A DNA stretch of 64,000 nucleotides from Nostoc linckia FACHB-104 (GTDB lineage Bacteria; Cyanobacteriota; Cyanobacteriia; Cyanobacteriales; Nostocaceae): contig NZ_JACJQJ010000001.1 of NCBI RefSeq assembly GCF_014696615.1, positions 62,001 through 126,000 on the forward strand, read 5' to 3'. Positions 1-64,000 of the stretch are shown here, piece after piece. The number at the start of each line of letters is the position of its first letter. Positions within the stretch are counted from its first letter, which is position 1. The notes under the pieces are model-generated. The model was not told where the DNA came from. It ran no database searches and saw nothing but the letters and a program-made list of their open reading frames with translations. Both the position numbers and the translations under genes were made by a program.

Positions 1-341
1 AGTTGATTACAGGTGAAGTGAATAAACTTCCTAACTTAGTGATAAAAATCAATCAGCTTTTAGATATTGCTCAATCTCTCAATAAAAATGTGAGTTTGCA
101 AATTTCAGGACACACAAGTAATACGGGTACAGAACAAATAAATAATTTTCTCAGCCAAGCCCGTGCTAATAAAATTCTTGCTTATCTAACTGCTCAAGGT
201 ATTAATCCCAGCAAATTTCAAACTGAGGGTGTAGGTGCTACGGCTCTATCTTTACAAGCAGAATTAGCACCAGCAGATAACCGCAGAGTTTCCTTCAAAG
301 TATTCATAACCGACACCTCTAAGCTGAAGCAGTCTCAATAA
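1..341 (+). CDS. OmpA-family C-terminal domain protein (5' partial)
   Basis: The frame is open at the left edge, so only the C-terminal ~112 residues are seen. They form an OmpA-like peptidoglycan-binding domain: a strand and helix ending in a SGHTSNTG motif, then an SQARANKILAYL helix, GINPSKFQTEGVGAT and a closing NRRVSFKVF strand. In this family the NxxLSxxRAxxV-type helix and the final NRR arginines surround the diaminopimelate-binding site. The domain normally tethers an outer-membrane or periplasmic protein to the wall; what sits N-terminal here is outside the window. The GTPase gene starts 2 bases after the stop, so it is probably the first visible gene of a four-gene operon with a GTPase, a small protein and a histidine kinase. 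Confidence 0.8.
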   Translation, partial: LITGEVNKLPNLVIKINQLLDIAQSLNKNVSLQISGHTSNTGTEQINNFLSQARANKILAYLTAQGINPSKFQTEGVGATALSLQAELAPADNRRVSFKVFITDTSKLKQSQ

Positions 342-343
342 TT

Positions 344-841
344 ATGCTCCAGAAAAAGATTTGCATGGTGGGTGCATTTGCCACGGGTAAAACTAGTTTA
401 GTATCTAGGTTTGTTAGTAGTATTTTTTCTGAAAAATACCATACTACTGTAGGAGTAAAAATTGATAAAAAAACACTAAATATTCAAGATAGAACTATTA
501 ATTTAATACTTTGGGATCTTTATGGAGAAGATGAATTTCAAAAAGTAAGAATGTCATATTTGCGAGGATCATCAGGTTATTTATTAGTAGTTGATGGCAC
601 GCGGAGGAATACCTTAGAAAAAGCATTTGACCTGCAAACCAGAGTAGAAGATACAATTGGCAATGTTCCCTTTATTATGATACTGAACAAATGGGATTTG
701 ACAGATGAATGGGAGATTGATCCTGTAGAAATCGATGCAGTTCAGCTAAAAGGTTGGACTGTCATGAAAACCAGTGCTAAAAACGGTCTGGGTGTAGCAG
801 AAGTTTTTCAAGCTCTTGCTGAAAAAATCATGGATGAATAA
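344..841 (+). CDS. Rab/Ras-like small GTPase
   Basis: A 165-residue protein that is almost only a small G domain. Visible motifs: P-loop GAFATGKTS (residues ~10-18), switch I region with TTVGVK, G3 WDLYGED, G4 NKWD and G5 TSAK. It should bind and hydrolyse GTP and act as a cytoplasmic switch. The G3 motif differs from the usual DTAGQE: the catalytic Gln position is Glu, so intrinsic hydrolysis may be slow or depend on a partner. It starts 2 bases after the OmpA gene and ends 0 bases before the next start, so translation is probably coupled. Bacterial Rab-like GTPases often sit with roadblock/MglB-type regulators; the next gene may play that role, but it shows no obvious roadblock signature. 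Confidence 0.85.
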   Translation: MLQKKICMVGAFATGKTSLVSRFVSSIFSEKYHTTVGVKIDKKTLNIQDRTINLILWDLYGEDEFQKVRMSYLRGSSGYLLVVDGTRRNTLEKAFDLQTRVEDTIGNVPFIMILNKWDLTDEWEIDPVEIDAVQLKGWTVMKTSAKNGLGVAEVFQALAEKIMDE

Positions 842-1243
842 ATGTTAGATATCCCCACGCCTGTGATTGCTTATCTTCTAACTTTTATCGTGGAAGAACT
901 CTCTCTTGCCTATCTATTAGTTAAAAAAGATGGTTGCTTGTCTGCGTGGGGGGGAAAATTGGCAGCATACGGAGTAAGTAACCTGCAAGCAGGTGAACAT
1001 ATTACACAAAAGGTTTTTTTTCTGGAAGGTCTACTGCCATTAGATGATTTTCCCCTATTTTTACCCCGAATGAAAACGGAATACGGGATATGTGCAGATG
1101 TCCATCTCTTTCCCTCCGAGGAAGGTGACTGGGTATTAATGTTAGATGCTACTCGCGATGAAAGTCACAAATTACTTACTCAACAACAAGCAAATGAATT
1201 TAGTTTGTTGCAAGAGAAATTAAGAAAAATTTTTAAGCAATAA
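842..1243 (+). CDS. Small protein of unknown function downstream of a GTPase
   Basis: A 133-residue soluble protein with no membrane segment or signal peptide. I do not recognise a named family with certainty. The segment with LPLDDFPLFLPRMKTEYGICADVHLFPSEEGDWVLMLDAT resembles the small PAS-like or sensory module that cyanobacteria place next to Rab-like GTPases and sensor kinases. Its ATG directly follows the GTPase stop codon, and the kinase gene begins 34 bases downstream, so it is almost certainly co-transcribed and may link the GTPase state to the kinase. Alternatives are a GTPase-activating partner or a simple ligand-binding fold. The gene itself is secure; the role is inference. Confidence 0.75.
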   Translation: MLDIPTPVIAYLLTFIVEELSLAYLLVKKDGCLSAWGGKLAAYGVSNLQAGEHITQKVFFLEGLLPLDDFPLFLPRMKTEYGICADVHLFPSEEGDWVLMLDATRDESHKLLTQQQANEFSLLQEKLRKIFKQ

Positions 1244-1277
1244 TCGACCATAAATTAATGTATTGCGGCATCACATC

Positions 1278-2396
1278 ATGAATGACTCTATCACAGCAGA
1301 CCTATTTGCAGCCTTAAATATTTTAGTGTTAGAGCGAATTAATATAGGTTCATTTAAAGTTACTGGTACAGTACCACATTGGTTAAGACATTTTTGCTAT
1401 CCCAGAATTACATCAGGGATGGAAGTCTTAATACCAGAAGAACAGTTTCCTTTTTTAGAAAACTTTTTGATTGATGCTGAAGAATTTTGGCAAAATAATA
1501 GCACGACCAAGCTAACTTCCGGTTTCTGGACAGACCGGGACTTATCTGGTAAAGAATATCATTTTGAAGCCTCAGCTATTTGTTTAAATAACAGAAAAAT
1601 TTTATTAATTGAATTACTAGATAATTCTTTTTACGAAAAACAATATATTATTCAAAAAGCTAGAGAAAATCAATTAGTTTATCAACAGTTATTAAAAGAT
1701 AATCAGAAAAAAGAAATATTGATTCATTGTATTATCCACGATATAGCAGGACAGATAAGTAGTATTAATTGTTGCCTAGCTCTGCTGGAATTTGAGAACT
1801 TAACACCTAAAGGAAAAGAACATTTAGAAGTTGGTAGACAGCAGACTATTAAACAAGAAATGCTGATTCGGGAAATATTAAATGCTTTTTCTGCGGAAAT
1901 GCAATCTTTAGAAGCTTTCACACTCGATCCCGAACAAGCACCTAATATTCTCACTTCTGTACAAGAAGTAATCAAGGTCTTCAGTCCAACCTTTGGACTC
2001 AATGATATGCAATTACAAATAGCCAGCAATGTTGACTTAACAGCCGACTGGAGAGTAGTAGGCGATCGCTCGCGTTTGGATCGGATAATTTCTAATTTGG
2101 TAGAAAATGCATTCCGCCATAGCCCACCACAGTCTACTGTGGAAATTGGCTTACAACTAGATGCAGAATCAGTTCTTGTAACTGTCGATGATCGGGGTTC
2201 TGGCGTAGAGCCAGAACTTGTACCAATGTTATTTCAAAAATTCTCTCAAGGTAAAAGCAGATCTGGTAGAGCTGGACTAGGACTTTACTTCTGTCGCATT
2301 ACAGTTGAACGTTGGGGAGGGAAAATAGGTTATTTACCCCTTGCTGAAGGTGGTTCTCGCTTCTGGTTCCGCCTCTTAAAACCAAAGCGTAATTAG
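1278..2396 (+). CDS. Sensor histidine kinase (cytoplasmic)
   Basis: About 372 residues from the ATG chosen here; the frame also has a TTG 15 bases upstream, which is less likely. An N-terminal ~140-residue part without membrane helices is probably sensory. The phospho-acceptor motif is IIHDIAGQIS (H-box), followed by a dimerisation helix. The HATPase part shows the N box (NLVENAFRHSP), G1 (VDDRGSGV), F box (LFQKFSQG) and G2 (GLGLYFC). The protein should autophosphorylate on His in response to an intracellular cue, perhaps the state of the neighbouring GTPase. No response regulator gene is present in the window, so its partner is elsewhere. The four-gene order OmpA-GTPase-small protein-kinase suggests an envelope-linked signalling operon. 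Confidence 0.85.
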   Translation: MNDSITADLFAALNILVLERINIGSFKVTGTVPHWLRHFCYPRITSGMEVLIPEEQFPFLENFLIDAEEFWQNNSTTKLTSGFWTDRDLSGKEYHFEASAICLNNRKILLIELLDNSFYEKQYIIQKARENQLVYQQLLKDNQKKEILIHCIIHDIAGQISSINCCLALLEFENLTPKGKEHLEVGRQQTIKQEMLIREILNAFSAEMQSLEAFTLDPEQAPNILTSVQEVIKVFSPTFGLNDMQLQIASNVDLTADWRVVGDRSRLDRIISNLVENAFRHSPPQSTVEIGLQLDAESVLVTVDDRGSGVEPELVPMLFQKFSQGKSRSGRAGLGLYFCRITVERWGGKIGYLPLAEGGSRFWFRLLKPKRN

Positions 2397-2968
2397 TGGA
2401 AACGAAGCGCCTTTAGCTATTGCTTAAAACTTATTAGCCACAACTCTTGACTATAGGCTAACAGTAAGAGTAAGTATAGTCAGTAAGTTTGTTGAATTTT
2501 ATGTTAATTTTGCCTTTTGTTATCAACCGTACTATCAAGTAGTAATTATAAGTACTATTGTTTACTCAGTATTTACTTCTGTTTTGTCAATATCATTCTA
2601 CAGGCGATCGCCCAGAAGCATGATATTTCTCTTCTCTAACCCTGATTTCTGAGCCTCTAGCCTCTATTTCTCAAAACGTCAATACTTCTTGAACAACGAT
2701 TAATTTTTCTATAAAGACTTAATATTCACCTAGGAAATCGGCTCTAAAGTTTTAATTTTCAATAAAGATGTATTGAAAGTAACTATGATTTTTATAAATT
2801 AGGTCAGAATGAAATAACTAAAACACAGATTGATTACGTACGCATTATTACACGCATTTTGTAAACCTCCGATAATTTGTTAGGAAGCTGAATTTAGGTT
2901 CAAGTTCTCATTTAATAACTAACTAATTAAATAACAGTATGAATCACACTGCTTAAGCAGACATTACT
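2397..2968. other. Intergenic region upstream of NRPS/PKS cluster 1
   Basis: About 570 bases without a convincing gene. It holds one HIP1 site (GGCGATCGCC, 2603-2612), and a GTA-N8-TAC match at 2542-2555 that fits the NtcA core, but no well-spaced -10 box follows it and such a match is expected by chance. A TTCTCATTTAATAA stretch near 2907 weakly resembles cyanobacterial Fur sites. The promoter of cluster 1 must lie here, but I cannot place it. Confidence 0.4.
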
Positions 2969-5071
2969 TTGGGGTATTGCAGCTTTATTAGTGGTAATAC
3001 CTCATGCTTTGAATTGTCGTATTTACCGTATAACGAGCAGATAAATACATACCTAAAAAATGCGGTTTACTTAAAAAAATTATTACTACCAATGGTGTAT
3101 CAAATCTCCCTATCTGAAACTAACCCAGAAAAAGACACCTCAAAATTACCTATTTTGTCAACAATAGAACAACAGCAATTACTAATTGAGTGGAATCATA
3201 CTCAAACCAATTATCCCAAGCAAGCTTGTATTCATCAGTTGTTTGAAGCACAAGTAGAAAAAACACCCGATGCTGTAGCCTTAATTTTTAACGAGCAGCA
3301 AATTACCTATAAAGACTTGAATGGTCGTGCTAATCAATTAGCAAAATATCTGCAAATATTAGGGGTTGGTGCAGAAGTTTTAGTAGGAATTTGTGTAGAA
3401 CGCTCAATAGAAATGGTTGTAGGGCTGCTCGCCATTCTTAAAGCTGGTGGAGCTTTTGTACCTCTAGATCCAGCATATCCGCAAGAACGTTTAGCTTTCA
3501 TGCTATCTGATACCAATGTATCAGTACTATTAACTCAAAAAGATTTAGTTACTAAATTACCTACTCATAATGCATCTGTAATTTGCTTAGATAAAAATTG
3601 GGATGCAATTTTTCAAAATAGCCAAGAGAACCTAACTACTAACGTCACTGCCGAAAACCTGGCTTATGTGATGTACACTTCAGGTTCTACAGGTACACCC
3701 AAGGGTGTTTGTGTGATTCATCGTGGTGTTGTGCGGTTAGTTAAAGAAACTAATTATGCTCAATTAACAGATAAAGAAGTAATTCTGCAACTTGCGCCGA
3801 TTTCCTTTGATGCTTCAACTTTAGAAATTTGGGGTTGCTTACTTAATGGTGGAAAGTTAGTAATTTGTCCTCCGCATACACCATCATTAGAGGAATTAGG
3901 GCAGATAATTCAACAAAACCATGTTACAACACTGTGGCTGACTGCTGGTTTATTCCATTTAATAGTTGATGAAAACATTGATGCTTTAAAATCTTTGCGT
4001 CAACTTTTAGCAGGTGGTGATGTTTTATCAGTTACCCATGTGGAGAAGTTTCTGCAAACAGTAGAAAATTGTCGGCTAATTAATGGTTATGGCCCTACTG
4101 AGAATACAACCTTTACTTGCTGCCATAACATCACAGCACCATTGCAACCAGGTGCTTCCATTCCCATTGGTCGCCCAATTGCCAATACTCAAGTTTATAT
4201 ATTAGATGACAACTGCCAACAAGTTGCGATCGCAGAAGTAGGCGAGTTGTACATTGCTGGTGATGGACTCGCTAGAGGCTATCTCAACCGTCCCGATTTG
4301 ACTGCTGAAAAATTTATTTCTCACTCCTTTGATGGGAATTCGCAAACACGCCTCTACAAAACTGGCGATTTAGCGCGATTTTTACCAGATGGTAATATCG
4401 AATTTTTAGGAAGAATTGACAATCAAGTCAAAATTCGCGGTTTCCGTATTGAACTTGGGGAAATCGAAAGAGAAATTGCTCAACATCCTGACGTGCGGGA
4501 AAATGTGGTTTTAGCACTTCAGCAAGACACAGGCGAAAAGCAGTTAGTTGCTTATATTGTGCCGCATCAAAACAGTAGTTATACACACCATCAATTGCGG
4601 AGCTTTTTACAGCAAAAACTACCTAATTACATAATGCCATCAGCGTTTCTGTTGTTGGAATCAATGCCTTTAACTGCCAACGGCAAAGTAGATAGACATA
4701 AATTACCCGCACCAAGTAGAGAACGTCCCCAACTCGAACAAGCTTATATTGCTCCGCAAACAGATTTAGAACGTCAATTAGCAGCTATTTTGGGCGATTT
4801 ACTGAAAATTGAGCGCGTTGGCATAGATGATAACTTCTTTGATTTGGGAGCAACTTCCATCTCAATTCTGCAACTTACTGCAAGGTTGCAACAGGAACTT
4901 AGTATTGCATTACCTGCAGTAAAGCTTTTTCAATATTCAACAATTGGCGCATTAGCGAAGTATTTGCAATTAAAACAAAACAGCCAACCTGCTTATGACA
5001 AGCTACAAAGTCGCGCTCAACGTCAACAAGCAGTGCGTAGTCGTCGCCGTCATCATCAACAAGGTGTTTAA
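2969..5071 (+). CDS. NRPS loading protein, A-PCP (cluster 1)
   Basis: Activates an amino acid and loads it on a carrier protein, starting the first assembly line. The A domain (about residues 85-590) has YTSGSTGTPKG (A3), NGYGPTE (A5), the YKTGD loop, RIELGEIE (A8) and NGKVDR (A10). The PCP follows, with the Ser in LGATSISIL rather than the common LGGHSL, and a basic tail rich in Arg/Gln/His that may dock onto the PKS. By alignment to GrsA I read the pocket as D-A-L-W-L-G-G-T-F-K, closest to valine-type codes. The N-terminal ~80 residues look like the tail of a lost condensation domain (LPILSTIEQQQLL linker). The start is uncertain: TTG at 2969, or ATG at 3092, which would remove 41 residues; neither has a clear Shine-Dalgarno. 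Confidence 0.85.
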   Translation: MGYCSFISGNTSCFELSYLPYNEQINTYLKNAVYLKKLLLPMVYQISLSETNPEKDTSKLPILSTIEQQQLLIEWNHTQTNYPKQACIHQLFEAQVEKTPDAVALIFNEQQITYKDLNGRANQLAKYLQILGVGAEVLVGICVERSIEMVVGLLAILKAGGAFVPLDPAYPQERLAFMLSDTNVSVLLTQKDLVTKLPTHNASVICLDKNWDAIFQNSQENLTTNVTAENLAYVMYTSGSTGTPKGVCVIHRGVVRLVKETNYAQLTDKEVILQLAPISFDASTLEIWGCLLNGGKLVICPPHTPSLEELGQIIQQNHVTTLWLTAGLFHLIVDENIDALKSLRQLLAGGDVLSVTHVEKFLQTVENCRLINGYGPTENTTFTCCHNITAPLQPGASIPIGRPIANTQVYILDDNCQQVAIAEVGELYIAGDGLARGYLNRPDLTAEKFISHSFDGNSQTRLYKTGDLARFLPDGNIEFLGRIDNQVKIRGFRIELGEIEREIAQHPDVRENVVLALQQDTGEKQLVAYIVPHQNSSYTHHQLRSFLQQKLPNYIMPSAFLLLESMPLTANGKVDRHKLPAPSRERPQLEQAYIAPQTDLERQLAAILGDLLKIERVGIDDNFFDLGATSISILQLTARLQQELSIALPAVKLFQYSTIGALAKYLQLKQNSQPAYDKLQSRAQRQQAVRSRRRHHQQGV

Positions 5072-5074
5072 GTA

Positions 5075-8000
5075 ATGGTAGATATGCAAGCATCGGATAA
5101 TCAAGATTCCATTGATGGTATTGCCATTATTGGCATGGTAGGAAGATTTCCTGGCGCTAGAAATGTCGATGAATTATGGCGCAATCTCTGTGAGGGAGTA
5201 GAATCAACAACTTTCTTTGAAGATGAGGAATTAGATCCCAGTATTGACCCCAACCTTTGCCAAGATGCTAGCTACGTTAAAGCTAGAGGAACCATCCCCG
5301 GAGGTGAAAACTTTGATGCAGCTTTCTTTGGTATCAATCCCTCGGAAGCTGTGGTGATGGACCCCCAAGCGAGAGTTTTTCTAGAGTTGGTGTATGAAGC
5401 TTTAGAAAATGCTGGTTATCAATCAGAGTCTTTCGATGGTTTGATTGGTTTGTACGCTGGTTGTGGTCAAAATACTTATTTTGCCAAGCAAATTAGCGGT
5501 CGGATGGAAATTGTCGATCGCATCGGTGAATTCCAAACGATGCTAGCTAATGAAAAAGACTTTTTAACCACCCGCGCGGCTTATAAACTTAACCTCAAAG
5601 GCCCTGCTGTAAGTGTAAATACTGCTTGTTCTACTTCCTTGGTAGCAGTTATTCAAGCTTGCCAAGCTCTGATCAACTATCAATGCGATTTGGCTTTAGC
5701 TGGTGGTGTATCTATGACTACACCCCAAAATAGCGGTTATATCGCTCAAGAAGGCAGTATGCTTTCTGGGGATGGACATTGTCGCCCCTTCGATGTTAAC
5801 GCTCAAGGCACAATGTTCAATAATGGTGCAGGAATAGTTGCCCTGAAGCGTTTAGAAGATGCATTGCAAGATGGCGATCGCATTTATGCTGTAATTCGGG
5901 GTCTTGGTATCAATAATGACGGTGGTGATAAGGTGAGCTTTACGGCTCCCAGTGTAGATGGACAAGCAGAAGCCATTGCGATGGCGCAAGCTTACGCCAA
6001 TATTCACCCCGAAACCATCTCTTATATTGAAGCGCACGGTACAGCCACACCCTTAGGCGACCCCATTGAAATTGAAGCGTTAACACAAGCGTTTCGAGTG
6101 CATACAGATGCTAAACAATTTTGTGCAATAGGTTCAGTTAAAAGCAATGTTGGGCATTTAGTAGCGGCGGCTGGGGTAACGGGTTTAATCAAAACTGCTC
6201 TCTCGCTTTATCAAAAAAAGATTCCGCCCAGCCTGAATTTTACAGCCCCCAACCCCAAGATTGACTTTGCCAATAGCCCCTTCTATGTCAATACCAAACT
6301 AGTGGAATGGCCAGAAGGTGAAACTCCGCGCCGCGCTGGTGTGAGTTCCTTTGGTGTGGGTGGGACGAATGCTCATGTAGTTCTGGAAGAAGCCCCACAA
6401 ATTCAACCTTCCAGTGCTTCTCGTCCACAGCAGCTATTGTTGCTCTCAGCCAAAACAAGTACAGCCTTAGATGCTGCAACCGCAAATTTACAGCAACATC
6501 TGCAATACAACGCCGAAATTAACTTAGCTGATGTTGCTTCTACCCTACAGCGTGGGCGCAAAGCTTTCAACTATCGCCGCTATGTAGTTTGTCACGATAT
6601 TACAGATGCGATCGCATCACTACAATCTTTAGATCCGAATCAAGTAAGTACCCGTCATACAGAAATCCGCAATCCTCCTGTTGCTTTCATGTTCCCTGGG
6701 CAAGGGTCGCAATATGTGAACATGGGATTGAATCTCTACAATAGCGAACCTGTATTTCGTGAGGTGGTAGATCAATGCGCGGAAATCCTCAAACCTTTGC
6801 TGGGTAGAGATTTACGAGAAATCATGTATCCCGCACCAGGCGATACTGAAACTGCGGCTATTTCTTTAAAACAAACCTTCTTTACCCAGCCAGCATTATT
6901 TGTGATTGAATACGCCTTAGCGCAACTATGGCAAACTTGGGGAGTTAAACCTCAAGCCATGATTGGGCACAGTATTGGTGAATTTGTCGCCGCCTGTATT
7001 GCGGGTGTATATAGCTTAGAAGATGCACTGCTGTTGGTTGCAACTCGCGGTCGCTTAATGTGGGAATTACCGGGGGGAGCCATGCTTTCAGTGCGTCTCC
7101 CAGCTAAAGAAGTAGAACCGCGATTGAGTGCAGAATTAGCGATCGCCGCAATTAACGGCCCCTCCTTATGTGTAGTTGCAGGCCCCACAGAGGCGATCGC
7201 ATCACTGCAAACACAACTAGAAGCAGAAGAGATTGTCTGTCGCCATCTCCATACTTCTCACGCTTTCCACTCCCCAATGATGGATAGCATTGTGGCTCCC
7301 TTTGCAGAGGTAGTTGGACAAGTCAAATTATCAGCACCCCAAATTCCCTTTGTTTCCACTGTTACCGCCACCTGGATTACAGCTGAGCAAGCCACCGATC
7401 CGATGTATTGGGCGAATCATCTGCGCCAGACAGTGCGATTTGCAGAAGGCGTACAAACCCTCTGGGAACAGCCAGAACGGGTACTTTTAGAAGTAGGGCC
7501 ACGCGCTACAACTGCAACCTTAGCGCGCCAACAAGCAAAAGATATCAAACAACAAATTGCGATCGCTTCTCTAACTGACAACGCTGAGAACAATGCGGAA
7601 TGGACTGCATTACTCAAAGCAGTAGGACAACTGTGGTTAGCAGGAGTGACTGTTGACTGGAGCAATTTCTATCAAGACGAAACACGCCAGCGAATTCCGC
7701 TTCCTACTTATCCCTTTGAACGCCAACGTTTTTGGATCGATCCGCTACCCCATCCCAACCGCGCCAAAACTACTCAAATTCCCAATCCCCAAAGTTTAGA
7801 GAAACCTGCAACTATGTCATCCCCCAAACAAAAACTTATTCCCCTGCTCAAAGAAGTTCTCGAAGAAACCTCGGGACTGGAAATCGCTGGTTTTGACGAA
7901 TCGACAACGTTTTTAGAAATGGGGTTAGATTCCCTATCTCTAACTCAAGTTGGGCTAGCGTTAAAGAAAAAATTTAAAGTCAAGGTAACACTAAGACAAT

Positions 8001-9967
8001 TACTAGAAGTTTGCCCCAATTTAGGAACCTTGGCTGACTTGATCCATGACGGTTTATCTCCCGAAGTTGTATCGGCGCTTGGCTTAACAGAAACTGTTGC
8101 AGAACCCACTCCAGAAGCAGCATTACCAACACCTGCAACCATAGTTCCCACGAATGTATCTGCACCGCAACAAATTGCTGCTCAACCTGTTGTTGCATCC
8201 AGTTTCTTAGAAACTGTGATTAATCAGCAGCTACAAATCATGACTCAACAATTGGCGTTACTGGGTAACAACAATTTATCCCTAACAACGCCAGTTGTAG
8301 CGACAGTATCAACTCCACAAAACACTGTATCTGTTACCCCAACCCCAACCACTAAAGAAGCAAAACCAGCAGTAGAAGCTGAGTCCAATGGTGCTAAAAA
8401 GGCATTTGGTGCAGCAGCGCGAATTGAAAAAACCCAGAAAACTCTGACAACAGCACAACGCGCTTATCTAGATAAATTTATCCAACGATATACAAAACGG
8501 ACGCAACAATCTAAAGAATATACCCAATCTCATCGCCGTTACTTGGCAGATCCCAGAAGTGTTTCTGGCTTCAACCCCACGATGAAAGAGATGGTTTACC
8601 CAATTGTGGTATCTCGTTCATCAGGTTCTAAACTTTGGGACATTGACGATAATGAATATGTTGATTTAAGCAATGGTTTTGGCTTGAATTTATTTGGTTG
8701 GTCGCCAGCTTTCATTACCGAAGCAATTGAAGCCCAACTGAAACTCGGTATGGAAATCGGCCCCCAAACTCCTTTAGTAGGAGAAGTCGCACGGCTGATG
8801 TGTGAATTAACCAACTTTGACCGCGCCGCTTTTTGCAACACAGGTTCAGAAGCCGTTTTAGGGGCGATGCGGTTAGCGCGGACAATCACAGGCCGTAACT
8901 TAATCGCTATCTTTTCGGGAGCCTATCACGGCATTCTAGATGAAGTCATTGTTCGTGGTAGCAAGCAACTGCGGTCAATTCCCGCCGCGCCTGGTATTCC
9001 ACCAGAAAAGGTAGAGAATATTTTGGTACTGGATTATGATTCACCCGAGTCTCTAGAAATCCTCAAAAGTCGGGCTGATGAATTAGCAGGGGTGATGGTG
9101 GAGTCTGTACAAAGCCGCCGCCCAGAATACCAACCCAAGGAATTCTTGCAACAATTGCGTAAGTTCACTGAAGAGGCTGATATTGCTCTCATCTTTGATG
9201 AAATCGTCACAGGGTTTAGAATTCATCCCGGTGGCGCGCAAGCTCATTTCGGTATTAAAGCTGACATTGCCACCTACGGAAAGATTGTCGGTGGTGGGCT
9301 ACCAATTGGAGTCATTGCTGGGACATCAAAATATATGGATGCTCTAGACGGTGGCTTTTGGCAGTATGGCGATGACTCAGTTCCAGAGGTTGGTGTAACT
9401 TACTTTGCTGGTACTTTCGTCCGCCATCCCCTAGCACTAGCAGCAGCAAAAGCAGTACTACAACATTTAAAGCAGAGTGGCCCTAGCTTACAGCAAAATC
9501 TCAATGCTAGAACCGAGAAGTTTGTCGCAGAAATAATGGGCTGTTTCCAACAAGTACAAGCACCCTTCACAGCTTATAATTTTGGTTCCCTATTTATGGT
9601 GAAACCTTCGCCAGAGTTCATCTACGGAGATTTGCTCTTTTACTTGATGCGCGAAAAGGGAGTACATATTTGGGATCACCGTCCTTGCTTCCTCACCACA
9701 GCCCATTCCGAAGCTGATTTGGCTTTCGTGATGACAGCCTTTAAAGAGAGTCTTGCTGAAATGCAAGCTGCTGGCTTTTTTGCTGCACCTACTGAAGAAG
9801 TCACAACCCGCAGCCAAAATGCAGTTGTCGTTACCAATAACAGCCTCCGCAATCGCCCTCCTCAACCTGGTGCAAAATTAGGCCGCGATCCGCAAGGTAA
9901 CCCCTCCTGGTATATCCCCGATCCTGAGCGTCCTGGGAAATATTTACAAGTCGCAGGTGTTTCCTAG
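5075..9967 (+). CDS. Type I PKS, KS-AT-ACP-aminotransferase (cluster 1)
   Basis: A 1630-residue hybrid module. KS: Cys185 in TACSTSL, His321 in EAHGTATPLGDP, His361 in SNVGH. AT: Ser633 in GHSIGE, and HAFHS around residue 729, which indicates malonyl-CoA. ACP: Ser953 in GLDSLSL. After a Pro/Thr-rich linker comes a class III PLP aminotransferase (about 1165-1560) with Lys1403 in TYGKIVGGG. There is no KR, DH or ER. The expected chemistry is one malonyl extension of the upstream aminoacyl thioester to a beta-keto unit, then transamination to a beta-amino unit; with an amino-acid starter this gives a beta,gamma-diamino acid. The same KS-AT-ACP-AMT order is known from McyE and from microginin- and iturin-type systems. 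It starts 3 bases after the loading gene. Confidence 0.92.
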   Translation: MVDMQASDNQDSIDGIAIIGMVGRFPGARNVDELWRNLCEGVESTTFFEDEELDPSIDPNLCQDASYVKARGTIPGGENFDAAFFGINPSEAVVMDPQARVFLELVYEALENAGYQSESFDGLIGLYAGCGQNTYFAKQISGRMEIVDRIGEFQTMLANEKDFLTTRAAYKLNLKGPAVSVNTACSTSLVAVIQACQALINYQCDLALAGGVSMTTPQNSGYIAQEGSMLSGDGHCRPFDVNAQGTMFNNGAGIVALKRLEDALQDGDRIYAVIRGLGINNDGGDKVSFTAPSVDGQAEAIAMAQAYANIHPETISYIEAHGTATPLGDPIEIEALTQAFRVHTDAKQFCAIGSVKSNVGHLVAAAGVTGLIKTALSLYQKKIPPSLNFTAPNPKIDFANSPFYVNTKLVEWPEGETPRRAGVSSFGVGGTNAHVVLEEAPQIQPSSASRPQQLLLLSAKTSTALDAATANLQQHLQYNAEINLADVASTLQRGRKAFNYRRYVVCHDITDAIASLQSLDPNQVSTRHTEIRNPPVAFMFPGQGSQYVNMGLNLYNSEPVFREVVDQCAEILKPLLGRDLREIMYPAPGDTETAAISLKQTFFTQPALFVIEYALAQLWQTWGVKPQAMIGHSIGEFVAACIAGVYSLEDALLLVATRGRLMWELPGGAMLSVRLPAKEVEPRLSAELAIAAINGPSLCVVAGPTEAIASLQTQLEAEEIVCRHLHTSHAFHSPMMDSIVAPFAEVVGQVKLSAPQIPFVSTVTATWITAEQATDPMYWANHLRQTVRFAEGVQTLWEQPERVLLEVGPRATTATLARQQAKDIKQQIAIASLTDNAENNAEWTALLKAVGQLWLAGVTVDWSNFYQDETRQRIPLPTYPFERQRFWIDPLPHPNRAKTTQIPNPQSLEKPATMSSPKQKLIPLLKEVLEETSGLEIAGFDESTTFLEMGLDSLSLTQVGLALKKKFKVKVTLRQLLEVCPNLGTLADLIHDGLSPEVVSALGLTETVAEPTPEAALPTPATIVPTNVSAPQQIAAQPVVASSFLETVINQQLQIMTQQLALLGNNNLSLTTPVVATVSTPQNTVSVTPTPTTKEAKPAVEAESNGAKKAFGAAARIEKTQKTLTTAQRAYLDKFIQRYTKRTQQSKEYTQSHRRYLADPRSVSGFNPTMKEMVYPIVVSRSSGSKLWDIDDNEYVDLSNGFGLNLFGWSPAFITEAIEAQLKLGMEIGPQTPLVGEVARLMCELTNFDRAAFCNTGSEAVLGAMRLARTITGRNLIAIFSGAYHGILDEVIVRGSKQLRSIPAAPGIPPEKVENILVLDYDSPESLEILKSRADELAGVMVESVQSRRPEYQPKEFLQQLRKFTEEADIALIFDEIVTGFRIHPGGAQAHFGIKADIATYGKIVGGGLPIGVIAGTSKYMDALDGGFWQYGDDSVPEVGVTYFAGTFVRHPLALAAAKAVLQHLKQSGPSLQQNLNARTEKFVAEIMGCFQQVQAPFTAYNFGSLFMVKPSPEFIYGDLLFYLMREKGVHIWDHRPCFLTTAHSEADLAFVMTAFKESLAEMQAAGFFAAPTEEVTTRSQNAVVVTNNSLRNRPPQPGAKLGRDPQGNPSWYIPDPERPGKYLQVAGVS

Positions 9968-9983
9968 AGTGTTTTAAAACTTC

Positions 9984-10050
9984 GGCGTTGCTGGCGGGAT
10001 GATTTGTTTTATCTAAGGCATACAAATTCATCCCTTAATTCAGCAACGCC
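9984..10050. repeat. Inverted repeat, MITE-like remnant or hairpin
   Basis: GGCGTTGCTG at 9984-9993 pairs with CAGCAACGCC at 10041-10050, and an inner GGGATGA (9997-10003) pairs with TCATCCC (10028-10034). It lies between the PKS stop and the acyltransferase start. It resembles the ends of small mobile repeats common in Nostoc-type genomes and could also attenuate read-through into the downstream genes. Confidence 0.55.
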
Positions 10051-10116
10051 AAGAAATAAATCATCGTAATAATAAATAATTGATTATTCTTACGATAATT
10101 AACAGCAAAAATATCA

Positions 10117-11256
10117 ATGTACAAACACATTAATTCACTTACTTCTCTGCGCGGTGTTGCAGCTTTATTTGTTGTTATCCATCATTTTTCTTACTACACA
10201 TTACCGAAAACTGGTTCAACTTTATCAACATATAGCAACTTTTTTCATAATGGATATTTGTGGGTTGACTTTTTCTTTATCTTAAGTGGTTTTATTATGA
10301 CCCACGTTTATGCCAGAGATTTTTCTGCAAAAGTGACTTCAGATAACTATCGCTCATACTTACTCTCACGTTTTGCCAGAATCTATCCTCTACATATCTT
10401 CATTTTGTCTTTATTCGTTGGATTGGAGATTTTCAAAACATTTTTAATTCATCATTCTGCATTCACAGGTAAGTTTAATTTAACAGCATTGTTTGCTAAT
10501 ATTTTTCTTCTCCAAGCCTTTGACCTCAATTGCCCGCCTTTATTTTGGTGTAATACTTATTGGAATGAACCTGCTTGGTCAATTAGCGTAGAATTTGTTA
10601 TTTACTGTATATTTCCATTTCTATTATTTTTTATATTAAAAAATAACTATAAGAATGATTTAATGATATATCTTTCTACTCTCGTGGGTATATTATTATT
10701 AATCACTTTTACCCGGGGAAATTTAGATAGTATCATCGGTGTACCTTCGATAGCTAGATGCGGACTAGAATGTGTACTTGGCATTATCACTTATAAAGTT
10801 TATCGCCGAGGTAATTATCAAAAATATTTCAATCTGAATTTACTGGCAATTATAGCTATAACTTGGATAATGCTGATTATGCATAATTACTGGCATCATT
10901 GGCGTAGCCTTCATGATTGGCTGATTTTACCAGGTTTTTCTCTACTAATTTTAGCTGTATCTGGCTATAACAATGGTGTGATATCAAAGTTTTTAAATTC
11001 ACAGTTAATGCTATATCTTGGGACAATATCTTACTCTATTTATCTAGTTCATTGGTTTATTCAAGATGTAATTAAATTTGTCTGGGGTTATAAATTTAAT
11101 GAAATTTTCGGACAAGGTTTTACTAGATTGGAAAATTTCTTCGCACTAGGAGTATTTATGATGATTACCTTATTAGCTGCATCACTCACATATAAATTCG
11201 TAGAAGTTCCTATGCGTAACTATTTAAAGTCAAAACTATTAGCTAACCAATATTGA
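10117..11256 (+). CDS. Membrane acyltransferase, acyltransferase-3 (OafA-like) family
   Basis: A 379-residue polytopic membrane protein. It opens with SLTSLRGVAALFVVIHHF, the typical first helix of acyltransferase-3 proteins with the essential His, followed by the LLSRFARIYPLH segment with the conserved Arg and by about ten hydrophobic helices. Family members transfer an acyl group from a cytoplasmic donor onto sugars, lipids or peptides. Its position inside cluster 1, in the same orientation between the PKS and an NRPS, suggests it acylates the product (O- or N-acylation, for example of the free amine made by the aminotransferase). The gene is more AT-rich than its neighbours and flanked by a small inverted repeat, so insertion into the cluster is possible. 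Confidence 0.8.
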   Translation: MYKHINSLTSLRGVAALFVVIHHFSYYTLPKTGSTLSTYSNFFHNGYLWVDFFFILSGFIMTHVYARDFSAKVTSDNYRSYLLSRFARIYPLHIFILSLFVGLEIFKTFLIHHSAFTGKFNLTALFANIFLLQAFDLNCPPLFWCNTYWNEPAWSISVEFVIYCIFPFLLFFILKNNYKNDLMIYLSTLVGILLLITFTRGNLDSIIGVPSIARCGLECVLGIITYKVYRRGNYQKYFNLNLLAIIAITWIMLIMHNYWHHWRSLHDWLILPGFSLLILAVSGYNNGVISKFLNSQLMLYLGTISYSIYLVHWFIQDVIKFVWGYKFNEIFGQGFTRLENFFALGVFMMITLLAASLTYKFVEVPMRNYLKSKLLANQY

Positions 11257-11325
11257 GCATCAGCAGTTTATCAAAGCAAGATTCAATCTAAACCATTAAA
11301 CAACCTGAGAAAATAAGAGATTTTT

Positions 11326-14300
11326 ATGACTTTATCACCTGTAAATTTGCAATCCTCATTAGCTGCTGTTGATTTTGATCCATTTGCAAATGGAGAATTA
11401 CTATTAACTGCCCCTGCTACTGAATCTCAAAAAGAAATTTGGGCTTCTGTGCAAATGGGGGATGCGGCAAATTGTGCTTATAACGAGTCCCAATCTCTGC
11501 GACTCAAAGGTAAACTTGATGTCACAGTTTTCCAGTCTGCACTGCAAGAGTTAGTGCAACGTCATGAAGCGCTCAGGACAACTTTTAGCACAGATGGTAA
11601 TACACTCTGCATTGTTGGTTCACTGCAAATTCAAATCCCAACTATTGATATTTCTAGCCTAGAACTACAGGAACAACAAGAAAAATTAGCTAGTATCCGG
11701 CGACAAGAAGTAGAAAAGCCTTTTGATTTAGAGCATGGCCCTCTATTTAGGGCGCAAATTATCAAATTGCAGCCGCAAGAACATATAGCGATTTTGACTG
11801 CTCATCATATTATTTGTGATGGTTGGTCTTGGGCGGTGCTGATGCCAGATTTAGGTAAACTGTATTCTGGCTTGCTAGAGGGTATTGTTCCCGAATTAGA
11901 CGAAAGCGATCGCCTCAGTGATTATGCTGTTTTGCAAGAAGAAGAGGTAGATAGTCCAGAAGCGATCGCCACTGAACAATACTGGCTAGAACAATTTGCT
12001 GACTCTGTACCTGTACTAGATTTCCCCTGCGATCGCCCTCGCCCACCAATCAGAACTTTTAACGCCGCCCGCGAAGATTGGCAATTAAATTCTCAATTAG
12101 TTGCAGATCTCAAACAGTTAGGCTCAAAGTTTGGTTGTAGTTTTATGACTACTATCCTGGCAGGATTCGAGGCTTGGCTACACCGTATCACTGGACAAAA
12201 TGACTTGGTTGTGGGTATTCCCGCCGCCGGACAAGCTGCTTTAGGACAATATAATCTCGTAGGTCATTGTGTAAATTTACTACCCCTACGTAGCCAAATT
12301 AACGGCGCACAATCTTTCAGCGAGTACTTGCAAAGTCGTCGTTCTACTGTCTTAGATGCATACGATCATCAACAATTTACCTTTGGTAGTCTAGTTAAAA
12401 AATTAAGCATTCCACGAGATTCTAGCCGGATTCCCTTAGTTCCCATTACATTTAATATCGATCAAGGCTTAGATAGCGATAAACTTCCCTTCAGTGGTTT
12501 AGAAGTAGAGTTTTTCTCTAATCCTCGTTCCTTTGAGAACTTTGAACTATTTATTAATGCTACAGAATTACGCGGTCAACTAACTCTGGAATGTCAGTAC
12601 AATACTAATTTATTTGATGCTGACACTATCCGCCGCCGGATGGCAGAGTTTGAAACTTTGTTGCAGGGTATAGTTGCAAATCCCAATCAAACTATTGCGA
12701 AATTGCCCATTTTGCCGGCAGTTGAGCAACAGCTATTAGCAGTATGGAACCAAACTCAAACCAACTATCCTCAAGATAAATCCATCCATCAGTTATTTGA
12801 GGAACAGGTAGCGCGTACCCCTGATGCTGTGGCTTTGGTATTTCAAGGACAGCAACTTACTTACAGAGAGTTAAATACTCGCGCCAATCAATTAGCACAA
12901 TACCTGCAAACACTAGGAGTAGGCGCAGATGTGCTGGTGGGAATCTGCGTGGAACGCTCTTTAGAAATGGTGGTAGGTATTTTAGGTATCCTCAAAGCTG
13001 GCGGAGCTTATGTACCTCTAGATCCGGGTTATCCTCAAGAACGTTTGGCGTTCATGCTTGCGGATACCCAAATTAAATTATTAGTCACCCAAAAACGACT
13101 AGTTGAAAAACTACCTACTCATACAGCCAATGTTATTTGCTTAGATGCAGATTGGCATACTATTAGCCAACAAGCAGCAAAGAACCTAATTACTAATGTC
13201 AAACCTGAGAACTTGGCTTATGTAATGTACACCTCTGGTTCTACAGGTACACCCAAAGGTGTTAGCGTTATTCATCAAGGTGTAGTGAGGTTAGTTAAAG
13301 AAACTAACTATGTTAGCCTCAACGACAAAGAAGTATTTCTGCAAATTAGTCCCATCTCTTTTGATGCTTCCACTTTTGAAATTTGGGGTTGTTTACTTAA
13401 CGGTGGCAAATTAGTTATCTTCCCTCCTCATACTCCATCTTTAGATGAATTAGGGGGAATTATTCAGCAATACCAAGTAACAACCCTCTGGCTAACAGCA
13501 GGTTTATTCCACCTCATAGTTGATGAAAAAATTGAGGCTTTAAAACCCTTGCGTCAACTGTTAGCAGGTGGTGATGTTTTATCGGTTCCCCATGTTCAGA
13601 AATTTCTCAACACAGTAGAAAACTGTAAATTAATCAATGGTTACGGCCCTACAGAAAGTACAACTTTTACCTCTTGTTATGAAATCACGGCACCATTAAA
13701 GCCAGGGGCTTCTATTCCTATCGGTCGTCCAATTGCTAATACCCAAGTTTATATTTTGGACTCCCATTTACAACAAGTGCCCATTGGTATTACAGGTGAA
13801 TTGTATATTGGTGGCGATGGTTTAGCACGAGAATATTTCAATCGCCCAGATTTAACTGCTGAGAGATTTGTTCTTAACCCCTTTAGCCCAGATTCTCAAT
13901 CACGCTTATATAAAAGTGGTGACTTAGCGCGCTATTTGCCCAATGGCGAGATTGAATACCTCGGTCGGATTGACAATCAGGTAAAAGTCAGTGGTTTCCG
14001 CATAGAATTGGGTGAAATTGAAACCGCACTTTTGCAATCTCCGCTCGTGAAAGAAGCTGTAGTAATTGTGCGGGAAGATTCTCCTGGCGAGAAATTGCTA
14101 GTTGGGTATTTTGTGGCTGAAACTGGTGAAGATAGTTCGCAAATTATTTCAGAATTACGGCGCTTCTTAAAACAACATCTGCCTGAGTATATGGTGCCAA
14201 AGATTTTTGTGGCACTAGAAGCTTTACCTTTAAATGCGAACGGCAAAGTAGATCGCCGCGCCTTGCCAAAGCCTGAAGCTTATAGTCCAGAACTGGAAGC

Positions 14301-14607
14301 AAATTATGTTGCACCCCGCACTCCCATTGAGCAGCAGATTGCAGATATCTGGACGCAGGTTTTAAATGTCAAGCGGGTGGGGATTTACGATAACTTTTTT
14401 GAATTAGGTGGATATTCTCTTTTAGGAATTCAAGTAGTTTCTCGCCTGCGCCAAGCTTTGCAAGTAGAAATTTTAATGTCCAATTTATTTGAATTACCCA
14501 CAGTAGCAGATTTGGCTGAACGAGTGGAAACTCTGCGTTGGGCTACTCAAGGTATTCAAGCTGCTGAGAGTCATTCAGCAGATGATTACGAAGAAGGCGA
14601 GCTTTGA
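11326..14607 (+). CDS. NRPS module C-A-PCP (cluster 1)
   Basis: A 1093-residue single module. The C domain carries HHIICDGWSW (His160, His161) and should condense the beta-amino acyl chain from the PKS with the next residue. The A domain has YTSGSTGTPKG, NGYGPTE and NGKVDR; the pocket reads D-A-F-W-L-G-G-T-F-K, one conservative change from the classical valine code DAFWIGGTFK. The PCP Ser is Ser1031 in ELGGYSLLG. The A domain is strikingly similar along its length to that of the cluster's loading gene, which suggests a recent duplication or gene conversion. It starts 69 bases after the acyltransferase stop. The C domain follows an aminotransferase-bearing PKS, so it is expected to accept a beta-amino thioester donor. 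Confidence 0.9.
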   Translation: MTLSPVNLQSSLAAVDFDPFANGELLLTAPATESQKEIWASVQMGDAANCAYNESQSLRLKGKLDVTVFQSALQELVQRHEALRTTFSTDGNTLCIVGSLQIQIPTIDISSLELQEQQEKLASIRRQEVEKPFDLEHGPLFRAQIIKLQPQEHIAILTAHHIICDGWSWAVLMPDLGKLYSGLLEGIVPELDESDRLSDYAVLQEEEVDSPEAIATEQYWLEQFADSVPVLDFPCDRPRPPIRTFNAAREDWQLNSQLVADLKQLGSKFGCSFMTTILAGFEAWLHRITGQNDLVVGIPAAGQAALGQYNLVGHCVNLLPLRSQINGAQSFSEYLQSRRSTVLDAYDHQQFTFGSLVKKLSIPRDSSRIPLVPITFNIDQGLDSDKLPFSGLEVEFFSNPRSFENFELFINATELRGQLTLECQYNTNLFDADTIRRRMAEFETLLQGIVANPNQTIAKLPILPAVEQQLLAVWNQTQTNYPQDKSIHQLFEEQVARTPDAVALVFQGQQLTYRELNTRANQLAQYLQTLGVGADVLVGICVERSLEMVVGILGILKAGGAYVPLDPGYPQERLAFMLADTQIKLLVTQKRLVEKLPTHTANVICLDADWHTISQQAAKNLITNVKPENLAYVMYTSGSTGTPKGVSVIHQGVVRLVKETNYVSLNDKEVFLQISPISFDASTFEIWGCLLNGGKLVIFPPHTPSLDELGGIIQQYQVTTLWLTAGLFHLIVDEKIEALKPLRQLLAGGDVLSVPHVQKFLNTVENCKLINGYGPTESTTFTSCYEITAPLKPGASIPIGRPIANTQVYILDSHLQQVPIGITGELYIGGDGLAREYFNRPDLTAERFVLNPFSPDSQSRLYKSGDLARYLPNGEIEYLGRIDNQVKVSGFRIELGEIETALLQSPLVKEAVVIVREDSPGEKLLVGYFVAETGEDSSQIISELRRFLKQHLPEYMVPKIFVALEALPLNANGKVDRRALPKPEAYSPELEANYVAPRTPIEQQIADIWTQVLNVKRVGIYDNFFELGGYSLLGIQVVSRLRQALQVEILMSNLFELPTVADLAERVETLRWATQGIQAAESHSADDYEEGEL

Positions 14608-14739
14608 TATTCCCATAGCTAATACAGTTCGGTGAGGAAGGGGACAAGGAGACGAGGGGAGAAATGTCCATTACCAGTAAACCAATTACCCATTCCCCAT
14701 TCCTCACACAGCTATTTTCCACATTTTCCGCGAGGTTTT

Positions 14740-17700
14740 ATGAAAACATTGGATGAATTACTATCTGAGCTACGTCAACGTGATGTCAAACTTTGGTTAG
14801 AAGGAGAACGCCTGCGTTATCGGGCAGCAAAAGACAGCCTGACACCAGAATTGTTGAACGAGTTAAAAACGCAAAAAGCCGAAATTATCAACTTTCTGCG
14901 CCAAGTTACCACAGTTGCTAGTTCCAAAATTCCTCCAATTGTTGCTTGTGAACGAAATGGTAATTTGCCGCTTTCCTTTGGTCAGCAACGGATATGGTTC
15001 CTCCATCAGTTTGAACCCAATAGTTCCTCAAATAATATGCCAGTGGTGGTGCGGTTTACGGGGAATCTCAATGTTGCTGTATTAGAGGAAAGTTTGCGAG
15101 AAGTTGTCCGTCGCCATGAAGTGTTGCGGACAACTTTTCCGGCTGTGAATGGTAAGCCGACTCAAGTTATTGCCACAGATGTTTCCTTGACGCTACCAGT
15201 TATTGACTTGCAGCAAGTAGCAGATGAGCAACGGGAGACCGAAGCTCATATATTAGCAACCAAAGAAGCTCATCAACCCTTTGATTTAGCTAATGGGCCA
15301 ATTTTGCGAGTATTGCTGCTGAAGTTGAGCGATCGCGAACATCTGCTGATATGGAATATGCACTGTATAGTTTGTGATGGTGCTTCATCCGATGTCTTCT
15401 ATCAAGACTTCACTACTATCTATAAAGCACTGTCAGCTGGTCAGCCTTCACCGTTACCTCCTTTACCAGTTCAGTATGCTGATTTTACTCATTGGCAATA
15501 TCAGTGGCTCCAAGGAGAGGTTTTAGAGTCACAGGTAAACTATTGGAAGCAAAAGCTAGACGGCAATTTACCGATCATAGACTTACCTTACGATTATCCT
15601 CGTCCTCAAGGAGCGCAAACTTACCGAGGCGATCGCGCGGCGCTGTTACTACCAAAGGCACTCAACTATGCGCTGACAGACTTGAGTCAAAAATGGGGAG
15701 CCACCTTGTTTATGACTCTGCTGACAGTTTTTGAACTGTTGCTTTATCGCTATTCTGGACAAGAAGACCTACTAGTTAGCTTTGCTAGTGCTAGTCGGGG
15801 ACAAGTTGAAACCGAAAGACTGATTGGATTTTTCTCTAATACTTTGGTGCTGCGGAGTAATTTAGCAGGTAATCCCACTTTCCGAGAATTGTTAGACCGA
15901 GTACGTAAGGATTGTTTAGAGGCTTATAGCCATCAAGATTTACCTTTTGAAAGACTTATTGAAGAGCTTAAACCAGAACAACAAAGTCGTAATACTTCCT
16001 CGCTATTTCAAGTCAAATTCTCCCTCAATCCGCCTTGGTCAAATGGTCGTGGGATGGCATCGGTAGAACTACCTGATTTGACTATTACTTCTTTATTTGG
16101 CTATATCTATCATGGCAAGACTAAATACGATCTGACATTAGTATTGCGGGAACAGGATAATGGTCTGGGCATGGTATTCGACTACAATGCCGAGATGTTT
16201 GATGCTAGTACTGTAGAGCGGATGTTGGGACACTACAAAACTTTACTGGAAGGTATTGTTGCTAACCCAGATCAGCCGATTTCGGAATTACCGCTGTTAA
16301 CAGCCGGGGAACAGCAATTATTAGTTGATTGGCATGGGAAACAGGCTGATTATCCCCAAGATATTTGTATACATCAGTATTTTGAGGCTCAAGTTCAACG
16401 AACTCCTAATAATATTGCTGTCAGCTTTGCAAATCAGCAGTTAACCTATCAAGAACTTAATCACCGTGCAAATCAACTAGCTCACTATTTACAAACGGTA
16501 GGGGTAGGAGCCGGGGTAAACGTCGGTTTATATTTAGAGCCTTCCCTAGAAACGATTGTGGGGCTATTGGGAATTTTAAAAGCTGGCGGCACATCTGTTG
16601 CGATCGCTCCCACATCTAGGGCTGAGATTTTAGAATATCCTCAAGTATCTTTTCTCTTAACTCAAAGTTCCTTAGTTGAGAAACTTCCTGAGCATCAGGC
16701 AAAAATTATCTGTATAGATACAGAATTAACAAGTATCTCTCTGCACTCAACTGACAATCTAGTTTGTAGTGAAACCCGCTCAGAAATTCCTCTAGGAAAA
16801 GCGATCGCTAATACTCAAGTCTATATCCTCGACAAGCGATCGCAACTTTTACCCATCGGCGTGACTGGCGAAATCTACATCGGCGGTATCGGCATTACTC
16901 AAGGCTACTTCAACCTTCCTGAGTTAACATCTGAGAAATTTATTCCTAATCCTTTTAGCAGCGATTCTGGAGCATATCTTTATAAAACTGGTGACTTAGG
17001 ATGCTACTTAAGTGATGGCAATATTCAGTTTTTGGGAAGTTTAGATCATCAAGTCAAAAGTTCTCAAAATCTAACTAATACTCAAATAGAAAAAACATTT
17101 GTTCCCCCACAAGACTCATTGCAGATTCAGTTAACAGAAATTTGGCAGAATTTCTTAGGTATTCATCCAATTGGGATTACAGACAACTTTTTTGATTTGG
17201 GTGGACACTCACTAATTGCAGTCCGATTATTTGCTGAGATTGAAAAAACCTTTGGTAAAACTCTGCCTTTATCTATTCTTTTACAAGCACCAACTATTGA
17301 GCAATTCGCACATTTCCTACGCGATAAATCGCCAGTAAGCCAACCGAATAGTGAGCAACCGCTGCATTTAGTTAAAGACTTTTTTGGGAAAGCTATATCC
17401 AAAGTTTTCAAAGGCGAAAATTCACAACAAATTTCAGAGGAAAATCAAACCAATCTAGAGACAAGAGAATGGCTACCTTCCTCATCACTAGTACCACTAC
17501 AAACCAACGGTAAAAAGCTACCTCTATTTTGTGTTCATGGTGCTGGTGAAAGTGTGCTTTACTATCGTGATTTTGCTAAATATCTTGGTACAGACCAGCC
17601 AGTTTATGCATTACAAGCTATCGGTGTGGATGGTAAAAAAGCCCCCCTTACCCGTGTTGAAAAAATGGCGGCTCACTATATTAAGGAGATTCAAACTATT

Positions 17701-18315
17701 CAACCTCAAGGGCCTTATTTTTTAGGAGGTTACTCTTTTGGTGGTTTGGTAGTTTGGGAAATGGCTCGACAGCTAACCGCACAAGGTCAAAAAGTTGCTT
17801 TGTTAGCTTTATTTGATACTAGTAATACAACTCGTCTCCAGACTAATATCAAGCATATACCTACACAGAAGCGCATTTCTCGCCATTTGCATAACCTTTT
17901 AGAAATTGGACCTGAGTACATTCTTCAGCAAATAGAAGGTAAGCGCAGTTGGATTGATTATATGGTTAAACGAAAGCTAAATAAATTAACTTTCAAAGCT
18001 TATCTAAACATCTCTCGCTTTTTACCTTACACCTACCGAAAACAAGTAAAAATTAAAGATTTTAACAAACAAGCGGCTAAGGAATATGTTCCTAAAGCTT
18101 ATGTGGGTAGAGTTACTGTATTCCGAGCAGAAGAACGCCCTGCAAATAATGGAGGTGTGGTAGATCCAAACATGGGTTGGGGTGAATTGGCTTTAGGTGG
18201 TCTGGATATCCAACATGTTCCAGGAAACCACTTTTCAATTTTTAACGAACCCTATGTTAAATCTTTGTCAGAAAAAATGAAGGTTTGTATTGAACAAGCT
18301 ATGGCAAAGGCTTAA
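14740..18315 (+). CDS. Terminal NRPS, docking-C(degenerate)-A(truncated)-PCP-TE (cluster 1)
   Basis: About 1191 residues from the ATG at 14740; the frame is open upstream to 14632 but that stretch is repeat-like and not coding. It begins with a TubC-type N-terminal docking domain (MKTLDELLSELRQRDVKLWLE). The C domain has MHCIVCDG where MHHxxxDG is expected, so the catalytic second His is Cys209. The A domain keeps its N-terminal part (LTYQELN, GILKAGG) but jumps at about 16770 to IANTQVYILD, losing A3 to A5 (the ATP and substrate sites), and later lacks A10. PCP Ser824 (GGHSL) and the thioesterase (Ser999 in GGYSFGG) look intact. It can release the chain but should not activate an amino acid. 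The frame stays open, so it is probably a retained release module rather than a pseudogene. Confidence 0.88.
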   Translation: MKTLDELLSELRQRDVKLWLEGERLRYRAAKDSLTPELLNELKTQKAEIINFLRQVTTVASSKIPPIVACERNGNLPLSFGQQRIWFLHQFEPNSSSNNMPVVVRFTGNLNVAVLEESLREVVRRHEVLRTTFPAVNGKPTQVIATDVSLTLPVIDLQQVADEQRETEAHILATKEAHQPFDLANGPILRVLLLKLSDREHLLIWNMHCIVCDGASSDVFYQDFTTIYKALSAGQPSPLPPLPVQYADFTHWQYQWLQGEVLESQVNYWKQKLDGNLPIIDLPYDYPRPQGAQTYRGDRAALLLPKALNYALTDLSQKWGATLFMTLLTVFELLLYRYSGQEDLLVSFASASRGQVETERLIGFFSNTLVLRSNLAGNPTFRELLDRVRKDCLEAYSHQDLPFERLIEELKPEQQSRNTSSLFQVKFSLNPPWSNGRGMASVELPDLTITSLFGYIYHGKTKYDLTLVLREQDNGLGMVFDYNAEMFDASTVERMLGHYKTLLEGIVANPDQPISELPLLTAGEQQLLVDWHGKQADYPQDICIHQYFEAQVQRTPNNIAVSFANQQLTYQELNHRANQLAHYLQTVGVGAGVNVGLYLEPSLETIVGLLGILKAGGTSVAIAPTSRAEILEYPQVSFLLTQSSLVEKLPEHQAKIICIDTELTSISLHSTDNLVCSETRSEIPLGKAIANTQVYILDKRSQLLPIGVTGEIYIGGIGITQGYFNLPELTSEKFIPNPFSSDSGAYLYKTGDLGCYLSDGNIQFLGSLDHQVKSSQNLTNTQIEKTFVPPQDSLQIQLTEIWQNFLGIHPIGITDNFFDLGGHSLIAVRLFAEIEKTFGKTLPLSILLQAPTIEQFAHFLRDKSPVSQPNSEQPLHLVKDFFGKAISKVFKGENSQQISEENQTNLETREWLPSSSLVPLQTNGKKLPLFCVHGAGESVLYYRDFAKYLGTDQPVYALQAIGVDGKKAPLTRVEKMAAHYIKEIQTIQPQGPYFLGGYSFGGLVVWEMARQLTAQGQKVALLALFDTSNTTRLQTNIKHIPTQKRISRHLHNLLEIGPEYILQQIEGKRSWIDYMVKRKLNKLTFKAYLNISRFLPYTYRKQVKIKDFNKQAAKEYVPKAYVGRVTVFRAEERPANNGGVVDPNMGWGELALGGLDIQHVPGNHFSIFNEPYVKSLSEKMKVCIEQAMAKA

Positions 18316-18504
18316 TCATCCATGACTTTAAAATCATTTGCTGATAGCAATTAATGGGATGAAACATTAGGCTTATTACAAATATAATTCAGGCAGGTAG
18401 GAAGTAATTTTACTTTCTACCTTTTTTGGATCAGGAAGGATTCACTGCCGATAGAGGAATGTTAATACCAATTTAAATAATGTTGGCAGCATATCAATAT
18501 ATTC

Positions 18505-18679
18505 TAGAGGGCACGGCATTGCCGTGCCCCTACAATCTGTGGCATTCTTTTTTAAAATTTGTATAACGCTGATATACTCAAGATATTTATAATTTTTCCA
18601 GCTAAGATACATCGAATTGCAAGTTGGTGAGGTACAGATAATCGTTGATTGTAGGGGCATTGGCACTGCCATGCCCTGA
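18505..18679. repeat. MITE-like element with ~33-bp imperfect terminal inverted repeats
   Basis: The left end (TAGAGGGCACGGCATTGCCG...) and right end (...CACTGCCATGCCCTGA) are imperfect inverted copies. The inner 13 bases TGCCCCTACAATC (18525-18537) and GATTGTAGGGGCA (18647-18659) are exact reverse complements. The left end also contains a nearly perfect 21-base palindrome at 18509-18529. No transposase gene lies inside. Confidence 0.6.
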
Positions 18680-18866
18680 AGCGCGTACTTCTTTTACCTG
18701 AAATATGCTGTAATTAGAGATGATTTATAAAGTAAACCTTAAATTGTAGTCGACTGACACAGCTAATTTGGTGCAATAGCAAAAACTCATTTCATCGGCG
18801 TTTATCGGCGTTTATCTGCGGTTAATTTCATCAAATCTAATGCCTCATTTTAGTCGTGTCAGTCCA

Positions 18867-18973
18867 GTAGGGTGCGTTAGTGATAGTGTAATACACCATC
18901 TTTATCGGTGCGTTACGGCTAATTCTCACTCTCTTAAGTTCCGAAATCCTTGCACAGCCGTAACACACCCTAC
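18867..18973. repeat. MITE-like element, 13-bp terminal inverted repeats
   Basis: GTAGGGTGCGTTA at the left end and TAACACACCCTAC at the right end are inverted repeats with one mismatch. The right part (GTTACGGCTAATTCTCA to GCCGTAACAC) has a second, interrupted copy at 24199-24360, so this is a dispersed family in the genome. Confidence 0.6.
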
Positions 18974-19093
18974 TAAATATTGACTTTATAAATAGCCTCT
19001 GAGACTCCTTTAAAGCAGTAACAAGTAACCGCACGTAGTAATAGTGGTAATTGAGCCGTATTATGAGTTAGCAAGTTCAGCTATACGTCATAT

Positions 19094-19285
19094 ATGAATC
19101 CCACAAATGATCAAACTCAAGGACTGTACAGACTTTGTTATCGACTGACTAATATTATTTACTCTGGATGGCAGTATAGAAGTATTGAACTTGTTCGGAT
19201 AGATGAAAGAACTGGCAGGTTATATGTACTGGCTGGAGAAAATTTAGATTTTGAGATTAAGCCTACTGGAGGATACGAGCCATGA
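19094..19285 (+). CDS. DUF6888-like small protein
   Basis: A 63-residue protein. The segment IELVRIDERTGRLYVLAGENLDFEIKPTGGY matches what I remember of the DUF6888 family of small cyanobacterial proteins (VRFDERTG-xxYILAGE core). It overlaps the next gene by four bases (ATGA), a typical translational coupling, and the partner resembles DUF6887. Such overlapping pairs of tiny genes recur in cyanobacteria and may be toxin-antitoxin-like, but no function is established to my knowledge. No membrane segment or signal peptide is seen. Family assignment is from memory of the motif. Confidence 0.65.
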   Translation: MNPTNDQTQGLYRLCYRLTNIIYSGWQYRSIELVRIDERTGRLYVLAGENLDFEIKPTGGYEP

Positions 19286-19491
19286 CAACAGTTAATTATG
19301 AAGCAATGAGCCTTGATGAGTTACGACGTTATGTACTAACTCATCGAGAAGATATTGTTGCATTTCAGGTGTATGTTGATCGTTCCCAAGCGGCTGGAAG
19401 AATGATTAGTATAGATATGAGAGATTCTCAATGGGAAGAGAATCTTACTGAAAAAATTCAAGGTATATCAATCGAAGGTCAATCGGAATAG
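19282..19491 (+). CDS. DUF6887-like small protein
   Basis: A 69-residue protein with MSLDELRRYVLTHREDIVAFQVYVDRSQ, which resembles the conserved core of DUF6887 (LDELRRYVLxHR...F..YVDR). It overlaps the end of the preceding DUF6888-like gene by four bases and is followed by a strong hairpin. The pair forms an isolated two-gene operon between the NRPS cluster and hupL. A role as an antitoxin or regulator is speculative. Confidence 0.65.
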   Translation: MTTVNYEAMSLDELRRYVLTHREDIVAFQVYVDRSQAAGRMISIDMRDSQWEENLTEKIQGISIEGQSE

Positions 19492-19583
19492 TTGTAGACC
19501 AAATTGGAGTAGATCTAAAATTTAAAAGTTGCTAAATCTAAATATGAATGAAGCGATCTCATTTGGAAAAGTTGAGATGCAAA

Positions 19584-19616
19584 TTAGGTGCGTTAATCGT
19601 AGAATAACGCACCTAA
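19584..19616. terminator. Bidirectional terminator hairpin
   Basis: A perfect 12-base stem, TTAGGTGCGTTA / TAACGCACCTAA, with a 9-base loop, flanked by A-rich and T-rich sequence. It sits between the 3' ends of two convergent units (the small gene pair on + and hupL on -), so it can terminate both. The stem core is also a common dispersed repeat in these genomes. Confidence 0.65.
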
Positions 19617-19625
19617 AAACTAAAT

Positions 19626-21221
19626 TTAAGCAGTTCTAAACCGCGCTAACTCTTCACCAGTCTTGGCATCGTGGGCGTGAACTGTACATACTAAACAAGA
19701 GTCGAACGATCGCGCGACGTGACCTACTTCTACTGGATCTTTAGAATCGTAGATAGGTGTGCCGATTAAAGCTTCCTCAATTGGGCCGCGTGCGCCATTA
19801 CCATCGCGAGGGCCGATATTCCAAGTACCAGGGGCAATAACTTGGTAGTTCTTAATCTTACCGCCCTCTACTTCTACCCAGTGACACAGGGAACCCCGTG
19901 CGGCTTCGGTTCCACCCCATCCCTTACCATCTTTTTCTTGAGGTTTGATATACCAGGGGTCATTTAACTTAAATTCGCGCAAACAGTGTTCAGCTTGGCG
20001 GTAAAGCTTGACAATTTCGTGAACTCGTGCTAACTGACGCACATGAATGCTAGGGCCACCCATTTGCTTGAACACGTCTAAAATAAACCCGTCTTGGTGT
20101 TGCCAAGATTCACCGTGCTTACCACCTGCAACTAACTGACGTGCTAAGGGGCCTGCTTCTAAGCGTCCGAAGTCTTTGTGTAGGACTGCACTGGCCCAAG
20201 AATAGGCATTATCGAAGTCTTTTGTATTCTTTTGGATGGGATTAGTTGTGCGATCGCCTGGGTAAACATCGGCTGTACCTTCATCGTACCAAGAGTGAGT
20301 GGTATTCTCACGGGCAAAAGATGGGTGCATTAAAGTATGGGTGTCGCTGAAGCTGTCATAGACTCCACTTTTCATGATCATCGCTGCATTTCGCCCTTCA
20401 ATTGTGGGCTGTTGATATTTGTCCTCATGGGGTAAATATCCCCAAGTGACATATTTACCAACACCTGCACCGTATCTATCTAGACCAATATCTAAACCCA
20501 TGCGCCAATATAAACCCAAGTCGGATTCCCGATGCTTGCGGTCTTCATCTAGCCAATCCATGAAGTCATCATAAGTTTGAATTTCTTCGTAGCGTTCTAG
20601 AGAACAACCCAACCATACTGGTTCTAACCAGTTGGTACGGAAATATTCTAATAGTGACCAAGCGCGGGTAATGTCTGTGAGTGTGGGGGCGCACATCACA
20701 CCGCCAGGAACCATGTAACTAGAATGGGGCCATTGACCACCTAATAAAGCGTAAATTTCTACAGGTTTTGCAGAAATAGTCACACCTAGTTCGTAAGAGG
20801 TTCCTGTGAAAGCTGCAAAACGCTTGGTGGCTTCTTCATAAAACCGACTACTGCGGTACTTTTTATTAGTCAGGTCAATCGCAAATAGACCATAAAAATA
20901 GCGGGGTATACTTTGGATGGTTTCGACAATTTGACCTAAATTTCTCGCTAAAATCGCATTGCGTGGAACTTCTGTGCCCCAGAGTGTATCGAGTGCCCAA
21001 GATGCAGAAGTCAGGTGAGAACCACCGCAAATACCACAAATGCGAGGCGTAACGATTAATCCGGCTTGCGGGTCTTTACCACGGAGGATAATTTCAAATC
21101 CCCGGAAGAGTTCTGCATGAGTCCAGGCGTTAACTACATATCCGTCTTCAATTTCCACCCGGACATCTAAATCACCTTCTACTCTACCAACTGGCGAGAT
21201 GTCTAATGTTTGAATTGTCAT
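19626..21221 (-). CDS. hupL: Uptake [NiFe]-hydrogenase large subunit
   Basis: A 531-residue catalytic subunit that recycles H2 released by nitrogenase in heterocysts. The Ni-Fe ligands are present: RICGICGGSH (Cys62, Cys65) near the N-terminus and DSCLVCTVH (Cys509, Cys512) near the C-terminus. After His515 there are 16 further residues, the tail removed by the HupW protease during maturation in related systems. Full length and uninterrupted, unlike hupL of Anabaena PCC 7120, which carries the xisC element. It lies downstream of hupS with a ~110-base spacer of short tandem repeats, the normal hupSL order. Without intact hupS it should be non-functional until the operon is restored. Confidence 0.96.
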   Translation of the reverse strand: MTIQTLDISPVGRVEGDLDVRVEIEDGYVVNAWTHAELFRGFEIILRGKDPQAGLIVTPRICGICGGSHLTSASWALDTLWGTEVPRNAILARNLGQIVETIQSIPRYFYGLFAIDLTNKKYRSSRFYEEATKRFAAFTGTSYELGVTISAKPVEIYALLGGQWPHSSYMVPGGVMCAPTLTDITRAWSLLEYFRTNWLEPVWLGCSLERYEEIQTYDDFMDWLDEDRKHRESDLGLYWRMGLDIGLDRYGAGVGKYVTWGYLPHEDKYQQPTIEGRNAAMIMKSGVYDSFSDTHTLMHPSFARENTTHSWYDEGTADVYPGDRTTNPIQKNTKDFDNAYSWASAVLHKDFGRLEAGPLARQLVAGGKHGESWQHQDGFILDVFKQMGGPSIHVRQLARVHEIVKLYRQAEHCLREFKLNDPWYIKPQEKDGKGWGGTEAARGSLCHWVEVEGGKIKNYQVIAPGTWNIGPRDGNGARGPIEEALIGTPIYDSKDPVEVGHVARSFDSCLVCTVHAHDAKTGEELARFRTA

Positions 21222-21251
21222 TTGTTATTTGTCCTTTGGCATTTGTCATTA

Positions 21252-21279
21252 GTCAAGAGTCAAGGGTCAAGGGTCAAAG
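21252..21279. repeat. Heptamer tandem repeat (STRR) in the hupS-hupL spacer
   Basis: Four copies of a 7-base unit: GTCAAGA, GTCAAGG, GTCAAGG, GTCAAAG. Short tandemly repeated heptamers are typical of heterocystous cyanobacteria. Confidence 0.75.
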
Positions 21280-21293
21280 ATATTGGTTATTCA

Positions 21294-21317
21294 CCCAATG
21301 CCCCATGCCCAATGCCC
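21294..21317. repeat. CCCAATGCCC-type tandem repeat
   Basis: CCCAATG CCCCATG CCCAATG CCC, another heptamer array in the same spacer. In related organisms the hupS-hupL spacer can form a hairpin thought to stabilise or couple the transcript. Confidence 0.65.
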
Positions 21318-21330
21318 TATTCACCATTCC

Positions 21331-22245
21331 CTAAATTGTGAAAATGTCTTCTTCTGCCCAAGGTGGTGCTATGTCTTTGGCTACCATTGTCAGTAAGGCA
21401 TAGTCTTTTGCTTTGACTCCTGGTGGTAGTTCTTTGGGAACTCCCATGACAGTTTGAGTTTTAAATACGGTTCCTGGCTTGAGGTCGTAGAAGGGGAATT
21501 CTGGTTCAGTACATCCTAAACAGGGCATACCTGCACGGGTTTTAGAAGAAACCCGATTCCACAAAATACGGTTGCAGGAAGAGTGGGTCATGGGGCCGCG
21601 ACAACCTAAATCGTAGAATAGGCAGCCTTTGCGTTGACCAAATTCCACAGTAGATGCTTTGTAAGCAAAGTGGACGTTACGGGTACAACCGATTTGGGTG
21701 TAGCTTTTAAAGAAGGTTTGTGGACGATTGAGTTCGTCTAAGGTAATATCGCCTAAGCGTCCGGTGGCGATCGCCACTAAAATTTGACTAATCCAATCAG
21801 GATGGGCGGGACATCCGGGAATGTTAATTACGGGTAAGCCAGATTTGGTGCGGAAGTCTGTGCCAAAAAAACCACCTGGTTCACGCTTGAGGAATTGCAA
21901 TCCTTGGGATTCGCTAGGATTGGGTGACATAGCAGGAATACCTCCCCAGGTAGCACAGTCTCCTACAGCCACAATAAAACTAGCAGCTTGGGCGAGGTCT
22001 GTTAACCAATCTTTCATGGGGCGTTCGGCAAAGCGGTTCCATTCACCTGTGCCGTTGGGGGCGTTGACAACACTACCTTCAAAAACCAAGATATCTAGGG
22101 GAATTGTCCCGGAAATGCAATCTTGGAGTAGTTGTTGTAAATTATCGCCCAGTTCCACACCCAGGGAGGGATGCCAAAGTATTTTAATGCCAAAGTCAGC
22201 TATTAAATCGCATACTGTCGGTTCTTCAGCGTTGAGAAAGGACAT
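21331..22245 (-). CDS. hupS: Uptake [NiFe]-hydrogenase small subunit, 5' end missing (interrupted gene)
   Basis: 304 residues from MSFLNAEEPTVCDL to EEDIFTI, the Fe-S electron-transfer subunit of the uptake hydrogenase. All cluster-binding Cys regions from VCDLIADFG onward are present (for example GDCATWGG, PGCPAHPDW, CRGPMTHSSCNRILWNR, GMPCLGCTEPEFPF). From memory, intact cyanobacterial HupS is about 320 residues and begins with an extra ~16 residues containing LWLQGGACSGNT, whose Cys is a proximal-cluster ligand. Here homology stops at the Met, and the frame continues upstream (to 22341) into unrelated sequence over the recombinase start. I conclude the gene is split by an inserted element and gives no working HupS in this DNA form. 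No hup promoter is present here; it would be with the missing 5' piece. Confidence 0.9.
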   Translation of the reverse strand: MSFLNAEEPTVCDLIADFGIKILWHPSLGVELGDNLQQLLQDCISGTIPLDILVFEGSVVNAPNGTGEWNRFAERPMKDWLTDLAQAASFIVAVGDCATWGGIPAMSPNPSESQGLQFLKREPGGFFGTDFRTKSGLPVINIPGCPAHPDWISQILVAIATGRLGDITLDELNRPQTFFKSYTQIGCTRNVHFAYKASTVEFGQRKGCLFYDLGCRGPMTHSSCNRILWNRVSSKTRAGMPCLGCTEPEFPFYDLKPGTVFKTQTVMGVPKELPPGVKAKDYALLTMVAKDIAPPWAEEDIFTI

Positions 22246-22247
22246 AT

Positions 22248-22260
22248 TATAGTCACTATA
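22248..22260. other. Palindrome at the hupS/element border
   Basis: TATAGT-C-ACTATA, a perfect 6-base inverted repeat centred on one base, lying 2 bases outside the first preserved hupS codon. It may be part of the recombinase recognition site or the recombinase promoter. A TATTC pentamer (the known fdxN-element crossover sequence) occurs next to it on the - strand at 22261-22265, but crossover there would not restore the HupS GNT-MSF junction. Confidence 0.4.
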
Positions 22261-22277
22261 GAATAAATTTTGGCAAT

Positions 22278-23816
22278 ATGGGCGAAAAATGGTTTTATGG
22301 TCGGGTTTCGACGATTGAACAACAAGAGGATCGCAACGCACTCAAGAAACAGCTAGAAAGGGGTAAGAATGTCGGATGCGATCGCTTTTATTGGGATATT
22401 CAAAGTCGCACCACGGAAGTGCGGACTGGGTTACAGCAATTAATTGATGATTTAAAAATATCGCCCAAGGGTACTGTCAGCGATTTAGTGGTTACCAGAA
22501 TTGACCGCATTGGGTCATCATCAAAACTGTTTTACTCGTTGCTAGAAGTATTACGCAGTAAAAGTATCAAGCTAGTAGCACTCGACCAAACCATAGATAC
22601 AGAAAGTCTGGGTGGTGAGTTGACGATAGATATCTTGCTAGCTGCGAGTAAATTTGAAATCAAAATGTTATCCAGCCGTGTATCTGCTGAACGCAAGCAT
22701 CGTATGATTCAGCGGAAAAGCCATAGGTTTGCACCCTTTGGCTGGAAGGTAATGAATGATAGTTATGTTAAAGATGAAAGCTGGTGCGTTTCTCTAATAG
22801 AGGGGAAAAGAAGTTTTAAAGTTTGGGAATTGGCTTTATTCATATTTGAAATATTTGATAGTTGCGGTAGTGTGAGAAAAACCTGCAATATCTTAAATGA
22901 GTTGTTTGGGGTAAGCGGGAAAGTAGACGCAAAGAGTAAAAAATTAAAAGATAATCATCGAATTATGCCTGATGATATCGAGCAATTTGATTTATTACAA
23001 AATCAGAGAAAAACTTATCAAAGATACCCTTGGACTGGCTTACAATGGTCGCCAGCTGGGTTAAAAAATTTCTTAGTTAATCCCGTACACGCAGGTGGAA
23101 CACCATTTAACGTCACCACATCCAGTCCATCAGGTAAACAAATTAACCATTTCGATCAATGGGATTGCAATTGGAATACCCATGAAGGGATAATTAGCCG
23201 CGAACAACACGAACAAATCAAACGCCAGATTCGCCAAAATCGCAATAATAAATGGGCTGCACGTCAAGAAGATATCAACCCATTTGCTAATTTATTGAAG
23301 TGTAGTAGATGTGGCGGCGCATTAACTCGCATGTCATCCCGACGCGATCGCAATGGACAATATACAGCCTACTATCAATGTACTTACTATGCTCTCAGAC
23401 GTTGCGATGCCAAAGAGATGCTGAATAGTCACAGTTTAGATGCTCAGGTGGCTGATTTGCTAGTTAATGAAGCTACTAGACTAGCAGGAATGGTAGATTT
23501 TGAGGAAAATAAAAATCCTGAACCAAAAGAAGTGCAAGAACTGCGCGAAAGTTTAGCAGCATTGGAGAAGATACCTAGTAATGCTTTTGTAGAAAAAGCC
23601 AAAGATGGTATCCGTGAGCAAATTGCTAATATCTTAAGTCTCCACGAAAACATCACAAACCGTAGCTTGTTGGTACGAGAAGAGTTAGTGCAAATGTTCC
23701 GCGATCGCGAATACTGGGAAAGCCGCACATCAGAGGATAAAAAACGGATGCTAAATAAACTTATCCGTCGTATTGTTGTTGATGGACGGGTTGTTTTGGG
23801 TATTGAGTTTCTTTAG
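22278..23816 (+). CDS. Large serine recombinase, XisF-like (element excisase)
   Basis: 512 residues. The N-terminal resolvase domain starts WFYGRVSTIEQ with catalytic Ser11, and has DLVVTRIDRIGSS and the ASKFEIKMLSSRVSAERK helix. The recombinase domain follows (FAPFGW...GLQWSPAGLKNFLVNPVHAG), then a zinc ribbon (Cys342, Cys345, Cys368, Cys376) and a C-terminal coiled coil. Size and layout match XisF, the site-specific recombinase that excises the fdxN element of Anabaena PCC 7120 in developing heterocysts; XisA and XisC are tyrosine recombinases and do not fit. It is divergent from the broken hupS, starting 33 bp from its edge, exactly where an element's own recombinase would sit. No xisH/xisI-like helper genes were seen nearby. 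Confidence 0.92.
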   Translation: MGEKWFYGRVSTIEQQEDRNALKKQLERGKNVGCDRFYWDIQSRTTEVRTGLQQLIDDLKISPKGTVSDLVVTRIDRIGSSSKLFYSLLEVLRSKSIKLVALDQTIDTESLGGELTIDILLAASKFEIKMLSSRVSAERKHRMIQRKSHRFAPFGWKVMNDSYVKDESWCVSLIEGKRSFKVWELALFIFEIFDSCGSVRKTCNILNELFGVSGKVDAKSKKLKDNHRIMPDDIEQFDLLQNQRKTYQRYPWTGLQWSPAGLKNFLVNPVHAGGTPFNVTTSSPSGKQINHFDQWDCNWNTHEGIISREQHEQIKRQIRQNRNNKWAARQEDINPFANLLKCSRCGGALTRMSSRRDRNGQYTAYYQCTYYALRRCDAKEMLNSHSLDAQVADLLVNEATRLAGMVDFEENKNPEPKEVQELRESLAALEKIPSNAFVEKAKDGIREQIANILSLHENITNRSLLVREELVQMFRDREYWESRTSEDKKRMLNKLIRRIVVDGRVVLGIEFL

Positions 23817-23891
23817 TTTTCTTTGGCGAACAAGTTCTCGGTATTCTTCTAATTGACGCAACCAAAATTCCTTATCCGATTCGATTCTCAT
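23751..23891 (-). CDS. Possible small protein convergent with the recombinase
   Basis: A 46-codon frame starting MRIESDKEFWLRQLEEYRELVRQRKL, overlapping the last 66 bases of the recombinase gene on the opposite strand. The N-terminal half is a charged amphipathic helix and lies outside the recombinase gene, which makes it more credible than a shadow frame; the C-terminal part (Asn/Thr-rich) is read from antisense recombinase sequence. I do not recognise it. It could be a small conserved element-borne protein or chance. Confidence 0.3.
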   Translation of the reverse strand: MRIESDKEFWLRQLEEYRELVRQRKLKKLNTQNNPSINNNTTDKFI

Positions 23892-24198
23892 TTGTAGCGT
23901 TATCTATCAATAATTTTAGATTAGCTTTGAGTCAAAAAAATTCTGTTCTCTACGAACAAGGTTTATTGAGGTAACAAATTTATAGTAATTTTTATGGTAA
24001 AAATTATTTTATTAGCTAATTTTCTAACAATAAAGAGTAGAGGAAAATACGCTCCTGGTCGCTGCTAAATTTAATCAAATCAAATAAAAAATGCGTAGCC
24101 AAATTATTCAGATAGTGAATTTATCCCTTACCTAAAATGTCACTTAATTGAGTAAGATTTAGCTAACCAACTTTTAAAAATCATCCAGGTTGCTGTGG

Positions 24199-24360
24199 GT
24201 TACGGCTAAATCTCATACTAAGTTGCAATCAAATATAGTATCTGTCATTGCGACCAGAACACAGTGAAGGGAAGCAATCTCAACAATTTCAAGGTGCTAT
24301 GGCTGACTGTGACTGAGTATCATTATCTCTAAGTCGCAAATCCTTCCACAGCCGTAACAC
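24199..24360. repeat. Second copy of the MITE-like repeat, interrupted by ~110 bp
   Basis: The arms GTTACGGCTAAATCTCA (24199-24215) and CTAAGTCGCAAATCCTTCCACAGCCGTAACAC (ending at 24360) match the contiguous right part of the 18867-18973 element. They are separated here by an insert containing another common repeat type (ATTGCGACCAG...GAAGCAATCTC). Confidence 0.55.
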
Positions 24361-24512
24361 AACGCGGGAAACCCGCGCAACGCAGTAGCTCCCCTATTTA
24401 AGATTTACGCTAAAATCAGAAGTTGCTAAACTTATTGCAAGTATTTAGCACTAAATTCTGAAAAAAACATTCTTGCTGAAGTTCTAAAACATTTTCATAG
24501 TATACTATTTTT

Positions 24513-24532
24513 GCACATTTTTCTCAATTACT
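24513..24532. promoter_or_regulatory. Candidate Fur box upstream of the ABC exporter
   Basis: ATTTTTCTCAATTA contains the TTCTCAAT core that I recall from the Anabaena FurA consensus (AAATAAATTCTCAATAAAT). It lies about 55 bases before the exporter ATG. The same core occurs twice in the receptor/NRPS divergent promoter region. Confidence 0.35.
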
Positions 24533-24583
24533 CCGATCTGCCTACAGCCCTTAGAACTATCCTTGCTCAAACTTGGCGACGTT

Positions 24584-26380
24584 ATGAACATCGGTTTAAA
24601 ACCATATGGCAATTTATTCATAAAATATCTCAAGCCTCAAAAGTGGCGCTTAGCCAAGTTTGCGATCGCTCTATTAGCTGGTATCGGCTTGCAACTCCTC
24701 AACCCACAAATCTTACGTAATTTCATTGATACAGCTGTAACAGGTGGTTCAACACAGAACTTATTTCTCGCTGCATTTCTATTTATTGGTGTAGCTTTAA
24801 TGACACAATTAATATTAATTGCAGCTACATATTATGGCGAAAATGTTGCTTGGACAGCTACTAATGCCCTACGTGCTGATTTAGTAGAACATTGCCTAAA
24901 ACTTGATTTATCTTTTCACAAAATTACTACACCTGGTGAATTAGTAGAAAGGGTGGATGGAGATATTCACAACCTTTCGCAATTTTTTTCAAAATTTAGT
25001 GTTTATATCTTAGGTAGTTTGTTGCTAATACTGGGTGTAATTGTGGTCATGTTCGCTGAAGATTGGCGAGCGGGTTTAGCTATTTCATTTTTCGCTCTCA
25101 CTGCTTTATCTACTTTAATTCGTTTGCGCTCTATTGCAGTTCCCTATTGGGGAAATTATCGCCAAATCAATGCAGAGTTTTTTGGATTTTTGGGTGAGCA
25201 ACTAACTGGAATTGAAGACATTAGAGCAAATGGTGCTAAAAATTATGTGATGCACCGCTTCTATAAAATTCTCCAACGCTGGTTGCCAACATATCACAAA
25301 GCAAGGTTTGCTGACACAATTCTCTGGGTAACAACTAATGGTATATTCACCTTAGGTAATGTCATTGCTTTAACTGTCGCTCTCTACCTTTGGAATCAAA
25401 AAGCAATCACTATTGGCACTGCATATATATTTTTTTACTATACTAATCTTTTAAGTGAACCAATCGAGCAGATTCGTACTCAGTTAGAAGATTTGCAACA
25501 AGCAGAAGCCAGTATTTATCGGATTCAAGACTTATTTCAACTGCAATCACAACTAACTGCAGAAGGAGAAGAGTTACTTCCTAATGGTGCGCTTAGTGTG
25601 ACATTTGAAAATGTCTCATTTAGTTATACAGATGTCTCAGGAGAAGCTGCTACTGACGTACGCATCAACAAGCAAGATCCCCAACCAGAATTAATCCTCC
25701 AAGATATATCTTTCCATTTACCTGCTGGTCATGTATTAGGGCTATTAGGACGTACAGGTAGCGGTAAAACCACATTAGCGCGTTTATTACTCAGGCTATA
25801 TGACGCACAATTAGGCACAATTCGTTTAGGAAATGTGCTTATAAAAGAGGCTCATTTAACAGACTTACCCAAACACGTCGGACTAGTAACTCAGAACGTA
25901 CAGCTATTTCAAACCACTGTCCGCAACAATCTCACCTTTTTTAACCAAAATATTAGCGACAATCGCATCTATGACACCTTGGATATGCTGGGATTATCTT
26001 CATGGCTAAATTCATTATCCAGAGGCTTAGATACTGAATTAGGCCCTGATAGTAGCGGCTTATCAGCAGGACAGGCGCAATTATTAGCATTTGCTCGTGT
26101 TTTTCTTAAAAACCCTGGTCTAGTAATTTTAGATGAAGCATCCTCGCGCCTTGATCCAGCAACAGAAAAACTCATTGAAAAAGCTATAGACCAATTGTTG
26201 GTGGGGCGTACTGGCATAATTATTGCTCACCGATTAGCAACCGTACAAAGAGCAAATCAAATTCTGATTTTAGATAAAGGTCGAGTCAGCGAATATGGAT
26301 GGCGAGCAGAATTAATTAATAATTCCCATTCACGCTTTGCACAATTACTCCAGACTGGCTTAACAGATTTATTAGTGTAA
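24584..26380 (+). CDS. ABC exporter half-transporter (TMD-NBD), consensus ATPase site
   Basis: 598 residues from the ATG used here; a TTG seven codons upstream is less likely. About six N-terminal membrane helices, then a nucleotide-binding domain: Walker A GRTGSGKTT (Lys395), signature LSAGQ, Walker B VILDEASS (Asp517, catalytic Glu518) and H-loop IIAHR. With the next gene it should form a heterodimeric type IV exporter. The altered signature LSAGQ (for LSGGQ) would face the Walker motifs of the partner, which is also degenerate. Placement next to a siderophore receptor and an NRPS cluster suggests export of the peptide; such pairs serve this in other cyanobacteria. Confidence 0.88.
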   Translation: MNIGLKPYGNLFIKYLKPQKWRLAKFAIALLAGIGLQLLNPQILRNFIDTAVTGGSTQNLFLAAFLFIGVALMTQLILIAATYYGENVAWTATNALRADLVEHCLKLDLSFHKITTPGELVERVDGDIHNLSQFFSKFSVYILGSLLLILGVIVVMFAEDWRAGLAISFFALTALSTLIRLRSIAVPYWGNYRQINAEFFGFLGEQLTGIEDIRANGAKNYVMHRFYKILQRWLPTYHKARFADTILWVTTNGIFTLGNVIALTVALYLWNQKAITIGTAYIFFYYTNLLSEPIEQIRTQLEDLQQAEASIYRIQDLFQLQSQLTAEGEELLPNGALSVTFENVSFSYTDVSGEAATDVRINKQDPQPELILQDISFHLPAGHVLGLLGRTGSGKTTLARLLLRLYDAQLGTIRLGNVLIKEAHLTDLPKHVGLVTQNVQLFQTTVRNNLTFFNQNISDNRIYDTLDMLGLSSWLNSLSRGLDTELGPDSSGLSAGQAQLLAFARVFLKNPGLVILDEASSRLDPATEKLIEKAIDQLLVGRTGIIIAHRLATVQRANQILILDKGRVSEYGWRAELINNSHSRFAQLLQTGLTDLLV

Positions 26381-26437
26381 TTTTGGCAATCAGAATTAGG
26401 TTAAAAACCTTCTCTAAATTACGAATTTATAACTATT

Positions 26438-28267
26438 ATGTTATCAGCAAACAAAAAAGTCCAAGGCTGGAAATTACTATGGAACCTCATTTGCTATCAA
26501 CCAAAACTCTATATAATTGACTCTTGCTTTTGGATTTTAATTACGGGGTTGCCTGCAATACCTGGGTTAATTATCAAAGAGTTTTTCGACAGCCTTACAG
26601 GTCAAGCTCAATTTGCGTTAACACCTGTAGCTTGGATTGCATTATTATTGGCTCTTAATTTAGGACATATTGGCACAATATTTGTAGGGCGATTAACCAA
26701 AACTCAGCACCGTTTCACTATGAGTTCTTTGCTGCGAAGAAATTTGTTAGAACGCCTATTAAACAATCCTAATGCTCAACCTGTAATTGTTCATAGTGAG
26801 GCAGAACAAGCTTTATCTCAAGGTGAAATTATTAGTTATTTCCGTGATGATGCTCAACAAATAGAAGACAATGTGGCATGGGTATCAGAACTGTTGGGAG
26901 AAGCAATATTTGCTATTCTTTGTCTTGTAATTTTATTCAGCGTTAATCCTCAAATGACCTTATTTGTGTTTCTACCTTTAGTAGGCACGATCGCAATTAT
27001 TCAAAAAGCAGAAACATACATCAAACGTTACCGCCAAGCTAGCCGTCAAGCAACAGAAAAAGTCACAGGTATTTTAGGCGAAATATTTAGTTCAGTGCAA
27101 GCAATTAAAGTCGCTGGTGCTGAACAAGATGTGCTGCATCATTTTCGCAATCTCAACGACAAACGTCGTCAAGTGATGGTAAGAGATAGCTTATTAAATG
27201 CCATGTTAGATTCCGTATTTCAAAACATGGTGAATTTAGGCACTGGTTTGATTTTGCTTTTAGCTTCTGTATTAATTCAGCGTCAAACGAGTAACCTGAC
27301 TGTAGGTGACTTTGCATTATTTATTTATAATCTTGCCTTTGTCACTGGTTTTTTTAACTCTTTGGGGAGATTTATGGCATTGTACAAGCAAACCGAAGTC
27401 TCCTTTGAACGCATGACAGCTTTGCTTGCTGGTGCGACAGCAGAAACTTTAGTAGCTAAAAATCCACTTTATCTAAAAAATCTGCGCGATGAGCTACACC
27501 ACACCATAAGCGATCGCCAACCATCACTTCCACTCTTGGAACAACCGCAAATAAAAGAGAACCTAAAATTATTAACTATATCTCACCTGACTTACTATTA
27601 TCCTGGTACTTACCAAGGAATTACAGATATTAGCTTTGAAATACAGCGTGGTAGTTTAACTGTAATTACTGGTCGCATTGGTGCTGGTAAAACTACACTG
27701 CTACGAGTTTTACTAGGATTATTACCCAAGCAATCAGGTGCTATTTATTGGAATAGGCGACTAGTTGAAGACCCAGCTAATTTTTTTACACCACCTCGTA
27801 GTGCTTATACTCCTCAAATTCCTCAATTGTTTAGTTATACCTTAAGAGAAAATATTTTACTAGGTCTACAAAAAGATGATTTTGAAATTGAAAATGCCCT
27901 GACAATGGCTGTCTTTGAACAAGATTTGGCTAGCATGAATAACAGAATGGAAACTTTAGTAGGAGCAAAAGGAGTCAAATTATCTGGTGGACAAATGCAA
28001 CGTTTAGCCGCCGCTAGAATGTTTGTTCGTCAACCAGAATTATTAGTTTTTGATGACCTGTCTAGCGCGTTAGATGTAGAGACAGAATTAGCTTTATGGT
28101 CACGGATATTTAACAATAAAAGTGAAAAACCAACTTGTCTGGTAATTTCTCATCGGCGTTCTGTATTACGCCGTGCTGACCAAATAATTGTGATGAAAGC
28201 AGGTCGAATATCAGCACAAGGAAAGTTTGATGAAATTATTAGTCAAGGTCAAGAATTGAAATTTTAA
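26438..28267 (+). CDS. ABC exporter half-transporter (TMD-NBD), degenerate ATPase site
   Basis: 609 residues with an N-terminal six-helix membrane domain and an NBD: Walker A GRIGAGKTT (Lys418), intact signature LSGGQMQRLAAARM, Walker B LVFDDLSS and H-loop VISHR. The catalytic Glu after the Walker B Asp539 is Asp540, so this half likely forms the non-hydrolysing site, as in known heterodimeric exporters. It starts 57 bases after its partner and they form one operon. The gene ends about 110 bases from the convergent binding-protein gene. Substrate assignment (lipopeptide siderophore) is inference from neighbourhood. Confidence 0.88.
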   Translation: MLSANKKVQGWKLLWNLICYQPKLYIIDSCFWILITGLPAIPGLIIKEFFDSLTGQAQFALTPVAWIALLLALNLGHIGTIFVGRLTKTQHRFTMSSLLRRNLLERLLNNPNAQPVIVHSEAEQALSQGEIISYFRDDAQQIEDNVAWVSELLGEAIFAILCLVILFSVNPQMTLFVFLPLVGTIAIIQKAETYIKRYRQASRQATEKVTGILGEIFSSVQAIKVAGAEQDVLHHFRNLNDKRRQVMVRDSLLNAMLDSVFQNMVNLGTGLILLLASVLIQRQTSNLTVGDFALFIYNLAFVTGFFNSLGRFMALYKQTEVSFERMTALLAGATAETLVAKNPLYLKNLRDELHHTISDRQPSLPLLEQPQIKENLKLLTISHLTYYYPGTYQGITDISFEIQRGSLTVITGRIGAGKTTLLRVLLGLLPKQSGAIYWNRRLVEDPANFFTPPRSAYTPQIPQLFSYTLRENILLGLQKDDFEIENALTMAVFEQDLASMNNRMETLVGAKGVKLSGGQMQRLAAARMFVRQPELLVFDDLSSALDVETELALWSRIFNNKSEKPTCLVISHRRSVLRRADQIIVMKAGRISAQGKFDEIISQGQELKF

Positions 28268-28379
28268 AGATTTGTATTAAGAACTCTAGTTCTTAATACT
28301 AAATAATCAATATAGTAAGTTAAAAATACTCAAAATATCTGGCAATGGCAATTACAATGTAAAAAATAAATTCTAAAAT

Positions 28380-29381
28380 TTATGGAACTAAATATTTAAA
28401 TAAATCATCAATAACCGCATTTGCAGCTAAAATACCGCCTCCAATCCAGTATTCTGGAACTATATAAACTTTATTTTGTTGTACGGCTTTTAAATTCTGC
28501 CACAATGGATTTGAATTAAGTTGCTCTATTTTCTTTTTTGCTGTTTGGTTAGCTTCATTAGTATTTTCGGCAGTCCAGATAAATATGACATCACCATCTG
28601 CTTTTTGCGTTAACTCATTACCAATAGAAACTTGAATTGAATTATTAAATAATTTTTCTGCTTCTAAGTCTATGAAATTTTGGGATTCCGGACGAGATAA
28701 ACCAGCATCTTGCAAAATAGTTCCGCAGAAAGAATCACGGAGATAAAGGTTGATATTATTTGGATAAACGCGCACTACAGAAATTTTGATGTTTGATATA
28801 TTATTGCCCATGCGCTGCTTAAATTCCTCGAGGCGTAGGTAATAGCTTTCCATCAATTTTTGGCCAAGTTCTTTCTTACCTAATGCCACACTAATATTAG
28901 TAAATACTTCTTTCCATTTACCGCTATGTTCAAAATTAAATAAAACTGTAGGAGCAATTTTTGCAGCCATATCATAAATATATTGTCGGTAGTCAAAGCC
29001 TAAAATAAAATCTGGTTTGAGTGTAAGGATGCTTTCTATATTAGGTTCACCGAATGTGCCAATATTTTTCACTTTCACAAACTCATTTTGTAAATAGGAA
29101 GAATATTCAGGGATAACGCTACCAACAGGTTGAATACCTAGCGCGATCGCATTTTCAAATGAAGTGTCATCTAGAGTCACCAGTCGCTGAAAGTTTTCTG
29201 GAATACAACTGATTCCCGCAGCGTGTTCGACATGACGACAAGCTGCGTTTGGACTGCGATCGCTAACAGGTAAAGAACCACCACGATGACAAGCTACAGC
29301 AAGCAATAGAGTACAAAATAATGTAATTCCAAAACGCACCCAGCGAGTAAAGCTCTTAATTTTGATATAACTGTCATTCAT
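28380..29381 (-). CDS. Iron-siderophore ABC substrate-binding lipoprotein (FecB-like)
   Basis: About 333 residues from the ATG used here; an ATG five codons upstream is possible. It has a signal sequence with LLLAVAC as the probable lipobox, then a periplasmic binding protein of the TroA/FecB class: RLVTLDDTSFENAIALGIQPVG, NIESILTLKPDFILG and a C-terminal ..NPLWQNLKAVQQNKVYIVPEYWI.. segment typical of the family. It binds ferric siderophore in the periplasm and hands it to a permease; no FecC/FecD/FecE genes are in the window. It lies 27 bases downstream of the TonB receptor, so the two are one operon. Confidence 0.9.
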   Translation of the reverse strand: MNDSYIKIKSFTRWVRFGITLFCTLLLAVACHRGGSLPVSDRSPNAACRHVEHAAGISCIPENFQRLVTLDDTSFENAIALGIQPVGSVIPEYSSYLQNEFVKVKNIGTFGEPNIESILTLKPDFILGFDYRQYIYDMAAKIAPTVLFNFEHSGKWKEVFTNISVALGKKELGQKLMESYYLRLEEFKQRMGNNISNIKISVVRVYPNNINLYLRDSFCGTILQDAGLSRPESQNFIDLEAEKLFNNSIQVSIGNELTQKADGDVIFIWTAENTNEANQTAKKKIEQLNSNPLWQNLKAVQQNKVYIVPEYWIGGGILAANAVIDDLFKYLVP

Positions 29382-29408
29382 GATGGCATCCCCCACACCT
29401 GATTTTCG

Positions 29409-32063
29409 TTAAAATTCAATCGCAAACGAACCAATCAAAGTTAAAGGTTCACCGTAATAGACACCTAAACGACTACTATCAGAACCAGTAAAATAGGTAT
29501 TATCAAAGAGGTTGCGAATATTTAAAGCAGCTCTCCAGTTATCGCGCTTATAAAAGACCGATGCATCGGTACGGACATAGCTAGGAAGAACATAGCTATT
29601 GTCTAAATCGCCAAAGCGATCGCCAACAAAAAATAATCCTAATCCGAATCCCAACCCCCGCAGACTTCCTTGCTGCATTTCATAACTTGTCCACAAACTT
29701 GCTGCGTGTTCTGGGATATTATCTCGACGGCGACCTTCCAGTCCACTAGTATCTTTGCTAACAAAAGCATCAATGTAAGAATAAGATGCAATTACTTTCC
29801 AACCAGGGGTAATTTCCCCAGCAATATCAAATTCAATACCTCGACTTGTCTGTTCCCCAGTTTGAATTTGGTCGTTGGGATCGGATGAATTGGGATCATC
29901 AGTAGTCACATTTTGCTTGCGGAGATCATACAACGCTAAAGTTGCGCTCAAGTTGGGGGTAATATCAGCTTTTACACCCACTTCAAATTGTCTACCTGTT
30001 TCTGGTTTAAATGCTTCACCATTACCATTGCGACTTGTACCAAAACTCGGTTCAAAAGAGGTTGCATAAGATGCGTAGAGCGAGATATTTTGAGATGGTT
30101 GATAAACTATTCCCAGGCGAGGGCTAAAGTTACTATCAGATTGAGTAAATTCTTCCTTTTCTTCACCTAAACTCTGGACAGTGCGAGTTTGATCAAAAAT
30201 ATCAAATCTACCGCCTGCTAATAATTTCAATTGGGGATTAATTTCGATTTGGTCTTGAATATAAAATCCATATTTATCAATATTAGCTTCGCGAAAGAAA
30301 TTTAATATTTCTACTTTGGGATATTCTAAGCGAGTGTAAACTGGGTTAAATATATTAATAGATGGGTAGGATTCAAAATCTCCAAAAAGAGCATCCTCAG
30401 TGACTTTAGTATAGTCAAACCCCAAAACAAGTTGATGTTTAATTGAGCCTGTGGAGAATTTTCCTACTACATCTGTTTGCACTGTATAAGCATTATCCCG
30501 ACGCTCAGAATAATAACTTAATCTACTTAATTCACCTGTTTCTTCATCGAGAGAATCCCTTAAAGGATAGTAGCGGTCTAAATTGACAAATTGAGCGCGG
30601 AAAGCATTCCTAATTTTCCATTGTTCGCTGAACTTATGATCGAGTAAATAACTAAAATTAGTTACATTTATTTGCACATTTTGGAACGGTTCGCCTAAAA
30701 AACGTTCCCGTGGTAAATTTGCAGGACGATTACCTATTGCTACCGTCCCATCATCTGCTGTTCGTGTTTCTTCCAGCCAGGAACCATCTATAGTTAAATT
30801 GGTGTTAGCACCAAGAGCAAACTTTAATTTTGGGGCAAAAAACAAACGCTCTGAATTTACAAAATCACGAAAACTCCCAGCATTCTCATAAAAAGTATTG
30901 AAACGATAAAGTACGCTGCCATCATCACGTAATGGCCCCGATAAATCCAGCGCACCTCTATAGGAACTAAAACTACCAATAGTTCCCTCAAACGAAGAAA
31001 ATGGTTGAGCTAGAGGTTGTTTACTAACTAAATTAATCAAACCACCTGGAGGTGCATCCCCAAACAACACTGATGCTGGGCCTTTCAGCACTTCGATACG
31101 TTCAACATCAGCTGTTTCAATCAAGCCACCATAAAACAGATAGGAACGCAGTCCATCCCGAAATATATTTGCATTGAAACCACGTAAAGAAAAATATTCA
31201 CTAAAACCCTGATAGTAACCAGCGCTAGTAGAACCACTCACATTTCGCAATGCATCTTGGACACGAATTGTAGCTTGGTCTTTGAGGACTTCTCGGGGAA
31301 TTACTTGAATTGATTGAGGGATATCACGAATAGCTGTATCTGTTTTGGTGGCGCTTGATGCTTCTTCTGCACGATAACCACTCTCTTCACCTGTCACTAC
31401 CAATTCAATAGGGTCTTCATTTTTAGGTGTTTCTGCTGTGGGTGCTGCTGGAGGTTTTTCTGTGGTTGGTATTTCTGTAGGAAGTTGCTGTGCTGGTGGC
31501 GCTTGACTAGTAGATGCTGTTGGTGTCACTCCAAAAATTAAACCTTCATCACCATCAAACAACTCAACTTTGGGTATGCTACTTTCACCTACCACTGTCA
31601 CCCGGATTGTATTAGCATCCAGGTTAGTCACAGTAATTGTTGTAATTCCTGTAAATGGTTTTTCTTGACTAAAAGCATCTCTAGAAGCTAGTCGCAATTG
31701 AGCATTGGGAATATCTGCAATAAAGTTATTTCCCTCACTCTTACTTACAGGTTGGAGCTGATCTCCTTGAGTCGTTTCTAAAATAATCTCTAGTTGTTGC
31801 TCGCCTGAGTTTAGTTTGACTCCGGTAACTTGCACAACCTCTGGCGCTTGAACGAGTTTTTGTGCGCTTCTGAGGGGGGTTTCAACTTCACTTAGCTGCC
31901 ATATCTTGTTTAAAGGCGCACTTAACCAATTTGCATTATCAGTTGATAAGCCTTCTTGCTGCTTTTGCGTAACTTTAGTCTCATTACTCCAAGCAGGAGT
32001 TGCTAAAAACCAAAAAACTGAGCTTGTAATTAATAGGCTTTTCAATAACATCTGTGGTTTCAT
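29409..32063 (-). CDS. TonB-dependent siderophore receptor with AMIN domain
   Basis: 884 residues. Signal peptide (about 1-26, ending TPAWS), an AMIN-type domain (about 75-175), a Pro/Thr-rich linker (about 180-215), a TonB-box-like IELVVTGE, a plug (IRDIPQSIQVIPREVL, VEVLKGPASVLFGDAPPGGLIN-type motif) and a 22-strand barrel ending in Phe. This is the cyanobacterial form of FhuA/IutA-like receptors. It imports a ferric siderophore across the outer membrane. A good Shine-Dalgarno (GAGAGGA) precedes the ATG. It is divergent from the NRPS operon, sharing a ~1-kb control region with Fur-like motifs, which supports one iron-regulated locus. Confidence 0.95.
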   Translation of the reverse strand: MKPQMLLKSLLITSSVFWFLATPAWSNETKVTQKQQEGLSTDNANWLSAPLNKIWQLSEVETPLRSAQKLVQAPEVVQVTGVKLNSGEQQLEIILETTQGDQLQPVSKSEGNNFIADIPNAQLRLASRDAFSQEKPFTGITTITVTNLDANTIRVTVVGESSIPKVELFDGDEGLIFGVTPTASTSQAPPAQQLPTEIPTTEKPPAAPTAETPKNEDPIELVVTGEESGYRAEEASSATKTDTAIRDIPQSIQVIPREVLKDQATIRVQDALRNVSGSTSAGYYQGFSEYFSLRGFNANIFRDGLRSYLFYGGLIETADVERIEVLKGPASVLFGDAPPGGLINLVSKQPLAQPFSSFEGTIGSFSSYRGALDLSGPLRDDGSVLYRFNTFYENAGSFRDFVNSERLFFAPKLKFALGANTNLTIDGSWLEETRTADDGTVAIGNRPANLPRERFLGEPFQNVQINVTNFSYLLDHKFSEQWKIRNAFRAQFVNLDRYYPLRDSLDEETGELSRLSYYSERRDNAYTVQTDVVGKFSTGSIKHQLVLGFDYTKVTEDALFGDFESYPSINIFNPVYTRLEYPKVEILNFFREANIDKYGFYIQDQIEINPQLKLLAGGRFDIFDQTRTVQSLGEEKEEFTQSDSNFSPRLGIVYQPSQNISLYASYATSFEPSFGTSRNGNGEAFKPETGRQFEVGVKADITPNLSATLALYDLRKQNVTTDDPNSSDPNDQIQTGEQTSRGIEFDIAGEITPGWKVIASYSYIDAFVSKDTSGLEGRRRDNIPEHAASLWTSYEMQQGSLRGLGFGLGLFFVGDRFGDLDNSYVLPSYVRTDASVFYKRDNWRAALNIRNLFDNTYFTGSDSSRLGVYYGEPLTLIGSFAIEF

Positions 32064-32558
32064 TAATTTCCTCTCGCGTTAGTAGAACGGCGTAAATAAG
32101 TAAAGGTTTGTTGTGTACCCCTATAGAGAAGCAAGCTACGCAGAGCATCTCGTCAAGCCTACGGCGTAGCTAATACGATGGATTGGGAATTACTCTCTGT
32201 GTCAGAGCCCTGTCAATCCATCTGTCGCAATCATTTTTTAAATGGGTATTGCCTCAATACTGCTCGGTTAAGGATTTTAAACTCTTAATTTGGTTTGGGA
32301 AAAGGTTAAAGGGTAAGGGTTAAAGGTTTTTTCTTACCCCTTTTCCCCTTCCCCTTTTCCCCTTAACCGACAAGTATTGGGTATTGCCTCTATTTCAAGA
32401 AACATGGGAAAAGGTGCAAAGCACAGCGCCAGTGCGATACGGAAGCAAGGAAATAGAGAAGCAAGGATAAAAGCGTACTGAGTTTTTTTCCACAATCAAA
32501 TAGGAGTCCTATATTGACAATTGATTACTAAGATGCTTATTAGGAGTTATTAGCACTA

Positions 32559-32577
32559 GTATTTTTCTCAATCGACT
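32559..32577. promoter_or_regulatory. Candidate Fur box (receptor side)
   Basis: AGTATTTTTCTCAATCGAC has the TTCTCAAT core of the remembered FurA consensus. It sits about 500 bases from the receptor start and 530 from the NRPS start, so which operon it serves is unclear. Confidence 0.3.
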
Positions 32578-32892
32578 TTTACAGTACCAAAAATTTGTAT
32601 TAAGAGATAGAGTCTTTTGCATAATCTTGTCAATAAATTTAGATAATCCTAGGCAAGCAAAAAGGCTCAGAGTTTTTTTAGTATAAAGAATTACATTATA
32701 TTCAGTGGCTTGGTAGGCTAAAGGGTAACGTCAATAGCAATATGTTTTTACCTCATTTCCCTTGCCCTGAGCCAAAAACTTTAGTTTGTCGATAGAGGTT
32801 AGCACTATTCAATCATGATTTCAGGGCAAATTTTTGTAGTTGCTTCAGTCAGACTTTTTAGTGTACTTTTGTTAAGAACGTAAAAAAGAACT

Positions 32893-32911
32893 GAGAATAA
32901 TTAGCATTTAG
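32893..32911. promoter_or_regulatory. Candidate Fur box (NRPS side, distal)
   Basis: GAGAATAATTAGCATTTAG matches the E. coli Fur box GATAATGATAATCATTATC at 12 of 19 positions by eye. Confidence 0.35.
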
Positions 32912-32921
32912 TATGGTATTA

Positions 32922-32940
32922 GTATATTGAGAATAAATTG
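32922..32940. promoter_or_regulatory. Candidate Fur box (NRPS side, proximal)
   Basis: On the - strand this reads CAATTTATTCTCAATATAC, matching the FurA consensus as I remember it (AAATAAATTCTCAATAAAT) at 14 of 19 positions. It lies about 170 bases before the FAAL-NRPS start. Confidence 0.45.
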
Positions 32941-33108
32941 CAATATCTTGAGAGACAGTTCTCATTTGCGAACTCTCAAAATAGCTAAAATCCAGCTATC
33001 ATACGACTTTGCGTGAATTTGGTTGAGCAACAAAGCCTACAAGCTGCTAGTACAGTTGCGACTACCTCGTGTATGACCGTTACACTCAAAAATTAGGTAA
33101 GCATTTCA

Positions 33109-36100
33109 ATGCCTGAAATTCAGAATACTCAGAACAGTCATGCCTTCAAAGGCGTGGGCGAATTTTCTACTATTGTTGAACTTTTGCGCTATAGAGCCGG
33201 CTTACAAGCCGAACAGCTGAGTTATACGTTTTTAGCAGATGGGGAAACAGAAAGCGATCGCCTCACCTACGAACAACTAGATAGATATAGTAGAGCGATC
33301 GCCTCTCAACTTCAAAGCTTAGGCTTAAGCGGAGAGCGTGCTTTACTGCTCTATCCACCTGGTATAGATTACTTACCTGCCTTTTTTGGGTGTCTGTATG
33401 CTGGTGTCGTTGCAGTTCCCGCCTATCCACCGCGCAATCGACGTAACACCCCCAGAATTTTAGCCATCTTAGAAGATGCCCAAGCTGCAATTATCCTGAC
33501 TACAACTACAATTTTGCCCCAGGTGCAATCTCTGTTTGCTGATAAATTTGATATAGATAACATTCATTGGCTAGCTACTGATAATCTCTCTCCTGGGATA
33601 GAAGCAGATTGGCAAAAGCCTCAGATCGATGCAGACACACTGGCGTTTTTGCAATATACATCTGGTTCTACCGGCACACCCAAAGGTGTGATGCTGAATC
33701 ATAGCAACCTCCTCCACAATGCTGAGGTGACGCGCCAGTATATGGAACATACCGCTAATAGTAAGTTTGTTACTTGGTTGCCGGTCTATCATGATATGGG
33801 CTTGATTGGTGGTATCTTACAACCTCTATATGGTGGTTTCCCTTGCATCATGATGCCGCCAGCTGCTTTCCTCCAACGTCCCTATCGTTGGTTAGAAGCT
33901 ATTTCCCGTTATGGAGGGACTACTAGTGGCGCGCCTAACTTTGCTTACGAACTTTGTATTGAAAAAATTACCCCCGAACAACGCTCAACCTTAGATTTAA
34001 GCAGTTGGACTGTAGCTTTTAACGGTGCTGAACCCATCCGTCATGAGACTCTAGAAAAGTTTGCAGCCACCTTTGCAGAATGTGGTTTTCGTCCAGAAGC
34101 TTTTTATCCTTGCTATGGGATGGCGGAAGCAACTTTAATGGTATCTGGTAGCGTCAAATCTGCGTTAATAAATAGCGTATATCTGCAAAAAAGCGCTTTA
34201 GAAGCCAAGAAAGTAATTAATACAGTTGTTAATGATGAAAATTCTACAGTTTTAGTTGGATGCGGTCGAGTTGTACCCCAACAGGAAATTGTCATTGTTC
34301 ATCCAGAAACTTTCAGCGCTTGCAATCCCGACGAAGTTGGAGAAATCTGGGTGTCTGGCCCTAGTATTGGTAGTGGTTACTGGAACCGTCCACAAGAAAC
34401 AGCGCAAACTTTCCACGCCTATTTGCAAGATACCGGAGAAGGGCCATTTTTACGGACTGGGGATTTAGGGTTTTTATATGATGGCGAACTCTTTATTACA
34501 GGTAGAGCTAAAGATTTAATTATCATTAGGGGACGTAATCTTTACCCACAAGATATAGAACTCACCGCAGAACGTAGTCATCACGCATTACGTGCAGGAA
34601 GCGTTGCAGCCTTTGCAGTCGAGGTAGAAAAAGAAGAACGTTTAGTAGTTGTACAAGAATTAGAATTTCGTGCCCAACCTAATATAGATGAAGTGGCGGC
34701 TGCTATTCGCCAAGCAATTACAGCAGAACATGAAATCCAAGTTTATGCAGTCGTTCTGATTAAAGCTGGTACTATTTCCAAAACTTCCAGTGGTAAAATC
34801 CAACGTCGAGCTACCAAAGCAGGATTTTTGGCAGGTACATTAGAGGTTGTTGGTAGCAGTATTCTAGAAATTAACGAAATCACAGAACAACAAGAGATTC
34901 TGACGCGTACAGAATTACTTACAGCAGCACCAGAACAAAGACAGCAGTTATTAAATTGCTATTTAAAAGCTCTTATAGCAAGAGTATTAAAGGTGACACC
35001 TGCTCAGTTAGATAGTAGTCAACCTTTGAGTAGTTTGGGATTAGACTCCCTGAAAGTTTTCGAGTTAAAAAATCGCCTAGAAGTTGGTTTTGGCGTAACT
35101 ATTTCTATAGCAGAATTGTTTGATGGTGGTCTTGTTGAGTTAACAAGCCAAATATTAGAGCAAATTAGTAGTAATTTGGCTAGTACTTATTTACCGATTA
35201 GCAAAGTAGAGACAACCACTAACCAACATCCACTTACTTTTACTCAACAGCAGTTATGGTTTATTAATCAACTGCAACCGGGAACAGCTACATATAACAT
35301 TCCTGTAGCTGTTCATTTGACAGAAAAGTTAAATGTACCTGCATTAGTTGGCAGTCTCAACGAAATTATTCAAAGACATGACATTTTACGGACAAGCTTT
35401 GAATTAGTTGATGGTGAACCTATTCAAAAAGTTGTAGATTTTATCACATTCAATTTACCAGAAGTTGATTTATGCCATTTGCCTGATGAACAACAACAGA
35501 CTGAGGTGCAAAAGTTATTTTTGCAAGAAGCTGAGTCATCTTTTGATTTTCAAAAAGCACCTTTGTTGCGGGCAAAACTGCTACATTTGTCAGCAGAATC
35601 GATTTTAATTTTAAATCTACATCATTTGGTTGGTGATGGTTGGTCAATCAACTTATTAGTTCAAGAATTATCTGTAATTTATCAGGCTTTGGTTGCAGGA
35701 AAGCCATCACCTTTACCAGCAATGACTTTACAGTATGCTGATTTTACCTATTGGCAACGCAACTGGTTACAAGGTGAAATCATAGACAAATATTTAGCTT
35801 ATTGGCAACAGCAATTAAGGGGAAACCTCCCAATATTGCAGCTACCAACTGACCGTCCAAGACCGCCAATTCAAACTTTTAAAGGCAAGCAACAGAAGTT
35901 TGTATTATCTCCAAAATTAACTGCGGCTCTTAAACAGTTAAGCCAACAAGAGGAAAGTACTTTATTTATGACTTTGTTAGCGGCTTTTCAAACTTTACTT
36001 TACCGCTACACAGGGCAAGAAGATATTCTTGTGGGTTCCCCAATTGCTAACCGCAACCGTGCTGAATTAGAACAGTTAATTGGCTGTTTTGTCAATACTT

Positions 36101-38418
36101 TAGTATTGCGAACTAATTTAGAAGGTAATCCCAAATTTAGAGAATTTCTGGGACGAGTAAGAAAGGTAGCAATTGATGCCTATACGCACCAAGATTTACC
36201 TTTTGAAAAGTTAGTAGAAGCACTACAGCCAAATCGAGATCTTAGTTATAACCCATTGTTCCAGGTGATGTTTGTACTTCAGAATCCTGCATCAAATAGT
36301 ATTTGGAAAACAGAGGAACTGGAGACAGGAACAGCCAAGTTTGATATCTTGCTATCAATGATAGATAGTGAAGAGGGTTTAACAGGGACGCTAGAATACA
36401 ATACCGATTTATTTAATGCAGATACGATCGCTAGGATGCTGGGACATTTCCAAACCTTACTAGAGGGTGTAGTGAGTTATCCCAACCAGAGTATTTCTGA
36501 GTTACCACTATTGACAACTGCTGAACGTCAAACCCTACTGCTTGACTGGAATCATACGGAGGTTGATTATCCTCAAGCAGCTTGCATCCATCACTTATTT
36601 GAGGCGCAGGTAGAAAAGACACCAGATGCGATCGCGCTGATTTTTACTGACCAAGAGTTAACCTATAGAGAGTTAAATCATCGAGCCAATCAACTAGCCC
36701 ACTACCTACAAAATCTAGGTGTGGAACCAGATACCTTAGTTGGAATCTGCATGGAACGCTCTATAGAAATGGTAGTGGGAATATTAGCAATTATGAAAGC
36801 AGGTGGTGCATATCTACCGCTAGATCCTACCTATCCTCAAGAGCGTTTGGCGTTTATGTTAGCAGATGCTCAATTATCGTTGTTGTTAGTCCAACCCTAT
36901 CTAATTGCTCAACTACCACCACACACAGCCAAAGTAATAACTATAGATGCTGATGGTGCAACATTTGCTGACTATAGCCAAGTTAATCCAGATAGTAATG
37001 TCCAACTGGAAAACATCGCTTATGTAATTTATACTTCTGGTTCCACCGGCAAACCTAAAGGAGCGATTAACACTCATAAGGGTTTATGCAACCGCTTATT
37101 ATGGATGCAAGATACTTACCAATTAACATCAAGCGATCGCGTTTTACAAAAAACACCTTTTAGTTTTGATGTCTCCGTTTGGGAATTCTTCTGGCCTCTA
37201 TTTACTGGTGCGACTTTAGTGGTAGCTAAACCAGGTGGTCATCAAGATGCAAGTTATTTAGTCCAACTCATCACTCAGCAGCAAATTACGACATTGCACT
37301 TTGTACCTTCAATGCTACAAGTATTTTTAGAAGCACCAGAACTAGAAAAATGTAGTAGTATTAAACGGGTTATTTGTAGCGGTGAAGCACTACCTTTTGA
37401 ACTCCAAGAACGCTTTTTTGAGTGCTTGAATTCAGAATTACACAATCTTTACGGGCCTACAGAGGCGGCTATTGATGTTACTTTCTGGTGTTGTCAAGCA
37501 AACAATCATCAAAAAATAGTTCCGATTGGTCGCCCTATAGCTAATACCAAGATTTATATCTTGGATAAACAATTGCAACCTGTGCCGATTGGTGTTCCAG
37601 GAGAGTTACATATTGGTGGTGTGGGTTTAGCACGTGGCTATTGGAATAGGCCACAATTAACTAATGAAAAGTTTATTAATAGTCCGTTTGACTCCAGCAA
37701 ATATCTTTACAAAACAGGAGATTTAGCACGTTATCGTGCTGATGGCACAATTGAGTATTTAGGAAGAATTGATCGTCAAGTTAAAGTGCGCGGTTTTCGG
37801 ATTGAATTAGGAGAAATTGAGGCAGTAATCACTCAAAATCCTTCTGTAAGAGAAATAGTAGTGATTGCTCAAGAAAACCGTTTGATTGCTTATGTTGTTC
37901 CCAAAACCACATTTGCTGTTAATGAATTACGGCATTTTCTGAAAGAAAAACTACCAGAATATATGCTTCCTTCTGCCTTGATTGTGTTAACAGCATTACC
38001 GCTAACTCCTAATGGTAAAGTAGACCATTCTGCTTTACCTGCGCCGGATAAATTGCGTCCAGAATTAGCGAATAATTATCAAGCGCCCCAATCAGATGTT
38101 GAAACATCAATAGCTAGAGTTTGGAAACAAGTACTACATTTAGAAAAAGTTGGGATTCATGATAATTTCTTTGACCTTGGCGGACATTCTTTGTTAGTAG
38201 TGCAGGTTAACAATAAACTCCGCGAGATTTTACAGCGAGATTTATCAGTTGTAGAAATTTTTCAAAATCCCACTATTAAGTCACTGGCAGAACATTTAAA
38301 TCAAAAATCATCAGCACCCACAACTTTAGGGGAAATGCGTCAAAGAGTAAATAAACAAAGAGAAGCTCTTAATCAACGCAATCAATTATTAATGAAGCAA
38401 CGAAAGAATTTTAAGTAA
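33109..38418 (+). CDS. FAAL-ACP-C-A-PCP lipopeptide initiation NRPS (cluster 2)
   Basis: 1769 residues. An N-terminal fatty acyl-AMP ligase (about 1-590; SYTFLADGE, YTSGSTGTPKGVML, YPCYGMAEATL, SGKIQRRATK) activates a fatty acid and loads it on the ACP (Ser647, GLDSLKV). The C domain (HHLVGDGWS, His838/His839) acylates the first amino acid, which the A domain selects; its pocket reads D-V-W-H-I-S-L-I-D, a serine code. PCP Ser1694 (GGHSLL). A charged helical tail (QRVNKQREALNQRNQLLMKQ) probably docks onto the PKS. It is the first gene of the assembly line, so the product is an N-acyl-Ser starter: a lipopeptide. The downstream PKS begins 22 bases after the stop. Confidence 0.93.
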   Translation: MPEIQNTQNSHAFKGVGEFSTIVELLRYRAGLQAEQLSYTFLADGETESDRLTYEQLDRYSRAIASQLQSLGLSGERALLLYPPGIDYLPAFFGCLYAGVVAVPAYPPRNRRNTPRILAILEDAQAAIILTTTTILPQVQSLFADKFDIDNIHWLATDNLSPGIEADWQKPQIDADTLAFLQYTSGSTGTPKGVMLNHSNLLHNAEVTRQYMEHTANSKFVTWLPVYHDMGLIGGILQPLYGGFPCIMMPPAAFLQRPYRWLEAISRYGGTTSGAPNFAYELCIEKITPEQRSTLDLSSWTVAFNGAEPIRHETLEKFAATFAECGFRPEAFYPCYGMAEATLMVSGSVKSALINSVYLQKSALEAKKVINTVVNDENSTVLVGCGRVVPQQEIVIVHPETFSACNPDEVGEIWVSGPSIGSGYWNRPQETAQTFHAYLQDTGEGPFLRTGDLGFLYDGELFITGRAKDLIIIRGRNLYPQDIELTAERSHHALRAGSVAAFAVEVEKEERLVVVQELEFRAQPNIDEVAAAIRQAITAEHEIQVYAVVLIKAGTISKTSSGKIQRRATKAGFLAGTLEVVGSSILEINEITEQQEILTRTELLTAAPEQRQQLLNCYLKALIARVLKVTPAQLDSSQPLSSLGLDSLKVFELKNRLEVGFGVTISIAELFDGGLVELTSQILEQISSNLASTYLPISKVETTTNQHPLTFTQQQLWFINQLQPGTATYNIPVAVHLTEKLNVPALVGSLNEIIQRHDILRTSFELVDGEPIQKVVDFITFNLPEVDLCHLPDEQQQTEVQKLFLQEAESSFDFQKAPLLRAKLLHLSAESILILNLHHLVGDGWSINLLVQELSVIYQALVAGKPSPLPAMTLQYADFTYWQRNWLQGEIIDKYLAYWQQQLRGNLPILQLPTDRPRPPIQTFKGKQQKFVLSPKLTAALKQLSQQEESTLFMTLLAAFQTLLYRYTGQEDILVGSPIANRNRAELEQLIGCFVNTLVLRTNLEGNPKFREFLGRVRKVAIDAYTHQDLPFEKLVEALQPNRDLSYNPLFQVMFVLQNPASNSIWKTEELETGTAKFDILLSMIDSEEGLTGTLEYNTDLFNADTIARMLGHFQTLLEGVVSYPNQSISELPLLTTAERQTLLLDWNHTEVDYPQAACIHHLFEAQVEKTPDAIALIFTDQELTYRELNHRANQLAHYLQNLGVEPDTLVGICMERSIEMVVGILAIMKAGGAYLPLDPTYPQERLAFMLADAQLSLLLVQPYLIAQLPPHTAKVITIDADGATFADYSQVNPDSNVQLENIAYVIYTSGSTGKPKGAINTHKGLCNRLLWMQDTYQLTSSDRVLQKTPFSFDVSVWEFFWPLFTGATLVVAKPGGHQDASYLVQLITQQQITTLHFVPSMLQVFLEAPELEKCSSIKRVICSGEALPFELQERFFECLNSELHNLYGPTEAAIDVTFWCCQANNHQKIVPIGRPIANTKIYILDKQLQPVPIGVPGELHIGGVGLARGYWNRPQLTNEKFINSPFDSSKYLYKTGDLARYRADGTIEYLGRIDRQVKVRGFRIELGEIEAVITQNPSVREIVVIAQENRLIAYVVPKTTFAVNELRHFLKEKLPEYMLPSALIVLTALPLTPNGKVDHSALPAPDKLRPELANNYQAPQSDVETSIARVWKQVLHLEKVGIHDNFFDLGGHSLLVVQVNNKLREILQRDLSVVEIFQNPTIKSLAEHLNQKSSAPTTLGEMRQRVNKQREALNQRNQLLMKQRKNFK

Positions 38419-38440
38419 TTTAGCAGGTTATTTGTTAATT

Positions 38441-41400
38441 ATGGAAGGCATTGCCATTATTGGCTTGGCTGGGCGGTTTCCAGGAGCTAAAAATATTGCG
38501 GAGTTTTGGCAGAATTTATGTAATGGAGTTGAAGCAATTTCTCAGTTCGCAGATGAAGATTTAATTGCTGCTGGTATAGATGCTTCATTACTCCAGAATC
38601 CTCAATATATAAAAGCAGGTGCGGTATTAGAAGATATTGATTTATTTGATGCTGGTTTCTTTGGTTTTAATCCCAAAGAAGCCGAAATGACAGATCCGCA
38701 ACATCGGTTATTTTTAGAATGTGCTTGGGAAGCATTAGAAAATGCTGGTTATAATGCCCAAAAATGTGAAGGTCGCATTGGAGTTTATGCTGGCGCTAGT
38801 TTAAATAATTACCTCAGTTTTAATCTCAATCTTGACCAAATTGGCTCAGTCAATAGTTTCCAGAAACTAATCGGAAATGATAAAGATTTTTTAGCTACCC
38901 GTGTTTCTTATAAATTAAATCTCACAGGGCCAAGTCTCACCATACAAACGGCTTGTTCGACTTCTTTAGTAGCCACTGCTTTAGCTTGTCAAAGCTTACT
39001 GAATTATCAATGTGATATGGCTTTGGCGGGTGGGGCTTCGATTCGGATACCCCAAAAAACAGGGTATTTACATCAAGAAGGAGGGATTTTATCACCTGAC
39101 GGTCATTGTCGCGCCTTTGATGCTCAAGCAAAAGGGACAGTAATTGGTAATGGCGTAGGAGTAGTGCTATTAAAACGGTTATCGAATGCGATCGCAGACG
39201 GCGATCATATTTATGCTGTAATCAAAGGTAGCGCTATCAATAACGATGGTTCGCTGAAAGTTGGCTATACAGCACCCAGCGTCAACGGACAAGCAGAAGC
39301 GATCGCGGAAGCAATCGCCCTAGCGGATATTGCACCTGATACAATCAGCTATATCGAAACCCACGGAACAGGAACAGCTTTAGGCGATCCGATTGAAATC
39401 TCTGCATTGACAAACGTGTTTCGGGCGGAGACTGAGAAAATAGGTTTTTGTGCCATCGGTTCTGTTAAAACCAATATTGGACATCTAGACGCAGCTGCTG
39501 GGGTGACAGGTTTAATTAAAACCGCTTTGGCTTTGCAACATCAGTTGATTCCTCCTAGCTTAAATTTTGAGCAGCCTAACCCAGAAATTGACTTTGCTCA
39601 TAGCCCTTTTTACGTCAATACGAAACTGGTTGAATGGAATGCAACTTCTACACCACGTCGTGCGGGTGTGAGTTCTTTAGGTATTGGTGGGACAAATGCT
39701 CATGTGATTTTGGAAGAAGCACCAATACAAGTCAAAAGTCAAAAGTCAAAAGGAGCCAGTGCGTTGGGCGGCTCTGCCGACTTGAAGCAACTGGCGTTCA
39801 AAAGAAAATATCAGCTGTTGTGTTTATCAGCTAAGACTGATTCGGCGTTGGGGGCGGCTACTAAAAATTTGGTTCAACATCTGAGACAGCATTCTGATGT
39901 GAATTTAGCAGATGTTGCTTACACATTGCAGGTAGGGCGTGGGGTGTTTAATTATCGGCGTGTTGTAGTGTGTCAAAGTACGGAAGAGGCAATTAACGCC
40001 CTGGAAACTCTCAATCCACAACAAGTATTAACTCACTTTCAGGAACCAATTCAACGCTCTATTACCTTGATGTTCCCTGGACAGGGCGCTCAGTATGTCA
40101 ATATGGGGCGAGAATTGTATGAGACTGAGCCGAAATTCCATGAACAGGTCGATGATTGTTGTTTGCTACTCGAACCACATCTAGGTTTAGATTTGCGATC
40201 GCTTATTTATCCCCAAGAGTCTACACAACAAACAGCAACCGAACAACTTCAGCAGACACAATTTGCACAACCAGCATTGTTTGTCATTGAATATGCTTTA
40301 GCTCAACTTTGGATGTCTTGGGGTATTTTGCCACAAGCAATGATTGGTCACAGTATTGGTGAATATGTAGCCGCTTGTCTTGCTGGCGTGATGTCTTTAG
40401 AAGATGCTTTAGCTTTGGTTGCTGTACGTGGACGACTCATGCAGCAAATGGCAACAGGTACAATGCTTTCTATCTCCGCATCAGCCGCAGAGGTAAAAAC
40501 TTTCCTCAACGAATATTTAGCTTTAGCCGCTAGTAATGCACCTTCTTTGTGTGTGGTTTCTGGAAGTTATGAAGCTATAGACAAACTTGCCGAAAATCTT
40601 ACAGGTAAAGGTATAGATTATCGCCGTTTGCATACTTCCCATGCTTTTCACTCCTACATGATGGAACCGATGTTAGAACCATTCATCACGGAACTGAAAA
40701 AAGTCAAATTTGACCCTCCTCAAATTCCCTTTATTTCTAATCTCACGGGTACTTGGATTTCAGCACAAGAAGCGACATCTCCAGATTATTGGGCGCAGCA
40801 TTTACGGCAAACAGTACAGTTTTCTGCTGGGTTATCGGTTTTGTTGCAAGCAAGTAATCGCATACTCTTAGAAGTAGGGCCAGGCCGTACTCTGTGTAGT
40901 CTGGTCAAACAACACACCCAAGAAGCCGCAGGACAAGTAATATTACCTTCCTTACGTCATCCCCAGGAAGAAAAATCAGATGTTGCGTTTTTACTCAACA
41001 TTTTAGGGCGGTTATGGTTAGCAGGTGTTGAAATTAATTGGTCTGGTTTTTATAGTCACGAACAGCGTTACCGCATACCTCTACCCACTTATCCCTTTGA
41101 ACGCCAGCATTACTGGATTGAACCAGAAAGACAAACTCAAGTATCTAATAAAAGTGAAAGCAAGCAGGGTAAAAATTCTCATATTAGCGACTGGTTTTAT
41201 ATTCCTTCTTGGAAGCGAGTTCCCCTGAGCAAAACAAGAGAATTTACCTCTGGTTACGCTCTCATTTTTGCAGATGAATATGGTGTAAGCTCACAAATTA
41301 TTCAACAACTAAAACAATTAAGACAGGATATAATTACTGTCAAATCAGGAAAAGAATTTAGTCAAATTGATAGCACTACATATACTATCAATCCTGCTCA

Positions 41401-43045
41401 AATAGATAATTATCATGATTTGATTGAACACTTACAAAAACATGATAAAATTATCAATAAAATTATCCATCTTTGGAGTTTAACCTCATCACCTAAGATA
41501 GATTGGGAGACTAGCCAAAATTTAGGTTTCTACAGCCTTGTTTATCTAGCACAAGCTATCGGGCAAAAACAAATTAGTAATCCCATTCAACTTTTGGTGA
41601 TTTCTAATCAACTGCATGACATCACAGGCAATGAAAGACTAGTGCCTGAAAAAACAACAATTTTAGGTGCTTGTAAAGTTATCCCACAAGAATATCAAAA
41701 TATTCATTGCCGTCTGGTTGATATTTGCTTAGGAACATCCACAAGCAACAGCTTTATTGAGCAATTAATAGCAGAATTAAACGCAGAATCAGAAGATGCA
41801 ATCATTGCCTATCGGAGTAATTATCGTTGGGTGCAAACCTTTGAACCTATTGCATTAGAAGCTGCTACCGAAGATAAAATCCGGTTGCGTCAAAGTGGAG
41901 TATACCTCATTACAGGTGGGATGGGAGGTATAGGTTTAGTTTTAGCTGAGTATTTAGCTCAAACTTTTCAAGCCAAACTGATTTTATTAGGACGTTCTCT
42001 CCCATCTCATCGCGAAAAAATCCAACAATTAGAAGCCTTAGGTGCAGAAGTATTAGTACTGGCTGCTGATGTGACGAATGAGGAACAGATGCAGAGTGCG
42101 ATCGCCCAATCTCTAGAACGCTTTGGTACAATTCACGGTGTCATCCATACTGCTGGTGTAGCGGGTGCTGGGATGATTCAACTCAAAACACCAGAAATTG
42201 CCGAAAAAGTTTTTGCACCTAAAGTTCAAGGAACAATAACTCTCAATAGTGTTCTCAAAAATATCAATTTAGACTTTTTAGTTCTTTGTTCATCTTTAAG
42301 TTCAATTCAAGGAGGATTTGGACAGGTAGATTATTGTGCTGCCAATACTTTCTTAGATGCCTTTGCTCATTGGAATACAACAACAAATCAAAGATTTACA
42401 GTTGCGATTAATTGGGATGCTTGGCAATCAGTTGGCATGGCAGTTAATACCAATGTTCCTGATGAATTGAAAAACTGGCGTAAAGAAACTTTAAAAAATG
42501 CTATTCTACCAATAGAAGGAGTAAATGCATTTAGCAGAATTTTGGCAAATTCTCTACCTCAAGTTATAGTTTCTACTCAAGATTTACAAGCAGGAATTGA
42601 GAAACTTAAACAACTGATATTATCTTTATCCTTTTCTCAAAAGCCAGTTAATTCTTGTCAAGTATCTGCCAGCAGACATGCACGCACTTTACAAGAAAAT
42701 ACATACGTAGCTCCTCGTAACGAAATTGAACAAACTATTGCCAATATTTGGGAAGAACTCATCGGTATTGAAAAAGTAGGGATTAATGATAACTTCTTTG
42801 AATTAGGAGGACATTCATTACTAGCGGTTCAAACTATTTCCCGTCTTCGAGAAGCTTTTCAAGTCGAATTACCGCTACGTACTCTCCTTTTTGATGCGCC
42901 AACAATTAGCGAACTAGCTAATGTGATTCTGGAACAACAACCAAAATCAGAAGAACTTGATCAAATTACCCAACTGTTAGCAGAAGTAGAAAACCTCTCC
43001 CAGGAAGAACTGCAAAAACAACTATCCCAAGAATCACCTAATTAG
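38441..43045 (+). CDS. Type I PKS module KS-AT-KR-ACP (cluster 2)
   Basis: About 1534 residues from the ATG; a TTG three codons upstream is less likely. KS: Cys172 in TACSTSL, ETHGTGTALGDP, TNIGH. AT: Ser638 in GHSIGE and HAFHS, predicting malonyl-CoA. KR: TGGMGGIG (from Thr1158) with Tyr1298 and Asn1302 in YCAAN. ACP: Ser1459 in LGGHSLL. No DH, ER or methyltransferase. It should extend the acyl-Ser thioester by one acetate unit and reduce the ketone, giving a statine-like 4-amino-3,5-dihydroxypentanoyl residue. The ACP looks PCP-like and passes the chain to the next C domain. A monooxygenase gene follows 70 bases downstream. Confidence 0.93.
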   Translation: MEGIAIIGLAGRFPGAKNIAEFWQNLCNGVEAISQFADEDLIAAGIDASLLQNPQYIKAGAVLEDIDLFDAGFFGFNPKEAEMTDPQHRLFLECAWEALENAGYNAQKCEGRIGVYAGASLNNYLSFNLNLDQIGSVNSFQKLIGNDKDFLATRVSYKLNLTGPSLTIQTACSTSLVATALACQSLLNYQCDMALAGGASIRIPQKTGYLHQEGGILSPDGHCRAFDAQAKGTVIGNGVGVVLLKRLSNAIADGDHIYAVIKGSAINNDGSLKVGYTAPSVNGQAEAIAEAIALADIAPDTISYIETHGTGTALGDPIEISALTNVFRAETEKIGFCAIGSVKTNIGHLDAAAGVTGLIKTALALQHQLIPPSLNFEQPNPEIDFAHSPFYVNTKLVEWNATSTPRRAGVSSLGIGGTNAHVILEEAPIQVKSQKSKGASALGGSADLKQLAFKRKYQLLCLSAKTDSALGAATKNLVQHLRQHSDVNLADVAYTLQVGRGVFNYRRVVVCQSTEEAINALETLNPQQVLTHFQEPIQRSITLMFPGQGAQYVNMGRELYETEPKFHEQVDDCCLLLEPHLGLDLRSLIYPQESTQQTATEQLQQTQFAQPALFVIEYALAQLWMSWGILPQAMIGHSIGEYVAACLAGVMSLEDALALVAVRGRLMQQMATGTMLSISASAAEVKTFLNEYLALAASNAPSLCVVSGSYEAIDKLAENLTGKGIDYRRLHTSHAFHSYMMEPMLEPFITELKKVKFDPPQIPFISNLTGTWISAQEATSPDYWAQHLRQTVQFSAGLSVLLQASNRILLEVGPGRTLCSLVKQHTQEAAGQVILPSLRHPQEEKSDVAFLLNILGRLWLAGVEINWSGFYSHEQRYRIPLPTYPFERQHYWIEPERQTQVSNKSESKQGKNSHISDWFYIPSWKRVPLSKTREFTSGYALIFADEYGVSSQIIQQLKQLRQDIITVKSGKEFSQIDSTTYTINPAQIDNYHDLIEHLQKHDKIINKIIHLWSLTSSPKIDWETSQNLGFYSLVYLAQAIGQKQISNPIQLLVISNQLHDITGNERLVPEKTTILGACKVIPQEYQNIHCRLVDICLGTSTSNSFIEQLIAELNAESEDAIIAYRSNYRWVQTFEPIALEAATEDKIRLRQSGVYLITGGMGGIGLVLAEYLAQTFQAKLILLGRSLPSHREKIQQLEALGAEVLVLAADVTNEEQMQSAIAQSLERFGTIHGVIHTAGVAGAGMIQLKTPEIAEKVFAPKVQGTITLNSVLKNINLDFLVLCSSLSSIQGGFGQVDYCAANTFLDAFAHWNTTTNQRFTVAINWDAWQSVGMAVNTNVPDELKNWRKETLKNAILPIEGVNAFSRILANSLPQVIVSTQDLQAGIEKLKQLILSLSFSQKPVNSCQVSASRHARTLQENTYVAPRNEIEQTIANIWEELIGIEKVGINDNFFELGGHSLLAVQTISRLREAFQVELPLRTLLFDAPTISELANVILEQQPKSEELDQITQLLAEVENLSQEELQKQLSQESPN

Positions 43046-43115
43046 TTAAATCAGTTTCATTTCTGTATTTCCTTCTTTGCATATCTGCGCCTTTGCATGA
43101 AACTTCCCTAAAAAT

Positions 43116-44204
43116 ATGGAATTTAGCATCCTCTACTTTTCCGGTGACGGCTCAACAATTGAATTAGATAAATATCAACTGTTACTAGAAACCGCTAAAC
43201 TTGCCGATAAAAATGGATTTTCAGCAGTATGGACTCCCGAACGTCATTTTCATGCTTTTGGGGGTTTGTATCCAAATCCCTCGGTGATTAGTGCAGCTTT
43301 AGCAATGGTGACAGAGAATATTCAACTCAGATCGGGTAGTATTGTTATGCCATTACAACATCCAGTTAGAGTTGCTGAAGAGTGGGCAGTAGTTGATAAC
43401 TTATCTGGTGGGAGAGTAGGACTATCTTTTGCACCAGGTTGGCACGCTGATGATTTTTTATTACGTCCAGAAAATTATGCCGAACGTAAAGCAGTAATGT
43501 GGCGTGACATCGAAGTTTTACTACAACTTTGGCAGGGTGAAGAAATTGAATTTAGGAATGGCTCAGGTAATCAAGTTAAAGTCAAAACATTTCCCCGTCC
43601 AGTACAATCTCAAATACCAATTTGGATTACTTGCCAAGCTGACTCTACATTTATTGGTGCAGGTAAAATAGGCGCTAATGTTTTAACTTCTTTGTTATAT
43701 GCGACTATTGATGATTTAGCGAACCAAATATCTTTATACCGTCGTACTTTAGCTGAATATGGACACAATCCCAAAAGCTACAAAGTATCTTTGATGATGC
43801 ATACTTACATAGGAGATAATGAACAATTAGTTAAGCAACAAGTCAAGCAACCTTTTTGTAATTATCTCAAAACACATTTTGGCTTAGTGGAGAACTTAGC
43901 TAAACGCATCAATTTTCAATTCAACCCCGAAAGTTTTAACGAAGACGACAGACAACAGCTTTTAGAATTTGCCTTTGAGCGATATTTTCAGCAGGGTAGA
44001 GTTTTAATTGGTACAGCAGAAAATTGTCATCAAACCATTGCCCGTCTTCAAGAAATTGGTGTAGATGAAATAGCCTGTCTCGTAGATTTTGGTTTAGAGT
44101 TTAAAACAGTGATGACAAGCTTAGATAAATTAACAGATTTTAAGCAAAACTATCAGCTAATAAAAGATGCTAGCAGATATTCAACTTTAAGCTTATTTGG
44201 GTGA
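43116..44204 (+). CDS. FMN-dependent luciferase-like monooxygenase (MupA/Atu3671-type)
   Basis: 362 residues forming one luciferase-like TIM barrel: MEFSILYFSGDGS at the N-terminus, WTPERHFHAFGGLYPNPSVISAALA, LRSGSIVMPLQHPVRVAEEWAVVDNLSGGRVGLSFAPGWHADDF. This is the subfamily found inside NRPS/PKS clusters (named after MupA and Atu3671), which hydroxylates carrier-bound chains using reduced FMN and O2. It lies between the PKS and the next NRPS, 6 bases before the latter, so the likely substrate is the PKS-extended unit (for example alpha-hydroxylation). The exact site of oxidation cannot be read from sequence. A flavin reductase would be supplied from elsewhere. Confidence 0.88.
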   Translation: MEFSILYFSGDGSTIELDKYQLLLETAKLADKNGFSAVWTPERHFHAFGGLYPNPSVISAALAMVTENIQLRSGSIVMPLQHPVRVAEEWAVVDNLSGGRVGLSFAPGWHADDFLLRPENYAERKAVMWRDIEVLLQLWQGEEIEFRNGSGNQVKVKTFPRPVQSQIPIWITCQADSTFIGAGKIGANVLTSLLYATIDDLANQISLYRRTLAEYGHNPKSYKVSLMMHTYIGDNEQLVKQQVKQPFCNYLKTHFGLVENLAKRINFQFNPESFNEDDRQQLLEFAFERYFQQGRVLIGTAENCHQTIARLQEIGVDEIACLVDFGLEFKTVMTSLDKLTDFKQNYQLIKDASRYSTLSLFG

Positions 44205-44210
44205 TTAGTT

Positions 44211-47200
44211 GTGAAAGATATTAATTCCAGAATTGCCGCCTTATCTCCCGAACAAAGAGCATTATTTGAACTGCGGCTGAAGCAGAAAAATTTACAGATT
44301 AAAAAATCAACATCAATTTCTCAAAGAACAGCATCCGATATTTTGTCTTTATCGCTAACTCAAGAAAGATTGTGGCTACTACATCAGATACAGCCAGATA
44401 CACCTTTATATAATGAATCCAGCCTATTGCATTTTACAGGTCTTCTCAACACTCTGGCTTTAGAAAAAAGTATTAATGCAATTATTAAAAGGCACGAAAT
44501 TCTTCGCACTAGTTTTCAGATGGTAGACGAGCAAACTTTACAAGTAATTGCTCCTGCGATCGCATTTACCCTAACCAATATAGAATTACCCACATCATCA
44601 GCAGCAGAAGTCAACCAAATTGTTACAGAAAATGCTCGTCAACCTTTTGATTTGAGCCAAGCACCACTATTTAGAGGTACACTAATTCGTCTGAGTGAGC
44701 AAGAACATATTCTGCTACTCACTAAGCATCACATCATTTCTGATGGTTGGTCATGGCAAATCTTTTATCGAGAGTTAGCAGCACTATATCAAGGCTTCTG
44801 TCAGGATAGTCCAGCAACCTTGCCAAAATTACCAATTCAGTATGCAGACTTTGCACTGTGGCAAAGACAATATTTAAATGAGAAATCGCATCAGTTGACA
44901 TACTGGAAACAACAACTTCAAGATGCGCCGCCAATTCTCAATCTACCAACAGATTATCCTCGCCCTGCACAGCAGAGTTTCCAAGGTGCGCGTGCCACTA
45001 TTGTAATTGAGCAAGCGATCGCAGATGCACTAAAGTCTTTCAGCCAACAAGAAGGCGTGACCCTGTTCATGGTATTGCTAGCAGCGTTTAAAACCTTGCT
45101 TTACCGTTACACAGGACAGACTGACTTATTAGTTGGGACTCCCGTTGCAAACCGCACTCACAGCGAAATTGAAAATTTACTTGGATGCTTCGTTAACACT
45201 TTAGTTCTCCGCACCGATGTATCTGGAGAACCGAGTTTTCGAGAGTTGGTAAAGCGAGTTCGTGATACAGCTTTAGCTGCTTATACTCATCAAGAATATC
45301 CCTTTGAACAGTTAGTCAAAGAACTACAACCCGAACGAACATTAAGCCATACTCCCCTATTTCAGGTGATGTTCGTCTTCCAAGATGCGCCAATGTTAGC
45401 CCTACAACTGCCGAATTTAACTTTGGCTCCTTTGATGGTAGATAACGGAACTGCTAAGTTTGATTTGACATTGTATGTGGAAGATACAAAACAAGGGCTA
45501 ATCGGCTTTTTGGAATACAACAGCGAGTTATTTCATGGTGAAACCATTAACAGGATGGTGGGGCATTTTCAAACTATATTAGAGGGGATAATTGCAGATT
45601 GCGATCGCTCTATTTCTAATTTGCCATTATTAACACCGGTTGAACAACATCAGTTATTAGTAGAATTTAATCAAAATACTATAGAAATTCCTCATAGCCA
45701 GCTTGAAAGATGTCTACATCATTTGATTGAAGAGCAAGTAGAAAAGACACCTGATGCTATTGCTGTAGTTTTTGCAAATAAAAAGCTGACTTATCGAGAA
45801 CTAAATAATAGTGCCAATCAATTAGCACATTACTTACAATTTTTAGGAATTAAAGCAGAGGAGCGTGTTTGCATTTGTTTAGAACGCTCTATAGAAATGG
45901 TAGTGGGACTGTTGGGAATATTAAAAGCTGGTGGGGCTTATGTTCCGGTAGATCCTAATTATCCTCTAGAGCGATTGAATTTCCTGTTAGAAGATTCTCA
46001 AGCACCACTCTTATTAACACAGCAAAACATATTAACCAAACTGCCAACATATCAAGGTCAAGTTATCTGTTTAGATAGCGATTGGGAAAAGATAGAAAAG
46101 TACAGCAAAAATAACCCAAATACCAAAATCATACCTGATAATTTGGCTTATATCATTTACACCTCTGGTTCTACAGGGAAACCAAAAGGAGCAATGAACA
46201 CGCACCGAGGGATTTGTAATCGTCTTCTCTGGATGCAAAAAGTCTATCAGCTAACAGTTAGTGATGCTGTACTTCAGAAAACTCCTTTTAGTTTTGATGT
46301 CTCAGTTTGGGAATTTTTCTGGACTCTTAGCACAGGCGCTCGTTTGGTAATTGCAAAACCAGAAGGGCATAAAGATAGTGCATATTTAACCAACGTAATT
46401 GCTGAAGAAAATATTACTACTCTGCATTTTGTACCTGCAATGCTTCAGGTATTTTTAGAAGCACCTGGACTAGAAAAAATAAAATCTATCAAGCGGGTTA
46501 TTTGTAGTGGAGAGGCTTTAGCTTTCGCACTTCAACAACGCTTTTTTGATATTTTAGATGCCGAACTACATAATCTTTATGGCCCCACAGAAGCAGCAAT
46601 TGATGTGACATTCTGGAAGTGCCAAAAAGAAAGTGATAAATCTATAGTTCCGATTGGTCGCCCCATTGCTAACACCCAAATTTATTTATTAGATCCACAT
46701 TTGCAACCAGTACCTATTGGTGTTGCAGGAGAATTATATATTGGTGGGATTGGAGTAGCCAGGGGATATTTAAATCGCCCAGATTTGACCAATGAAAAAT
46801 TTATTTCTAATCCTTTTAGTGAAGAACCACAAAGTCGGCTTTATAAAACAGGAGATTTAGCTAGATATTTACCAGATGGCAACATTGAATATTTAGGCAG
46901 AATAGATCATCAAGTAAAGATTCGAGGTTTTCGGATTGAATTAGGAGAGATTGAAACAGTCTTAGGTCAACATCCGGCTGTGCAAGAAGCTGTTGTGCTT
47001 GTACAGGAAAATCAATCTCTTATAGCTTATATAGTCTTTGATAAAAACACTACAAATTCTAGTAACAAACTGCGAAGTTATCTACAGCAACAGTTGCCAG
47101 AATACATGATTCCTTCTGCTTTTGTGGTGCTAAATCACTTACCCTTAACACCAAACGGTAAAGTAGACCGCAAAGCATTACCAGTGCCAGAGAAAACCCG

Positions 47201-48938
47201 TCCTGAACTCGAACAAACCTTTGTTGCTCCTCGTAACCCAACTGAGGAAATGTTAGCAGGAATTTGGGTGAAAATCCTGGGAGTAGAGCAAGTAGGCATT
47301 CATGATAACTTTTTTGAATTAGGTGGACATTCTTTATTAGCGACTCAGGTAATTTCCCAAGTACGAAAAGTTTTTGGGATAGAAATACCGCTACGTAATC
47401 TATTTGCATCACCTACAGTAGCTGAACTTGCTAAACATATAGAGACAGTAATTAAGGCTCAACCTGAATTTAATTCAGTTCCTTCTCTAGTACCTGTTGA
47501 CCGCAATCAAGAATTACCACTGTCTTTTTCTCAACAAAGATTATGGTTTCTTCATCAATTAGATCCGGAATCAACAGCTTACAATGGCTCTGATTTAGTA
47601 CAGATGCAAGGTACACTAAATTTAGCAGCATTAGAAGAAAGTATTAATGAAATTTTCAGACGGCATGAAGTTTTACGGACTTGCTTTGCAGTTTTTCAAG
47701 GACTAGCAATTCAGAAGATTATTCCTGAGTTGAGAATATCTCTACCAATCGTAGATTTACAGCATTTACCAATAGTTGAAAGAGCACAAGAAGTACAAAG
47801 GCTAGAGGTAGAAAATGCCCAGCAGCCATTTGATTTGACACAAGCACCATTGCTGCGTTTATTGCTTTTGCGTCTAACGGAAGAAGAACACATCTTGTTA
47901 GTGACAATGCACCATATTATCTCTGATGCTTGGTCAGCAGGAGTATTTATCCATGAGGTGTCAGCACTTTACGAAGCTTTTTTAACGGGGAAACCTTCTC
48001 TGCTACCGGAGTTACCAATTCAATATGCTGATTATGCAGTGTGGCAACACCACTATTTACAAAGAGAAAGGCTTGATAGTCAATTAGCTTACTGGAAGCA
48101 GCAGTTAGAAAATGCAAAGACACTATTAGAATTACCGACAGATAAACCGCGTACCCAATTACAAACCTCTTTAGGTAAAAAACACTCCTTTACCCTATCT
48201 GCACAACTATCTAATCATCTTAAATCTCTTAGTCAGCAAGAAGGTGTCACTTTATTTATGACTCTGCTGTCAGCTTTTAATACTTTGCTATATCACTATA
48301 CGAAGCAAGAAGATATCCTTGTCGGTTCACCTATCGCTAACCGTAGTCATAGTGAATTAGAAGGGTTAATTGGATTTTTTGTCAACACTCTAGTATTACG
48401 TACTAAACTCTCTCATAACCTCAGCTTTAAAGAGTTATTACAACAGGTACGAGAAACATCTTTAGGAGCTTATGCACACCAAGACTTAGCTTTTGAGAAG
48501 TTAGTAGCCGAACTACAACCAGAGCGCCATTTAAATCATTCACCACTATTTCAAGTATGGTTTGTCCTGCAAAATACTCCTAAATCAAACCTACAACTAG
48601 AGGGTCTAAATCTCAGATTTTTGGAAAGCGAAAGTACTACTGTTCGCCATGACTTAAAGCTGCAATTTACAGAAACAGCAGAAGGAATACAAGGTTTTTT
48701 TGAATATAAAACAGATTTATTTCATGCAACTACTATTACCCGCATGGCAGTTGTTTTAGAAACATTACTAACAACCGTTGTAGAACAGCCTGATATTAGA
48801 ATTGAGCAACTAGTACAACTATTACAGGAAACCGAAAAACAACAGCAAATTGCCCAAAACCAAGAATTACAACAAACGCGAATTCAGAAATTAGGCAAAA
48901 TTGGACGCAAGACGGTTAGTGGCAAAATCGAATCATAA
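44211..48938 (+). CDS. NRPS C-A-PCP-C (cluster 2)
   Basis: 1575 residues, GTG start. C1 has HHIISDGWS (His173/His174). The A pocket reads D-V-W-H-I-S-L-I-D, again serine, and the domain is very similar to that of the initiation NRPS. PCP Ser1041 (GGHSLL). A second C domain (about 1075-1530) has HHIISDAW (His1234/His1235): both His are kept but the usual Gly of DG is Ala. It ends the protein and must condense onto the PCP of the downstream protein, which itself starts with a non-catalytic C-like domain. The C-terminal tail (KLGKIGRKTVS) resembles the first residues of the next gene's product (LKTFKRKSIPVS), hinting at an old fusion or a shared docking motif. Confidence 0.92.
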   Translation: MKDINSRIAALSPEQRALFELRLKQKNLQIKKSTSISQRTASDILSLSLTQERLWLLHQIQPDTPLYNESSLLHFTGLLNTLALEKSINAIIKRHEILRTSFQMVDEQTLQVIAPAIAFTLTNIELPTSSAAEVNQIVTENARQPFDLSQAPLFRGTLIRLSEQEHILLLTKHHIISDGWSWQIFYRELAALYQGFCQDSPATLPKLPIQYADFALWQRQYLNEKSHQLTYWKQQLQDAPPILNLPTDYPRPAQQSFQGARATIVIEQAIADALKSFSQQEGVTLFMVLLAAFKTLLYRYTGQTDLLVGTPVANRTHSEIENLLGCFVNTLVLRTDVSGEPSFRELVKRVRDTALAAYTHQEYPFEQLVKELQPERTLSHTPLFQVMFVFQDAPMLALQLPNLTLAPLMVDNGTAKFDLTLYVEDTKQGLIGFLEYNSELFHGETINRMVGHFQTILEGIIADCDRSISNLPLLTPVEQHQLLVEFNQNTIEIPHSQLERCLHHLIEEQVEKTPDAIAVVFANKKLTYRELNNSANQLAHYLQFLGIKAEERVCICLERSIEMVVGLLGILKAGGAYVPVDPNYPLERLNFLLEDSQAPLLLTQQNILTKLPTYQGQVICLDSDWEKIEKYSKNNPNTKIIPDNLAYIIYTSGSTGKPKGAMNTHRGICNRLLWMQKVYQLTVSDAVLQKTPFSFDVSVWEFFWTLSTGARLVIAKPEGHKDSAYLTNVIAEENITTLHFVPAMLQVFLEAPGLEKIKSIKRVICSGEALAFALQQRFFDILDAELHNLYGPTEAAIDVTFWKCQKESDKSIVPIGRPIANTQIYLLDPHLQPVPIGVAGELYIGGIGVARGYLNRPDLTNEKFISNPFSEEPQSRLYKTGDLARYLPDGNIEYLGRIDHQVKIRGFRIELGEIETVLGQHPAVQEAVVLVQENQSLIAYIVFDKNTTNSSNKLRSYLQQQLPEYMIPSAFVVLNHLPLTPNGKVDRKALPVPEKTRPELEQTFVAPRNPTEEMLAGIWVKILGVEQVGIHDNFFELGGHSLLATQVISQVRKVFGIEIPLRNLFASPTVAELAKHIETVIKAQPEFNSVPSLVPVDRNQELPLSFSQQRLWFLHQLDPESTAYNGSDLVQMQGTLNLAALEESINEIFRRHEVLRTCFAVFQGLAIQKIIPELRISLPIVDLQHLPIVERAQEVQRLEVENAQQPFDLTQAPLLRLLLLRLTEEEHILLVTMHHIISDAWSAGVFIHEVSALYEAFLTGKPSLLPELPIQYADYAVWQHHYLQRERLDSQLAYWKQQLENAKTLLELPTDKPRTQLQTSLGKKHSFTLSAQLSNHLKSLSQQEGVTLFMTLLSAFNTLLYHYTKQEDILVGSPIANRSHSELEGLIGFFVNTLVLRTKLSHNLSFKELLQQVRETSLGAYAHQDLAFEKLVAELQPERHLNHSPLFQVWFVLQNTPKSNLQLEGLNLRFLESESTTVRHDLKLQFTETAEGIQGFFEYKTDLFHATTITRMAVVLETLLTTVVEQPDIRIEQLVQLLQETEKQQQIAQNQELQQTRIQKLGKIGRKTVSGKIES

Positions 48939-48952
48939 TTAGGCAGCGAGTG

Positions 48953-49963
48953 ATGAATCTCAAAACATTCAAAAGAAAATCAATTCCAGTCTCTTCAGAA
49001 AACTTAGTCATAACCAATTTTTTAGAAGCTGATCAACAGCTACCTCTTATCATTCAACCTGCTGTTGATGGCGTTAATTTAGTCAGTTGGGCAAGCAACA
49101 ATAGTGATTGGATAGAAAAACAATTAATTCTATACGGAGGACTGCTTTTTCGCAATTTTTCAATAAGTTATCATGGCGAATTTGTAAATTTTATGCAGGC
49201 GGTAGCCGGAGAATTAATCGAATATTCTTATCGTTCAACTCCGCGTACTCAAGTTGATGGTAATATATACACATCAACCGAATATCCGCCAGAACAATCA
49301 ATTCCTTTACATAACGAAATGGCCTATTCTCTTAATTGGCCAATGAAAATTGCCTTCTTTTGTGTAAAGGCAGCAATGCAAGGTGGAGAAACACCAATTG
49401 CGGATAGCCGTAAAGTATTTCAACGAATAAATCCAAAAATCAAAGAGCGATTTATTCAGAAAAATATTATGTATGTTCGTAATTATGGACAAGGGATTGA
49501 TTTACCTTGGGAAACTGTATTTCAAACTAACAATAAAGTCGAAGTCGAAGCATATTGTCAATCTGCTGGTATTGATTTTACATGGCTAGACGGAAATAGA
49601 CTGAGAACTAGCCAAGTTTGCCAAGCTGTTGCTACTCATCCTCAAACTGGTGATTTAGTTTGGTTTAATCAAGCACATTTATTTCATATCTCAAGCTTAA
49701 AAGCTGAAGTCCGCAAATCTTTACTTGCTGTACTCAATGCCGAGGAATTACCACGCAACTCTTATTATGGAGATGGTTCAGAAATTGAAACATCTCTATT
49801 AGAAGAGATTCAATCAATATATGAGCAACAAACAGTGACATTTTCTTGGCAAGAAGGGGATATTTTATTACTAGATAATATGCTGGTTGCTCATGGACGT
49901 AAGCCATTCTCAGGTGCGAGAAAAGTTTTGGTAGGGATGGCACAACCTTATATAAGCAAATAA
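48953..49963 (+). CDS. SyrP-like TauD/TfdA Fe(II)/2-oxoglutarate hydroxylase (probable aspartyl beta-hydroxylase)
   Basis: 336 residues from the ATG; a GTG one codon upstream is also possible. The facial-triad ligands are seen: His120 and Glu122 in PLHNEMAYS, and His314 in VAHGRKPFSG, with Arg323 for 2-oxoglutarate. The HNEMAY motif is typical of SyrP-type enzymes, which hydroxylate aspartate on an NRPS carrier at the beta carbon. The next NRPS carries an Asp-type A domain behind a degenerate C-like (interface) domain, the known partner arrangement of stand-alone siderophore beta-hydroxylases. The product beta-hydroxy-Asp chelates Fe(III) and is photoreactive. Spacing of 14 bases after the NRPS stop indicates co-translation. 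Confidence 0.9.
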   Translation: MNLKTFKRKSIPVSSENLVITNFLEADQQLPLIIQPAVDGVNLVSWASNNSDWIEKQLILYGGLLFRNFSISYHGEFVNFMQAVAGELIEYSYRSTPRTQVDGNIYTSTEYPPEQSIPLHNEMAYSLNWPMKIAFFCVKAAMQGGETPIADSRKVFQRINPKIKERFIQKNIMYVRNYGQGIDLPWETVFQTNNKVEVEAYCQSAGIDFTWLDGNRLRTSQVCQAVATHPQTGDLVWFNQAHLFHISSLKAEVRKSLLAVLNAEELPRNSYYGDGSEIETSLLEEIQSIYEQQTVTFSWQEGDILLLDNMLVAHGRKPFSGARKVLVGMAQPYISK

Positions 49964-49994
49964 TTTAACTATCTAGAAGTACATAAGAAACATT

Positions 49995-52900
49995 ATGCAA
50001 GCTATATCTATAGAGGGCTTTCAACTTTCACCTCAGCAACAACGCTTATGGTTATTAATGCAAGAAGATAATGATCAGCCATATCGCGTTCAGTGTGCAG
50101 TTTTAGTAGAGGGAAATATTGAATATACAATTTTAGAAAAAGCCATACATAATGTTTGGGCTAAATATGAAATCTTGCGTACTAGCTTTCCTACATTGGC
50201 GGAAATGGCAGTTCCTTTACAAGTCATTGGAGAGAAAGCAACTATAACAGTTAATTATTTAGATATAACAATACAACACACAAATATAGATGCTTTATTT
50301 AAAGAACAGAATAAATTAGATTTTGAGCTAGTACAAGGCTTTACTAGCCAGATTGATGTAATTAAAAAATCTGATAATCAATATATTTTACTCATAGCAA
50401 TATCTGCTATTTGTGCAGATAGAATATCCCTGCATCATATTTTGCAGGATATTAGTACTAGTTATGATGCTTATTTGCAGGAACATGAGTTAGAAGATAC
50501 ACCTTTACAATATGCGGATATTGCTGCTTGGCAACATGAGTTGTTAATTGGAGAAGAAGCAGAAACAGCAAAAAATTATTGGCATACTCAAAAAGTGCCT
50601 AATTATCTTATAAGTAAATTACCAAATGAAAAGAGAGTTAACCAAAAACAAATATTTGAACCTCAATCTATTAGCATCAGTTTTGATTCTGCTACTATCA
50701 ATAATATTGCAGCGATCGCACAAAAACACACTGTAGATATTTCAACAGTTTTAATCGCGTGCTGGCAAATTCTCCTATGGCGTTTAACTAACAAATCTGA
50801 AACTGTTTTAGCTTGGTCGAATGATGGGAGAAATTACGAAGAATTACAGTCAGCAGTCGGATTATTAGCTAAATATTTACCTATTTGTATTCAACCACAA
50901 GAAGAACATATACTAGCTGATATATTAAAGCAGTTAGATAAAAGAATAAATGAAGTCTCGCAATGGCAAGATTTTTTTAATGCAGAAGATTTTGTTGCCG
51001 ATCATCAAGATCCTCAAAAATTATCATTTTTACCCTTCGCCTTTGAATTTGTATCCCAACCCAGTAAATATTTTGCTGGTGACGTAACTTTCTCGATTCA
51101 AAAAATATCTAGCTGTAGTGAACGCTTTAAGGTGAAATTATTATGTTGGCAACAAATTGATTCACTTACAGCAGAATTTTATTATGATGCTAATTTATTT
51201 GAGCAAAAAGATATTGAACGTTTAGCTGCACAGTTTCAGACTTTGTTAATCAGTGTAATTAACAATTCAGAAAATTCAATTGCCCAACTTGAAATCCTTT
51301 CTCCACAAGAACGCCAACAAATATTAGGAGAATTTAACAATACTAAAATCCTTCCCCATCTATATCCTTGCATTCATCACTGGATTGAAGTGCAAGCAAA
51401 TCAAACCCCAAACAATATTGCAGTTGTATTTGACAATCAACAGTTAACCTATAAACAACTAAATGCCAAAGCTAACAACTTAGCTAATCATTTAGCATCA
51501 TTAGGAGTCAAACCAGAAACTGTTGTTGCACTTTGCGTTGAACGTTCCTTGGATATGATAGTTGGTATCCTTGCTATTCTCAAAGCAGGTGCAGCCTATT
51601 TACCTCTCGAACCTTCTTTACCCGAAGCAGCATTAGCCTTTAGATTGCAAGATGCTCAAGTATCTGTATTGTTAACTCAAAAGCATCTGCGAGAAAAAAT
51701 CAATGTTCAGGCGCAGATAGTTTGTATTGATGCAGATATCAATGATGCGCCTCAAAACAATATTCTCCAGCCTGTTACGCTAGAAAATTTGGCTTATGTA
51801 ATCTACACCTCTGGTTCAACAGGTAAACCCAAGGGTGTTGCAATTGAACATCGACAAATAGTCAATTATGTTAGCGGTATATTAGAAAAACTTGATTTAC
51901 CAGAGACGGCTAGCTTTGCTACTGTTTCTACCTTCGCCGCAGACTTAGGTAACACAGCAATTTTCTCAGCATTATGTACAGGTGGATGTCTGCATATCAT
52001 GGCAGAGGAATGTGCTACAGATCCAGTTGCTTTTGCCAAATATTGCGATCGCTATTCTATAGATTGCCTTAAAATAGTTCCTTCACACCTATCGGCTTTA
52101 TTATCTGGTTCTCAACCCGAAAAACTTCTACCACGCCAGCGTCTCATTCTTGGTGGTGAAGCCGCAACCTGGAATTTGATTAAACGAGTACGTGAATTAG
52201 CACCAGAATGCAAAATTTTTAACCACTACGGCCCAACAGAAACTACAGTTGGAGTACTCACCTATCCTGTAGAGGAAATCTCTACTCATACCCCATCCAA
52301 TACAGTTCCTCTGGGTCGTCCTTTAGCCAATACCCAAATATATTTACTTGATAACTATTGCCAACCTGTCCCCTTAGGTGTAGAAGGAGAAATATATATA
52401 GGTGGAGATAATGTAGCTAGAGGTTATATTAATCAACCAGAACTTACTAACGAGCGATTTATTCCTAATCCATTCAGTAGTGAACCCAACGCAAGACTTT
52501 ATAAAACTGGGGATTTAGGACGCTATCAACCTGATGGTAACTTAGAGTTTTTATGTCGAATTGATGACCAAGTAAAATTACATGGTTATCGCATAGAACT
52601 TGGGGAAATTGAAGCTGTACTTCGTCAACATTCGCAGGTAAGAGAATTAGTTGTAGTTCTAAAAGAAGCTCATCCAGGGAAAAAACAGCTTTTAGCTTAT
52701 ATAGTTGGAAAAGAAGATTTAAAATCTGCTGAACTGCGCGATTTTATTAAGCAAAAACTGCCTGAATATATGATGCCTTCACAATTTATATTCTTGAAGG
52801 CTTTACCACTAACAGCGAATGGTAAAATCGACAAAAAAGCTTTACCAACAACCGATGCAGTTAAACCAGAATTACAAGCTGCTTTTGTTGCACCGCGTAC

Positions 52901-54563
52901 TCCAGTAGAAATTGCCTTAGCTAAAATTTGGGGAGAACTTCTCAATTTAGAGCAAGTTAGTGTTTACGATAACTTCTTTGAATTAGGTGGAGATTCTATT
53001 ATTAGTATTCAGGCGATCGCCAAAGCTAATCAAGTTGGTTTGCGCCTCATTCCCAAGCAGATTTTTGAACACCAAACCATTGCCAAACTAGCATTAGTCG
53101 CAGATACTAACTCAACGACTGAAGCAGAACAGGGATTAATAATTGGTACTGTACCACTTACCCCAATTCAACATAGCTTCTTTGCTCAAAATTTACCAGA
53201 ACCACATCATTGGAATCAATCATTTTTGCTGGAATTACAGCAAGATATCGAGCCTAACATTTTACAGCAAGCCATACAACATTTATTAGCCCACCACGAC
53301 GCGCTCCGCTTACGTTTTCGACCAACAGCTAATGGTTGGGAAGCATTTAATGCTGGTGTTGAAGCAGAAATACCATTTACTAAATTCGATTTTTCTCATA
53401 TCAAGCAAGAGGAAAAAAAAGCGGCTATTGAAACTAAAGCCACAGAATTACAGGCAAGTTTGAATTTATCAAATGATTCTATAGTGAGGGTCGCACTATT
53501 TGATTTAGGTTCTCAGCAAAATAATCGCTTACTGTTTATCATTCATCATTTAGCTGTTGATGGCGTTTCTTGGCGAATTTTATTGTCTGATTTGCAAACA
53601 GCTATAGAACAAATTCAGCAAAATCAAGAAATTCAATTACCAAATAAAACCACTTCTTTTAAACAATGGAGTGAACGTTTGCAAGAATATGTAAACAAAA
53701 AGACACTCCATGCACAGTTAGATTTCTGGTGTTCTGAGTTAACAAAACGAGTTTCTCCTTTACCAGTGGACTATGTCGGTGGATTAAATACTGTAGCTAC
53801 AAGTAAAACTCTTTCAGTATTCCTCAATGAAACTGAGACACAAGCACTGCTACAAGAAGTTCCAGTCAAATACCATACACAAATAAATGATGTTTTGTTA
53901 ACCGCACTAGCAAAAACCTTTGCAGCATGGACAGAAGAACAAACGCTGTTAGTGAACTTAGAGGGACATGGACGAGAAGACATTTTTACTAATGTGGATT
54001 TATCGCGTACCGTCGGTTGGTTTACGACTGTATTTCCTGTTTTGTTAGATTTAGAAAATAGTGAGACAGTTGGGGATGCTTTAAAAGCAATTAAAGAGCA
54101 GCTGCGTAGTATTCCAAATAGAGGTTTTGACTATGGTGTATTGCGGTATTTGTGCAGCAATACATCTGAACATTTAGCAGCTATACCCCAAGCAGAAGTT
54201 TGTTTCAACTATTTAGGGCAATTTGACCAAGTTTTGCAAGAATCTTCTTTATTCAAATTAGCATCAGAATCGAGTGGTACAGAACGTAGTCCTTTAGGAA
54301 ACCGTCTTCATCTGATAGATATTAGTGGATTTGTGGCTAGAGATCGCCTGCAATTGGATTGGACTTATAGCACCACAATTCATAAAGAAACTACTGTGTT
54401 AAGTTTAGCTAATAAATTTGTCCAAACACTGCAGGAAATTATTAGTCATTGTAAATCGGCTGATGCAGGAGGTTATACCCCTTCTGATTTCTCCAAAGCA
54501 AAAGTAAGCCAAAAAGACCTCGACTTTTTAGTGGCAAAAATTAACCGTGGAAGTGGGAATTAA
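49995..54563 (+). CDS. NRPS interface-A(Asp)-PCP-E (cluster 2)
   Basis: 1522 residues. The first ~440 residues have the condensation fold but at the active site read SAICADR (residues 137-143) in place of HHxxxDG, so the domain cannot condense; it fits the interface domain that recruits aspartyl beta-hydroxylases. The A domain has the AADLGNT signature; the pocket reads D-L-T-K-I-G-H-V-G-K, an aspartate code. PCP Ser1001 is in GGDSI, the form that precedes epimerases. The E domain has HHLAVDGVSWRIL (His1184/His1185). Expected output is D-beta-hydroxy-Asp. Condensation of upstream chain must be done by the C domain ending the previous NRPS. Confidence 0.92.
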   Translation: MQAISIEGFQLSPQQQRLWLLMQEDNDQPYRVQCAVLVEGNIEYTILEKAIHNVWAKYEILRTSFPTLAEMAVPLQVIGEKATITVNYLDITIQHTNIDALFKEQNKLDFELVQGFTSQIDVIKKSDNQYILLIAISAICADRISLHHILQDISTSYDAYLQEHELEDTPLQYADIAAWQHELLIGEEAETAKNYWHTQKVPNYLISKLPNEKRVNQKQIFEPQSISISFDSATINNIAAIAQKHTVDISTVLIACWQILLWRLTNKSETVLAWSNDGRNYEELQSAVGLLAKYLPICIQPQEEHILADILKQLDKRINEVSQWQDFFNAEDFVADHQDPQKLSFLPFAFEFVSQPSKYFAGDVTFSIQKISSCSERFKVKLLCWQQIDSLTAEFYYDANLFEQKDIERLAAQFQTLLISVINNSENSIAQLEILSPQERQQILGEFNNTKILPHLYPCIHHWIEVQANQTPNNIAVVFDNQQLTYKQLNAKANNLANHLASLGVKPETVVALCVERSLDMIVGILAILKAGAAYLPLEPSLPEAALAFRLQDAQVSVLLTQKHLREKINVQAQIVCIDADINDAPQNNILQPVTLENLAYVIYTSGSTGKPKGVAIEHRQIVNYVSGILEKLDLPETASFATVSTFAADLGNTAIFSALCTGGCLHIMAEECATDPVAFAKYCDRYSIDCLKIVPSHLSALLSGSQPEKLLPRQRLILGGEAATWNLIKRVRELAPECKIFNHYGPTETTVGVLTYPVEEISTHTPSNTVPLGRPLANTQIYLLDNYCQPVPLGVEGEIYIGGDNVARGYINQPELTNERFIPNPFSSEPNARLYKTGDLGRYQPDGNLEFLCRIDDQVKLHGYRIELGEIEAVLRQHSQVRELVVVLKEAHPGKKQLLAYIVGKEDLKSAELRDFIKQKLPEYMMPSQFIFLKALPLTANGKIDKKALPTTDAVKPELQAAFVAPRTPVEIALAKIWGELLNLEQVSVYDNFFELGGDSIISIQAIAKANQVGLRLIPKQIFEHQTIAKLALVADTNSTTEAEQGLIIGTVPLTPIQHSFFAQNLPEPHHWNQSFLLELQQDIEPNILQQAIQHLLAHHDALRLRFRPTANGWEAFNAGVEAEIPFTKFDFSHIKQEEKKAAIETKATELQASLNLSNDSIVRVALFDLGSQQNNRLLFIIHHLAVDGVSWRILLSDLQTAIEQIQQNQEIQLPNKTTSFKQWSERLQEYVNKKTLHAQLDFWCSELTKRVSPLPVDYVGGLNTVATSKTLSVFLNETETQALLQEVPVKYHTQINDVLLTALAKTFAAWTEEQTLLVNLEGHGREDIFTNVDLSRTVGWFTTVFPVLLDLENSETVGDALKAIKEQLRSIPNRGFDYGVLRYLCSNTSEHLAAIPQAEVCFNYLGQFDQVLQESSLFKLASESSGTERSPLGNRLHLIDISGFVARDRLQLDWTYSTTIHKETTVLSLANKFVQTLQEIISHCKSADAGGYTPSDFSKAKVSQKDLDFLVAKINRGSGN

Positions 54564-54568
54564 AACAT

Positions 54569-57500
54569 ATGAAATCTGAAAATATCCAAGATATTTATGA
54601 ACTGTCACCACTACAGCAGGGTATTATCTTTCATAGTTTATATGCTCCCGAATCTGCTATTTATTTTATCCAGTTATGTTACTTACTAAAGGGTAATTTT
54701 AATGTTGTAGCCTTTGAAAGAGCTTGGCAAGCAGTAGTTAAGCGCCACACTGTTTTACGCACAGCTTTTTATTGGGAGAATTTAGAAAAGCCTTTGCAGG
54801 TTGTGCATAGAGAAGTCGAAATATCCTTAGTGAACCACGATTGGCGAAATATCAACCCAAATGATCAGTCAGAGAAATTGCAGGAATTTTTGGAGAGCGA
54901 TCGCATCTGCAATTTTGACCTGACACAACCATGCTTGATGCGGCTGAATTTAATTCGCTGTAATGATGATTCCTATTACTTTATTTGGAGTAAGCATCAT
55001 CTCATTTTAGATGGTTGGTCAACAGCTTTAGTCTTAAAAGAAGTAGTAGAAATTTACCAATCACTTTGCCAAGGTAAAAATTTATCTTTCGTATTAGAAA
55101 GTTCTTTTGGTGATTATATTGGTTGGTTACAACAACAAGATTTAAATAAAGCAAAGGAATTTTGGCAACAGTCATTAAAGGGATTTACAGCACCCACACC
55201 CTTAATTAATTTAAATGCTCAAAACTCATCTAACCAACCAGAGAAATATAATCAGCAAGTAATCAAGCTTTCAGCAACAACCACTGCAGCACTACAATCT
55301 TTAGCCAGACAAAATCAACTCACACTCAACACCCTTGTCCAAGGAACTTACGCTTTACTGTTAAGCCGCTACAGTAGAGAAACAGATGTAGTTTATGGTG
55401 TAACAGTTTCTGGTCGTCCAGCAGATTTAGTCAACGCTGAGTCTATAGTGGGGATGTTTATCAATACCCTACCCGTGCGAGTGAAAATTGATGCTGAAGA
55501 ATCTTTGTTAACTTGGTTGAGAAAATTACAATCACAACTAGCAGCAATTCGCCAATATGAATATAGCCCACTTGTAGAGGTGCAAGGCTGGAGCGAAGTA
55601 CCGCGAGGCTTACCTTTATTTGAAAGCATATTAGTATTTGAAAATTACCCGGTAGACCAGATTTTAAAAGAATGGCAAGGCAATTTAGAAGTTCAAAGTA
55701 TTAGCGCTTTTGATAATACTAACTATCCGTTAACTATTAGCGTTATTCCTAGTGAAGAGTTAGAAATTGTTATAGATTATCAGAGCGATCGCTTTAATTT
55801 TGACACCATCCACAGAATGTTAGGACATCTCCAAACATTGTTACAATGTATGGTAGATAATCCTCATGGTAGAATAAAAAAATTATCACTGTTAACAGAT
55901 GTAGAGAAACACCAACTATTAGTAGAGTGGAATAGTAACAAAGTTGAATATCCACAAAATATTTGCCTTCATCAGCTATTTGAAAGTATAGTTGAACAAA
56001 CACCTGATGCTATAGCAGTAGAGTTTGCAGGTAAAAGTCTTACTTATCAACAATTAAATCAACAAGCTAATAAAGTTGCTCATTATTTACAGAAAATAGG
56101 AGTAATACCCGACCAATTCATAGGTATTTGTGTAGAACGCTCATTAGAAATGGCGATCGCACTTTTAGGTATTTTAAAAGCTGGTGGAGCTTATGTGCCA
56201 CTAGACCCAGATCAACCACAGCAACGTTTAGAATTCATGTTGCAGGATGCGGGGTGTAATGTTCTCCTCACTCAAAAGCGACTGCTTGAAACTATCCCCA
56301 CATATCAAGGAAAAGTCATATATCTAGATGCAGACTGGGAATTAATTGCTAACGAAAAAGAATCGAACCCAACAAGAAACGTACAACCAGATAATTTAGC
56401 ATACCTGATTTATACATCTGGTTCCACAGGTAAATCAAAAGGGGTGATGATTCAACATCACAACCTTGTTAATGCTTACTATGCTTGGGAAAAAGCTTAT
56501 CAACTAAGTTCTCAAGTTCGCTGTCATTTACAAATGGCCAGCTTTTCCTTTGATGTCTTTTCTGGAGATTTAATTCGGGCTTTGTGTTCTGGTGGGAAAT
56601 TAGTGCTATGTCCACGAGAAATACTTCTAGAACCACAACAACTATATGAATTGATGTGTCAACAGAAAATAGACTGCGCGGAATTTGTACCAGTTGTATT
56701 AAGAAACCTTGTACAGTACCTAGAAAAAAGCCAACAAAAACTCGATTTTATGCGGTTGGTTATCTGCGGTTCTGATAGTTGGTATGGAGCAGATTATAGT
56801 AAATTCTGCAATGTTATTGGTAAAGAAACACGGTTAATTAACTCTTTTGGTGTAACTGAAGCCACAATCGACAGTTCATATTTTGAACACATAACAGGAG
56901 AATTACCAGATGAACAGTTAGTACCAATTGGTAGACCTTATGCTAACAGCAAACTTTATATATTAGACGAATATTTACAACCAGTACCAGTAGGCGTTAC
57001 TGGAGAACTTTACATTGGTGGTGAAGGTTTAGCTAGAGGCTATCATAATCGCCCAGATTTAACTGCCGAAAAGTTTCTTAATAATATTTTCAGCCAACAA
57101 CCACAAGCACGGCTTTATAAAACTGGTGATTTAGTTCGCTATTTGCCAGATGGAAACATCGAGTTTTTAGGACGCATTGATAACCAAGTAAAAATTCGCG
57201 GTTTTCGGATTGAACTGGGAGAAATTGAGGCAATATTGAGCCAACATCCAGAAGTAAAAGACAATGTGGTTGTAGTTAGGGAATACAAACTAGGTGATAA
57301 AAGATTAGTTGCTTATATTGCTGCTAATCCTATCCTATCAACCTCCGAAATTCGTAATTTCTTGAAAGACAAGCTGCCAGATTACATGATACCCTCTGCT
57401 TTTGTGCAGCTTGACAACCTACCACTTACACCAAATGGAAAAATCGACCGTCGAAGCTTACCAGCACTAGTTTCCAGCAACATAGAACTAACAGAAACTT

Positions 57501-57853
57501 TTGTTGCACCTCGTACCGCAGTGGAAAAAATATTAGCGAAAATCTGGGTGAAAATACTACGACTTGAACGAGTGGGTATTCATGATAATTTCTTTGAATT
57601 AGGTGGACACTCTCTGCTTGCTACTCAAGTAATTTCCCGCCTCCGTGAAGCCTTCCGTATCGAATTACCTCTGCGTTGCTTATTTGAGTCGCCAACAATA
57701 GCTCAATTAGCACAAACAATCATTGCCAAAGAAACCAAACCAGAATTTACAGAAAAAATGGCTCAAATCCTCAAAAAGCTTGAGGGTATGTCAGATGAAG
57801 AAGCAAAACAAGCACTACAAAGCCGCAAAGCAGTAAAAGAGGTGAGGGCATAA
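54569..57853 (+). CDS. NRPS C-A-PCP, D-to-L condensing, basic residue (cluster 2)
   Basis: 1094 residues. The C domain opens IYELSPLQQGIIFHSL, the form found after epimerisation domains (DCL), and has KHHLILDGWS (His143/His144), which agrees with the preceding E domain. The A pocket reads D-V-G-E-V-C-S-I-D-K, close to ornithine codes such as DVGEIGSIDK; lysine or another basic residue is possible. Its A5 reads NSFGVTE rather than the usual NxYGPTE. PCP Ser1015 (GGHSLL). No ornithine N-monooxygenase is in this window, so hydroxamate formation is not shown. It starts 5 bases after the previous stop and overlaps the next start by one base. Confidence 0.9.
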   Translation: MKSENIQDIYELSPLQQGIIFHSLYAPESAIYFIQLCYLLKGNFNVVAFERAWQAVVKRHTVLRTAFYWENLEKPLQVVHREVEISLVNHDWRNINPNDQSEKLQEFLESDRICNFDLTQPCLMRLNLIRCNDDSYYFIWSKHHLILDGWSTALVLKEVVEIYQSLCQGKNLSFVLESSFGDYIGWLQQQDLNKAKEFWQQSLKGFTAPTPLINLNAQNSSNQPEKYNQQVIKLSATTTAALQSLARQNQLTLNTLVQGTYALLLSRYSRETDVVYGVTVSGRPADLVNAESIVGMFINTLPVRVKIDAEESLLTWLRKLQSQLAAIRQYEYSPLVEVQGWSEVPRGLPLFESILVFENYPVDQILKEWQGNLEVQSISAFDNTNYPLTISVIPSEELEIVIDYQSDRFNFDTIHRMLGHLQTLLQCMVDNPHGRIKKLSLLTDVEKHQLLVEWNSNKVEYPQNICLHQLFESIVEQTPDAIAVEFAGKSLTYQQLNQQANKVAHYLQKIGVIPDQFIGICVERSLEMAIALLGILKAGGAYVPLDPDQPQQRLEFMLQDAGCNVLLTQKRLLETIPTYQGKVIYLDADWELIANEKESNPTRNVQPDNLAYLIYTSGSTGKSKGVMIQHHNLVNAYYAWEKAYQLSSQVRCHLQMASFSFDVFSGDLIRALCSGGKLVLCPREILLEPQQLYELMCQQKIDCAEFVPVVLRNLVQYLEKSQQKLDFMRLVICGSDSWYGADYSKFCNVIGKETRLINSFGVTEATIDSSYFEHITGELPDEQLVPIGRPYANSKLYILDEYLQPVPVGVTGELYIGGEGLARGYHNRPDLTAEKFLNNIFSQQPQARLYKTGDLVRYLPDGNIEFLGRIDNQVKIRGFRIELGEIEAILSQHPEVKDNVVVVREYKLGDKRLVAYIAANPILSTSEIRNFLKDKLPDYMIPSAFVQLDNLPLTPNGKIDRRSLPALVSSNIELTETFVAPRTAVEKILAKIWVKILRLERVGIHDNFFELGGHSLLATQVISRLREAFRIELPLRCLFESPTIAQLAQTIIAKETKPEFTEKMAQILKKLEGMSDEEAKQALQSRKAVKEVRA

Positions 57854-60800
57854 TGGAAAATTTATCTGCTGAAAAACTGGATCTTTTGGCGTTATTACTG
57901 GAAGAAGAAGATATTGAATATACCCCAGTCCAAACAATTTCGCCAAGAAAGGACACTGATAAATTAGAGCTTTCCTTCGCTCAAAAACGCTTGTGGTTTT
58001 TGGATCAATTTGAGCCAGGTAATCCCTTTTACAACATTCCTGCTGCACTGAAACTTAAAGGTAAGCTAAATATAGATGCTCTGGAAGGTTGTTTTAATGA
58101 AATTATCCAGCGTCATGAAATATTACGTACTAATTTTGCTGCTGTAGATGGGCAGCCTGTTTTAATAATTGCTCCACAACAAACTGTAAATTTACCAATA
58201 GTAGATTTAAGAAAAATTGCTTTATCAGAACGTGAAGCTAAGATACGAAGTTTAGCAGATGCAGAATTTCAGCGACCCTTTAATCTTGCCTCTGACCCAC
58301 TGTTACGCTGTATTTTGTTGCAATTAGATGATACTGAATATATATTACTGTTGACCATGCACCATATTGTTAGTGATGGTTGGTCAACAGATATATTAGT
58401 GCGCGAAGTAGCCACACTATACGAATGTTTTACTCAGGGTAAACCTTCCTCATTACCACAATTACCAATTCAATATACAGACTATGCAATTTGGCAACGC
58501 CAGTGGTTACAGGGCGAAGTCTTAGAAACCCAAATCAATTATTGGAAACAACAGCTTGTAGGTAATTTACCTATTTTAGAGTTACCTACAGATAGACCAA
58601 GACCAAAAATTAGAACTTATCAGGGAGCAAAACAATATTTTCAAATATCTCCAGAGATTTCTCTGAGTCTAAAAACTTTGAGCCAAAAGCAGGATTGTAC
58701 TTTATTTATGACCTTGCTGGCAGCTTTCAATGTGCTATTACACCGCTACACAGGTCTGGAGGATATTATAATTGGTTCACCTATCGCTAATCGTAATCGG
58801 GCAGAATTTGAAGGCTTAATTGGATTTTTTGTTAACACTTTAGTATTACGAACTTACCTGTCTGATGATCCTACATTTGCAGAATTACTAAGTAGAGTAC
58901 GAGAATCTACTTTATCTGCTTATGCTCATCAAGATTTACCTTTTGATTTATTAGTAGAGGAACTACAACCCCAACGTAACTTGAGCCATACACCTCTATT
59001 TCAAGTCATGTTTGTTCTGCAAAATGCGCCGATGTCGGAGGTAAAGTTATCAGGCTTAACTGTAGAGCCTTTAGCAAGTGAAAGTGGTAACGCTAAGTTT
59101 GATTTAACTCTGTTAGCAGAAGAAACTAATTCGGAAATTAGAGTTAGTTGGGAATATAACACTGATTTATTTGATGCTGAAACCATTACCCGTATGGCAG
59201 AGCATTTTCAAACTTTGCTCAGAGGTATTATTGCTAATCCTCAACAGCGAGTTACAGAACTACCTTTGTTAACACAAAATGAGCAGCATCACTTATTGGT
59301 AGATTCTAATAATACGCAAGCTGAATATAACTTTGATAAATGTATTCATCAGCTATTTGCAGAGCAGGTAGAACGAACACCTAATGCTGTAGCAGTAATT
59401 TTTGGAGAGCAACAATTAACTTATAGAGAATTAAATAATCAAGCAAATAAATTAGCTGCTGATTTACAAACACTAGGCGTGAAGTCTGATGTGTTGGTAG
59501 GAATCTGTATAGAGCGTTCCTTAGAAATGGTGGTAGGACTATTGGCAATTCTTAAAGCTGGTGGCGCTTATCTTCCACTTGACCCTAATTATCCCCAAGA
59601 ACGCTTGGAATATATGATCAAAGATGCCGATATATTGGTATTGTTGACTCAGCAAAAGCTAATTAATTTTCTACCTCAATATCAAGGTAAAGTTATCTGT
59701 TTAGATAAATGGGAAGTTATCAATCAAGAAAATCATTCTATCTTAGAAACTAATGTTAAACCTGACAACTTAGCTTATGTCATTTACACATCAGGCTCAA
59801 CTGGGAAACCTAAAGGCGTGATGATTTCTCACCGTTCTATTTGCAACCACATGATATGGATGCAATCAGAATTCCCTTTAACTGAGTCAGACAGAGTTCT
59901 GCAGAAAACTCCGTTTAGTTTTGATGCTTCTGTGTGGGAATTTTACGCGCCATTATTAGCAGGCGGTAAGTTAATTTTGGCTAAACCGGATGGACATCAA
60001 GATACAGCTTATCTTGTAGAAGTTATTGCTGAACAAAAAATTACAATATTACAATTAGTTCCCTCTCTGTTGCGAGTGCTGTTAGAGAAAGAAAAGATAC
60101 AAACTTGTCAAACGCTGCGACGGGTATTTTGTGGTGGTGAAGTATTAACTATTGATTTACACAATAAATTATTCCAGCTTTTGCCTGATGTAGAACTGTG
60201 TAATCTATATGGCCCAACCGAAGCAACTATAGATACAACATATTACAAATGTAAATACGAGGGTAACGGGTCAAGTGTGCCGATTGGAAAAGCGATCGCT
60301 AACGCCCAAGTATACCTCTTAGATGGTCATCTCCAACCTGCTCCCATTGGTGTACCAGGTGAAATTTACATCGGTGGTGCAGGTTTAGCACAGGGTTATC
60401 TTAACCGTCCAGATTTAACGAACGAAAAATTTATACTAAATCCCTTTATTTCTGGCACAAGGTTATATAAAACAGGTGATTTAGCGCGTTATCTACCAGA
60501 TGGCAATATAGAGTTTATTGGACGCATTGATGGTCAAGTTAAACTGCGGGGTTTTCGGATTGAATTAGGAGAAATAGAAACTCAATTAAACCAACACTCA
60601 CAAATTCAACAAGCTGTAGTTTTAGTTCGAGAAGATTTACCCGGAGAAAAACGGTTAGTAGCTTATATTGTCCCTAACCAAAAACAGTCACCTACAGTCA
60701 GTGATCTGCGTAATTTCTTAAAGCAGAATTTACCTGAGTACATGATTCCAACAGTATTTATATTATTAGATAATCTGCCATTTTTACCCAATGGCAAAGT

Positions 60801-62523
60801 AGACCGAAAAGCACTACCAGCACCAGATAATACGAGACCTGATTTAGAAGCTGTTTTTGTTGCACCACGTACTCAAATAGAAGAAATTCTAGTGCAAATA
60901 TGGTCTGAAGTTTTAAGGTTAGACAATGTAGGAATTAACGATAACTTCTTTGAGTTAGGAGGAGATTCAATCCTGAGTCTACAAGTGATTGCTAAAGCTA
61001 ATCAGGCTGGGTTGCAACTAACACCTAAACAAATATTTGAATATCAAACCATTGCCGATTTAGCATTAGTAGCAGGAATAATTACAAAAATTGCTAATGA
61101 ACAAGTTATTGTTACAGGCTCTCTCCCTTTAACTCCTATCCAACATTGGTTTTTTGAACAGAAACTTCTTGATTCTCATCATTGGAATCAGGCGATAATG
61201 TTGGAAGTTGACCAGACTTGTAACCCTATTGTATTAGAGCAGGTTATAGAGCAATTAATTTTACATCATGATGCTTTGCGATCGCAATTTATCCAAACAC
61301 CATCAAATTGGCAGTCAATAATCAGTGAACCTAACACCAATGCACCTTTTTCTATTATTGACTTGTCTGATTTACCTCAGCATGAACAGTTACGGGCTAT
61401 AGAAATTAAAGCTAATGCACTACAAAACAGCCTTAACTTATCTCAGGGTCAATTAGTACAAGTTGCTTTATTTAAACTGGGCAAAAATCAACCTCATAGA
61501 CTGTTAATTATCATTCATCATTTAGTAGTTGATGGAGTTTCTTGGCGAATTTTGCTAGAAGATTTGCAAGTGGCTTATCAACAACTTACTCAGGGTAAAC
61601 AAATCCAACTACCAGCAAAAACTACTTCCATAAAACAGTGGGCTGAAAAACTGCAAGAATATGCCAAATTGGAAACTATAAAATCTGAAATTAATTACTG
61701 GTTAAATCACTCTAATCAAAAAAAATCTCGTTTACCTGTTGACTGTCCTAATGGAGAAAATACTGTTGCTTCTGCTTGTACAGTTTCAGTTAGTCTTACC
61801 CAGGAAGAAACCGCAACTTTATTACATGAAGTTCCAGCAACTTATCAAACTCAAATCAATGATATTTTGCTAACTGCTCTTGTGCAAACTTTTCAACAAT
61901 GGACTGGTAACAGTTCACTGTTAGTAAATTTGGAAGGTCATGGACGAGAAGACATCATAGAAAACATTGATTTATCCCGTACTGTTGGCTGGTTTACTAC
62001 TATCTATCCGGTGTTATTGGATATCACAGCAGTTTTTGAACCTGGAGAAGCATTAAAAACAGTTAAAGAACAATTACGTAGTATTCCCCACAAAGGTATT
62101 AACTATGGTGTATTGCGTTATCTAAGTGAAAAGTCAATCGCAGAAAAATTGCAAGCTTTACTCCAAGCAGAAGTGACATTTAATTATTTAGGTCAATTTG
62201 ACCAAGTGCTTTCTGAAACATCAATGTTTAAACCTGCTGCTGAGTCTACTGGAAATAATCAAAGTCCCAGAGGAAACCGTAATTGCTTAATAGAAGTGAA
62301 CAGCTTAATTGTGGGTAGTCAGTTGCGCTTGAATTGGACTTACAGCCAAGCATTACATCAACAAACTACGGTTGAAAAACTGGCTCAGGGATATATTGAA
62401 AAGTTGCGATCGCTAATTTTGCATTGTCAGTCCCCTAACGCCGGCGGCTTTACCCCCTCTGATTTTCCCCAGATGGGTTTAAGCCAAGTAGAACTTGATC
62501 AGTTAATTGCTGAACTTGATTGA
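57853..62523 (+). CDS. NRPS C-A-PCP-E, Gln-like (cluster 2)
   Basis: 1556 residues. A short N-terminal helix (ENLSAEKLDLLALLLEEE) may dock to the preceding protein, whose tail is also helical. LCL-type C domain with MHHIVSDGWS (His170/His171). The A pocket reads D-A-W-Q-F-G-L-I-D-K, which I remember as a glutamine code. PCP Ser1039 in GGDSI, then an E domain with HHLVVDGVSW (His1222/His1223). Output: a D-configured, Gln-like residue. The ATG overlaps the previous stop (TAATG). It is paired with the following DCL-type gene, repeating the E-then-DCL pattern seen two genes upstream, and its E domain closely resembles the one there. Confidence 0.92.
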   Translation: MENLSAEKLDLLALLLEEEDIEYTPVQTISPRKDTDKLELSFAQKRLWFLDQFEPGNPFYNIPAALKLKGKLNIDALEGCFNEIIQRHEILRTNFAAVDGQPVLIIAPQQTVNLPIVDLRKIALSEREAKIRSLADAEFQRPFNLASDPLLRCILLQLDDTEYILLLTMHHIVSDGWSTDILVREVATLYECFTQGKPSSLPQLPIQYTDYAIWQRQWLQGEVLETQINYWKQQLVGNLPILELPTDRPRPKIRTYQGAKQYFQISPEISLSLKTLSQKQDCTLFMTLLAAFNVLLHRYTGLEDIIIGSPIANRNRAEFEGLIGFFVNTLVLRTYLSDDPTFAELLSRVRESTLSAYAHQDLPFDLLVEELQPQRNLSHTPLFQVMFVLQNAPMSEVKLSGLTVEPLASESGNAKFDLTLLAEETNSEIRVSWEYNTDLFDAETITRMAEHFQTLLRGIIANPQQRVTELPLLTQNEQHHLLVDSNNTQAEYNFDKCIHQLFAEQVERTPNAVAVIFGEQQLTYRELNNQANKLAADLQTLGVKSDVLVGICIERSLEMVVGLLAILKAGGAYLPLDPNYPQERLEYMIKDADILVLLTQQKLINFLPQYQGKVICLDKWEVINQENHSILETNVKPDNLAYVIYTSGSTGKPKGVMISHRSICNHMIWMQSEFPLTESDRVLQKTPFSFDASVWEFYAPLLAGGKLILAKPDGHQDTAYLVEVIAEQKITILQLVPSLLRVLLEKEKIQTCQTLRRVFCGGEVLTIDLHNKLFQLLPDVELCNLYGPTEATIDTTYYKCKYEGNGSSVPIGKAIANAQVYLLDGHLQPAPIGVPGEIYIGGAGLAQGYLNRPDLTNEKFILNPFISGTRLYKTGDLARYLPDGNIEFIGRIDGQVKLRGFRIELGEIETQLNQHSQIQQAVVLVREDLPGEKRLVAYIVPNQKQSPTVSDLRNFLKQNLPEYMIPTVFILLDNLPFLPNGKVDRKALPAPDNTRPDLEAVFVAPRTQIEEILVQIWSEVLRLDNVGINDNFFELGGDSILSLQVIAKANQAGLQLTPKQIFEYQTIADLALVAGIITKIANEQVIVTGSLPLTPIQHWFFEQKLLDSHHWNQAIMLEVDQTCNPIVLEQVIEQLILHHDALRSQFIQTPSNWQSIISEPNTNAPFSIIDLSDLPQHEQLRAIEIKANALQNSLNLSQGQLVQVALFKLGKNQPHRLLIIIHHLVVDGVSWRILLEDLQVAYQQLTQGKQIQLPAKTTSIKQWAEKLQEYAKLETIKSEINYWLNHSNQKKSRLPVDCPNGENTVASACTVSVSLTQEETATLLHEVPATYQTQINDILLTALVQTFQQWTGNSSLLVNLEGHGREDIIENIDLSRTVGWFTTIYPVLLDITAVFEPGEALKTVKEQLRSIPHKGINYGVLRYLSEKSIAEKLQALLQAEVTFNYLGQFDQVLSETSMFKPAAESTGNNQSPRGNRNCLIEVNSLIVGSQLRLNWTYSQALHQQTTVEKLAQGYIEKLRSLILHCQSPNAGGFTPSDFPQMGLSQVELDQLIAELD

Positions 62524-62597
62524 ATAGGGGTTGTTTAAACGCAGTATGGCGCAAAGATAAACGCAAAGTTACGCAGAGTTTTTTCAGAGAGTTTGTT

Positions 62598-64000
62598 ATG
62601 AATAAAAAGAATATTGAAAATATTTATCTTCTGTCGCCTACCCAACAAGGTATACTCTTTCATACTCTCCGTGCGCTAGAATCAGGGGTTTATGTTGTTC
62701 AAAGTTGTTATACTTTTAGCAAAAATATTAACATTACTGCTTTTCAACAAGCTTGGCAACAAGTCATCAATCAGCACCCAATTTTACGCACTTCTTTTCA
62801 CTGGCAGCAACATAAAGAGCCTTTTCAAGTAGTACATAAATCTGTAGAATTACCTTGGCAACAATACGATTGGCAAGAATTATCTAAAACTGCACAACCA
62901 GAAAAATTAACAGCCTTATTAGCAGCAGACCGTCAGCAAGGATTTAATATTTCTCAACCATGTTTAATGCGGTTGAGGTTAATTCAAATAGCAAAAGAAA
63001 CTTTCCATTTTATTTGGAGTAGTCACCATTTAATTTTAGATGGTTGGTCTGGGGCTTTGGTTTTAAATCAAGTTTTTCAAGCTTACGCAGCACTGTGTCA
63101 AGGACAAGTTTTATCATTACCGCGTTCTCGTCCATATCAAGATTATATTGCTTGGCTACAACAACAAGATTTAGCCAAAGCAGAAACATTTTGGCGTAAG
63201 CAACTCACAGGTTTTACTGCACCTACTAAGCTGAAAGTAGATAGTGGTTCTAATTCAGTTACAGGGTGTGGAGAAGAATCAATCAAACTATCATCAGCTA
63301 TAACAGCAGCGTTGCAATCATTCACACGCCAGCACAAGTTGACTTTAAACACTTTGGTACAAGGAGCTTGGGCTATACTCCTGAGCCGTTATAGTGGTGA
63401 AGAAGATGTGGTTTTTGGAGCTACTTCTGCTGGTCGTTCTCCAGCATTGGTCGGTTCTGAATCAATGGTAGGGCTATTTATTAACACCTTACCAATGCGA
63501 GTAACAGTATTTGGTAACGAGTTATTAATTCCCTGGTTGCAAAAACTTCAGGCGCAACAAGTAGAAACCCAGCAATATGAATATAGCCCCTTAGTGCAAG
63601 TCCAAGGATGGAGTGAAGTTCCTAGAGACTTACCTTTATTTGAAACTATTTTAGTATTTGAAAACTATCCTGTAGATGCTTCTTTAAAAGCAAAAGCTAC
63701 AGAAATGCAAATCCATAATATTCGGTCTCAGGAAGCAACAAATTATCCTATTACTTTAACAGTAGGGGTTAGTACAGAGTTAACATTACAGATTTTATAT
63801 GATGGCGATCGCTTTGATGAACTCACTATCAAGCGGATGTTAGGAAATCTGCAAACATTGTTAGCGGGTATGCTTACCAATCTTCATCAATCTATATGTT
63901 CATTACCTTTGTTGACAGCAACCGAAATACATCAGCAATTGGTGGAATGGAATAATACCCAAACAGAGTATCCCAAAGACAAATGCATCCATCAATTATT
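62598..64000 (+). CDS. NRPS, D-to-L condensation domain and start of A domain (3' partial)
   Basis: The frame runs off the window. It begins MNKKNIENIYLLSPTQQGILFHTL, the DCL type expected after an epimerising module, with SHHLILDGWS as active site. About 467 residues are visible, ending at the C-A linker (EWNNTQTEYPKDKCIHQL). It is closely similar to the C domain of the 54569-57853 gene, so the two arose by duplication. Seventy-four bases separate it from the previous stop, including a dispersed repeat (GCAAAGATAAACGCAAAGTTACGCAGAG), but it is in the same orientation and almost surely the same operon. The amino acid it adds, and the release domain, are outside the window. Confidence 0.93.
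   Translation, partial: MNKKNIENIYLLSPTQQGILFHTLRALESGVYVVQSCYTFSKNINITAFQQAWQQVINQHPILRTSFHWQQHKEPFQVVHKSVELPWQQYDWQELSKTAQPEKLTALLAADRQQGFNISQPCLMRLRLIQIAKETFHFIWSSHHLILDGWSGALVLNQVFQAYAALCQGQVLSLPRSRPYQDYIAWLQQQDLAKAETFWRKQLTGFTAPTKLKVDSGSNSVTGCGEESIKLSSAITAALQSFTRQHKLTLNTLVQGAWAILLSRYSGEEDVVFGATSAGRSPALVGSESMVGLFINTLPMRVTVFGNELLIPWLQKLQAQQVETQQYEYSPLVQVQGWSEVPRDLPLFETILVFENYPVDASLKAKATEMQIHNIRSQEATNYPITLTVGVSTELTLQILYDGDRFDELTIKRMLGNLQTLLAGMLTNLHQSICSLPLLTATEIHQQLVEWNNTQTEYPKDKCIHQL

Follow-up and report, generated by a model that had tools for sequence, protein, structure and literature searches.

A 76.9-kb element splitting hupS in Nostoc linckia FACHB-104, probably of the developmentally excised kind, carries a putative siderophore locus

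The uptake hydrogenase gene hupS lacks its first codons in the stretch of Nostoc linckia FACHB-104 DNA analyzed here, and foreign DNA adjoins the break. This raises the question of whether the gene is dead or is interrupted by an element of the kind removed during heterocyst differentiation, and of what the interrupting DNA brings with it. The stretch, hereafter the window, comprises 64,000 nucleotides (C1:62001-126000) of a 9.39-Mb draft assembly of 181 contigs, denoted G000 in the genome comparisons below. An earlier note, made from the letters of the window, had claimed foreign DNA in hupS. An element is indeed present, but the more unusual fact, a putative siderophore locus in its 77-kb cargo, had been overlooked.

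As that note stated, the window translation shows HupS homology beginning abruptly at MSFLNAEEP, with the 16 N-terminal codons absent (Table 1). The note proposed a search of the genome for the missing fragment, whose absence it would have counted against an excisable element. A degenerate WLQGGACSGN pattern gives two matches in the whole assembly, at C1:161137-161165 (-) and C102:76037-76065 (-). The second lies inside an intact second hupS; the first is an orphan N-terminal hupS piece on the same contig and strand as the C-terminal part and 76.9 kb away from it, so that the sought fragment does exist in the expected orientation. When the flanks are fused at the repeat AGAAAGGACAT, the result is MTNVLWLQGGACSGNT-MSFLNAEEP..., a single frame running through the end of HupS. 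This 11-bp repeat has only two copies in the 104 kb of joined sequence searched on the + strand (C1:62001-166000). Inverted arms, recognized by eye, stand just inside it at both ends of the element (CTATAGAATAAA / TTTATTCTATAG) and would fit recombinase half-sites, as expected at such inner ends. The element is far larger than the earlier note had given it, spanning window 22235-64000 and on to C1:161132.

Table 1. Features of the split hupS locus and its element (window positions unless prefixed C1)
Feature	Position	Strand	Remarks
hupL	19626-21221	-	531 aa, uninterrupted, downstream of hupS
hupS 3' part	21331-22245	-	304 codons from MSFLNAEEP, plus stop
Direct repeat, copy 1	22235-22245		AGAAAGGACAT
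Element body	22246-64000, on to C1:161121		76,887 bp in total, including one repeat copy
Inner-end inverted-repeat arm	22246-22275		..CTATAGAATAAATTTTG pairs with CAAATTTTTATTCTATAG.. of the other end; by eye
Large serine recombinase	22278-23816	+	512 aa; oriented away from hupS, toward the element interior
Two ABC exporter genes	24563-26380, 26438-28267	+
Periplasmic binding protein	28380-29396	-	Peripla_BP_2; best NCBIfam matches are iron-siderophore binding proteins, below cut-off
TonB-dependent siderophore receptor with AMIN domain	29409-32063	-	TIGR01783, 397 bits (cut-off 223.5)
NRPS	33109-38418	+	two AMP-binding domains (first taken as fatty-acyl-AMP ligase), one condensation, two carrier domains
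PKS module	38432-43045	+	KS, AT, KR, carrier
Luciferase-like monooxygenase	43116-44204	+	TIGR04020, 500 bits
NRPS	44211-48938	+	C-A-PCP-C
TauD-family dioxygenase	48950-49963	+	candidate aspartate beta-hydroxylase, substrate predicted
Three NRPS genes	49995-54563, 54569-57853, 57853-62523	+
Terminal NRPS with reductase domain	62520-64000, on to joined coordinate 66968	+
Direct repeat, copy 2	C1:161122-161132 (L001 1486-1496)		AGAAAGGACAT
hupS 5' part	C1:161133-161180, outside the window	-	16 codons, MTNVLWLQGGACSGNT

The locus thus has the features by which heterocyst elements are recognized: a gene in two pieces of the same orientation, direct repeats that bracket the intervening DNA and restore the frame at their joint, and a recombinase inside at one end. 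Hence, the layout of a developmentally excised element, which the earlier note had proposed, fits the split gene, the same-strand N-terminal piece, the 11-bp repeat, the in-frame joint and the border recombinase alike. We regard the 76.9-kb interruption as very probably an element of the kind removed during heterocyst differentiation, with excision and its confinement to heterocysts predicted from this anatomy. The serine recombinase encoded at the border would recombine the two AGAAAGGACAT sites, most likely in differentiating cells; the element would be released as a circle and hupS rejoined in frame, so that the small subunit of the uptake hydrogenase could be made. A cell excising it would lose the siderophore genes from its chromosome, with its vegetative neighbors keeping them. 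That the layout is an artefact of assembly, with unrelated contigs fused, is hardly credible even for a draft in so many contigs, as the layout recurs in the congener G018 (77.4 kb, within an 8.5-Mb contig) and, in shorter form, in two others, G013 and G014, within contigs of 8.4 and 9.0 Mb.

The recombinase combines the Resolvase, Recombinase and Zn_ribbon_recom domains of Pfam. The earlier note had placed a large serine recombinase reading away from the break at a distance of 33 bp; it is there and so oriented, with its ORF starting 32 bp from the break. Its description as XisF-like is fair, in that a 51%-identical recombinase of the same genome (C169) adjoins a gene read as nifS, a position that we take to be that of the fdxN element and XisF. 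Identity to plasmid genes annotated xisF is 23-24%, the reference here being those plasmid genes and not XisF of PCC 7120. The names nifS, nifU and nifE are our own readings of the translations. At L174 2406-6401 (C169), the 51%-identical recombinase reads away from the gene read as nifS, probably marking an fdxN-site element, and at L175 7163-11633 (C111) a gene read as NifE ends prematurely next to a 468-aa serine recombinase, probably marking a nifE element. A second relative of the hupS recombinase (43%, C111) lies about 1 kb from that shortened nifE. A recent phage integrase was ruled out as the source of the enzyme: the phage collection yields 15 matching records, none covering more than 80% of the protein, and the eight of these 15 that are listed are 23-34% identical and span at most 67% of it.

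Matches to the recombinase at E <= 1e-60 occur in 66 of 217 family genomes, and in 20 of these the match is 64-100% identical over the protein. The N- and C-terminal pieces of hupS are apart in all 20 genomes with a recombinase of at least 64% identity—on one contig in the same orientation in 11, on different contigs in eight and in opposite orientation in one. In the three congeners without the recombinase (G012, G016 and G017; 3/3), the pieces are four bases apart. The 11 complete elements, 7.5 to 104 kb in size, break hupS at the same codon, give or take one. Their exact junction repeats measure 11 bp in G000, G013, G014 and G184, 9 in G079, 8 in G131 and 7 in G186; these come from a common-substring search that is meaningful in seven of the 11 elements. 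For the remaining four (G018, G037, G060 and G194), the search settled on unrelated letters; by eye, their ends have a core of just 3-6 bp in common. The recombinase (Xis) and hupS trees group alike at the genus level, a broad pattern from trees whose Xis data have faulty or incomplete rows for G190 and G169 and none for G194, and whose hupS rows for G012, G184, G186 and G190 are shortened or run into foreign codons at the end. In G169 (C3:485038-589973), the oppositely oriented hupS halves with the recombinase between them resemble an inversion inside the element.

An intact second hupS was the other finding that the earlier note would have held against an excisable element, and such a copy does exist. 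This second hupSL is unbroken, with hupS (320 aa) at C102:75118-76080 and hupL (531 aa) at 73386-74981 (L007 9119-10081 and 7387-8982); it is 84% identical to the first in hupL and 86% in the hupS C-terminal part, and the neighboring genes are duplicated too. Hence, excision is not strictly required for hydrogen uptake in this strain. We nevertheless reject the idea that the paralog refutes the element, on two grounds. A second hupS is found in only four of the 20 element-bearing genomes (G000, G013, G015 and G018, and not in G014), and the remaining 16 have the split hupS alone at E <= 1e-60, so that the element must be removable there if the uptake hydrogenase is to work. Further, NG86 comparisons of the split C-terminal part with four congeners give dN/dS pairs of 0.0071/0.1905, 0.0086/0.1478, 0.0079/0.2126 and 0.0014/0.0650, a ratio of about 0.02-0.06, by which the split gene is evidently under purifying selection. 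Upstream of the split hupS, a simple GTA-type pattern search for NtcA-type sites gave no match; upstream of hupS2 it gave two poor ones.

The same observations bear on two other explanations of the split. In one, a mobile, genomic-island-like integrative element would have landed in hupS by chance and would leave it rarely and outside any developmental program, with hupSL2 supplying the hydrogenase. The paralogs in four genomes agree with it, as does the variation of cargo between relatives. So does the divergence between G015 and G000, where a dS of 0.43 in the recombinase exceeds the 0.065 in hupS and thereby suggests horizontal exchange of the element end. However, most bearers have no other hupS at that threshold, the split copy appears to be still selected, the same site is used across genera, and related recombinases stand beside the gene read as nifS and near the broken gene read as nifE, which would be expected where developmental elements are present; we consider chance integration unlikely. 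In the other, hupS would be a pseudogene, dead since a permanent disruption. Here, apart from the intact paralog in G000, one can point to the relatives in which the C-terminal part is broken anew (by a ~1.8-kb insert in G186 as well as in G190, and by loss of homology near codon 285 in G184). Against this, the reading frame of each piece is open in G000 and continues across the joint, the C-terminal part has no inner stop there or in the three congeners with complete elements, and dN is far below dS against all four congeners, making a dead gene a very improbable reading. A developmentally removed element remains our preferred explanation.

The second breaks deserve separate mention. Removing the hupS element alone would leave the gene non-intact in G184, G186 and G190, where the C-terminal part is thus broken a second time. 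At L137 14553-15944 (G186), the insert splitting the hupS 3' part holds one 463-aa ORF, transposase-like by eye, and the G190 gene is split alike. HupS homology stops at codon ~282-285 in both L142 1985-2953 (G012) and L130 2332-3198 (G184), which points to another site of insertion in hupS. In G190 (L143 11448-19351), hupL is split too, at codon ~166-171 and by ~6.3 kb, besides the split hupS.

We next consider what the element carries. It has 40 called ORFs of at least 75 aa, and 37 of these were scanned against Pfam. Past the terminal NRPS listed in Table 1 are genes for an aminotransferase, a cupin-type protein, an MFS exporter, a thioesterase, TonB, ExbB, ExbD and a penicillin-amidase-family protein, the sole NCBIfam match of which is PvdQ, below cut-off. 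The far part of the element codes for LuxR, TPS, sigma-like, DUF1822, AAA_35, CHASE2/CHAT and DUF928 proteins. Synthetase genes and siderophore transport genes adjoin each other, which is the rule by which an NRPS-metallophore cluster is called. Taken together, the cargo looks like a full lipopeptide siderophore locus that includes genes for export and uptake, its product and the hydroxylation of Asp being predictions from domain content. The candidate beta-hydroxylase is assigned to the level of the TauD family, a CyanoBH_Asp-type clade lying below that resolution. A separate NRPS/PKS cluster with A-PCP, PKS with aminotransferase, acyltransferase and NRPS genes occupies window 2969-18315, outside the element and just past hupL.

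Comparison with the four element-bearing congeners shows that this block is not a constant part of the element: G018 has a different cassette between the same borders, G015 probably a third (its contigs are broken), and G013 and G014 none. Collinearity with G013 (Nostoc carneum NIES-2107), at 94%, ends at 23,973 and is regained at 70,973, at 87%; with G014, it ends at 23,970 (94%) and is regained at 70,948 (86%). Thus, a ~47-kb block of synthetase, receptor and exporter genes is absent from both; their thioesterase, TonB/ExbBD and amidase genes are retained, with 77-100% protein identity where the sequences align. The corresponding interval of G018 (~49 kb) holds another siderophore-type locus, with a receptor 44%, a first NRPS 65% and a TauD protein 55% identical and one 1.6-kb stretch of DNA at 79%; its shared element genes outside the cassette are 87-98% identical. 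In G015 (Calothrix membranacea FACHB-236), a contig with ExbBD and the amidase at 98-100% runs into the apparent third version (first NRPS 67%, receptor 46%), and we infer from these backbone genes that the contig belongs to the element. The closest relative of the G000 cluster is in G106, a member of another genus (receptor 77%, first NRPS 82%, TauD 86%), and G013 and G014 have relatives of the G018 cassette at sites outside the element (receptor 89%). Because the family search with the FAAL-NRPS matches 208 of 217 genomes and is too unspecific for counting clusters, it was used for identities only. From these comparisons, we read the differences between relatives as likely marks of exchange of cassettes at a fixed place.

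Receptor genes provide a wider view. TonB-dependent receptors (PF00593) are present in five of the 11 complete hupS elements (G000, G018, G037, G184 and G186) versus 0.32 expected, and 11 of 71 receptor matches fall inside complete elements versus 0.42 expected; of the 71 rows, one is below cut-off (a split gene in G079) and one, in the G184 element, is a 122-aa fragment. No PF00593 receptor is found in the complete elements of G013, G014, G131, G079, G060 and G194. Since these six of the 11 are receptor-free, siderophore cargo is no general property of hupS elements. The enrichment has P ~4e-6 when genomes are treated as independent (5/11), P ~0.001-0.002 by genus (3/7) and P ~9e-5 without G000 (4/10); in the other genera alone, it is P ~0.001 by genome (3/7) and P ~0.02 by genus (2/6). 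These values are from a test conceived after the G000 cargo was seen, with genome sizes rounded except for G000 and contig ends ignored, and cover 11 of the 20 element-bearing genomes, the eight contig-broken elements and the inverted one standing outside it. As a control, 11 non-hupS recombinases in six of these genomes have a single receptor within 77 kb, itself inside a neighboring hupS element. Among the eight contig-broken elements, the stretches read inward from the recombinase in G106 (~56 kb) and G073 (~17 kb) have no siderophore locus, and G015 has one on the contig placed in the element by its backbone genes. Two TonB-dependent receptor genes are found in G000, one of them in the element.

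These patterns raise a tentative possibility: that the hupS element has been selected as an exchangeable platform for acquiring iron. Its two ends, one with the recombinase and the other with TonB/ExbBD/acylase, would stay fixed as siderophore cassettes between them are replaced, and programmed excision would strip siderophore synthesis and uptake from heterocysts—scavenging would then be left to vegetative cells alone, enforced by DNA loss. Alternatively, the cargo may simply be a passenger at an insertion site of long standing. Excision of the kind that the anatomy predicts would remove from heterocysts one of the two TonB-dependent receptor genes found in G000; heterocyst nitrogenase and hydrogenase need iron, and such a loss, if true, bears on how iron is delivered to these cells. 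Whether heterocyst elements are helpful or selfish is stated as open in the consulted text of Hilton, Meeks and Zehr 2016 (PMC4874684), and a siderophore cargo that differs between close relatives and is over-represented in hupS elements offers a concrete host benefit to test in that question.

Among known systems, the closest are the four hupS elements, in two variants, described in PMC4874684. According to that paper, heterocyst elements average 41.5 kb and the largest approaches 1 Mb, and each of 22 ortholog groups includes at least one element with a reported serine recombinase. The earlier note took hupS as target and a serine recombinase as border enzyme to set this layout apart; both are present here, but both are already in print in that account. 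As far as that account goes, the present element is like those in target gene, direct repeats and border recombinase, and differs in its siderophore cargo: a word search of the main text gives no siderophore, NRPS, nonribosomal or TonB. The consulted portions of PMC3610870 and PMC6616624 make no link of heterocyst elements or hupS to siderophores, and in the open-licence literature we found no publication joining the two. The fdxN element of Anabaena PCC 7120, with XisF, is alike in its large serine recombinase and unlike in its target gene; further, the 37 scanned element ORFs (out of 40 of at least 75 aa) give no match to XisH or XisI here. XisC of the hupL element is a tyrosine recombinase. 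That element is in the same operon and follows the same logic, to judge from the portion of PMC3610870 consulted, with the other subunit being the target here, and the hupL elements given there are of 7.6 and 10.5 kb versus the 76.9 kb of the present one. With the cyanochelin-type lipopeptide clusters, as presented in the parts of PMC12628792 and PMC12971057 at hand, the cluster here has in common the fatty-acyl ligase start, PKS, NRPS and putative Asp beta-hydroxylase; it is distinguished from them by the reductase domain of its terminal NRPS and the aminotransferase gene that comes next, and by its location inside a putatively excisable element. Hence, the hupS element itself is of a known kind, and the exchangeable siderophore cassette is the new part.
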